Source: Acidimicrobiia bacterium
GTDB taxonomy: Bacteria > Actinomycetota > Acidimicrobiia > Acidimicrobiales > Bin134
Reading direction: 5' to 3'
Assembly: GCA_022827405.1 (NCBI GenBank)
Contig: JAJDTA010000109.1
Location: forward strand, 1-33,398
Length of the DNA: 33,398 bases
The notes under the pieces were generated by a model. It was given only the letters and a program-made list of their open reading frames with translations, was not told the origin of the DNA and did not search any database. Positions 1 to 33,398 of the stretch are shown here, one piece after another. The position numbers and the translations under genes are program-made. Position 1 is the first letter of the stretch, and each line of letters starts with the position of its first letter.

Positions 1-1
1 G

Positions 2-262
2 GGCTTCGACATTTGGGACGATCTCGTGCATTGCTACGGGGGCGGTGGCTATTTGGCGCCAATTGTTCGCACTCGGCCGAACCGCGGCGCCACCCATCCC
101 GACGACTGGGCCTATCCCGACGGCACAGTCCTGGTCGTTCAGCCAAACGTCATCTCCCCCCAAGCACGAGCGGGCGTTCAAGTAGGAGACTCAATGTGGC
201 TTCGACCCAACGGAGTTGAGGTGACCCAAAACCACCCGAGGGAAATGATCCGCTGTGGATGA
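2..262 (+). CDS. M24-fold (Xaa-Pro aminopeptidase/creatinase-like) protein, C-terminal part
   Basis: Only the last 86 residues are in the window; the gene begins before base 1 and is read in frame 2. The order HCYGGGGYLAP, then VLVVQPN, then GVQVGDSM matches the end of the pita-bread fold of the M24 family (methionine aminopeptidase, prolidase, creatinase, DddP). The histidine of the HCYGGGGY loop is at the normal metal-ligand position. The two glutamates that normally follow (in the VEPN and RIED type motifs) are Gln and Gly here, so a classic dinuclear metal peptidase site is unlikely in this part; a creatinase-like or other non-peptidase activity is possible. The stop overlaps the GTG start of the ABC gene by 8 bp, implying one transcript. 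Family assignment is good, function open. Confidence 0.75.
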   Translation, partial: GFDIWDDLVHCYGGGGYLAPIVRTRPNRGATHPDDWAYPDGTVLVVQPNVISPQARAGVQVGDSMWLRPNGVEVTQNHPREMIRCG

Positions 263-1778
263 GAAGGTTGTAGAGCTTCGCGGCATTTCCAAGCGATTTG
301 GCCATGTCCAAGCCAACGACAGCATTGACTTCGATGTGCGGGCCGGTGAGATCCACGTCCTGCTCGGCGAGAATGGAGCGGGCAAAACCACGCTCATGAA
401 CGTGATGTTCGGCCACATTCTCCCGGACTCCGGAACCATGTTGGTCAGAGGTCAGAACGCCGACATCCAGTCTCCTCATGACGCACTCGCTCTGGGAATC
501 GGGATGGTGCATCAGCATTTCTCATTGGTCCCGACCTTTACGGTGGCGGAGAACATAGTGCTCGGATCGCGCCCCGCTTTCGACCTTCGACTAAAGCCTC
601 TGGCCATTCGCCGGGAGATCGCCTCGCTGGCCGAGAAGTACAGCATGCCGCTTCCCCCCTCCACCCCGGTTCGCCAACTCCCCGTGGACCTTCAACAGCG
701 AGTCGAGATATTGAAGGTCCTTTACCGGGGGGCGAACATACTTATTCTCGACGAGCCGACGTCGCTGCTCGGGCCCCAGCAAATCGAGAACCTCTTGAGC
801 ATCCTCGAAGATCTCCGCTCGAAGGGACACTCAATCGTGCTGGTAACCCACAAGCTGGCCGAGGTCACTCAAGTCGCCGACCGGGTTACCGTTATCCGCG
901 CTGGCAAGAAGGTGGCCGAGGTCGAAAGGGGGGACTTCGACGAGCGCACCCTTACCAGGGCCATGACAGGCCAAGACATCATCGCCGTCAAAGTGGACCA
1001 CACGTCGCTCGGAGACGAGACCAAGACCCTTCTTGAGACAAGCGAACTGGTAACGACCGGCGTCGGGGGAAATTCCCTTGATGGTCTGAGCCTGTCGGTC
1101 CGCTCCGGTGAGATCCTGGGCGTTGCCGGAGTCGAGGGGAACGGACAACGTGATGTCGTCAGTGCCATCACTGGCCTCAGCCCCCTCGAGTCCGGCACCG
1201 TGATGATCGATGGAGTAGATGTGACTGGCTCTGAGCCGGCCAGGCTCCGCGACAGCGGCCTGGCGGTCATCCCCGAAGATCGCCATGGATGGGGGCTGAT
1301 CCTCGACATGTCCCTGGCTGAGAACCTCGCCATGAACGAGATCCCCGCCGGCCGTTTCTCCCGTCGAGGACTGCTCGACTGGAGGCGCATCAGGGATCAG
1401 GCCGACGGACTTCTGGAGGAATACGACGTCCGGCCGGCCGATTCGAACTTGTTTGCCGGCACCCTGTCGGGCGGCAACCAACAGAAGGTGGTGCTAGCCC
1501 GGGAATTTTCCCGGAACCCTAAGGTGCTCATCGCCGACAACCCGACTTGGGGGCTTGATGTTGGCGCGGTTGACTATGTGCACCGTCGACTGCTCCAGGT
1601 CAAAGAAGCCGGCGCGGCCGTGCTCCTTTTGACGTTGGATCTCGAAGAACTCCTCAAGCTCAGCGACCGGGTGGTGGTGATGTTCCGAGGGCGTGTTGTT
1701 CTGGAACGCAACGTGGACGAATTGACCATGGATGAGCTCTCGTTGGCCATGGCCGGAAGCCCAACGGGAGTGTCATAG
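255..1778 (+). CDS. ABC transporter ATP-binding protein, two fused ATPase domains (BMP/nucleoside-import type)
   Basis: A 507-residue cytoplasmic subunit energising an importer. Domain 1 (about 1-245) has Walker A GENGAGKTT at 38-46, Q87, Walker B ILILDEP at 162-168 and H199. Domain 2 (about 260-500) has a Walker-A-like loop without Lys-Thr (GVEGNGQRD, 292-300), a perfect signature LSGGNQQK at 404-411 and Walker B VLIADNP at 424-430. Two-domain proteins with GMVHQHF-type Q-loops and the GVEGNGQ loop are typical of the BMP-lipoprotein importers (YufO/NupA type) for nucleosides or purines, and related sugar importers. The domain 1 signature is degenerate (LPVDLQQ, 142-148), leaving one full site from Walker A of domain 1 and the signature of domain 2. 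The GTG start lies inside the preceding gene. No permease or binding-protein gene follows, so these probably lie upstream of the window. Confidence 0.88.
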   Translation: MDEKVVELRGISKRFGHVQANDSIDFDVRAGEIHVLLGENGAGKTTLMNVMFGHILPDSGTMLVRGQNADIQSPHDALALGIGMVHQHFSLVPTFTVAENIVLGSRPAFDLRLKPLAIRREIASLAEKYSMPLPPSTPVRQLPVDLQQRVEILKVLYRGANILILDEPTSLLGPQQIENLLSILEDLRSKGHSIVLVTHKLAEVTQVADRVTVIRAGKKVAEVERGDFDERTLTRAMTGQDIIAVKVDHTSLGDETKTLLETSELVTTGVGGNSLDGLSLSVRSGEILGVAGVEGNGQRDVVSAITGLSPLESGTVMIDGVDVTGSEPARLRDSGLAVIPEDRHGWGLILDMSLAENLAMNEIPAGRFSRRGLLDWRRIRDQADGLLEEYDVRPADSNLFAGTLSGGNQQKVVLAREFSRNPKVLIADNPTWGLDVGAVDYVHRRLLQVKEAGAAVLLLTLDLEELLKLSDRVVVMFRGRVVLERNVDELTMDELSLAMAGSPTGVS

Positions 1779-1797
1779 CGGCCCAGGGAGGAGCGCG

Positions 1798-4092
1798 ATG
1801 AGTTTCGTCGGGAGCTCGGTACCTCGACTCGAGGACCCCCGGCTCTTGCGTGGTACTGGTCGATTTGTGGACGACGTGGACCTGCCCGGCCAACTATGGA
1901 TGAGGGTGGTGCGCTCAACCTATGCCCACGGCCAACTGGCGGGGATCGACACTGCCGCGGCGGAGGCCATGGCCGGGGTTCGATTGGTGCTAACCGGCGC
2001 CGACGTCGCCCATATAGAGCCCATTCCGCTGCGGCTGCCGTTCGACGGCCTCGGGCTTGAAACTGCGCTTCAACCAGTCCTCGCCCAAGTGCGAGTTCGC
2101 TACGTGGGCGAGCCCATAGCGCTCATTCTAGCTGATGATCCCTATTTGGCCGAGGATGCGGCGGAGGCGGTGATTGTCGACATCGATCCCCTGGATGCGG
2201 TGGTAGATATGCTCCGCGCTCCCGACCAACAGTCGCTGTGGTCGGACTCGTCAAACGAGCTCTGCATCCTTCAGAAGGGCTATGGCAATGTCGCCGCGGC
2301 ATTTGACCGAGCAGAACGCGTGCTATCCACAGAAGTCGCCATTGGGCGCCACTCGGGTGTGCCTCTTGAAACCAGAGGACTGGTTTGCGATTTCGATCCC
2401 GGCCGTGACGAGCTCACCGTTTGGGGTGCGACTCTGGTTACGCATTACCACCGCCAGGTCTTGGCCCGCCTCTTGAGGCGGTCGCCGGCCACCATCCACA
2501 TGCGCTCGACCGACGCCGGCGGGAGCTTTGGGGTCCGCGGCGATTTCTTTCCCGAGGACTTTCTGGTTGCCCACGCGGCGGTCTTGACCGGACGTCCGGT
2601 CAAGTGGATTGAGGACCGGGCGGAGAACCTCACCACCACCAACCACGCTCGCGAGCAGACCCACCGCTTGCAGGGCGCTTTCGATTCCGAAGGGCGCCTA
2701 TTGGGGCTCAAGGCCGAGGTGTGGCACAACAAGGGGGCGTACATCCGCCCCACCGGGGTCATCGTGTCTGAGCTGACCTTGGGAATGATCCCCGGCCCAT
2801 ATCGACTGCCGGCCTACGCGGCCAAGATCCATGTCATCACCACCAACAAGACCCCAGTGGGCCCCTATCGGGCGCCCGGCCGCTATGAGCTCACCGTGGC
2901 CCGGGAGCAACTCCTCGACCTGGCCGCCGCTGAGTTCGACCTCGACCCGGTAGAGATTCGCCGCAGGAATCTGCTCACGGCCGCTGAGTTGCCTTACGAG
3001 CCCGGATTCGAGCTGGCCGGCGAGTCGTTTCTCCTCGACTCCGGGGACTTCATCGGATTGATTGAGCAGACCGGGGCCAAGTACACCGAATGGTGCGACG
3101 ACATCAAGGACATGAACGGCCACCGTCGGGGAATCGGGCTGTCGATCTTCATGGACAAGAGCGGGCTTGGCTTCTATGAGACCGGGGCCGTTGACATCGA
3201 TACGACCGGGACCGTCCGGGTCTTCATCGGGGGCGCGTCCTCAGGGCAGGGCATCGAGACCGTGATGGCGCAGATTGCCGCCGACGAGCTGGGAGTTGAC
3301 CCTGCGGAGATCCACGTTATCTACGGAGATTCCGACCTAGTCCCCGACGGAGTGGGCTCGTGGTCCAGCCGCTCGACGGTGATCGGCGGCATGGCAGTGC
3401 AAACTGCGGCCCACCACACCGCTGATAAGGCCAAGCGGATTGCCGCCGACCTGCTCGAAGCCGCGGCCGACGATCTGATTTTGGCCGACGGCGGCGTGCA
3501 CGTCGCGGGGGCTCCGGCGAAGTCGGTGACTCTGGGCCAAGTCGCCGAAGCCTGCGGGACTCTGAAGGCGGCCGAACGGGGTGAGGAGCCGGGACTCGGT
3601 GCTCGCGAAGTGCATTTCGACGAGCGGATGAACTACCCCTACGGGGCCGTTGTGGTCGATGCCTCCCTGGACCCCGAGTCGGGCCAGGTGCGACTGCACC
3701 GGGTATGGCTGGGGTGCGAGGTCGGCAAGGCGGTCAATCCCAAGCTCGTTGAAGGCCAGGTACTCGGGGGGTTCGCACAAGGCTTGGGCGGTGCTCTGCT
3801 CGAGGAATTCACTTTCGATGAGAACGGGCAGCCCCAGGCGGCCAACTTCATGGACTACCTGATGCCCACGGCTGCCGACCTGCCTGCGATCGAGACGGCG
3901 ATCCTCGAGAACGCCCCAACCCCCACCAATCCCTTGGGGGCCAAAGGCGCCGGTGAGGCTGGCATCGCGGGCGCAGGCGGGGCCATCGCCGCCGCCGTGG
4001 GCCATGCGCTAGGCAATCCCGGCGCGGTGAGGGCGCTCCCTATCACCCCCGATTGGGTGTTGACCCAGCTCTCGGCCGAACGAGACGGATAG
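1798..4092 (+). CDS. Molybdopterin-binding large subunit of a xanthine dehydrogenase/CoxL-family hydroxylase (orphan copy)
   Basis: A 764-residue catalytic subunit that would hydroxylate an aromatic or heterocyclic carbon using water, with Mo-pterin. Visible marks are the N-terminal RLEDPRLLRGTGRF segment, the GSFG pterin loop near 242, the active-site loop PYRAPGR near 356 (a variant of the AYRGAGR loop of form II CoxL-like enzymes), GASSGQG near 479 and the catalytic glutamate in KGAGEAG at about E720. The ATG at 1798 has a strong GGGAGGAG site just upstream; the in-frame ATG at 1732 lies inside the ABC gene and is less likely. No FAD or [2Fe-2S] partner gene adjoins it; the only spare partner in the window is the [2Fe-2S] gene at 11803-12300. 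It follows the ABC gene after 19 bp, probably in one operon. The substrate is unknown; CO oxidation is unlikely because the form I motif AYXCSFR is absent. Confidence 0.88.
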   Translation: MSFVGSSVPRLEDPRLLRGTGRFVDDVDLPGQLWMRVVRSTYAHGQLAGIDTAAAEAMAGVRLVLTGADVAHIEPIPLRLPFDGLGLETALQPVLAQVRVRYVGEPIALILADDPYLAEDAAEAVIVDIDPLDAVVDMLRAPDQQSLWSDSSNELCILQKGYGNVAAAFDRAERVLSTEVAIGRHSGVPLETRGLVCDFDPGRDELTVWGATLVTHYHRQVLARLLRRSPATIHMRSTDAGGSFGVRGDFFPEDFLVAHAAVLTGRPVKWIEDRAENLTTTNHAREQTHRLQGAFDSEGRLLGLKAEVWHNKGAYIRPTGVIVSELTLGMIPGPYRLPAYAAKIHVITTNKTPVGPYRAPGRYELTVAREQLLDLAAAEFDLDPVEIRRRNLLTAAELPYEPGFELAGESFLLDSGDFIGLIEQTGAKYTEWCDDIKDMNGHRRGIGLSIFMDKSGLGFYETGAVDIDTTGTVRVFIGGASSGQGIETVMAQIAADELGVDPAEIHVIYGDSDLVPDGVGSWSSRSTVIGGMAVQTAAHHTADKAKRIAADLLEAAADDLILADGGVHVAGAPAKSVTLGQVAEACGTLKAAERGEEPGLGAREVHFDERMNYPYGAVVVDASLDPESGQVRLHRVWLGCEVGKAVNPKLVEGQVLGGFAQGLGGALLEEFTFDENGQPQAANFMDYLMPTAADLPAIETAILENAPTPTNPLGAKGAGEAGIAGAGGAIAAAVGHALGNPGAVRALPITPDWVLTQLSAERDG

Positions 4093-4180
4093 GGCTTGTG
4101 GCGCTTGTCTCGCCCAGCCAATAAATTTGGTTCGGTAGAAGCCCAGCCTTTTGAGGCGACACACGAAAGCCGAGCCACCC

Positions 4181-4990
4181 ATGAAGACTGAGATGTACGC
4201 ATACCTGGAAGGCAAGGACCGCGTCGTGTTGCCCTCGGGCACCAGCAACTTCGAGGACGCCTTCGAACGCTGGCTCGACCCCGAAAAGACCGCCATCGCC
4301 TGCATCGATATGCACCGCGGCCACATCGGTCCTGACGAGGAATTGTCCTGTCCTTGCCCACGAGCCCGGGCGAAGATCCCGGCCCACGACATGTTCCACC
4401 GAATGGCCCGGGCCATAGATATCCCGATCATCCATGTCCAGCACTGGCAGCGCTACGGCGGGATCGATGACTTGAACTCCAAGCACTACAACCGCATGGC
4501 GAACTGGCGGGTGCTGTATGAGCTGTACCTGCCGCCGAATCCGATGATGGACCAACACAGCTGGGAGGGCACGAAGTGGCTGGACATCATGGTCGAGGAG
4601 GAGGAAGGGGACTACTACGTCCGGACCAAGAAGCGCCTCTCTTCTTTCGTCCCCACCGATTTCGAGTTCTTGCTCCGCCAACTCGATATCAAGAACCTGG
4701 TGCTCACCGGGACGATGACCGACGCCTGTGTGCTGTCGACCGCCTTTGATGCCGCCAACCGCGATTTCCGGGTCATCGTGCCCGGCGACATCGTGGCCGG
4801 GGGCAGCGAAGAGGCTGAAGCCGCCGCGCTGCAGGTCACTTCGCTTCACCTCGGGCTGGTCACCGACGGCCCGGCCCTGATTCGCGAGTGGTACGCCCGC
4901 AAGGGCGAGACCGTTCCGTGGGAGCTGGACGGCGTGGTGAAGATGACGGAAGCGTCCGGCGTCCTGGAAGACACCGAGGTGTTCGCTTAG
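4181..4990 (+). CDS. Isochorismatase-fold cysteine hydrolase (amidohydrolase)
   Basis: A 269-residue member of the isochorismatase-like cysteine hydrolases, a fold shared by N-carbamoylsarcosine amidase, ureidoacrylate amidohydrolase, biuret hydrolase, nicotinamidase and maleamate amidohydrolase. The catalytic triad is visible: D43 in CIDMHRGH, a lysine in TKKRLSSF (K150 or K151) and nucleophile C183 in GTMTDACV. It is longer than usual (about 180-230), with an extra N-terminal 30 residues and an insertion near 95-145. The ATG at 4181 is chosen because the family similarity begins soon after it; an in-frame ATG at 4151 would add ten residues. The 88 bp upstream gap includes an AT-rich stretch near 4118-4135 that could carry a promoter. 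Its place beside a molybdenum hydroxylase suggests cleavage of a linear amide or carbamoyl product; the substrate is inferred only. Confidence 0.82.
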   Translation: MKTEMYAYLEGKDRVVLPSGTSNFEDAFERWLDPEKTAIACIDMHRGHIGPDEELSCPCPRARAKIPAHDMFHRMARAIDIPIIHVQHWQRYGGIDDLNSKHYNRMANWRVLYELYLPPNPMMDQHSWEGTKWLDIMVEEEEGDYYVRTKKRLSSFVPTDFEFLLRQLDIKNLVLTGTMTDACVLSTAFDAANRDFRVIVPGDIVAGGSEEAEAAALQVTSLHLGLVTDGPALIREWYARKGETVPWELDGVVKMTEASGVLEDTEVFA

Positions 4991-4997
4991 AGGAAGG

Positions 4998-5755
4998 TCA
5001 GACGGCGGTGTAGCCCCCGTCCACGTACAACAGGTGCCCGTGGACGAAGTCTGACGCCGACGAAGCCAAGAAAACAGCCGAGCCGGCAATATCGTCGGGC
5101 TGCCCGACCCGCCCGGCGGGAACCCGGGGAAGGAATGCCTCCAAGAAGCCCGGATCGTCGAGCAGGTACGCGTTCATCTCGGTTCGAACCGCGGTGGGCG
5201 CGATGGCATTGACGTTGACCCCGTGGGGGCCCACTCCAAAGCCAACGTCCGGGTCAGCTGCATGACCCCGCCCTTGGATGCGCAATAAGCGGCGAACCCG
5301 GGAAAGCCGACTTCGCTGAACGTCGAGGCGAGATTGATGATTTTGCCCGCACCCGCTTCGACGAAGCGATGGCCCGCCGCCTGGCAGCAGAAGAACAGGG
5401 CCTTCAGGTTGGCATCGATAGTCGTGTCCCAGTCCTCCTCGGACACATCGAGCGCGGGCGCCGTCAATTGCACACCGGCCGAGTTAACCAGAATGTCGAA
5501 TCCGCCGAGCTCGTCAGCCAACTCCCCGAACACTCCGGGAATGCCGCCGACATCGGTCAAGTCGGCGGCTTTGACCCCGGCTGACTGGCCGAGGGCCTGC
5601 ACCTCTGTCGCGGTCTCGTCGAGCAGCTCAACCGTGCGGCCGATCACGGCAACATCGGCACCGGCCCCAGCCAATGCGATGGCGATGGCCCGACCTATCC
5701 CCCTCCCACCGCCGGTGACGATCGCCTTTTTGCCAGACAATGCCCTCTCGGTCAT
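4998..5755 (-). pseudogene. SDR-family oxidoreductase split by a one-base frameshift
   Basis: Two overlapping reading frames together give one ordinary short-chain dehydrogenase of about 251 residues. The N-terminal frame has TGGGRGIG at 14-21, NSAG near 91-94, N116, S144 and the YCASK motif (Y157, K161), so the NAD(P) site and the whole catalytic tetrad are present. It runs into LALEWAP and then loses homology. The other frame resumes exactly there with HGVNVNAIAPT and ends in VDGGYTAV, a normal SDR C-terminus. Restoring one base in the five-G run at 5225-5229 (C run on the coding strand) joins the frames as WAPHGVNVN. Either the gene is freshly broken or a homopolymer base was lost in sequencing or assembly. 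It is the last gene of the minus-strand operon, 52 bp after the molybdenum large subunit, and ends 8 bp from the convergent gene. Confidence 0.85.
5225..5229. other. Frameshift site (homopolymer one base short)
   Basis: A run of five G on the plus strand followed by CCC. A sixth G would restore a continuous SDR reading frame. No slippery heptamer of the usual programmed type was recognised here. Confidence 0.75.
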
Positions 5756-5785
5756 GTGTGCCTCGATTCTCTTGAGAGTTTCTGC

Positions 5786-5820
5786 CCCACTCCTGTGGGA
5801 CGCCCAGTCAGCGGGCGTCC
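5786..5820 (-). terminator. Adjacent hairpins at the end of the molybdenum hydroxylase operon core
   Basis: A perfect 8 bp stem pairs GGACGCCC (5798-5805) with GGGCGTCC (5813-5820) around a 7-base loop holding the stop codon of the large-subunit gene. A second 5 bp stem, CCCAC (5786-5790) with GTGGG (5795-5799), follows in the direction of transcription and shares two bases with the first, so the two may be alternative. There is no T-run. It could be a weak terminator, an attenuator or an RNA-processing site lowering expression of the following SDR. Confidence 0.4.
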
Positions 5821-8117
5821 TGAACCGCCCGGTAAACCGTTTCCGGCCCCAGCGGTGTTTCGGTGATCTTGGCTCCCAGTGGAATCAGCGCGTCGGCCAC
5901 TGCATTGGCGATGGCCGCCGGTGCACCCACCGCACCGCCTTCACCGGCCCCCTTCATTCCATCGGGATTGAGGGGGGTGGGGACGATCATGTGTTCGACG
6001 ACCATCTCGGGCATGTTCCCGATGGCGGGAACCAAGTAGTCCATGAAGTTCGCGTTCTGGGGTTGGCCGTCGTCGCTGTAGGCGATTTCCTCGAGTAGAG
6101 CGCCTCCAATGCCCAAGGCGACGCCTCCCTGCACCTGTCCGTCCACCAAGAGGGGGTTAATCAAGGACCCGGAGTCATTGACCACGACATGGCGAAGCAG
6201 GTTGACCACACCGGTGTCGACGTCGACCTCGACGGTGGCCACGTGGCAACCGTAAGAGAAGGTGTTGGTCGGAGGGTGATAGATATCGGTTGCGTCCAGG
6301 GTGTAGTTGTCGACTCCCTCGGGCAATGGCTGACCAGGAGCCACCCTTCCGGCCACCTGGGCCAACGAGACGCTGCTGGCCGGCGATCCCTTGACCCGGA
6401 CCTCTCCCTCGACCAGCTCAAGATCTTGTGGCGAAGCCTCCAGCATCTCCGCAGCGATTTGGATGGCTTGCTCTTTGATTGAGCCGGCGGCATGGCGCAC
6501 CGCGGTGCCGCCAATGGGCGCGCTGCGGCTGGCATAGGTGCCCACGCCGCTGGCCACCAGATCGGTATCTCCGTGTACGACCACGATGTCATCGAAGTCA
6601 ACGCCGAGCTCATCGGCGGTGATCTGGGCCAGCACGGTGTCGTGGCCTTGTCCGCTGCTGCACGCCCCCGTGAACACAATGACCTGGCCGGATGGTTCGA
6701 CTCGGACGCGCCCACTTTCGTAGGGGCCGAGACTGGTCTCCTCGACAAAAAAGCCGATGCCAATACCCAGATAGCGACCCTCAGCCCGGGCGCTATCCTG
6801 CTCGCTGCGGAAATCGTCCCACTCAGCCGCGGCCATAGCCCGGCGCAGGCACTCCTGATAGTCGCCGGAGTCATAGATGATCTCGCCGGCCAACACGTTC
6901 CCGATGCCACGGTGGAGCGGGAACACATCGTTGGAGAACATGTTGCGCATCCGCACTTCGCCGGGATCGATGCCAACGGCTTCAGCCACCAGGTCGATGA
7001 TGCGCTCCATGGTGAACGCCGCCTGAACGTGGCCGACGCCTCGGAAAGGGTTGAGAGGGGTGGTGTTGGTCATGACCACGGTCGACACCAGCTGTTGATG
7101 CTCGATCACGTAGGGACCCGACAGCATGGAGACCCCGATGAAGGGCTCGACCAGGGTCAGTCGCTGGAGATAAGCGCCGGTGTTGGTGACCGCGTGGTCG
7201 TGGATGGCCAGGATTTTGCCGTCATCGTCGTAGCCGACCTCCACGTCGTGGTACTGCTCGCGGCCGTGGGTGGACGCCAGGAAATGCTCGTAACGGTCCT
7301 CCACCCACTTGATCGGGCGACCCACCTGCTCGGCCGCCAATCCGAGGACTATTTCCTCGGGATAGGGCTGGAGCTTCACGCCGAAGGCGCCGCCCACATC
7401 GGGAGCGATCACCCGGACGGCGTTCTCGGGCAGCCCCAAATAGCCGACCAAGGTGGCCTTGAGGCTGTGGGGAACCTGGGTGGACGACCACATGGTCAGG
7501 CCGCGGCGCGGCTCGTCCCATTGGACGATCACTCCCCTGGTCTCCAGCGGCGTACCGGCATAACGCTGGGTGACGAACCTCTCGGTGAGCGTGTGGGGCG
7601 CGGCCGCCAGCGCCGAAGGCGCGTCGCCCACCGAGTACTCCAATACATCGACCACGTTCGATTCGAAGTGGACCAGCGGTGCCCCGGGGGCCAGCGCTGC
7701 TTCGGCAGTCGACACCGCGGGAAGCGGTTCATAGTCGACGTCCACCAGTCCCGCGATGTCCTCGGCAATGTAACGGTCGCCCTCGACTATCACCAGTGCG
7801 ACCGGCTCACCCACGAAGCGGACTTTTTCGGCGGCCAGGATGGGCTGGTTGAACGGCTTGGTGGTCTCCTCGGCGTCGATACAGGGCAGCGGGGGCAGGC
7901 CGGCCGGGAGATCATCAGCCGTTAGGACGCACACCACTCGAGGATCGGCCATTGCCGTGCTGGTATCTATCCCCCGGATCAACGCATGGGCGTGGGGGCT
8001 GCGCACGAACACCGCGTGGACCATGCCGTGCAGCTTGATGTCGGACAGATACTGACCATTCCCCTGGAGCAGGCGGGGATCTTCTTTTCGGCGAATGCTC
8101 GCTCCGAACAAGCTCAT
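5808..8117 (-). CDS. Molybdopterin-binding large subunit of a CoxL/xanthine dehydrogenase-family hydroxylase
   Basis: A 769-residue catalytic subunit of a three-subunit molybdenum hydroxylase encoded with its partners. It shows SIRRKEDPRLLQGNGQY at the N-terminus, VGGAFGVK as pterin loop, GACSSGQGHDT, and KGAGEGG with the catalytic glutamate at about E726. The active-site loop reads NPFRGVGH, different from the PYRAPGR of the other large subunit at 1798-4092 and from the CO dehydrogenase motif AYXCSFR, so the two probably have different substrates. The ATG at 8117 has GGGGAGG six bases upstream and overlaps the small-subunit stop as ATGA; the longer open frame up to 8315 lies inside the small-subunit gene. 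Likely role: hydroxylation of a nitrogen heterocycle or aldehyde, as in nicotine, ketone or uracil dehydrogenases. The substrate cannot be read from the sequence. Confidence 0.92.
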   Translation of the reverse strand: MSLFGASIRRKEDPRLLQGNGQYLSDIKLHGMVHAVFVRSPHAHALIRGIDTSTAMADPRVVCVLTADDLPAGLPPLPCIDAEETTKPFNQPILAAEKVRFVGEPVALVIVEGDRYIAEDIAGLVDVDYEPLPAVSTAEAALAPGAPLVHFESNVVDVLEYSVGDAPSALAAAPHTLTERFVTQRYAGTPLETRGVIVQWDEPRRGLTMWSSTQVPHSLKATLVGYLGLPENAVRVIAPDVGGAFGVKLQPYPEEIVLGLAAEQVGRPIKWVEDRYEHFLASTHGREQYHDVEVGYDDDGKILAIHDHAVTNTGAYLQRLTLVEPFIGVSMLSGPYVIEHQQLVSTVVMTNTTPLNPFRGVGHVQAAFTMERIIDLVAEAVGIDPGEVRMRNMFSNDVFPLHRGIGNVLAGEIIYDSGDYQECLRRAMAAAEWDDFRSEQDSARAEGRYLGIGIGFFVEETSLGPYESGRVRVEPSGQVIVFTGACSSGQGHDTVLAQITADELGVDFDDIVVVHGDTDLVASGVGTYASRSAPIGGTAVRHAAGSIKEQAIQIAAEMLEASPQDLELVEGEVRVKGSPASSVSLAQVAGRVAPGQPLPEGVDNYTLDATDIYHPPTNTFSYGCHVATVEVDVDTGVVNLLRHVVVNDSGSLINPLLVDGQVQGGVALGIGGALLEEIAYSDDGQPQNANFMDYLVPAIGNMPEMVVEHMIVPTPLNPDGMKGAGEGGAVGAPAAIANAVADALIPLGAKITETPLGPETVYRAVQDAR

Positions 8118-8593
8118 GCCCCACCTCCCCGCAGGCTGACTGCTTCCTCTACTGCTTCTACGATCTTGACGTAGCCCGTACACCGGCAGAGGTTGCCGCC
8201 CAGGCCTTCGATGATCTCCTCTCGAGTTGGGTTGGGGTTTTCGTCGAGCATCTCGGCGATGGTCAGCACGAATCCGGGAGTGCAGAAACCGCATTGCATA
8301 CCGTGTTTGGCCCAAAACGCCTGCTCGATGGGACCGAGTTCGTCGCCTTCAGTGAGGCCTTCGAGCGTGGTGACCTCGCTGCCGTCGGCTTGCACAGTGA
8401 GCAGCAGGCACGCTCGGGCGGTCTCGCCATCCACCATCACGGTGCATGCACCGCACACGCCGTGCTCGCAGGCCAGGTGGGTTGCGGTGAGGTCCAGCCG
8501 CTCTCGCAGAAAGTCGGCCAAGGTCAGACGGGCCGGCACCGAATCCGACCTCTCGACGCCATTTACTCGGATAGTGACAGCGTGATCACTCAT
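8114..8593 (-). CDS. [2Fe-2S] small subunit of the molybdenum hydroxylase
   Basis: A 159-residue electron-transfer subunit carrying two [2Fe-2S] clusters. The plant-ferredoxin-type cluster is bound by C42, C47, C50 (CEHGVCGAC) and C62. The second, in the helical domain, is bound by C101 and C104 (CGFCTPG) and C136 and C138 (CRCTGY). Length and spacing are standard for CoxS/CutS/NdhS subunits. Both ends overlap neighbours as ATGA (FAD subunit before, large subunit after), so the M-S-L order is translationally coupled. GGAG lies eight bases before the ATG. The subunit would pass electrons from Mo-pterin to FAD. Confidence 0.95.
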   Translation of the reverse strand: MSDHAVTIRVNGVERSDSVPARLTLADFLRERLDLTATHLACEHGVCGACTVMVDGETARACLLLTVQADGSEVTTLEGLTEGDELGPIEQAFWAKHGMQCGFCTPGFVLTIAEMLDENPNPTREEIIEGLGGNLCRCTGYVKIVEAVEEAVSLRGGGA

Positions 8594-9441
8594 GCAGCGC
8601 GCTCCAAAGCTTGGGTGAGTGCCCGCCGGCTGGTCACCGTCGCGAGGTGCAGACGGTAGTCACTCGAGGCCTGTACGTCGCTGCCGGGGCTGAGGCCCTC
8701 GGGCGCCAGCGCGGCGGCCTCGGTCGGGCTGGCACCATTGAGGACGGCGGCCTCCACGGCGTGGGCCCGCATGGGACGGTCCCCGGCACCGATCAGCGCC
8801 AGGTGGGCGTCCACGACGGTGCCGTCGCCATCCAATTGAACCTGGCAGAGCGCGCCGCACAATGCGTAGTCGCCGGGTCGCCGGGCGACTTCCACCACCG
8901 ACCATCCGGTCCGAGGGCCGGATGCGGGAAGTTCGACGGCCGTCAATACTTCTCCGTCAGCAATCGAAGTGCTCAAGAACCCTTGGAATAGATCTTCGGC
9001 CTCAATGGCCCGGTCGCCAGCCGGGCCGGTGACATGTACCCGGCCTCCGAGGGCCAAGACCACCGCCGGTAACTCCCCTGCCGGGTCGGCGTGGGCCACA
9101 CTTCCACCAATCGTCCCCCGCGACCGGATTTGCGGATGCCCCACATGGCGCAGTGACTCAACCAGGAGAGGGCACCGCTCGGCCACCAGGGGGTCTCGCT
9201 CGGCCCGGCGTTGCCGTGTCATCGCCCCGATGACCAGGCGATCGCCTTCGTCGGTGATGTGGTCAAGCCCGTCCACCCGGGCCAAGTCCACCAAAAGCGA
9301 AGGCCCAGCCAAGCGAAAGGCCAGTAGCGGAATCAGGCTTTGGCCCCCAGCCAGTACCTTGGCCTCTGAATCGCTCCCCAAGGCCTTGACTGCGTCGTCC
9401 ACCGAAATCGGCGCCACGTAGTCGAAATCAGGCGGCTTCAT
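8590..9441 (-). CDS. FAD-binding middle subunit of the molybdenum hydroxylase
   Basis: A 283-residue CoxM/CutM-type flavoprotein. The FAD-pyrophosphate loops AGGQSL (31-36) and TIGG (110-113, followed by SVAHADPAGELP) are both present, and the C-terminal CO-dehydrogenase flavoprotein domain is full length. The ATG at 9441 is preceded by AGGGAGGT; the in-frame extension to 9507 lies within the Old Yellow Enzyme gene and is unlikely. Its ATG shares one base with the stop of that gene. It would take electrons from the [2Fe-2S] subunit and pass them to NAD, oxygen or a quinone. Confidence 0.93.
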   Translation of the reverse strand: MKPPDFDYVAPISVDDAVKALGSDSEAKVLAGGQSLIPLLAFRLAGPSLLVDLARVDGLDHITDEGDRLVIGAMTRQRRAERDPLVAERCPLLVESLRHVGHPQIRSRGTIGGSVAHADPAGELPAVVLALGGRVHVTGPAGDRAIEAEDLFQGFLSTSIADGEVLTAVELPASGPRTGWSVVEVARRPGDYALCGALCQVQLDGDGTVVDAHLALIGAGDRPMRAHAVEAAVLNGASPTEAAALAPEGLSPGSDVQASSDYRLHLATVTSRRALTQALERAA

Positions 9442-10631
9442 CAGACCTCCCTGCGGATTCGTGCCCAGGCATGCTTCAAGAGATCTACGTTGGACTCCCG
9501 CCAGCACTTCAGAGCCACCGACCCTTCGTGCATCAAACAGATGTTGCAGGAGACGCAGTCCACCATGCCGGTTCGACCTGCTTCGATCTGGCGAACCAGA
9601 TCGGGCTCGCGAATGAACGGACGGGCCAGCGAGACGAAATCGGCCGACCCGTCTTCGATCACCTCGTTCATCAACTCGATGGTGCGAACGCCGCCGACCA
9701 GGATCGTCTTACCCCTCGCCGTCGCCTTATGGCGGCGAGCCTCCTCCCGGTAGTACGCCTCCTTCACCGGAGCGGCCAGCACACGATGAAGGAGCTTGTC
9801 CTGCAAGGCCCGCTTCCTGCTCACGCCCGCGTATCGGGCCGCGCTCTCCGCCTTGGGCGACATGAGGCCGGCAGAGATCTCGATGGCATCGACTCCGGCA
9901 TTGTCCATCATCGTGACCGTGGCTCGGCCTTCCTCAACCGTCAGCCCATCGGGTACGTAGTCCCAAAGCCCGATCTTGTTGGTGATCGGAAAGTCGTCGC
10001 CCACCGCGGCCCGCATGGCCTTGTAGGTCTCGAGTAGAAGGCGTTGGCGGTTCTCAAGCGATCCGCCCCACTCGTCCTCCCGGCGGTTGGTTGCCGGTGA
10101 CAGGAACTCGGACAAGAGGTAGCCATGGCCCGCATGCACATGGACACCGTCGAAGCCGGCTTCCCTCACCCGCCTCGCCGCGTTGCCAAAACCCTCGATC
10201 GCCTCCCAGATCTCGTCGGAGGTGGCCGCGGCCAGGGGCAGGCGGTGGAACTGCGGGTTCTCCACCACCGAGGGGGCCAGCGGCTCGATCGATTCGTCTC
10301 GGCTCTGGCTTCCCGCGTGGTTGAGCTGGGCAAAAATCCTGCCGCCTTCGGCGTGAATGGCTTGCGTCAGCTTCTGCATCGGTGCAATGACCTCGTCGCG
10401 ATCCAACGCGGTCATGCCTCTGATGTAGTTGCCCCGGGGATGGACCGAGCAATGTCCGGTGAAGATGAGTCCTACACCATTGCGGGCCAGTCGGGTGTGG
10501 AGGTCCAGGTATTGCTGGGTGATGATGCCGCGGTCATCGGCCATGGTCTCGGAGGTGGATGATCGGATAATCCGATTGCGGGTCTCCACCCCCGCGAGAT
10601 TCCCTGGCCTCAGTACTGCCGGCGTCGTCAT
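9441..10631 (-). CDS. Old Yellow Enzyme-family NADH:flavin oxidoreductase
   Basis: A 396-residue single TIM-barrel FMN enzyme. IFAQLNHAG (99-107) gives the flavin-contacting Gln, and VHVHAGHGYLL gives the paired active-site residues H166 and H169 that hold an enone or nitro group. ILVGGVRT and FVSLARPFIREPDL are the FMN phosphate-binding strands. The C-terminus has a cysteine cluster C-x2-C-x2-C-x10-C (CVSCNICL, then C) like that of 2,4-dienoyl-CoA reductase relatives, but without the second, FAD/NADPH domain; it may bind an iron-sulfur cluster. A GAGGGAG site precedes the ATG. It sits 3 bp after the alpha/beta hydrolase and overlaps the FAD-subunit gene by one base, so it belongs to the hydroxylase operon. 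Likely role: NAD(P)H reduction of an activated C=C bond in a pathway intermediate. A close paralogue is at 18795-19991. Confidence 0.9.
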   Translation of the reverse strand: MTTPAVLRPGNLAGVETRNRIIRSSTSETMADDRGIITQQYLDLHTRLARNGVGLIFTGHCSVHPRGNYIRGMTALDRDEVIAPMQKLTQAIHAEGGRIFAQLNHAGSQSRDESIEPLAPSVVENPQFHRLPLAAATSDEIWEAIEGFGNAARRVREAGFDGVHVHAGHGYLLSEFLSPATNRREDEWGGSLENRQRLLLETYKAMRAAVGDDFPITNKIGLWDYVPDGLTVEEGRATVTMMDNAGVDAIEISAGLMSPKAESAARYAGVSRKRALQDKLLHRVLAAPVKEAYYREEARRHKATARGKTILVGGVRTIELMNEVIEDGSADFVSLARPFIREPDLVRQIEAGRTGMVDCVSCNICLMHEGSVALKCWRESNVDLLKHAWARIRREV

Positions 10632-10634
10632 GGG

Positions 10635-11708
10635 TCACTCCCTCAGATTCCGGGCCAAATAGTCGGCCATGCGGGGGCGGACCACTGGGCCCATGTTGTG
10701 ACAGCAGTGGTCGCCATCAAGCTCGAAGTCGATCTGAGCCAGGGGGTTGTGGGCCAATCCCGCCTGTAACAACTCGGTCTGGTGGGGAGGGAAGATCGGG
10801 TCGTGATATCCCTGGACCAGCAGGGTGGGGCAGGTTAGATCGCCCATGGTCTCCGATAGGTCGAACGTCTCTTGCAGATAGGCGCGGCCCTCATCCAGGT
10901 CCTCGAAGCCCGATACGTAAACGAATCCTCCCCGAGTGTGGGGTGGCATGCCGTCGAAGTCGGACATGTCGGAAAACCCGCCCCACGCCACGCAGGCCTT
11001 GAGCCGCTTGTCGAGGGCCGCTGACTGCATGGCGTAGTAGCCGCCCAGGCTGCGGCCGAGCACTCCGATGCGGTCGCTGTCCACATCGGGCCGGGCGCTG
11101 ATCGTGTCGAGGACCGCAGAGGTGTAGCGATGAAAATCGGAGCAGAGCTTCACGTCGAAGTACATCTCGCCTTGGCCGGGACCGTCGAACGCGAAGGTGG
11201 CCAACCCGCGGCGGTGGCAGAGCGCCTCGAAGTGGTAGCTCTCCTCCTTGGTCGACTCTAGGCCCCCGATGAGGACCGCGCACGGGTGAGGTCCGGGCCC
11301 GGCGGGGAGCCGGAGGTAGCCGGGGATGATCGTCGATTCGAATGCGATTTCCACCCGCTCGGCCGGAGCCACTAGATGAGGCGCAGCCCGCTTGTACAAC
11401 TCGACCTTCTTGTGCTGGCCGTGCTCGCGGCGGTCGGGTTCGTGGAACCACATGAGCTGCCCGTAGTGCCACGACAACGACGAATGCCACAGCCACTCGC
11501 CGGCGCTGACCCGATCACCAGCCTCCAACGCGGCCATACCTAGGGCTTCGTAGCGCTCGGCAGTATCGGCCCAAAACGGCAGCCATTCGGCCAGGTCGTC
11601 CAGCGCCCTGGCCGCCTCGAAGTCCGGGTAGGGAATGCCGTCGGCGAGCATCCGGCCCGGGTTCAGGATCGCCTCGACCTTTTGGGGCACCAAGTCGTCA
11701 GCGCTCAT
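10635..11708 (-). CDS. Alpha/beta hydrolase resembling 2,6-dihydroxypseudooxynicotine hydrolase
   Basis: A 357-residue serine hydrolase with a helical N-terminal cap region (about 1-115, rich in Trp and Tyr) ahead of the alpha/beta core. The nucleophile elbow GRSLGGYYA puts the serine at S220; acid D303 lies in GYHDPIFPP and the base is H334 or H337 in DGDHCCHN. The long N-terminal domain, the total length and the order of motifs recall the C-C bond hydrolase of the pAO1 nicotine pathway and the related FrsA/DUF1100 esterases. That enzyme cleaves a carbon-carbon bond next to a dihydroxypyridine ring, which would suit the surrounding molybdenum hydroxylase genes. The subfamily is judged from length and layout, so an ordinary esterase remains possible. 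The ATG at 11708 has only a weak AGG upstream; 94 bp separate it from the preceding gene. Confidence 0.8.
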   Translation of the reverse strand: MSADDLVPQKVEAILNPGRMLADGIPYPDFEAARALDDLAEWLPFWADTAERYEALGMAALEAGDRVSAGEWLWHSSLSWHYGQLMWFHEPDRREHGQHKKVELYKRAAPHLVAPAERVEIAFESTIIPGYLRLPAGPGPHPCAVLIGGLESTKEESYHFEALCHRRGLATFAFDGPGQGEMYFDVKLCSDFHRYTSAVLDTISARPDVDSDRIGVLGRSLGGYYAMQSAALDKRLKACVAWGGFSDMSDFDGMPPHTRGGFVYVSGFEDLDEGRAYLQETFDLSETMGDLTCPTLLVQGYHDPIFPPHQTELLQAGLAHNPLAQIDFELDGDHCCHNMGPVVRPRMADYLARNLRE

Positions 11709-11802
11709 AGTTGGCCTGCATTCCCCAGTGCGGACGACTGGTCATCGACGTTGAGCACTCTTATCCCCCTTCTTGGACACTAAAGGCTGCTGGGAAAATT
11801 CG

Positions 11803-12300
11803 CTACCGACTGTCATGTTGCTGGCTGGCCTGTTGGTGACTGGCCACCGTGGCTTGGACCGCTTCGACGATACCCTGATAGCCGGTGCAACGACAGATGT
11901 TGCCGCTGAGCGCCTCCCGTATCCCCGCCTCCGTCATTTCGGCCAGCTCATCGAGCATCGAGTCGATCGCCATGAGAAAGCCAGGGGTGCAGAACCCGCA
12001 TTGCAGTGCGTGAGCGGCGCTGAAGGCTTCTTGGAGCGGGTGCAGATCATCACCGTTCGCCAGTCCCTCCACGGTCTTGATGGCGCTGCCGTCAACCTGC
12101 ACCGCGAACAACAGACATGACCGCACCCCTTGTCCGTCGAGTTGGACGGTGCAGGCCCCGCAGACGCCGTGCTCGCAGCCCACATGGGTCCCGGTCAGGT
12201 GCAACTCGTGACGGAGGAAGTCCGATAGCAGCAGTCGGGGCGAGACTGTCCGGTCATAGGCCACGCCGTTGACTTCAACCGCGATGTGGTGGATCGCCAT
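11803..12300 (-). CDS. [2Fe-2S] small subunit of a molybdenum hydroxylase, without adjacent partners
   Basis: A 165-residue CoxS-type protein with the full set of eight cluster cysteines at the same positions as in the protein at 8114-8593: C42, C47, C50, C62, C101, C104, C136, C138. That ungapped match from the first residue supports the ATG at 12300. An in-frame GTG at 12330 would add ten residues and lies closer to the preceding stop. No FAD or large subunit adjoins it. It may serve the orphan large subunit at 1798-4092, or replace the other small subunit in an alternative complex. It follows the DUF1989 gene by 42 bp in the long minus-strand operon. The glutamine- and histidine-rich tail is not conserved between the two copies. 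Confidence 0.9.
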   Translation of the reverse strand: MAIHHIAVEVNGVAYDRTVSPRLLLSDFLRHELHLTGTHVGCEHGVCGACTVQLDGQGVRSCLLFAVQVDGSAIKTVEGLANGDDLHPLQEAFSAAHALQCGFCTPGFLMAIDSMLDELAEMTEAGIREALSGNICRCTGYQGIVEAVQATVASHQQASQQHDSR

Positions 12301-12342
12301 CGGAGTTCTCGTTGAGGAAGGACCGCTCACCAGCAGATTTCG

Positions 12343-13290
12343 CTAATCCTCCGCCACCTGATCCAGGTGCTTCGGACCCTTCATGTAGTTGACGATCCAC
12401 CAGCTGAAGAACACGTACCGAAGCACGTCGGCGTCGGTCTCGCCGAATTCTCCTGTCGCCACAAGCTCATCGAGCATGGTCTGGTGCTCGGGGCTCAAGT
12501 TGACGGGGACGTCGGTGAGAACAATGGGGTAGTTGACGTAATTCGGGACGTACGAAGGGTCTTTGTACAGCTCTCGATCAGCCTTGATGGGTTGGGCGGC
12601 CAAGTCCTCGGTGGTGAGCTGAGATCGGTATTTGACCAACTCCGGCCGGCCTTCGAACTGGGCGAGGTCTTCGGGCAGGCCTTCATAGATGGCAAGCCGC
12701 AGTGGCTTCAGCTCGAAACTGCTGGTGGCGAAGGTATCCGCGCCACACACGTTGGGCACGGCTAGCAAATCGATCAAGGCGATAATCTCGATGTAGTCCC
12801 CGTGCTTGGCCACGTTTTCGGCGATGTATGGATGTCCTGCTTGATCGACACCGGTGTGCATGAAGAAATTGAACGAATCATGCACGTCGTCGCTGGTCAA
12901 CCCGTATTCTCGCTGGGCTTCGGCTTGAATGTCGTGACAGTTCGTATGGGGATCCACCCCAAATTGGTATTCGTACAGCAAGCCGCTACATCGGGGATAC
13001 AGCACATCATTGGTTCCGACGGTGTCGGTGATGATCGCCGCTATAGGCCGGTCTCGCGGCGGCGCCGACCAGAGGAAATCGCCCGTGGTTGGGTGCATTC
13101 CATGCATGTGCCTGGTCCGACCGGTGTGGAAGCACTCCTTGTAATCGTGGAGGTTGAAACAGTTGAAGTCGGCGCATTGACCGGCGACTCCGATCTGTTC
13201 GAGTCGCATGACCTGTCCGGCCAGGAGCTCGACGGCCTTGCCGGTGGCCGGTTCCATGATGTGCTCATACAACAGCCTTCGCTCGGTCAT
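12343..13290 (-). CDS. DUF1989 family protein (urea-carboxylase-associated / carboxyguanidine deiminase-like)
   Basis: A 315-residue protein recognised by the order GQCADFNCFN (37-46), a TTGDFLWS-type strand, DTVGTNDVLYPRCS, a CHDIQ helix, NFFMHTGVD and the Cys-containing NVCGADTF near the end of the core. These fit DUF1989, long called urea carboxylase-associated protein and shown in guanidine-degrading systems to form carboxyguanidine deiminase (CgdA/CgdB). No urea or guanidine carboxylase is in the window, so another C-N hydrolysis is more likely here. It is also longer than usual, with about 90 extra C-terminal residues. Its ATG overlaps the stop of the small upstream gene as ATGA. Beside an amidase and a ring-opening amidohydrolase, a role in handling carbamoyl or amidine nitrogen is plausible but unproven. 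Confidence 0.75.
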   Translation of the reverse strand: MTERRLLYEHIMEPATGKAVELLAGQVMRLEQIGVAGQCADFNCFNLHDYKECFHTGRTRHMHGMHPTTGDFLWSAPPRDRPIAAIITDTVGTNDVLYPRCSGLLYEYQFGVDPHTNCHDIQAEAQREYGLTSDDVHDSFNFFMHTGVDQAGHPYIAENVAKHGDYIEIIALIDLLAVPNVCGADTFATSSFELKPLRLAIYEGLPEDLAQFEGRPELVKYRSQLTTEDLAAQPIKADRELYKDPSYVPNYVNYPIVLTDVPVNLSPEHQTMLDELVATGEFGETDADVLRYVFFSWWIVNYMKGPKHLDQVAED

Positions 13291-13448
13291 GAGGAGTGTT
13301 CCTTGTGGAATTCCCGCAACGCCCGCAGAAAGAGGTCTTCCCGGTCCCCGGAACTCGTTTCGTCAACGGAATCGTCAACCAACTCGAGTTGCTGCTGGTT
13401 CAAACGGACGACTACTTCTCGGAAATATCCATCTTCTTCATCGCTCAT
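13287..13448 (-). CDS. Small protein, putative ribbon-helix-helix (53 residues)
   Basis: This short gene encodes 53 residues starting MSDEEDGYFREVVVRL. The pattern is an acidic tail, a short strand of alternating hydrophobic and polar residues (REVVVRLN, 10-17), a helix rich in Leu, Val and acidic residues (18-29), a polar turn (TSSGDRE) and a second helix (DLFLRALREFHKEH). That order fits the ribbon-helix-helix DNA-binding fold of the Arc/MetJ/CopG type. GGAGG lies eight bases before the ATG, and the stop overlaps the DUF1989 start as ATGA, so it is very likely translated and coupled. It could be an autoregulator of the operon or a small partner of the DUF1989 protein. The fold is inferred from pattern alone. 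Confidence 0.7.
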   Translation of the reverse strand: MSDEEDGYFREVVVRLNQQQLELVDDSVDETSSGDREDLFLRALREFHKEHSS

Positions 13449-13510
13449 GATTTGGCCTCCGCTCGTTCGAGTTTCACTGGTCTAAGGCAATTTACCAGAC
13501 AACGTCTCGC

Positions 13511-13939
13511 TCAATTCGGGGGAGGATCCACCACGGCGATGGCGTCGATCTCGATCATGAGGTCGGGGACGACGAGGGCACTGATCTCAATCGTCGAACT
13601 GGCTGGAGGGTCATTGGGAAAATACCGGGCCCGCACCTCCTGCACCGCGGGAAGGTAAGCCATATCGGTGAGGAACACGGTCAACCGCACGACGTCTTCC
13701 AACGTTGCTCCGCCCTCGTTGAGCACTCGCTGGAGGTTCTCCAGCGTGGCCTCGGTCTGGGCCGCCGGGTCTCCCACACCGATAACGGCGCCATCCGGAT
13801 CGAGGGCAACTTGTCCAGCAGCAAAGACCATCCGGCCGGATTCGCACACAATTCCTTGTGAGAATGGCTGGGGATGCTCGAAACCCGCTGACGACGGATC
13901 CCATACCCCCGCAGGGCGCAGTACGTGTTTGTCGACCAT
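13511..13939 (-). CDS. RidA/YjgF-family protein lacking the catalytic arginine
   Basis: A 142-residue Rid-family protein, a fold that forms trimers. FAAGQVALDPDG (39-50), ATLENLQRVLNEGGATLEDVV in two pieces near 64-84, VFLTDM and IEIDAIAV at the end are family marks. In true RidA imine deaminases an arginine precedes the SxVEV-type strand (R105 in E. coli). Here the matching segment is PASSTIEI with Ser114 in its place, while the late glutamate (E130) is kept. It is therefore unlikely to be a 2-aminoacrylate deaminase and more like Rid subgroups with other or unknown hydrolase roles, some of which sit in catabolic operons. GGAGG precedes the ATG by ten bases. It lies between the amidase (42 bp upstream) and the small protein gene (62 bp downstream). 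Confidence 0.88.
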   Translation of the reverse strand: MVDKHVLRPAGVWDPSSAGFEHPQPFSQGIVCESGRMVFAAGQVALDPDGAVIGVGDPAAQTEATLENLQRVLNEGGATLEDVVRLTVFLTDMAYLPAVQEVRARYFPNDPPASSTIEISALVVPDLMIEIDAIAVVDPPPN

Positions 13940-13981
13940 CGAACTCGGACCTCCCTACGGGGAATGCCTGGCGGGAAAACC

Positions 13982-15202
13982 CTATCCAAACACCATCCCG
14001 GTCGCCCGGGCGTCGTCACCGAGCATGGTCATGAGATCGAGAAGACGAAGCTCATCACCGGGGGCAGTCAACAAGCCGACTCCCACCGACCGGGGATCGC
14101 CGTATCGGCGGACTGAAAACACCGCCTGAGGTACCCCCGCAAGGCTGCTGGGAGCAGCCAGCCGGAAGCACTCGCCTCTGAACTGGGCCAACTGCCGGTC
14201 GTCCCAGTCCCGCATCGGGCCATGCCGGAGCATCACCGGGAGCACCACCGCAGTTCCCGGCTCGACCGCGACACGGAGAGATCGGGTATACACCAGCCTC
14301 TCCGCCCGGTCGTCCTGTTGGGCGCGGTAAGGATCCTGGGAAAGGCGCTCGCACCGCTCGAGCCGCATCCTCACGTCTTCGGCCAACGACGAACCGTGCT
14401 CGGCAACCCAAGGCCCATGGTTCGACCAAATTTCCCGTCCTTGCAACCTGGCAAACAAATCACCGACAACGGCACTGGTGAACTCCCCGAACTCGATCTC
14501 CTCTAATGGACCGCCCACTACATCGGCCGCGGCCTCAGCCACGGCCCTTCCGATCCGGGCCGTCTCGGCATCAGCCTCATCAAACACATCGGCGGCGAAC
14601 CTAACCTTGGGAGGCGCCGTGGTGTGGTCAGCACCCGGTGCGAGCACCTTGAGCACATCGGCGATGATCGAGGCCCGAAGCCCGAAAACACCGACCACGT
14701 CGAACGAGTGCGCCAGCGGGATGACCCCATCGGATTCGATCACCCCGTGCGAGGGCCGAATGCTGTGCAGCCCGCAAGCTGCCGCGGGCACCCGAATCGA
14801 GCCGGCCGTATCGGTGCCCAATCCGATGTCGGCCAGTTCGGCGGCCACCGCCGCGGCCGAGCCCGAGGATGAGCCCCCGCAGAAGAGCCGATCGTCGAGC
14901 GCATTGCGCGGCGGCGCACCCTCCCCCACATTGCCGATCAGCGAGTAGGCCAGCTGATCCAGCTTGGTCAGGCCAACAAGATCGGCGCCGGCGTCCAGCA
15001 TGCGGGTCAAGATCGGTGACGTCGCCGACGGGGCGGCATGGGTCGACCGCCATCGCTCATGGCCGAAAGAGCTTTGATGGCCCCGAAGGCTGATCAGGTC
15101 CTTGGCCACGAAGGTGCGTCCTTGCAAGCTTCCTTGCCCCGAGCCGCCCACGGCCACGCTGTTGGGCACGAAAGCCCCGATGTCAGTCAGGTCATCAGTC
15201 AT
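13982..15202 (-). CDS. Amidase-signature hydrolase
   Basis: A 406-residue cytoplasmic amidase of the amidase signature family. The Ser-cisSer-Lys triad is present: K34 in VAKDLISLRG, S111 in CGGSSSGSA and nucleophile S135 in GTDTAGSIRVPA. It is shorter than typical 450-500-residue members, near the size of malonamidase E2. The ATG at 15202 was chosen because the family similarity starts just after it and upstream sequence belongs to the divergent promoter region; a longer open frame to 15319 overlaps the divergent gene. It is the first gene of the minus-strand operon and lies back to back with the ring-opening amidohydrolase. In cyanurate breakdown (AtzE) and in barbiturate breakdown (ureidomalonase step) an amide hydrolase follows ring opening, so it may act on that product. 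Specificity is inferred. Confidence 0.88.
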   Translation of the reverse strand: MTDDLTDIGAFVPNSVAVGGSGQGSLQGRTFVAKDLISLRGHQSSFGHERWRSTHAAPSATSPILTRMLDAGADLVGLTKLDQLAYSLIGNVGEGAPPRNALDDRLFCGGSSSGSAAAVAAELADIGLGTDTAGSIRVPAAACGLHSIRPSHGVIESDGVIPLAHSFDVVGVFGLRASIIADVLKVLAPGADHTTAPPKVRFAADVFDEADAETARIGRAVAEAAADVVGGPLEEIEFGEFTSAVVGDLFARLQGREIWSNHGPWVAEHGSSLAEDVRMRLERCERLSQDPYRAQQDDRAERLVYTRSLRVAVEPGTAVVLPVMLRHGPMRDWDDRQLAQFRGECFRLAAPSSLAGVPQAVFSVRRYGDPRSVGVGLLTAPGDELRLLDLMTMLGDDARATGMVFG

Positions 15203-15283
15203 GATCCTTGGCCACCATGCTGCCGCAGTCTGCCAAGATTTGGGAGTATTCACCCACAGTGGAAATAAGGGAGAGACGGATTT
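15203..15283. promoter_or_regulatory. Divergent promoter region between amidase operon and ring-opening amidohydrolase
   Basis: These 81 bp separate two back-to-back transcription units and must carry at least one promoter for each. An inverted repeat CTTGGC (15207-15212) and GCCAAG (15232-15237), with 19 bases between, could be an operator for a dimeric regulator. AGGGAG near 15268 is the ribosome site of the plus-strand gene. No clear -35/-10 pair is visible. The repeat is short and could be chance. Confidence 0.4.
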
Positions 15284-16381
15284 ATGCCTTTTGAAGTGCG
15301 CAAGATCCCATTCGAGCATGTCACGGATACCTCAGGGCTTGAACAGGCCATCGCAGAGGGGGCCTTCCGGGGCGACCAGATCGTCGGGGTGGTCGGCAAG
15401 GTCGAGGGCAATGGCGGTGTTAACGACTTCTCCCGCATCTTGGCCGATCGGGTGCTTCGCGACTTCCTTGTCGAACAGTGCGGGCACACCCGGGAGTCGG
15501 CCCTCCAAGTGCCCATCGCCTGGTCCGGCGGAACCGACGGGGTGATCTCGCCCCACATGACGGTCTTTGCCAAAGTCGACGGTCCCGCCGAGCCAGCGGA
15601 CGAGAAGCGCCTCACCGTCGGTCAGGCCGTTTCGGTGCCCATCTTGCCCGAGGAGATCGGCCGCCTCGCCATGCTCGACAAGGTGGCCGACGCGGTCAAC
15701 CTGGCGGTGGCCGACGCCGGCATTGACGATCCGGCCGACGTCCACTATGTACAGACCAAGACGCCTTTGCTGACCGCCGAGCGCATCGCCGACGCCCATG
15801 CCCGGGGTAAAACGGTGGCATTGGAGGACACCATGGAATCGATGGCGGTTTCCAACGCCACGTCGGCTTTGGGCATAGCCACCGCGCTGGGCGAGATCGA
15901 GCGGCCCCGTGAAAACCAGATCGCCAAAGACCTCTCAGTCTACTCGTCGGTTGCGTCGTGCTCATCGGGGGTCGAGCAGACCCAGGCCCAGGTCGTGGTG
16001 GTTGGCAACCGCCTCGGCGTCGGCGGGCGCTACCGATCGGGCCACTCGATCATGGAGGACAACCTCGACTTCCCCGGCATCTACCGTGCGATCCGCTCAG
16101 CCGGCCTCGACCTGCCCGAGCGGCCGATCCCCGAAGACCTCGACGACCGGGTGGTGAATTGCTTCATCAAGTGCGAGATACATCCCAGCGGCCGACTGCG
16201 GGGCCGGCGGCAAGTGTCGCAAAACGATTCGGACATCCACCACACCCACCACACCAAGGGGGCCGTAGGGGGTGTGGCCGCCGCCGCACTGGGAGATCCT
16301 GCCGTGTTCGTGTCGGTGGCCGGGCTTCAATCCGGCCCCGCCGGAGGCGGATCAGTGGCCGCCATCGTGGATTTGGGCTGA
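15284..16381 (+). CDS. Ring-opening amidohydrolase (cyanuric acid hydrolase/barbiturase family)
   Basis: A 365-residue member of the small Toblerone-fold family containing cyanuric acid hydrolase (AtzD/TrzD) and barbiturase; the length matches both. Three homologous units are visible. Unit 1 carries the serine loop WSGGTDGVISPH (S81), unit 2 begins with VQTKTPLLT (K159) and carries the YSSVASCSSGVE serine cluster (S227-S228), and unit 3 ends in HHTHHTKGAVGG and VSVAGLQSGPAGGGSV. These are the Ser-Lys pairs that open the cyclic imide. Barbiturase turns barbiturate into ureidomalonate; cyanuric acid hydrolase makes carboxybiuret. The surrounding molybdenum hydroxylases favour barbiturate or a related heterocycle over cyanurate, but residues deciding this cannot be judged by eye. 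AGGGAG precedes the ATG. The next gene starts 1 bp after the stop. Confidence 0.9.
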   Translation: MPFEVRKIPFEHVTDTSGLEQAIAEGAFRGDQIVGVVGKVEGNGGVNDFSRILADRVLRDFLVEQCGHTRESALQVPIAWSGGTDGVISPHMTVFAKVDGPAEPADEKRLTVGQAVSVPILPEEIGRLAMLDKVADAVNLAVADAGIDDPADVHYVQTKTPLLTAERIADAHARGKTVALEDTMESMAVSNATSALGIATALGEIERPRENQIAKDLSVYSSVASCSSGVEQTQAQVVVVGNRLGVGGRYRSGHSIMEDNLDFPGIYRAIRSAGLDLPERPIPEDLDDRVVNCFIKCEIHPSGRLRGRRQVSQNDSDIHHTHHTKGAVGGVAAAALGDPAVFVSVAGLQSGPAGGGSVAAIVDLG

Positions 16382-16382
16382 C

Positions 16383-16946
16383 ATGGCCCGCCTACCCGGC
16401 CTGCCCCCCGGCGACCTCAACGTTGAGCAGCGGGTTCTGTATGACTCCATCGCAGGAGGGGACCGAGCCAAAGACGCATCCTTCCCTCTCACGGACAGCC
16501 GCGGAGCGTTGATCGGACCCTTCAATGCCCTGCTCTACAACCCTGGAGTTGGGGATGCAGTGCAACAGCTCGGCGCCGCGTTGAGGTTCCATGGTGGGCT
16601 CAGCGGATCAGTGCGGGAGCTGGCCATCTTGATGACCGCAACCCATTACGACTGCGAGTTCGAGCGATGGGCCCACGAACCCATCGCAATTCGCGTCGGC
16701 TTGACCATTGAGCAGGTAGCTGCCTTGCGTGCGGGAAAGCGACCTGCTTTGGAGACTGCCGAACTCAATGCCTCGTACGATGCCTGCCAGTCGATACTGC
16801 GTGAAAAGGCCATGAGCGACGACATCTATGCCCGAACAGTTGAGGCACTGGGACAAGACGGCGTCGTCGAACTGCTAACGGTTGTCGGCTACTACGGTCT
16901 CTTGGCCCAGCTCATGAACGCCTTTAAGGTTGAGCCGCCAGGATGA
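16383..16946 (+). CDS. Carboxymuconolactone decarboxylase-like (AhpD-like fold) protein
   Basis: A 187-residue all-helical protein. The core RELAILMTATHYDCEFERWAHE (about 79-100, in two overlapping pieces) matches the CMD-domain helix of 4-carboxymuconolactone decarboxylase and AhpD, with the Glu, Cys and His of that helix. There is a single Cys (C93), not the CxxC of AhpD peroxidase partners, so a disulfide-type redox role is less likely. The ATG at 16383 directly follows the stop of the ring-opening amidohydrolase; the long upstream in-frame extension lies inside that gene. Similar 180-190-residue CMD proteins are common beside aromatic degradation genes, where their reaction is often unknown. 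Here it may act on the ring-opened product, for example as a decarboxylase. It converges with the CocE/NonD gene, 3 bp away. Confidence 0.82.
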   Translation: MARLPGLPPGDLNVEQRVLYDSIAGGDRAKDASFPLTDSRGALIGPFNALLYNPGVGDAVQQLGAALRFHGGLSGSVRELAILMTATHYDCEFERWAHEPIAIRVGLTIEQVAALRAGKRPALETAELNASYDACQSILREKAMSDDIYARTVEALGQDGVVELLTVVGYYGLLAQLMNAFKVEPPG

Positions 16947-16949
16947 CCC

Positions 16950-18701
16950 CTACCCGCTTTGGTCGTTGGGGATGCGCGGGACCAGGACCCAATTCGGATG
17001 GTCGGGGCCGAAGTGCACCGTCACCTGATTGTCGAACACCTCCGGTGGCCGATTCCTGACATCGTCGTGCAGGAACGGGCCGCAGCCCCGTAGCTCGTTC
17101 TTGAAGTTCGACAGCCGGAGCCCCGTGGTGTCGCCGTCCCATTCGTAGTCGCGCCCTCGAATCGAAAAGCCGATGCGATAGCCCGGCGGTATCACGATCG
17201 AAGTGGGCCAGATCTCGATATCCAGCTCGTAGATCTCCCCCGGCGTCAGGGGCTGTTCCTCGTCGTGGGTGTGGTACGGCCTCCACTCTTCGGAAAGGGA
17301 TTCATCCAGCTTGCGATGCGACGCTCGCAACCAGCCCTGGGCGATGGGCGTGTGGGGATCGATGGCGCCCATGAATGTGACCTCTTCACCATCGGGGTCG
17401 AAGACCCGGAACACCAAGAACAAATCGGCATCGGTGGTGGACGAGGAGATGTGGAGTTTGGCGGCCAACGGACCGGTTACCTCGGTCTCCTCCTCCACTG
17501 GAGGCATGAAGAAGGTGAGCCCGTCGCCCATGGCGGCATAGGTGATCGTTGTCTCGGCGTTCACGGGATCATGCACCAGCGTCTGGTCCGATGGATTGAG
17601 ATGCAGCTTGGTCCAGTCGGTCCGCGGGATGGGCCAGTCGGATTCGGCCCGCTCGACGAAACGGTCGACATGGCGAACCAGCAGCTGCACCCTCGGCTGA
17701 TCGTCCCAGGCGGCGTCATTACCCTGGAGATACTTGGCGAAGAAGCGCTTTTGGAGTTGGACGCCGTAGTCGGTGTAGTACTCGGTCCAGTGCTCTATGC
17801 CGTGGCACTCTAGGAACTTCTCGGGGGAAGCGGCCCGGATGTAGGCCTCGATGTTGCCGCGGGGATGCAGTCCCTGTCCGCCCCAGTTGGACGCCGACAA
17901 GAACGGCACGGTCACCTTCGACCAATCGGGGGACCGGTCCTTGTGGTACTGGTCGTCGAGGGGATGGGAGGCGATCTCGTTGCCGAAGTCGCAACGATTG
18001 GCCCGAAGCTTCTCCTCGCTCAGCGTGTCGGGGCCGGCCACGAGCTCGCCGGTCACGATGCTCCTCGCCCCGTTCTCGCCGACGCCGTGCTGCACGGTCT
18101 TGATCTGCATGTCGTACCAGTTGTCCCAGAAGGTCGACAGGATGCCGCCGTGGTAGGTCATGTCGCGGTACCAATCGGCGGCTCCCTCCCAGGGGATCAT
18201 CGCCGTTAGGTGGGGTGGCTGGAGCGAGGCGACATGCCAGGCGTTGATGGCGTAGTAAGAGATCCCCGAAATGCCGACCTTGCCGTTGGACCAGGGCTGG
18301 ACACCGGACCACTCGATGCACTCGTAGAAGTCCCGGGTCTCTCGGGGTGAGAAGTGGTCGATGTAGCCGGGGCTACGGCCCGCCCCCCGGGAGTCCACCC
18401 GAACGCACGCGTACCCCTCGGGGACCCACTTCTCGGGATCGCACACCTCCCAGTTCTGATACTTGTTGGTGGATCCGGCGGCCACGTCGGGATGCTCTTC
18501 CACCATGCGGTCCCAAGCGCTGGGATAGCCCTCTTGGAAGGCCAGTCCTTTGGCGTAGGGGCCGTAGCTCAAGATGACCGGGTACTGGCCGTCGTCGTCC
18601 GGGCGGTACACGTCGGCCCGCAATTGCAGACCGTCGTCCATCTCGACGATGACATCCCAGTCGATCCTCATGCCGTCTCGAACTTCGCTGTTGGTGCTCA
18701 T
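16950..18701 (-). CDS. CocE/NonD-family hydrolase (X-Pro dipeptidyl-peptidase S15-like)
   Basis: A 583-residue serine hydrolase. The N-terminal alpha/beta hydrolase domain (about 10-330) has the oxyanion segment SYGPYAKG, RVDSRGAGRSPG (101-112) and nucleophile elbow GISYYAI with S148, matching the GVSYLG elbow of cocaine esterase; the histidine base is probably in CHGIEHW. A beta-sandwich of the PepX C-terminal (galactose-binding-like) type occupies about 350-580, with the usual IEIWPTSIVIPPGYRI strands. Members hydrolyse acyl esters, beta-lactam side-chain amides or prolyl peptides; no signal peptide is visible, so it is cytoplasmic. AGGGGGA precedes the ATG. It is a single gene divergent from the Old Yellow Enzyme at 18795, and the substrate is unknown. 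Confidence 0.9.
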   Translation of the reverse strand: MSTNSEVRDGMRIDWDVIVEMDDGLQLRADVYRPDDDGQYPVILSYGPYAKGLAFQEGYPSAWDRMVEEHPDVAAGSTNKYQNWEVCDPEKWVPEGYACVRVDSRGAGRSPGYIDHFSPRETRDFYECIEWSGVQPWSNGKVGISGISYYAINAWHVASLQPPHLTAMIPWEGAADWYRDMTYHGGILSTFWDNWYDMQIKTVQHGVGENGARSIVTGELVAGPDTLSEEKLRANRCDFGNEIASHPLDDQYHKDRSPDWSKVTVPFLSASNWGGQGLHPRGNIEAYIRAASPEKFLECHGIEHWTEYYTDYGVQLQKRFFAKYLQGNDAAWDDQPRVQLLVRHVDRFVERAESDWPIPRTDWTKLHLNPSDQTLVHDPVNAETTITYAAMGDGLTFFMPPVEEETEVTGPLAAKLHISSSTTDADLFLVFRVFDPDGEEVTFMGAIDPHTPIAQGWLRASHRKLDESLSEEWRPYHTHDEEQPLTPGEIYELDIEIWPTSIVIPPGYRIGFSIRGRDYEWDGDTTGLRLSNFKNELRGCGPFLHDDVRNRPPEVFDNQVTVHFGPDHPNWVLVPRIPNDQSG

Positions 18702-18759
18702 GGGTCCCCCTGCTAGTCGGGTCGCTTGCGCTGGCCCGCGCAGTTTAGGAGTCTTTTCC

Positions 18760-18782
18760 AGAACTGTTCATTAGAACTGCTC
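18760..18782. repeat. Direct repeat AGAACTGYTC in a divergent promoter region
   Basis: AGAACTGTTC (18760-18769) and AGAACTGCTC (18773-18782) are spaced 13 bp start to start, in the 93 bp between the divergent CocE/NonD and Old Yellow Enzyme genes. The first copy is itself nearly palindromic (GAAC-T-GTTC). The pair lies 12 bases before the Old Yellow Enzyme start, a position suited to repression. Operator function is a guess. Confidence 0.35.
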
Positions 18783-18794
18783 GAGGGGACCCAA

Positions 18795-19991
18795 ATGCAC
18801 GCCTTCACGCCCGGCCGGATCGGTCGCCTGGAGATCAAGAACCGCTTCGTTCGGGCCGCCACGTCGGAGACCATGGCCACCGACCTCGGTGCAGTCACCC
18901 CCGAGCTCATTGAGCTTCACCGGACGTTGGCCGCCAACGGCGTGGGGCTGTCTCTGCTCGGCCACGCCTTCGTCCACCCCCGCGGCCAGTCGCTGCCCAA
19001 CCAGACAGGAATCCACGACGATGCCATGATCCCCGGCCTCGCCCAACTCACCGAAGCGGTCCATAGTGCAGACGGCAAGATCTTTGCCCAGCTCGCCCAC
19101 GCTGGAAACCAGGGGGGCATGGGCGACTTTGCCATGGTGGCCCCCTCAGCGGTGGCCAATGCCCTCACCGGATCAGTAGCTGAGCCGGCCCGCGACGACG
19201 AGATCGAAGAAGTGATCGAAGCCTTTGGTGTGGCCGCCGCCCGGGCGCGGGAAGCGGGATTCGACGGAATCCACATTCATGCCGCCAACGGGTACTTGAT
19301 CAGCTCTTTCGGCTCTCCGCACTCCAATACCCGTAATGATCGGTGGGGTGGTGATGCAGAGCGGCGTTCCAGACTGCTGACGCAGGTGTACCAGTCGATA
19401 CGAGGGGTGGTTGGTCCCGACTTCCCGGTTACCGCCAAGGTGGGCATGGAAGATCAGGTCGACAACGGCCTGGAGCTGCCCGAAAGCGTGGAGCGCGTCC
19501 GAGTGCTGGCCGGCCTAGGACTCGACGGCGTGGAGGTGAGCGTTGGCCTCATGGCTTCGGGCGCCGACTCCTGCCACAAGTACGTTGCTGTGGATGGGCG
19601 GCGGGCGGTGGCCGACCACCTCTATTTCCGGATGTTCTCACCACCAAGCGGCGAGGCGTACTTCGAGCCTTACGCCCAGGCCATCCGAGCAGTCGTTCCC
19701 GACTTGACCCTGCTTCTCGTCGGCGGGATCCGGACCACAGAGACGGTAGAGCGGGTCTTGGCCGATGGCTCTTGCGATTTCGTATGCCTTGCGCGACCGC
19801 TGATCCGCGAGCCAGATGTGGTGGGTCAGATCGAAGCCGGGCGTCGTGGCCGGCTCGATTGCACATCGTGCAACCTCTGTCTGGAGAACGAAGGGTCCAC
19901 CCGTCTGCAATGTTGGCGCACTCCGCGGGTGCGCCTCATCCACGCGGCGGCGGCGCATATTCGCCGCCGGGTTCAAAGCAAGTCCCACTAG
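18795..19991 (+). CDS. Old Yellow Enzyme-family NADH:flavin oxidoreductase (second copy)
   Basis: A 398-residue FMN TIM-barrel enzyme closely similar to that at 9441-10631 over its whole length, for example in the SSTSETM/AATSETM start, IFAQLAHAG, LLVGGIRTTE and FVCLARPLIREPD. The active-site pair is H162 and N165 (IHIHAANGYL), where the other copy has His-His; both arrangements are known among Old Yellow Enzymes. The C-terminus keeps the cysteine cluster CTSCNLCL followed by a fourth Cys, then an Arg-rich tail. The ATG at 18795 has GAGGGGA just before it; the in-frame ATG at 18726 would add 23 residues without family similarity. It heads a plus-strand run with the cyclase-family gene (110 bp on) and the EamA transporter. 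Likely role: reduction of an activated double bond. Confidence 0.9.
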   Translation: MHAFTPGRIGRLEIKNRFVRAATSETMATDLGAVTPELIELHRTLAANGVGLSLLGHAFVHPRGQSLPNQTGIHDDAMIPGLAQLTEAVHSADGKIFAQLAHAGNQGGMGDFAMVAPSAVANALTGSVAEPARDDEIEEVIEAFGVAAARAREAGFDGIHIHAANGYLISSFGSPHSNTRNDRWGGDAERRSRLLTQVYQSIRGVVGPDFPVTAKVGMEDQVDNGLELPESVERVRVLAGLGLDGVEVSVGLMASGADSCHKYVAVDGRRAVADHLYFRMFSPPSGEAYFEPYAQAIRAVVPDLTLLLVGGIRTTETVERVLADGSCDFVCLARPLIREPDVVGQIEAGRRGRLDCTSCNLCLENEGSTRLQCWRTPRVRLIHAAAAHIRRRVQSKSH

Positions 19992-20101
19992 TTGCCGAAA
20001 TCAGGTCACACTTGAAACTGGAATGGATCGCGTGAAGTATGCATCCACACAATGTTCGCTGGCTTCTCGACCGGTGAACACCCGAGGGAGGAGTCGAGCG
20101 T

Positions 20102-21055
20102 ATGGCTACGCCAGACATCACCGTTGAGCTGTTGCAGCAATACTGCGACCAGTACCGCAACTGGGGCCGTTGGGGCGACGACGACGAACTCGGGACCCTG
20201 AACCACATCTCCCCCGAAAAGATCGTTGAGTCGGCTGGTCTGGTTCGTCAGGGGAAGGTCTTCTCGCTGCAACTCCCGTTGGACGGAAACGGGCCTCAGA
20301 CCGGCGCGTTCGGCCGGGTCAACCCGATTCATCAGATGGTGGCCACCGGCACCGACCACGCCGAAGGCACCCAGGATTGGCCAATGGGATGGGGGGTGGC
20401 CGACGACACCCTGTTCTTGTTCTTGCAGGGCGGGACCCAGTGGGATGCGCTGGCCCACATATTCCACGACGGGTTGATGTACAACGGCTACGACGCTCGG
20501 CTGGTGTCAAGCACCGGGGCCGACAAGAACGGCATCGAAAACCAGAAGACCGTGGTCTCGCGTGGCGTCTTGTTGGACATCCCCCGAGTGCGCGGGGTTG
20601 AGCACTTGGAACCGGGCGATGCCATAACTGGCGAAGACCTGGACGCAGCCTGTGACCACCATGGAGTCGAAGTGGGCACCGGCGACATGGTGCTGATCAG
20701 AACTGGTGACATGGCCCGGCGACGAGAACTGCCCGGCTGGGATGGATTCTCCGCGGGCGACTCGCCGGGGTTGTCGCTGTTGTCTGCGCCGTGGCTGGCC
20801 GAACGCGAGGTGGCCGCTATCGCCACCGACACCTGGGGCGCTGAGGTGCGGCCCAATGAGATCGACGGCAGTTTTCAGCCGCTGCATTTGGTCATGGTGG
20901 TTGCCATGGGACTGTTCGTCGGGGAGATCTGGTACCTCGATGAGCTGGCGGCCGACTGCGCCGAAGACGGCGTCTATGAGTTCCAACTCGTCGCTCCGCC
21001 ACTGGTCATACCCCGCGCGGTGGGCTCGCCCCTCAATCCCCAGGCAATCAAGTAG
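20102..21055 (+). CDS. Cyclase-family hydrolase (kynurenine formamidase-like fold)
   Basis: A 317-residue protein of the cyclase/metal-dependent formamidase superfamily (KynB, isatin hydrolase and relatives). It has the usual N-terminal WGDDDELGTLNHI segment (24-36) and the metal motif region QGGTQWDALAH (109-119). The classic motif HxGTHxDxxxH has Gln at its first and fifth positions here (Q109, Q113), while D115 and H119 are kept. This GTQWD form belongs to a longer subfamily of about 320 residues, so the change is probably ancestral rather than damage. GGGAGGAG lies 12 bases upstream of the ATG. The substrate may be a lactam, N-formyl or cyclic amide compound; the direction of reaction is unknown. 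The transporter gene starts 14 bp after its stop. Confidence 0.82.
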   Translation: MATPDITVELLQQYCDQYRNWGRWGDDDELGTLNHISPEKIVESAGLVRQGKVFSLQLPLDGNGPQTGAFGRVNPIHQMVATGTDHAEGTQDWPMGWGVADDTLFLFLQGGTQWDALAHIFHDGLMYNGYDARLVSSTGADKNGIENQKTVVSRGVLLDIPRVRGVEHLEPGDAITGEDLDAACDHHGVEVGTGDMVLIRTGDMARRRELPGWDGFSAGDSPGLSLLSAPWLAEREVAAIATDTWGAEVRPNEIDGSFQPLHLVMVVAMGLFVGEIWYLDELAADCAEDGVYEFQLVAPPLVIPRAVGSPLNPQAIK

Positions 21056-21069
21056 AGACCAAGCAACAG

Positions 21070-21966
21070 GTGGTAGAAGGACTCGCCGGCCGCCCAACGC
21101 GGCTCTCCTCCCACGCCATTGGACTGCTCTTAACCACCCTCGGCGTCCTGGTTCTATCGCCGGACAGCCTTCTGATCAGGCTCGTGGATGCCGACGTGTG
21201 GACCATTGTGTTCTGGCGCGGCTTCCTCATGGGGCTGACCGTCGTGACGGCGACGGCTGTGTGGTCGCGAGGCGATGTGCTGGCCCACTTCCGCTCCCTC
21301 GGTGGCGTGGGGCTCATCGTTGCCATGTTGTTCGGATCGCAGCTCACCTTGTTCGCCACGTCGATCACCAACACGAGCGTGGCCAACACATTGGTCATCT
21401 TCGCCACTGCCCCGCTGTTCGCGGCGGTGCTCAGCAGGGTCTTTCTCGGCGAACCAGTCCCCCTAAGGGTCTGGCTGGCGGTGACGGCCAGCTTGGGCGC
21501 GATCTTGTACATCTTCTTTGGCAGCATCGGCACTGGTCGCATCGGTGGCGATCTCGCCGCAGCGGGGGCGGCTCTGGCCATGGCCATCGGCCTCACCGTC
21601 ATGCGCCGCAACAGCCACGTCAGCATGGTCCCGGCCTGGGGGATCGGCGGCCTGTTGGCCGCTGCTTTCGCCGCTTCCTTTGCCGACCCGTTCGGCATCT
21701 CTGGTGAAGACGTTGCCGTGCTGCTGCCCAGCGGGATTCTGGTTCTTCCCATCTCCTTTGCCCTGATTGGACACGGCCCACGGAGAATCTCCGCCCCCGA
21801 GACCGGGCTGCTCATGATTCTCGAAACAGTCATTGGGCCCTTGTGGGTGTGGTGGCTCTTGGAGGAGCAGCCCAATGCCGAGGCGCTGATCGGAGGAGCG
21901 GTTGTTATCGCTGTACTGGTGGCCAATTCAGTGGTCGGACTCCGCCAGCCCGCAATTGGTTCGTAG
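21070..21966 (+). CDS. EamA/DMT-family membrane transporter
   Basis: A 298-residue inner-membrane protein with about ten hydrophobic segments in two EamA repeats (approximately 12-140 and 150-290). The first repeat includes TIVFWRGFLMGLTVV and LVIFATAPLFAAVLSRVF, the typical conserved end of repeat 1; the second ends LEEQPNAEALIGGAVVIAVL, matching the standard EamA ending. DMT proteins export or import small metabolites such as amino acids, nucleobases or drugs. The GTG at 21070 is taken as start because the stop of the cyclase-family gene is 14 bp upstream and no better ATG comes before the first membrane helix. It probably shares the operon with the Old Yellow Enzyme and cyclase genes and could move their substrate or product. 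A hairpin follows its stop. Confidence 0.88.
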   Translation: MVEGLAGRPTRLSSHAIGLLLTTLGVLVLSPDSLLIRLVDADVWTIVFWRGFLMGLTVVTATAVWSRGDVLAHFRSLGGVGLIVAMLFGSQLTLFATSITNTSVANTLVIFATAPLFAAVLSRVFLGEPVPLRVWLAVTASLGAILYIFFGSIGTGRIGGDLAAAGAALAMAIGLTVMRRNSHVSMVPAWGIGGLLAAAFAASFADPFGISGEDVAVLLPSGILVLPISFALIGHGPRRISAPETGLLMILETVIGPLWVWWLLEEQPNAEALIGGAVVIAVLVANSVVGLRQPAIGS

Positions 21967-21982
21967 CCAGCGAGAAACGGTC

Positions 21983-22011
21983 GATTGGGCGGCCCCCCGG
22001 GCCGCCCAATC
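21983..22011. terminator. Bidirectional hairpin terminator between convergent genes
   Basis: A perfect 13 bp stem, GATTGGGCGGCCC paired with GGGCCGCCCAATC, closes a 3-base loop. It lies between the ends of the EamA gene and of the convergent FAD monooxygenase, whose TGA stop begins in the stem. There is no T-run, which is common for actinobacterial terminators. It should act in both directions. Confidence 0.75.
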
Positions 22012-23221
22012 AGTTGCCCGGTCCGAACAACCCGAACCGCCACTCTGGATCACCGGGGACCATGGTCGACTCGAACTGCGCCCGCTCACCCATTCGCCTC
22101 GACTTGCCAGCCACGGTTTGAGCCAGTTCGAGCTGCTGGCGCTCCCACTCAGCCAGCGACGCATCTAGATCGCCCCCCATGCCCAGATGGTCGCGCAACG
22201 CCCAACCGTCGGCGCATGCTTTGGCTGTTCCGGCCGCCACATGAGGACGCAGCGCGGTGGCCGCGTCGCCGATAAGCGCGACACGGCCGTGGACGAACTG
22301 GTCGGCGGCCATGTCGAAAATGGCCTGGATGAACGGCTCCTCACAGGCCAACACCAGCTCCCGCAACTGCGGAGCAAGCAGTCGTTCTGCGTCTTGGCGC
22401 AGCTCGGCCACGAAGCGGTCTTGAGCCAACCCGGGGGGCATGGTGGCCGGGCGATGTACGCCGTTTCGATCCACCATGAGCTCCTCGAACTCGGGGCCCG
22501 GCGCATTGCGGTACCACACGAAATTGAGGGCCCGCTCTCCGGGGATTATCGAGTCGCCCGGGCCGGGGATGGCGTAGGCCAGTATGTGGGCGTGGTTGAG
22601 CACCTGATAAACCATGGCGTCCTCGAAGACCGCCGCGGTATCCGGTTCGAGGTCGCTCTCCAGCACGGTGCCCCGCCAGGCGACATAACCGGCGTAGTCG
22701 GTGGTGGTGTGGGGCGAGACTATGGAGCGCACCGTTGAGGCGATTCCATCGGCCGCCACGAGCAGGTCGCAGTCTCGCGATTCGCCGTGCTCGAATTGGA
22801 CAGCGACCCCTTCTGCCGTTGGAACGCACCCGGTGACATAGTGCGAGAGGTGATAGCGATCGCCGGGCAGCACCTCGAGCAGCGCCCGGTACAAGGTATT
22901 CCAGGACGTGAAGCGGTTGTACGTCGCCGCCTCGTCGACGATGGCGCCGGACTCGTCGACGTAACTCCAGTTGGTGAGGGTCAGTGCCACATCGGCCGCG
23001 CCGGCCTGGCCCTCTCCTAGCGCTGAACCCCTCTCGGTGAAATAGCGCTCGGTCATCGGCAGCACGACGATGCCCGCGCCTCGGCCTTCAAGAGCGTTGG
23101 TGGACCGTTCGTAGATGTGTACGTCATGGCCAAGCTCATGAAGGAGTATCCCGGCCGTCAGCCCGCCGATGGATCCGCCGGCGATGGCGATTTGGAGCGG
23201 GTTGATCCCCGACGATGTCAT
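22010..23221 (-). CDS. FAD-dependent aromatic monooxygenase, 2,6-dihydroxypyridine 3-monooxygenase-like
   Basis: A 403-residue class A flavoprotein hydroxylase. The dinucleotide fold IAIAGGSIGGLTAGI (11-25) with ER at 38-39, the DG motif VAADGIASTVR and the GD motif ALIGDAATALRPH are all present. The combinations SIGGLTA with ALEGRGAGIV, GYVAWRGTV, LNFVWYRN and RPHVAAGTAKA are features of the 2,6-dihydroxypyridine 3-monooxygenase branch, related to 6-hydroxynicotinate 3-monooxygenase and urate hydroxylases. It would hydroxylate an electron-rich nitrogen ring using NADH and oxygen. The ATG at 23221 is preferred; a TTG at 23236 would add five residues, and neither has a strong ribosome site. 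It is a lone gene divergent from the M24 peptidase, but its proposed chemistry suits the alpha/beta hydrolase and molybdenum hydroxylase of the minus-strand operon. Family sure, subfamily moderate. Confidence 0.85.
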   Translation of the reverse strand: MTSSGINPLQIAIAGGSIGGLTAGILLHELGHDVHIYERSTNALEGRGAGIVVLPMTERYFTERGSALGEGQAGAADVALTLTNWSYVDESGAIVDEAATYNRFTSWNTLYRALLEVLPGDRYHLSHYVTGCVPTAEGVAVQFEHGESRDCDLLVAADGIASTVRSIVSPHTTTDYAGYVAWRGTVLESDLEPDTAAVFEDAMVYQVLNHAHILAYAIPGPGDSIIPGERALNFVWYRNAPGPEFEELMVDRNGVHRPATMPPGLAQDRFVAELRQDAERLLAPQLRELVLACEEPFIQAIFDMAADQFVHGRVALIGDAATALRPHVAAGTAKACADGWALRDHLGMGGDLDASLAEWERQQLELAQTVAGKSRRMGERAQFESTMVPGDPEWRFGLFGPGN

Positions 23222-23353
23222 GCAGCGTTGTCCCAACGAAGTTCAGTGGCAGTGAGGCAAAGGATAAGAGGCGTGCTTTGGGTGTGCACTGTGGCGACCC
23301 AGCAAAGCGGCGCGTGGGCGAGCCTCAGTAGGCTGTGAATGATCGGAGAACTG

Positions 23354-24574
23354 ATGGCGGGCTACGCAAAAGGGCCATTCGCAGTCGACTGGGAAGCCCG
23401 ATACGACATGCCTCGGCTGCGGATCGAACGCGTCCGGGCCGCACAGCAGGAATTGCGCGATCAGGGAGTCGACGGCCTGCTGGTATGGAAGGACGAGAAC
23501 GTCCGCTACCTGACCTCACTGCGGGCCCAGCTCATCGCGGGCAAGACCACCGCGCTGAACGGCGCTCTGCTCCAACCCGACGGCGATCCGGTGCTGCTGT
23601 GCTCCGGCGGTGAGATCGACAAGGCCCGTTTGGGCATGACGTGGATCGGCGAAGCACACGCCATCCCCATCATGGAACAGGCCGAGCTGGTGGACGGCTT
23701 CGTGAAGGACATCCTCGGGCCCATCCTGCGCAACCGAGGACTGGACAGTGGTCGACTGGGCCTCGACGCGGCCAACATGTCGTTCATCGACGCCGTTCGC
23801 AACCATCTTCCCCATCTTGAGCTGGTCGATGGCGACCGCCTCATGCAGCGGGCACGGCTCATCAAGTCCGATGTGGAGATCGACATCATCGAAGAGGCCT
23901 GTGCCATCGGCGACGCGGTCACCCAACGAGCGCTCGACGAAACCCGAGCCGGTCGGCGCGAGTTGGAGATAGCCGGCGATGCCATGCAGACGCTGTTTTA
24001 TCTCGGCGGCGAGATGGCCCACGTCATCACCCCGTTCGTCGCCTCCGGAGAGCACATGTCGCCGCCTCATCGTCTGGCCACCGACAAACTGACCCGGAAC
24101 ATGGACCTCTGCTTCATCGACATAGGCGCCATGTGGAATGGTTACTTCGCCGACATCGGTCGGACGACAATCATCGGGAAGCCATCCCGGCGCCAGCAGG
24201 TGATCTATACGGCTGTCTATGAGGGCCTCATGGCGGGCATCGACAAGATGAGGCCGGGCTTCACCAATCAGGACGCCGCTGATGCCATCGTTGAGACGAT
24301 CGGTAACCATGGCCTCGCCGAGCACCTGTTCAGCCTGTTCATCGGCCACGGCATCGGCATGGGCGCCAACGAGCCACCCTATATAGGCGAGAACATGCCC
24401 GGTGCCACGGTGTACCCCTTTGAGCCGAACATGGTGTTTGCCGTCGAGCCCCTGGTTTGGGTGCCCGATGCTCCCGGTGGTGGCGGAGTGAGGATCGAGG
24501 ACATGGTGCTGATTACCGAGGACGAGCCCCGGGTCCTCTCCAGAGTGGAATACGAGGAACGGCTCTTGCTCTGA
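23354..24574 (+). CDS. M24-family metallopeptidase (Xaa-Pro dipeptidase/aminopeptidase-like)
   Basis: A 406-residue protein with an N-terminal creatinase/prolidase domain (about 1-150, including DGLLVWKDENVRYLTS) and a C-terminal pita-bread catalytic domain. All five metal ligands are in place: two Asp in FIDIGAMWNGYFADIGRT, His in GHGIGMG, Glu in AVEPLVW and Glu in RIEDMVLITE. It is thus the only one of the three M24 proteins in the window with a full dinuclear metal site, and probably a true proline-specific peptidase or related amide hydrolase. GGAG five bases before 23354 supports that ATG over the in-frame ATG at 23339. The gene is single and divergent from the FAD monooxygenase; the 132 bp between them must hold both promoters, though no clear box is visible. 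Confidence 0.9.
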   Translation: MAGYAKGPFAVDWEARYDMPRLRIERVRAAQQELRDQGVDGLLVWKDENVRYLTSLRAQLIAGKTTALNGALLQPDGDPVLLCSGGEIDKARLGMTWIGEAHAIPIMEQAELVDGFVKDILGPILRNRGLDSGRLGLDAANMSFIDAVRNHLPHLELVDGDRLMQRARLIKSDVEIDIIEEACAIGDAVTQRALDETRAGRRELEIAGDAMQTLFYLGGEMAHVITPFVASGEHMSPPHRLATDKLTRNMDLCFIDIGAMWNGYFADIGRTTIIGKPSRRQQVIYTAVYEGLMAGIDKMRPGFTNQDAADAIVETIGNHGLAEHLFSLFIGHGIGMGANEPPYIGENMPGATVYPFEPNMVFAVEPLVWVPDAPGGGGVRIEDMVLITEDEPRVLSRVEYEERLLL

Positions 24575-24600
24575 TCCTTTCCGCCCTGGGGAGTGGTTGG

Positions 24601-25608
24601 CTACAACCCGAACACCCGGACGGCGTTGCCGCCCTTCATCGCGATTCGGTCGGCATCGGTGAGTCCTTCGGTGCGGTCGATGAGACCCATGGGGTCGGGA
24701 TCACCCATGTCGAAGGGGAAGTCGGTGCCGGCCATCACCCGGTCGCTGCCCACGACATCGACAAGGTGGCGGAGATAGAGCGGCTGGAAGACCATCGTGT
24801 CGTAGAGGAGGCGCTTCATGTAGCGGCTGGGGGGATGGTCGGGAATGTTCACCCGGGTCTCGGGGCGGACCTCCCAGGTGTGGTCGGAACGAGAGGCGTA
24901 GAACGGCAGGTAGCCGCCCCCGTGCACCAGCACCAGCTTGAGATCGGGCAGCTCCTCGAACAGCCCGGAGAAGATCATGCGGTTGACAGCCACCATGGTC
25001 TCCAGGGGGTTGCCGATGCAGTTGGTCATGAAGTACTCGCCGAATCGGTGACTCTCCTCGTAGCCGTTGGGGTGCAAGATCACCGGTATGCCCTTGGCCG
25101 CCACCGCTCGCCAGAACGGTCGAAAGCCCGGTTCGTCAAGGTTGCGGCCCGCGATGGTGCCGCCGATCTGCAAGCCCTTGAAACCCAGCTCGTCAACCGC
25201 CCGGTCCATTTCGGCGATGGCGAGGTCGATGTCTTGGAGGGGCACGGTCGCGCCGAACGCCGAGAACCGGGACGGTCGATCAGCCACGGCCTGGGCCAGG
25301 TTGTCGTTCTGGAGTCGAGCTGCTTCGGCCCCCACCTCAGGCGGCGCCCAATACCCGTACTCGGACACAAACGTGGACAGGCCCTGGATATCGACTCCCA
25401 TCTCGTCCATGTGTTCGATCCGAGCTTCGGGCTTCGTCAGCGCATCGAAGATCTTGGGAAACATGACCTTGTTCTGGTCAAGGGAGTCCTGGCCCATGAA
25501 GTAGATATAGGGCTCGTCCTGGGGCCGACCGTGGGGGCTGAGCAGCTCACCCGCCGATGGCGTGGCCAGATGGCAGTGAACGTCAATCGTCGGCGTGTTC
25601 TGAGCCAT
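24601..25608 (-). CDS. Amidohydrolase-2 (ACMSD-like) metal-dependent hydrolase or decarboxylase
   Basis: A 335-residue TIM-barrel protein. Metal ligands are H11 and H13 (VHCHL), H179 (VILHPNG) and D296 (GTDFPFD), with H229 (LVHGGG) as likely catalytic base. This is the pattern of the amidohydrolase-2 group containing ACMS decarboxylase, gamma-resorcylate and 5-carboxyvanillate decarboxylases and some lactone hydrolases. In such catabolic settings the usual reaction is non-oxidative decarboxylation of an aromatic acid or hydrolysis of a lactone. AGGGGA lies eight bases before the ATG. It follows the dihydropyrimidinase-like gene by 63 bp on the same strand and probably shares its transcript. 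It converges with the M24 gene, 26 bp away. Confidence 0.88.
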   Translation of the reverse strand: MAQNTPTIDVHCHLATPSAGELLSPHGRPQDEPYIYFMGQDSLDQNKVMFPKIFDALTKPEARIEHMDEMGVDIQGLSTFVSEYGYWAPPEVGAEAARLQNDNLAQAVADRPSRFSAFGATVPLQDIDLAIAEMDRAVDELGFKGLQIGGTIAGRNLDEPGFRPFWRAVAAKGIPVILHPNGYEESHRFGEYFMTNCIGNPLETMVAVNRMIFSGLFEELPDLKLVLVHGGGYLPFYASRSDHTWEVRPETRVNIPDHPPSRYMKRLLYDTMVFQPLYLRHLVDVVGSDRVMAGTDFPFDMGDPDPMGLIDRTEGLTDADRIAMKGGNAVRVFGL

Positions 25609-25671
25609 TGCCGGTTCCCCTAACCCCGATCTCCAAGGACAAATCCGAACCCTATGTGATGGGGAGTGCGA

Positions 25672-27006
25672 CTAGCCGCCCGGACCCGGCATGAACCGAC
25701 CCCGGGGCGGGGCCCCGTCTTCGATGGGGTGACCACGCAGCAGCACCGATTCCACGCGGCCCTGCACGTCGCGGCCGGCGAAGGGCGTCCATCCTGCTCT
25801 TGATACCACTGCCTCGTTAGTGATCTGCCAAGTCGCCTGAGGATCCAGGATGACGAGGTCGGCGTCATAGCCCACCTCCACTCGGCCCTTGCCGCGCAGT
25901 CGATACTGTTCGGCGGGCTGTTGGGCGTAAGCCTCGACCAGCCGTTCCAGCGTTGTTCTACCGCTCAGGGCAGCGTCCACCATGAGAGGTACGGTTGTGT
26001 CCAGCCCAGGCAACCCGAAGTGGCACTCCCAAATGGTGCCCTCTCGCTTTTGAGCCTCGGTCGACGGGGCATGATCGGTGGAGAGATGGCTGATCGAGCC
26101 GTCGTTGAACGCGTTCCACATCCGGTCTTCGTCCTCCGCCGAGCGGATTCGGGCAGGCGGGGTGAATTTGCGGAATGGGCCGTGGTTATGGATCTCCGAT
26201 TCATGGAGATAAAGGTACTGGGGACACGTTTCCGCCACGATCGGCGATCCGGCGGCCCGCTCCCGCTGAATCAAATCGACCACATCGGCGCTGCTGGCGT
26301 GGGCCACCGTGGCCCGAACCCCGGTGACCTTGGCCAAAAGAGCAGTCGACCCCACCGCCACCAGTTCCGCCTCCCTTGAGCGCCATTCGGGGATGACCCC
26401 CGGGTCGATGCGGCCTTCAGCCTTTAGGCGGCGCTCGTTGCGGGCGGTCATCACATCGTCCTCGCAGTGAACCAGGCACGCGGCGTCGAGGCTGGCCAGC
26501 TCTTCGAAGATCTCCAAGAGCATCTCGGCTGTGACCGCGGGAATCCCGTGGGTGGTGCAAGTGAAGATCTTGAAAAACGTAACGCCGGCTTCCCAGAGGC
26601 TGCGGATCTCACCGGCATGCTCCGGAAATGCGTGAGCCGCCAGCGCATAGTCCACATACGACCGATCCCGCAGGTGGTGCCACTTCTCCTCGAAACGCCC
26701 GGCACTGGTAAGCGGCCAGCCGTGGGTGTGCTCCACGATGGTGGTCACGCCCTGGCGAGCGGCCGCCCGAGTCCCCGTCGGGAAGTCCTCTCGGGTCGAA
26801 TCACCCGGCTCCATTAGATGTACGTGGGTGTCGACCATGCCAGGGAGCACGAATCGGCCATCGGCGTCAATGGTCTCGTCGGCGGATTCGGGCGAGTCCG
26901 GGTCGAGAATTGCCGCGACGCGGCCATCCTCCACGTACACATCGGCGCGTTGTCGGCCGGTGGCGGTCACCACCGTGCCGCCCCGGACTACGAGTTCAAA
27001 CGTCAT
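25672..27006 (-). CDS. Dihydropyrimidinase/allantoinase-type cyclic amidohydrolase
   Basis: A 444-residue amidohydrolase of the dihydroorotase-hydantoinase branch, which opens cyclic amides such as dihydrouracil, hydantoin or allantoin. The full dinuclear metal set is visible: H61 and H63 (DTHVHLMEPG), K146 for carbamylation (FFKIFTC), H180 (LVHCEDD), H236 (VAHASS) and D311 (STDHAPS). The N-terminal strand domain and the C-terminal GYDADLVILD segment close the composite beta-sandwich. The ATG at 27006 begins the standard VVRGGTVVTATGRQ strand; the longer open frame to 27264 runs into the divergent SDR gene. It fits the nitrogen-heterocycle theme, giving a second, reductive-type ring-opening enzyme beside the barbiturase-family one. 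The exact cyclic amide cannot be told from sequence. Confidence 0.9.
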   Translation of the reverse strand: MTFELVVRGGTVVTATGRQRADVYVEDGRVAAILDPDSPESADETIDADGRFVLPGMVDTHVHLMEPGDSTREDFPTGTRAAARQGVTTIVEHTHGWPLTSAGRFEEKWHHLRDRSYVDYALAAHAFPEHAGEIRSLWEAGVTFFKIFTCTTHGIPAVTAEMLLEIFEELASLDAACLVHCEDDVMTARNERRLKAEGRIDPGVIPEWRSREAELVAVGSTALLAKVTGVRATVAHASSADVVDLIQRERAAGSPIVAETCPQYLYLHESEIHNHGPFRKFTPPARIRSAEDEDRMWNAFNDGSISHLSTDHAPSTEAQKREGTIWECHFGLPGLDTTVPLMVDAALSGRTTLERLVEAYAQQPAEQYRLRGKGRVEVGYDADLVILDPQATWQITNEAVVSRAGWTPFAGRDVQGRVESVLLRGHPIEDGAPPRGRFMPGPGG

Positions 27007-27099
27007 GTCGGCAATCGGACCCCAATGCGATGCATCGTGGCTGGCGATGTACGACGATATCAGGATGCCGTCAGCGGCCCGACCGAAAGCAGGTGCCCC

Positions 27100-27879
27100 A
27101 TGAAGCTCGACGAAAAAGTCGTCGTTGTCACCGGCGCGGGCCGAGGCGTCGGCCGGGAAATCGCCCTGACCTGTGCTCGAGAAGGAGGCAACATGGTCTT
27201 GGCGGCCCGCTCGGTGGATGCCCTGGAAGACGTTGCCGGCACGATCGAAGCCGCCGGTGGCCAAGCCCAGGTGGTTGAAACCGATGTTTCCGATCCCGAT
27301 GCGGTGACCTCGCTGGCCAGCCGGGTCTTGTCTCAGTGGGGCCGCATCGACGTGTTGGTGAACAACAGCGGGATCGGCGGCCCTTCGGCACCACTGTGGG
27401 AGGTGCAGCTTGGGGACTGGGAGGAGACCTTCGCGGTGAACGTGACCGGGGTCTACCTGTGCTGTCAGGCCATGCTGCCGTCGATGATTGAGCGTCGGTC
27501 GGGATCGATTATCAACATCGGCTCGATCACCGGCAAGCGCCCGTTGCTAAACCGCACTGCCTATGCCGCCAGCAAGGCGGCGCTCATTGGACTCACTCGC
27601 ACCCTGGCAGTGGAGACCGGACCGCACCAGATTCGAGTCAACCTCATCTCCCCCGGTTTCGTGGAGGGCGAGCGAATCGAATGGGTCTTCGAGCAACAGG
27701 CGGCCCAGCAAAACCGTCCCGTGGGCGACGTCAGAGCGGACTCCGAGAATATGACACCGCTGAAGCGGCTGGTCACCGCGGCCGACGTGGCCCAAACCGT
27801 TGCTTTCTTGGCCTCGGATGAGTCCGCGGGGATCACTGGTGCCGACGTCAATGTCACCGGCGGACTGGTGATGTACTGA
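27100..27879 (+). CDS. SDR-family oxidoreductase
   Basis: A 259-residue classical short-chain dehydrogenase. The cofactor motif TGAGRGVG is at 11-18, NNSG at 88-91, and the tetrad N114, S142, Y155 (AYAASK) and K159 is complete. The C-terminus GADVNVTGGLVMY is standard. The residue after the second strand is Arg (LAARS, 36-37), which slightly favours NADP over NAD. The ATG at 27100 starts at the family's normal first strand; the open frame from 26818 is antisense to the cyclic amidohydrolase and is not coding. It is a single gene, divergent from the amidohydrolase pair, and would oxidise or reduce an alcohol/ketone intermediate. Confidence 0.92.
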   Translation: MKLDEKVVVVTGAGRGVGREIALTCAREGGNMVLAARSVDALEDVAGTIEAAGGQAQVVETDVSDPDAVTSLASRVLSQWGRIDVLVNNSGIGGPSAPLWEVQLGDWEETFAVNVTGVYLCCQAMLPSMIERRSGSIINIGSITGKRPLLNRTAYAASKAALIGLTRTLAVETGPHQIRVNLISPGFVEGERIEWVFEQQAAQQNRPVGDVRADSENMTPLKRLVTAADVAQTVAFLASDESAGITGADVNVTGGLVMY

Positions 27880-27898
27880 GCCGGCGAGACCTAGGCCG

Positions 27899-28270
27899 TC
27901 AGTAGACGATCATTTCGATCATGTTGCCCCAGGGATCGTTGAAAAAAACCTGACGGAGCGCAGCCGGTGAATCGGGTAGCTCCCAAACGGCCACGCCGTG
28001 CCCATCAAGCTGCGAGATCATGGCTTCGACATCGTCGACTCGAAAGGCCAGGTGGCTCTCGTTGGCCCGAATCGGAGAATCGGTGCCCCTCAATGTGCCA
28101 TCGGTTGTCAGGTGCACGGGAGTGCCGCCGGCGTCGAACCAGGCACCCGGGAAGCCGAAATCGGGTCGCGGAATCGGAGTCAGACCGAGAATGTCGCGGT
28201 AGAAGCTGACGGCCTCGTCGATGTCGCCTACGCAAATTGAACCGTGGTCGAGGTTGGTGAGTCGCGGCAT
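27899..28270 (-). CDS. VOC-family (glyoxalase/dioxygenase-fold) protein
   Basis: A 123-residue single vicinal-oxygen-chelate domain pair. It begins NLDHGSICVGDIDEAV, giving H9 as first metal ligand, and ends FFNDPWGNMIEMIVY, giving the late Glu; SHLAFRVDDVEAM supplies a His at the start of the second module. These residues allow one metal site per dimer half, as in glyoxalase I and fosfomycin-resistance proteins. The ATG at 28270 begins the first strand; no ribosome site is seen upstream. A TAATAT box on the minus strand (28310-28315) is a possible -10. It could be a lyase, isomerase or binding protein; no specific role can be given. It converges with the SDR gene. Confidence 0.85.
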   Translation of the reverse strand: MPRLTNLDHGSICVGDIDEAVSFYRDILGLTPIPRPDFGFPGAWFDAGGTPVHLTTDGTLRGTDSPIRANESHLAFRVDDVEAMISQLDGHGVAVWELPDSPAALRQVFFNDPWGNMIEMIVY

Positions 28271-28353
28271 GAGAGGTGTTGACGCTTTCGTTCGGCTGGC
28301 CAACCACAAATATTAGTTCCATCGCACGCCACTGCGGGGGGCCACTTCACAAC

Positions 28354-28366
28354 TAGTCTCATCAAA
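28354..28366 (+). promoter_or_regulatory. Probable -10 box for a leaderless transcript
   Basis: TAGTCT (28354-28359) fits the actinobacterial TANNNT -10 consensus and ends six bases before the ATG at 28366, so transcription would start at or next to the A of the start codon. The absence of any purine-rich ribosome site before this ATG agrees with a leaderless mRNA. No good -35 box is visible. Confidence 0.5.
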
Positions 28367-29367
28367 TGCGCGCCGCGCAACTCACTGCACCCGGGGTGGT
28401 CGAGGTCGTAGACAAGTCCCCGCCTGAGTCCGAGGGGTCGGCTGTGATCAGGATGGAAACTCTGGGGCTGTGCGGCACCGATCTGAGCATTGTGGCCGGC
28501 AAAGTCCCGGTCGAGATGCCTCGAGTGATGGGCCATGAGGGAATCGGCACCATCGAAGTGGCTGGCTCCTCCGGAGCCTTCGGAGTGGGCCAGCGGGTTC
28601 TCATCAATCCCGGGTTGTTCTGCGAGCGCTGCGAGCTGTGTCGCCGCGGTTACCCCAACCTGTGTCCCAACGGAGGTCTGCTGGGCCGAGAAATTGACGG
28701 GTTGTTTTCCGACTACGCCGCGATGGACGAACGCCAGTTGCTTGCCGTCCCCGATCATGTGACCGCGGACGCGGCAGGTGTTGTCCAGGTTCTGGGCACC
28801 TGCGTCCACGCGGTATCGAAGGCGCCGGTATCGCCCGGCGACACCGCGGTCGTCCTTGGCCTCGGAGTTTCCGGCCAGCTCATCGCCCAGATCCTGGCCG
28901 CCCAAGGTGCGCAAGTTGTCGGCGTGACTCGGTCGGAGTGGAAGCGCGAGCTCGCACTTCAGCTGGGCGCGACGGCTGCCGTTGCCCCCGACCAGGCAGC
29001 CGCGGTGGTGGCTGAACTCACCAACGGCCGCGGGTCCGACGTTGTCTTCGAGGCGGTGGGAACGGTACAGACCTTTTCCCAGGCCATAGAACTGGCCGGG
29101 TCGGCCGCCACCGTCGTGTTTTTTGGCACCACGACCGGTGTCGGGGATGGCTTGCCCTACTATCAGCTCTATTACAAGGAGCTGACGTTGCGAAATCCGC
29201 GGGGAGCCACGATGGCGGACTATGAGCAGGCAATAGCCTTGGTTGCCGATGGAGTAGTCAATGGAGCTCCCCTTGTCTCGGCGCGATTCAGCCTTGAAGA
29301 CGTCGACGGAGCCCTCGCCGCAACCCAAGACTCATCAACGCTGAAGGTGCTGATGGAAGTGGAATGA
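28366..29367 (+). CDS. Zinc-dependent medium-chain dehydrogenase (alcohol/threonine dehydrogenase-like)
   Basis: A 333-residue MDR-superfamily oxidoreductase. Catalytic zinc ligands are C36 (LCGTD) and H57-E58 (GHEGIG); the structural zinc site is complete with C86, C89, C92 and C100. The NAD(P) fold is marked by VLGLGVSGQ near 164-172. It resembles threonine and polyol dehydrogenases rather than quinone reductases and would oxidise a secondary alcohol to a ketone. It is the first gene of a four-gene plus-strand operon and starts at a probable leaderless promoter. Its stop lies 11 bp before the chosen start of the M24-fold gene. Confidence 0.9.
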   Translation: MRAAQLTAPGVVEVVDKSPPESEGSAVIRMETLGLCGTDLSIVAGKVPVEMPRVMGHEGIGTIEVAGSSGAFGVGQRVLINPGLFCERCELCRRGYPNLCPNGGLLGREIDGLFSDYAAMDERQLLAVPDHVTADAAGVVQVLGTCVHAVSKAPVSPGDTAVVLGLGVSGQLIAQILAAQGAQVVGVTRSEWKRELALQLGATAAVAPDQAAAVVAELTNGRGSDVVFEAVGTVQTFSQAIELAGSAATVVFFGTTTGVGDGLPYYQLYYKELTLRNPRGATMADYEQAIALVADGVVNGAPLVSARFSLEDVDGALAATQDSSTLKVLMEVE

Positions 29368-29378
29368 ATGGAGCCAAC

Positions 29379-30617
29379 ATGAAGGAAGCATTCGGAGTTC
29401 TCGCTACTGACTGGCGCGAAGGCATCAACTGGCAAGAAGTCCGCGAATGGCGTCTGCGAAGGGCTCGGGAGGCAATGCGCCGCCACGGCCTCGGGGCGAT
29501 GCTGCTGATGTACGACGAGAACATCCGCTATGTCACGTCCACCATGACTCCCGGCTGGAACCAGCTCAAGCCCGGCCTGCGCTATGCCGTGCTCACCGAG
29601 GGCAAAGAGCCGATTCTCTACGAGCAGGGCGACATCGGCTATCACATCCGGGAGCACTCACCGTGGATCCCCAAGGAGAACGTCCGCTACTCCTACGCCT
29701 GGATCAAGGGCGCCGCCGGGCCGGCATCCACAGCACAGGTCGCTAAGTTCACCAATGCGCTGGTGAACGACCTGGAAGACGCCGGCGTCACCGATCAGCC
29801 CCTGGGCGTTGACTTTATGGATCTCAATATGATCCGCGCCTTTGAAGAGCGAGGCCTCAACTGGGTTGACGGTATGACTCCCATGATGGAAGCCCGGTCC
29901 ATCAAGAGCCCGAATGAGCAAAAGGCGATGCAGATGGTTGGCTCTATCTGTGACGTGACTCACTACGAGCTGACCCAGTGGCTGAAGCCCGGAATCACCG
30001 AGAACGAGGTCACCGCATTCACCATGGAGTACCTCTACAACTTCCCCGGGATGGAGAATGTCGAAGACGTCATCGTTTCTTCGGGGCCGAACGCTTGGCC
30101 CAATTGGCGAAACCACGGCGACCGGATTATCCGACCGGGCGACATCGTTATCATCGACCTCGCCGCGCTGACGTGGAACGGCTTCAAGTCGTGTGTCTAC
30201 CGGACTTACTGCGTGGGCGGGGAGCCCACCGATGAGCATCAGCAGTATTACGACCTAGCCTCCAAGTGGTTGTGGGATTCGATCGACATGGTCCGGCCGG
30301 GCGTGACTACGGCCGATATCGCCGCTGTGTGGCCGTCGGCCAAGGAGATTTGGGGTTACGAGGAGGAGGATGAGGCCGCCGCCAACCTCTGGGGCCACGG
30401 TCTCGGCTTGGCCCAGTACGACCAACCGGTGATCTCCAGGATCTGGTCGCTCGACCACCCCCAGGAGATTCAACCCGGAATGGTGTTCGCCCTCGAAACC
30501 CAGCACGGCAAGCTCCATGAGTTCGGAGTACGGCTCGAAGAGATGCTGACAGTCACCGAAACCGGCATCGAGATGCTGTCCACTTACAAGAGTCACGAGA
30601 TCATCCGCGCCGGATGA
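29379..30617 (+). CDS. M24-fold protein with altered metal site (creatinase/DddP-like relative)
   Basis: A 412-residue protein with an N-terminal creatinase domain (LLMYDENIRYVTS, 42-54) and a C-terminal pita-bread domain. Of the five metal ligands, D260, H340 (GHGLGLAQ), E373 and the late Glu (RLEEML) are kept, but the second aspartate is replaced by C272 (NGFKSCVYRT), with a one-residue insertion before it. A normal two-metal peptidase is therefore doubtful; M24-fold enzymes without peptidase activity include creatinase and the DMSP lyase DddP. The ATG at 29379 has GGAG a few bases upstream; an in-frame ATG at 29364 overlaps the dehydrogenase stop and is an alternative. The stop overlaps the start of the PEP-synthase-like gene as ATGA, a sign of coupled translation. 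Confidence 0.85.
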   Translation: MKEAFGVLATDWREGINWQEVREWRLRRAREAMRRHGLGAMLLMYDENIRYVTSTMTPGWNQLKPGLRYAVLTEGKEPILYEQGDIGYHIREHSPWIPKENVRYSYAWIKGAAGPASTAQVAKFTNALVNDLEDAGVTDQPLGVDFMDLNMIRAFEERGLNWVDGMTPMMEARSIKSPNEQKAMQMVGSICDVTHYELTQWLKPGITENEVTAFTMEYLYNFPGMENVEDVIVSSGPNAWPNWRNHGDRIIRPGDIVIIDLAALTWNGFKSCVYRTYCVGGEPTDEHQQYYDLASKWLWDSIDMVRPGVTTADIAAVWPSAKEIWGYEEEDEAAANLWGHGLGLAQYDQPVISRIWSLDHPQEIQPGMVFALETQHGKLHEFGVRLEEMLTVTETGIEMLSTYKSHEIIRAG

Positions 30618-32194
30618 CCGCAGACCGCCTTCGAGTCCGCGGTCTCGACGATCCATCTGCTGTTGAGGTTGCCATCAGCGGCGCCAAGGGCGCTGGTCTG
30701 GCCCGCGCCAAAGCGGCAGGATTCCCGGTGCTCGATGGATTCGTCATCCCACCGGCGTGCTCCGAAGACGCCCTCGAACGCGCCGTCAACGTGCTCGAGG
30801 AGCGGGGAACCGGCGGAGCGAGGATGGCCATCATCGGGTACCCGCTGCCCGATTCATTGGTCGACCAGATCAAGCCGCTGGCCGCCGCGATCGAGCCCCC
30901 CTTCATCGTTCGCTCCTCAAGTGTCCTGGAGGGCAGCGGCCAGTGGTCGGGGGCGTTCACCTCGGTTCCCGAAGTCCTGTCTGACGAGATCGGGCAGGCC
31001 GCCAAGAGCGTGTGGGCCACCAGCTTCTCCATCGAAGTGCTGGAGCGATTCGAGGCCGCCGAGCTGGCGCCGGGGAGCGCGCCGATGGGGGTGCTGGTTC
31101 AGTCTGAGGTGCAACCTGACTTCGGCGGGGCCGCCATCGTTGATTCCGCCGGCGCGGTGACCGTCAACGCAGTAAAGGGTTCGCCGCGGGACTTGATGGC
31201 GGGATGGGTTCCCGGGGTGCGCGCTGTGGTCGAAGACGGCGTTCTCCGGGGAACAGAGTGCGCCGACTTGGTGGGCGAAGATCAGACGCTGGCTATCGCC
31301 GACATGGCGCTTCGGGTGGAAAGGGAGCTGGGTTTCAACCTCATTGAGTGGGCCATTGTCGAGGACAATCCCATCTTGTTGCAGGTTCAGCGTTCGGCCG
31401 GGCACGAACCTGAGGAGGCAATGGTGGTGCCCGCGGCGTTGGCTCACCCGTTTGCGCTGGATTTTGTGCGACTGGCCCAGCGCTACCCCGGCGTGGTCGG
31501 CGATGAGCTAGTGCTCGGTTGGCGGTCGGCTGCCCCTGCCGATTTGGAGGCATCGGCGTATACCCCGGCGGGCGACCGGGATGCCGTGCTGGATGAGGCC
31601 CGCCGGATCGCAGAAACGCTGACCGCTCAAGCGTGGGGGAAGCCCGAGCAAGAAGCGTTGGCCCAGGCCGGGCTCGTGCTGAGGCGGATGAGGAGCGACC
31701 GTCCCAACGAGTCAATCGAAGCGCTGCGAGATCTGCAGCCGGTCGACCTGGCCCTGGCCCAGAAGCTGTTGGGCATGGTCGAGTACCTCGTGGCCACTGA
31801 CGCCGCACCCCCTCGACGGGGCATCGGCCGCTGGGAACCGGTTCTGGCGGGGGTGTTGGCCCTTCAGGGAGAGGTCCACGAAGGCGAACCCAGCGTTGGC
31901 GGGGTAGGTGCGGGCCGAATGGTTTGGCTCGACAGCTCAAAGCAGACTGGACACGTGCAACCCCGTGACATCATCGTCACCCAGTATCCGCTTCAGAACT
32001 TCTCTCCCCTTCTGTGGGATGCCGCCGGGATCGTGACCGTTGGAGGGGCACCCACCGCCCACCTGTTCGAAGTCGCCCGATCCTTGACGGTTCCCGCGGT
32101 CATCAACTGCCCCATCGCTGACATCGTCAAGGCCGGCCCTCGTTTGGGCATGCTCGACGGTGACGCCGGCCGAGTGGCCATCGCCAAGGACTGA
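30614..32194 (+). CDS. Compact PEP synthase/rifampicin phosphotransferase-like protein
   Basis: A 526-residue protein with the N-terminal ATP-grasp (PEP/pyruvate-kinase-type nucleotide-binding) domain at about 15-270 and a C-terminal swivelling phosphohistidine domain at about 410-526. The first has GAKGAGLARAKAAGFPV and R100 in FIVRSSSVLEGSG; the ILLQVQR strand stands where the family has LQxRP. The second has GGAPTAHLFEVARSLTVPAVI, in two pieces, with H483 as the phospho-carrier. The C-terminal PEP-binding barrel of PEP synthase is absent, and the protein is much shorter than PEP synthase (about 790) or rifampicin phosphotransferase (about 860). It may transfer the beta-phosphate of ATP through His to a small molecule. 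It overlaps the M24 gene by ATGA and lies 5 bp before the beta-hydroxyacid dehydrogenase. Confidence 0.82.
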   Translation: MTADRLRVRGLDDPSAVEVAISGAKGAGLARAKAAGFPVLDGFVIPPACSEDALERAVNVLEERGTGGARMAIIGYPLPDSLVDQIKPLAAAIEPPFIVRSSSVLEGSGQWSGAFTSVPEVLSDEIGQAAKSVWATSFSIEVLERFEAAELAPGSAPMGVLVQSEVQPDFGGAAIVDSAGAVTVNAVKGSPRDLMAGWVPGVRAVVEDGVLRGTECADLVGEDQTLAIADMALRVERELGFNLIEWAIVEDNPILLQVQRSAGHEPEEAMVVPAALAHPFALDFVRLAQRYPGVVGDELVLGWRSAAPADLEASAYTPAGDRDAVLDEARRIAETLTAQAWGKPEQEALAQAGLVLRRMRSDRPNESIEALRDLQPVDLALAQKLLGMVEYLVATDAAPPRRGIGRWEPVLAGVLALQGEVHEGEPSVGGVGAGRMVWLDSSKQTGHVQPRDIIVTQYPLQNFSPLLWDAAGIVTVGGAPTAHLFEVARSLTVPAVINCPIADIVKAGPRLGMLDGDAGRVAIAKD

Positions 32195-32199
32195 GCGCA

Positions 32200-33063
32200 G
32201 TGGCGGATAGGGCAATCGTCGGGGTCATCGGTCTCGGTGTCATGGGCTCGGCCATGTCGCGCCACATCATCGCGGCAGGCCATGAAGTGGTCGGATTCGA
32301 CATCGATCCCGTTCGACGCGCCGAATTCGCCGGTTCGGTTGCCAAGTCGGTAGCTGACGTCGCTCGCCGGGCCCCGATTTCATTGCTTTCCCTCCCATCA
32401 TCTGAGGCCCTGGCCCAAGTCGCCGCCGAGTTGGCCGACGGCGCCTCGCCCGGGTCGGTTGCGGTAGAGATGGGAACGCTACCGCTGGCCGACAAGGAAG
32501 CCGCCTGCGCTCTGTTGGCTTCGAGCGGCATCGACCTCCTCGATGCTCCGGTCAGCGGAACTGGTCTTCAGGCCGCCGATGCGACCCTTGTGGTGTACTC
32601 CAGCGGAGAGCGGGCCGCTCATGAACAGGTGGCCCCGATCTTCGAGCTGATCGGCAAGCAGACCTTCTATCTCGGCCCCTTCGGCAACGGCTCCCGGATG
32701 AAGTTCGTAGCCAATCTGTTGGTAGCGGTACACACCCTGGCCGCGGCAGAGGCCCACCAGCTTGGCAGCGCGTGCGGTCTCGACCCCGACGTCGTCCAAG
32801 AGGTGATCGCGGCTGGTGTCGGCTCCTCGGCCATGTTCGAGATCCGAGGCCCGATGATGGCGGCCAACACCTATGAGCCACCGTCGGCCCGCCTCGCCAT
32901 CATCCTGAAAGACGCCGGCATCATCGCCGACCACGCCCGAAGCCTCGACTCCCCCACTCCCCTACTCGACGCCGCCATCCCCCTCTATGAGGCCGCAGTG
33001 AATGCCGGCCTCGGCAACCTGGACGCCGCGGCCTTGCGCCGGCTGCTCGCGGAAATCGAGTAA
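32200..33063 (+). CDS. Beta-hydroxyacid dehydrogenase (3-hydroxyisobutyrate/tartronate semialdehyde type)
   Basis: A 287-residue NAD(P)-dependent dehydrogenase. The Rossmann loop GLGVMG is at 11-16, the substrate loop DAPVSGTGLQAAD near 115-127 and the catalytic lysine K168 is in RMKFVANL. The family includes 3-hydroxyisobutyrate dehydrogenase, tartronate semialdehyde reductase and 2-(hydroxymethyl)glutarate dehydrogenase of nicotinate fermentation. It would interconvert a beta-hydroxyacid and a semialdehyde or ketone arising from ring breakdown. The GTG start at 32200, 5 bp after the previous stop, gives the standard N-terminus; AAGGA lies about 11 bases upstream. It closes the four-gene operon. 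Confidence 0.92.
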   Translation: MADRAIVGVIGLGVMGSAMSRHIIAAGHEVVGFDIDPVRRAEFAGSVAKSVADVARRAPISLLSLPSSEALAQVAAELADGASPGSVAVEMGTLPLADKEAACALLASSGIDLLDAPVSGTGLQAADATLVVYSSGERAAHEQVAPIFELIGKQTFYLGPFGNGSRMKFVANLLVAVHTLAAAEAHQLGSACGLDPDVVQEVIAAGVGSSAMFEIRGPMMAANTYEPPSARLAIILKDAGIIADHARSLDSPTPLLDAAIPLYEAAVNAGLGNLDAAALRRLLAEIE

Positions 33064-33116
33064 AAATCTAATCATTACTACCATGAAGAACCTAGACGCA
33101 TGCGAGGGGAATATCA

Positions 33117-33398
33117 GTGACCCGTCAACGAACCGGCCATCAACCCGCCTTGGCAGTAACGCTGGCACTGGTCTTGATGGCAAGTGTGATCGGGGTTGTC
33201 TCGTCTACTTCCCATGCAGAACCCAACGATGATCTGTTCTTTTCTGGTCCGGTGATAGACGGTCCTGATTTCTGTCTCAACTTCAGTTTGGGCGGCCCGG
33301 TCACCTACCCATTCGACAGCGATAAAGACGGCATCGCCGACATCTGCTCTCTTCCCCGCACCCGCCGAGCAGCCGTCGCCCGCCAAAACGCCCTCGAA
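33117..33398 (+). CDS. Secreted protein with Ca-binding-like repeat, N-terminal part
   Basis: The first 94 residues of a gene running off the window. A GTG start follows GAGGGGA at good distance. The protein begins with a basic stretch (MTRQRTGHQ), a hydrophobic core (LAVTLALVLMASVIGVV) and a likely signal peptidase site at SHA-EP, so it is exported. The mature part has two cysteines (FCLNF and DICSL) that may pair, and DSDKDGIADIC, an Asp-rich loop like thrombospondin type 3 or dockerin calcium loops. This is followed by SLPRTRRAAVARQNALE, a tail I associate with secreted proteins of Acidimicrobiia. The AT-rich 53 bp before it probably holds its own promoter. Function unknown; unrelated to the catabolic genes as far as can be seen. 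Confidence 0.72.
   Translation, partial: MTRQRTGHQPALAVTLALVLMASVIGVVSSTSHAEPNDDLFFSGPVIDGPDFCLNFSLGGPVTYPFDSDKDGIADICSLPRTRRAAVARQNALE

Follow-up and report, generated by a model that had tools for sequence, protein, structure and literature searches.

A probable nitrogen-heterocycle catabolic island in Acidimicrobiia that combines a barbiturase-like ring opener with relatives of nicotine-pathway enzymes

Gene content and extent of the island

At positions 4998-16946 of the window, the whole stretch of 33,398 nucleotides that was analysed, ORF calls and domain searches located every gene named by the original prediction, including the FAD, 2Fe-2S and Mo subunits of a molybdenum hydroxylase (Table 1). 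A minus-strand run encodes the amidase, Rid, a 53-aa ORF, DUF1989, a second 2Fe-2S protein, an alpha/beta hydrolase, an Old Yellow Enzyme, the FAD / 2Fe-2S / Mo subunits and an SDR with intergenic gaps of -4 to 94 bp, and on the plus strand, 81 bp off the amidase start, lies an Amido_AtzD_TrzD gene (BAR; 425.8 bits), followed by the CMD gene. In every gene of 4998-16946, the substitutions relative to the congeners G006 and G003 are concentrated at third codon positions, for instance 7, 3 and 116 at positions 1, 2 and 3 of BAR versus G006, and 3, 1 and 14 in the 53-aa ORF; therefore, these are real genes under coding constraint. The 11-gene minus-strand run was confirmed in its genes and their order but is not always unbroken: insertions separate Rid from the amidase in two of the six block-bearing genomes, namely an additional 426-aa ORF in G006 and two small ORFs in G017. 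The SDR of the window is split into two frames (758 bp), being open across the matching 756 bp in all four readable genomes (G003, G005, G006 and G017). Pfam gives no hit at E<=0.1 for the 53-aa ORF, so that its former description as a small RHH-like protein is unsupported.

The window spans contig C140 in full, one of the 237 contigs of a MAG with an estimated contamination of 5.34%. The bin names of the named MAGs resemble those of sponge studies, a hint of a possible sponge origin. Because the same block is also present in the one-contig genome of the congener G006, it is no binning artefact. The region 4998-16946 is part of a larger block of up to 64 kb in G006, where the flanks lie 64 kb apart versus 12.9 kb in the island-free congener G019. 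Among the four island-free congeners tried for the edges (G007, G012, G014 and G019), the right flank was seen in all four, with the right edge only bounded since the query started at L073:9000, and a long left-flank match was seen in G019 only. A second left-flank match in G019 was out of order. No tRNA was found in the island or its flanks (six stretches searched). The genes are divided among several transcription units, with both strands in use, and in G006 the stretch to the left of the window encodes the importer permeases and the BMP binding protein. On the best explanation, 4998-16946 forms the central part of a catabolic island for a nitrogen-heterocyclic ring, an island that varies among congeners.

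Table 1. Genes of the window, with positions, strands and the basis of each assignment
Gene	Position	Strand	Basis or remark
BMP-family (PnrA/RbsA-like) ABC importer ATPase	255..1778	+	top NCBIfam hit is the B6 importer model (443 bits; cut-off 670)
MoL2, large subunit of a molybdenum hydroxylase, like KdhL of nicotine ketone dehydrogenase	1801..4092	+	7dqx match, tree
ISO, isochorismatase-family cysteine hydrolase	4181..4990	+	domain search
Short-chain dehydrogenase (SDR), frame-broken in window	4998..5755	-	two pieces searched apart
MoL, molybdenum hydroxylase large subunit	5808..8117	-	domain search, 21-row tree
FeS1, 2Fe-2S subunit of MoL complex	8114..8593	-	4-bp overlap with each neighbour
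FAD subunit of Mo hydroxylase	8590..9441	-	40% to pAO1 kdhM, 42% to ndhM
OYE1, Old Yellow Enzyme family	9441..10631	-	matches N-terminal portion of FadH-type enzymes
ABH, alpha/beta hydrolase, 2,6-dihydroxypseudooxynicotine hydrolase-like	10635..11708	-	2jbw match, tree, triad
FeS2, second 2Fe-2S subunit, KdhS-like	11803..12300	-	60% to pAO1 kdhS
DUF1989 protein	12343..13290	-	three cysteines aligning with TMAO demethylase zinc ligands
53-aa protein, conserved	13287..13448	-	without Pfam match
Rid-family protein	13511..13939	-	under TIGR00004 and RutC cut-offs
Amidase-signature enzyme	13982..15202	-	Lys-Ser-Ser motifs present
BAR, barbiturase-like ring-opening amidohydrolase, T321 subclade	15284..16381	+	barbiturase is closest solved match
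CMD-family protein, adjoins BAR	16383..16946	+	domain search
CocE/NonD (X-Pro dipeptidyl-peptidase S15) hydrolase	16950..18701	-	retained in block
OYE2, second Old Yellow Enzyme	18795..19991	+	domain search
CYC, cyclase family (PF04199), distant pAO1 PKC relative	20102..21055	+	33% to PKC
EamA-family transporter	21070..21966	+	domain search
FMO, flavin hydroxylase related to 2,6-dihydroxypyridine 3-hydroxylase	22010..23221	-	2vou match, NF005566
M24 (creatinase/prolidase) family protein	23339..24574	+	domain search
Amidohydrolase-2 family protein	24601..25608	-	domain search
Cyclic-amidohydrolase (allantoinase/dihydropyrimidinase-like)	25672..27006	-	best allantoinase 320.7 bits, cut-off 357.85

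The ring opener, the nicotine-type enzymes and their neighbours

The expectation of a barbiturase-family ring opener accompanied by Mo hydroxylases in a nitrogen-heterocycle island was supported, with barbiturase closest to BAR and relatives of both Mo subunits of the window lying 2-8 kb from other barbiturases. The closest solved sequence to BAR is barbiturase (PDB 5hwe, 434 bits), versus 220-289 bits for the solved cyanuric acid hydrolases, and the Lys-Ser dyads typical of the AtzD/Bar family are all three present (K39, K159, K296, S81, S227/S228 and S344, invariant in six sequences). The barbiturase group VI signature (PMC3758960) comprises Asn195, His321, Lys325, Val345 and Ser/Ala346, and BAR carries four of these five specificity residues (Asn191, Lys325, Val345 and Ala346) with Thr at site 321 in place of His, hence the term barbiturase-like and not group VI proper. 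Thr321 recurs in all seven close relatives read, and among 80 scanned barbiturase-relative loci, kept out of at least 539 confirmed barbiturase relatives, site 321 is His in 74 and Thr in 6. The T321 sequences form a single-origin subclade in the tree, and within the 80 loci they come exclusively from MAGs of Acidimicrobiia type and a single MAG labelled 'bacterium'. Of all proteins of the block, BAR is the most similar to its G006 and G003 counterparts (98-99% amino-acid identity); plasmid records of Nonomuraea and Embleya hold a 60-62% match to it, under which these records place no annotation.

MoL2 scores 725 bits against 7dqx, the next solved match reaching 413, and it is 45% identical to pAO1 kdhL with tree support of 100/99. 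It retains the KdhL Mo-site residues Phe269, Arg383 and Glu748 and the substrate residue Trp551, while Glu345, which in KdhL forms a salt bridge to the amine tail of 6-hydroxypseudooxynicotine, an intermediate of nicotine breakdown, is Gly in MoL2 (residue roles from PMC8305194). At the Trp551 position, MoL and L129 have Tyr, NdhL has Ile and L083 has Phe. The MoL2 relatives L083 and L129 (five-row clade, 100/100) lie 2.4 and 8.3 kb from barbiturase genes, the MoL relative L032 (98/97) lies 4.1 kb from one, and the nearest extra-genus row to MoL is the Mo subunit near the G069 barbiturase (98/97), a sisterhood that is suggestive and no survey, as the 21 rows of the tree come mostly from barbiturase loci. 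FeS2 is probably the partner of MoL2.

ABH scores 302 bits against 2jbw (next solved match, 55), is 43% identical to the pAO1 2,6-dihydroxypseudooxynicotine (DHPON) hydrolase, clades with it and a G064 protein (100/99, 20-row tree), and retains the catalytic triad S217, D300 and H329. A review gives Glu248 for the DHPON hydrolase (PMC6122326), in a numbering that does not match the pAO1 record, where position 248 is Trp; ABH has Phe there. FMO reaches 241 bits against 2vou (next solved match, 72), is 37% identical to pAO1 dhpH, and falls in the NF005566 subfamily (426 bits versus a cut-off of 333). The sole solved match of CYC is 5ibz (225 bits), and its motif reads GTQWD versus GTHID in PKC, Gln replacing the first motif His, which belongs to the GTHxD motif of pAO1 PKC and kynurenine-formamidase-like cyclases. 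MoL2, FeS2 and ABH are specific relatives of KdhL, KdhS and DHPON hydrolase. The C-C hydrolase and others had been placed outside the known uracil route, and they are extra to it, but ABH and FeS2, with MoL2 (1801-4092), prove to be kin to the nicotine pathway.

Across 105 stretches drawn from loci that carry BAR, ABH or FMO relatives, which differ in length and mostly measure <=20 kb, six of 12 pAO1 nicotine genes were matched in the window, G003 and G006 (one genus), five in G064, and at most three in the remaining 101; the longer stretches (30-39 kb) of G072, G069, G117 and G076 match 3, 3, 2 and 1. The pAO1 genes 6HLNO, NIT, NBOR, SRPBCC, Dabb and cupin have no match at 1e-8 in the window and 80 kb of G006.

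Two other assignments were rejected on curated cut-offs. For the Rut pyrimidine pathway, ISO reaches 32.5 bits against RutB (cut-off 377.95) and Rid 74.9 against RutC (169.1), and for a urea/guanidine-carboxylase-associated reading (UAAP, carboxyguanidine deiminase), DUF1989 reaches 57.2 and 47.5 bits against the UAAP1 and UAAP2 models (284.7 and 205.95). DUF1989 retains three zinc-type Cys aligned to the zinc ligands of TMAO demethylase. The amidase is under the cut-off of every NCBIfam model listed, and its Lys-Ser-Ser motifs are present.

Distribution within and outside the genus

BAR and DUF1989 are present in the same six of 22 congeners, all-or-none, and the block is collinear in these six as far as contigs were read; the six count as one evolutionary instance. 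The whole-block conservation proposed as a check on the original prediction thus holds as a unit inside the genus, but outside it the island genes separate into modules. T321 BAR and ISO occur in the same eight of 148 relatives. In G076 and G117, outside the genus, BAR-CMD is kept together with the importer and ISO; DUF1989, OYE, ABH and amidase are absent from the contigs read. The BAR-CMD-importer-ISO module is also present in G309. ABH has no match at 1e-20 in the whole genomes of all five other T321 hosts (G076, G117, G309, G311 and G312). G064, conversely, has ABH, CMD and Mo hydroxylases and no BAR match at 1e-10, in a search without a positive control, although the same BAR query does match 14 of the 148 relatives.

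Among 298 genomes of the order, DUF1989 is matched in 29 at 1e-15, at only 28-38% identity save in G000 and G006; of 83 plasmid records with DUF1989 matches, none covers 80% of the query and all are <60% identical. FMO is matched in 22 of the 298 at 1e-40, 20 of them outside the genus, and 12 stretches from 10 of these 20 genomes have no ABH, BAR or CYC beside the FMO relative. A Mo subunit stands beside the FMO relative in one of the 12.

One pathway or several, and comparison with known systems

The observed gene content, block conservation in one genus, enzyme kinship and retained catalytic residues lead us to propose, tentatively and with somewhat less than even confidence, that the island is a single catabolic pathway for a nitrogen-heterocyclic ring, whose substrate, step order and union of steps we infer. 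First, the BMP-type ABC importer would take up a nucleobase- or pyridine-like compound, and at least two molybdenum hydroxylases (MoL with FeS1 and the FAD subunit; MoL2 with FeS2) could oxidise carbons adjoining the ring nitrogen to give a cyclic imide or ureide of barbiturate type. On an acyl-bearing ring, the second oxidation would yield a 1,3-dicarbonyl, from which ABH may cleave the side chain as DHPON hydrolase does. Subsequently, BAR would break the ring at the bond from N to C=O, and the amidase, cysteine hydrolase, Rid and DUF1989 proteins may release the nitrogen as ammonia. This reading is favoured by the nearness of BAR to barbiturase with four of five specificity residues, its strong conservation in G006 and G003, the nicotine-type kinship of MoL2, FeS2 and ABH together with the pAO1 match counts, the MoL2 and MoL relatives near barbiturase genes elsewhere, the co-occurrence of BAR with DUF1989 and of T321 BAR with ISO, and the flank spacing. 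Against it stand the joint presence of ABH and T321 BAR in this genus only, in what is one instance, the G064 and G076/G117 patterns, the loss of Glu345 in MoL2 and change of Trp551 in L083 and L129, the other settings of FMO relatives elsewhere, and the passing of a cyanuric-acid-hydrolase cut-off by BAR. Therefore, one pathway across the island stays plausible, although weakened by the splitting of genes among relatives that the original prediction had itself named as its refutation.

A more specific version, which we consider improbable, would be a pyrimidine counterpart of the nicotine route, in which the KdhL-type enzyme would convert a C5-substituted uracil, such as 5-formyl- or 5-acyluracil of thymine-like or C-nucleoside origin, to a 5-acylbarbiturate by oxidising C6. 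ABH would then remove the side chain in a retro-Claisen reaction, leaving a barbiturate for the T321 barbiturase to open. If true, one linear route would explain MoL2, FeS2, ABH and BAR together.

It is quite possible, instead, that two or more independent pathways, pyrimidine-type via BAR and pyridine-type via the KdhL-like and DHPONH-like enzymes, have piled up in a catabolic hot spot. The lack of ABH in the five other T321 genomes makes this likelier, and both the single pathway and the acyluracil route less likely; the separate modules outside the genus (G076, G117 and G309 with BAR-CMD-importer-ISO, and G064 with ABH-CMD-Mo hydroxylases but no BAR match), the several transcription units on both strands, the Rid-amidase insertions and the 12.9 kb inter-flank stretch of G019 agree with it. 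However, the collinearity of the six BAR-bearing congeners as far as read, the all-or-none pattern across 22 congeners and the MoL2 relatives near barbiturases in L083 and L129 speak against it.

It is unlikely that the island merely runs the known oxidation of uracil or thymine by a Mo dehydrogenase, barbiturase and a ureidomalonase-like amidase, with the other genes as passengers. The genes for a Mo hydroxylase, a barbiturase-like enzyme and an amidase do lie side by side, and BMP-family importers such as the one here are known for nucleosides, but Thr replaces the prevalent His at 321 in BAR and all seven close relatives read, and MoL2 and ABH are related specifically to enzymes of the nicotine pathway. 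Likewise unlikely is a pyridine pathway of the nicotine type, in which BAR would open a pyridine-derived cyclic imide (2,6-dihydroxypyridine, glutaconimide tautomer) instead of a pyrimidine. Relatives of kdhL, kdhM, kdhS, DHPON hydrolase, dhpH and PKC in one block and the changed specificity residue of BAR are consistent with it, and the later fate of 2,3,6-trihydroxypyridine is called unclear in a review (PMC6122326); nevertheless, T321 BAR occurs without ABH in the five other genomes and without FMO on contigs read, 6HLNO, NIT and NBOR are unmatched in the block at 1e-8, and CYC lacks the PKC motif His, whereas in pAO1 this ring-opening step has been proposed to be the work of a PKC-type cyclase (PMC6214936). 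A cyanuric-acid (s-triazine) pathway is very improbable and was rejected, because BAR, although above the NCBIfam CyanAcHdlAtzD cut-off (417 versus 360 bits), matches only Thr321 of the AtzD-type residues Arg195, Thr321, Arg325, Gly345 and Gly346, its Asn, Lys, Val and Ala being barbiturase-type, and scores highest against solved barbiturase, while the amidase and ISO fall under the AtzE, allophanate hydrolase and BiuH cut-offs.

Barbiturase has been studied to a limited extent so far, as stated in PMC4051656, and the literature titles consulted describe no partners of a non-classical barbiturase; the block offers candidate partners for a distinct subclade, in that it encodes an importer and a cysteine hydrolase as well as a KdhL-type hydroxylase and the C-C hydrolase that goes with it. 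If ABH and BAR share an intermediate, the side-chain-stripping chemistry of nicotine breakdown would also serve pyrimidines in uncultured Acidimicrobiia, a pointer to side-chain-bearing heterocycles that they eat.

In the oxidative breakdown of uracil, uracil dehydrogenase (a molybdenum flavoprotein), barbiturase and ureidomalonase act in series. The island shares with this route a Mo hydroxylase, a barbiturase-type enzyme and an amidase, but has in addition a C-C hydrolase, a second Mo hydroxylase, OYE and DUF1989. At the actinomycete barbiturase loci L087 and L106, a carbamate-kinase-like gene (by eye) precedes barbiturase, and no Mo-subunit match lies within about 10 kb. With barbiturase itself (5hwe), which makes up group VI in the 'Toblerone' family of AtzD/Bar enzymes, BAR shares the three dyads and four specificity residues, differing in the Thr of its single-origin subclade. 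The cyanuric acid operon atzDGEHF shares the ring-opening amidohydrolase family and an amidase-signature enzyme, whereas its specificity residues and amidase subfamily differ. The pyridine pathway of nicotine on pAO1 (Paenarthrobacter nicotinovorans) has counterparts in the island for kdhL (45%), kdhM (40%), kdhS (60%), DHPONH (43%), dhpH (37%) and PKC (33%), with the ABH triad and KdhL Trp551/Glu748 retained and kdhL separate from its small subunits in both; the island differs in the unmatched pAO1 genes and the lost Glu345, and adds barbiturase, DUF1989, OYE and amidase. Such a joining of a barbiturase-like ring opener with nicotine-pyridine relatives suggests a so far undescribed catabolism of nitrogen rings.

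Conservation and extent of the gene block

The window, the entire contig C140 of a metagenome bin of 3.77 Mb in 237 contigs, holds about 30 genes according to ORF calling and codon statistics, most of them catabolic enzymes or transporters by Pfam. The minus-strand run described in the original prediction (amidase, Rid, 53-aa ORF, DUF1989, 2Fe-2S, alpha/beta hydrolase, Old Yellow Enzyme, FAD, 2Fe-2S, molybdenum subunit and SDR) was borne out (intergenic distances -4 to 94 bp), as was the divergent pair of the ring-opening amidohydrolase (barbiturase-like, BAR) and CMD genes, 81 bp away. In comparison with the congeners G006 (one contig) and G003, most differences fall at third codon positions, whichever gene of the run is taken. 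BAR is the best conserved protein of the block (98 and 99% amino-acid identity), with 116 third-position and 10 first/second-position differences from G006, and the amidase (76, 79%) and CMD protein (77, 83%) are the most changed of the run. Pfam gives no match for the 53-aa protein at E<=0.1, although the protein is conserved. The SDR gene, broken in the window, is one open frame in G003, G005, G006 and G017, and the break may equally be a sequencing error or a recent loss. OYE1, one of two Old Yellow Enzymes, matches FadH-type models over its N-terminal part only, and OYE2 is similar in length.

Coordinates of features in the window and in compared loci
Feature	Sequence	Position	Observation
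SDR gene	window	4998-5755	split over two frames
OYE1	window	9441-10631	one of two Old Yellow Enzyme genes in the block
OYE2	window	18795-19991	the other one
M24 creatinase/prolidase-like gene	window	23339-24574
M24 creatinase/prolidase-like gene	window	29364-30617	best model DMSP lyase DddP, far under cut-off (107 vs 600 bits)
Extra 426-aa ORF	G006, L022	15775-17055	between Rid and amidase genes; ATPase-like by eye
Two small ORFs	G017, L035	1743-2191	between Rid and amidase genes
Actinomycete barbiturase locus	L087	9057-9992	the gene at this position precedes barbiturase and is carbamate kinase-like by eye
Actinomycete barbiturase locus	L106	8988-9980	same, by eye
Stretch downstream of T321 barbiturase	L083	7171-16825	Rieske-like protein, complete Mo hydroxylase, amidohydrolase, more Rieske-like genes (Rieske by eye); possibly a simpler version of the pathway
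Cupin-cupin-nitrilase set	G006, L072	12087-13675	beside Mo hydroxylases, by Pfam
Cupin-cupin-nitrilase set	G064, L062	15219-16685	near Mo hydroxylases, by eye
Cupin-cupin-nitrilase set	G117, contig	28619-30330	near Mo hydroxylases, by eye

The block extends beyond 4998..16946 on both sides. All window genes occur in the same order in G006, with SDR2 in pieces only. G003 keeps the order over the whole stretch compared, which runs from the ABC gene to that for ADH, and G005, G008 and G017 do so as far as contigs or compared stretches reach. On its left side G006 adds two molybdenum hydroxylase large subunits, 2Fe-2S, FAD, a carbon-nitrogen hydrolase, two cupins, two BMP-type permeases, a BMP binding protein, a double-Rid protein and another molybdenum subunit (the second permease and the molybdenum subunits named by sequence likeness only), and on its right side HyuA/HyuB-like hydantoinase subunits. 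Sequences 64.1 kb apart in G006 lie 12.9 kb apart in the island-free congener G019. Of the four island-free congeners compared, G019 alone has a long left match, and one left stretch there is out of order; the right island edge is bounded by the query, which began there. No tRNA was detected in six stretches covering the island and flanks.

A ring opener with threonine at site 321

Among solved proteins BAR matches barbiturase best (5hwe, 434 bits), with cyanuric acid hydrolases at 220-289, although it also passes the NCBIfam cut-off for cyanuric acid hydrolase (417.2 vs 360), which counts against a barbiturase-type assignment. In an alignment of six sequences that includes BAR, none of the Lys-Ser dyad residues varies. 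Peat et al. (PMC3758960) give five specificity sites, which read Arg, Thr, Arg, Gly, Gly in AtzD and Asn, His, Lys, Val, Ser/Ala in Bar; in the window protein they read Asn, Thr, Lys, Val, Ala. In barbiturases, Cho et al. (PMC4051656) place glutamine, not asparagine, at apparently the first of these sites. Site 321 is Thr in 6 and His in 74 of the best 80 among at least 539 relatives confirmed in a scan of species genomes, a count that covers the nearer relatives. The Thr form (T321) has one origin in a 92-row tree (11 rows with at least one identical pair, support 100/100), and the program warned of a possible long-branch effect where it joins three proteobacterial rows. All named carriers among the matches listed are MAGs, of Acidimicrobiia except for one whose label is just 'bacterium'.

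At E<=1e-20, BAR relatives occur in 6/22 genus genomes and 14/148 relatives, and DUF1989 occurs in the same six genus genomes. At this threshold an isochorismatase-family cysteine hydrolase (ISO) is found in 8/148, namely the six BAR congeners, G076 and G117, which are exactly the T321 carriers (for G017 judged on an incomplete gene). ISO has no match in the six remaining BAR-family carriers (G056, G063, G069, G072, G103, G143), which have non-Thr residues at site 321. With six congeners among the eight, this co-occurrence represents two lineages and not eight independent events. Among the named T321 loci, the genomes of L080 and L081 hold ISO (75-76%), that of L082 holds it (44%) adjoining a BMP importer about 2.3 Mb from BAR, and in that of L083 it was not found; the L081 genome and G076 are probably one genome, as the places are the same. 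The alpha/beta hydrolase (ABH) is absent at E<=1e-20 from all five T321 genomes outside the genus (G076, G117, G309, G311, G312).

Unity of the block and a candidate pathway

The original prediction of a single pathway was to fail if relatives kept the genes in unrelated places; the block is a unit inside one genus, yet outside it G076/G117 and G064 hold separate modules, a result that counts half against the idea. For unity, BAR and DUF1989 are all-or-none within the genus, and the T321 locus L083 has a molybdenum subunit of the MoL2 clade 2.4 kb downstream of its barbiturase, with Rieske, 2Fe-2S and FAD genes in the interval. Another subunit of this clade is 8.3 kb away from the His321 barbiturase of L129 (Pseudolabrys MAG), Trp551 being missing from both subunits, and the G069 barbiturase has a relative of MoL 4.1 kb upstream. 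Against unity, G076 and G117 hold BAR-CMD, importer, another molybdenum subunit, double Rid and ISO, with ABH, OYE, DUF1989, amidase, flavin hydroxylase (FMO) and PF04199 cyclase (CYC) all missing on the BAR contigs, and in G064, which has ABH, CMD and several molybdenum subunits (some of them apparently fragmented), BAR finds no match at 1e-10.

Molybdenum hydroxylases introduce water-derived oxygen adjacent to a ring nitrogen. DHPON (2,6-dihydroxypseudooxynicotine) hydrolase cuts the acyl side chain from a doubly oxygenated ring (PMC6122326), and barbiturase opens the barbiturate ring (PMC3758960). Combining these family chemistries, we propose that a ring compound would be imported, oxidized by the molybdenum hydroxylases, freed of its side chain by a DHPON hydrolase-type step, opened by a barbiturase-type step and finally subjected to amide hydrolysis. 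DUF1989 domains are found in trimethylamine-N-oxide demethylase, which binds zinc through three cysteines, and in carboxyguanidine deiminase (PMC12560246, PMC11271267); since the window protein keeps the three aligned cysteines, it may carry out a deiminase- or lyase-like step. All the enzymes are of known kinds, while the gene combination and the T321 subclade are apparently new; among the titles listed from the open-access literature on barbiturase, none points to a block of this kind.

Relationship to the nicotine pyridine pathway

Three enzymes have as their clearly best solved matches proteins of nicotine breakdown: ABH (DHPON hydrolase 2jbw, 302 bits; next 55), FMO (2,6-dihydroxypyridine hydroxylase 2vou, 241; next 72) and MoL2, just outside 4998..16946 (ketone dehydrogenase 7dqx, 725; next 413). 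As a control, 12 nicotine genes of plasmid pAO1 were searched in 105 stretches, each taken from a locus where BAR, ABH or FMO has a relative: six matched in three stretches, all of this genus, and five in G064, while eight of the remaining stretches match three, six match two and 87 match one or none. The stretches, some of them overlapping, differ in length (80 kb for G006, about 20 kb or less for most); at the window-like length of 30-39 kb, G072 and G069 match three, G117 two and G076 one. No match was found for 6HLNO, NIT and NBOR of pAO1. FMO relatives elsewhere in the order occupy other settings (10/20 genomes read), and the likeness of CYC to PKC is weakened by its far better match to 5ibz (225 vs 128 bits) and by a Gln in place of the PKC motif His.

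Identities to the pAO1 proteins are 45% for MoL2-kdhL, 60% for FeS2-kdhS, 40% for FAD-kdhM, 43% for ABH-DHPON hydrolase, 37% for FMO-dhpH and 33% for CYC-PKC. ABH groups with the pAO1 enzyme and G064 (100/99; 20-row tree) and retains the hydrolase triad S217/D300/H329. MoL2 groups with kdhL (100/99; 21-row tree) and retains KdhL F269, R383, W551 and E748, whereas E345, which in KdhL binds the amine tail, is Gly in MoL2.
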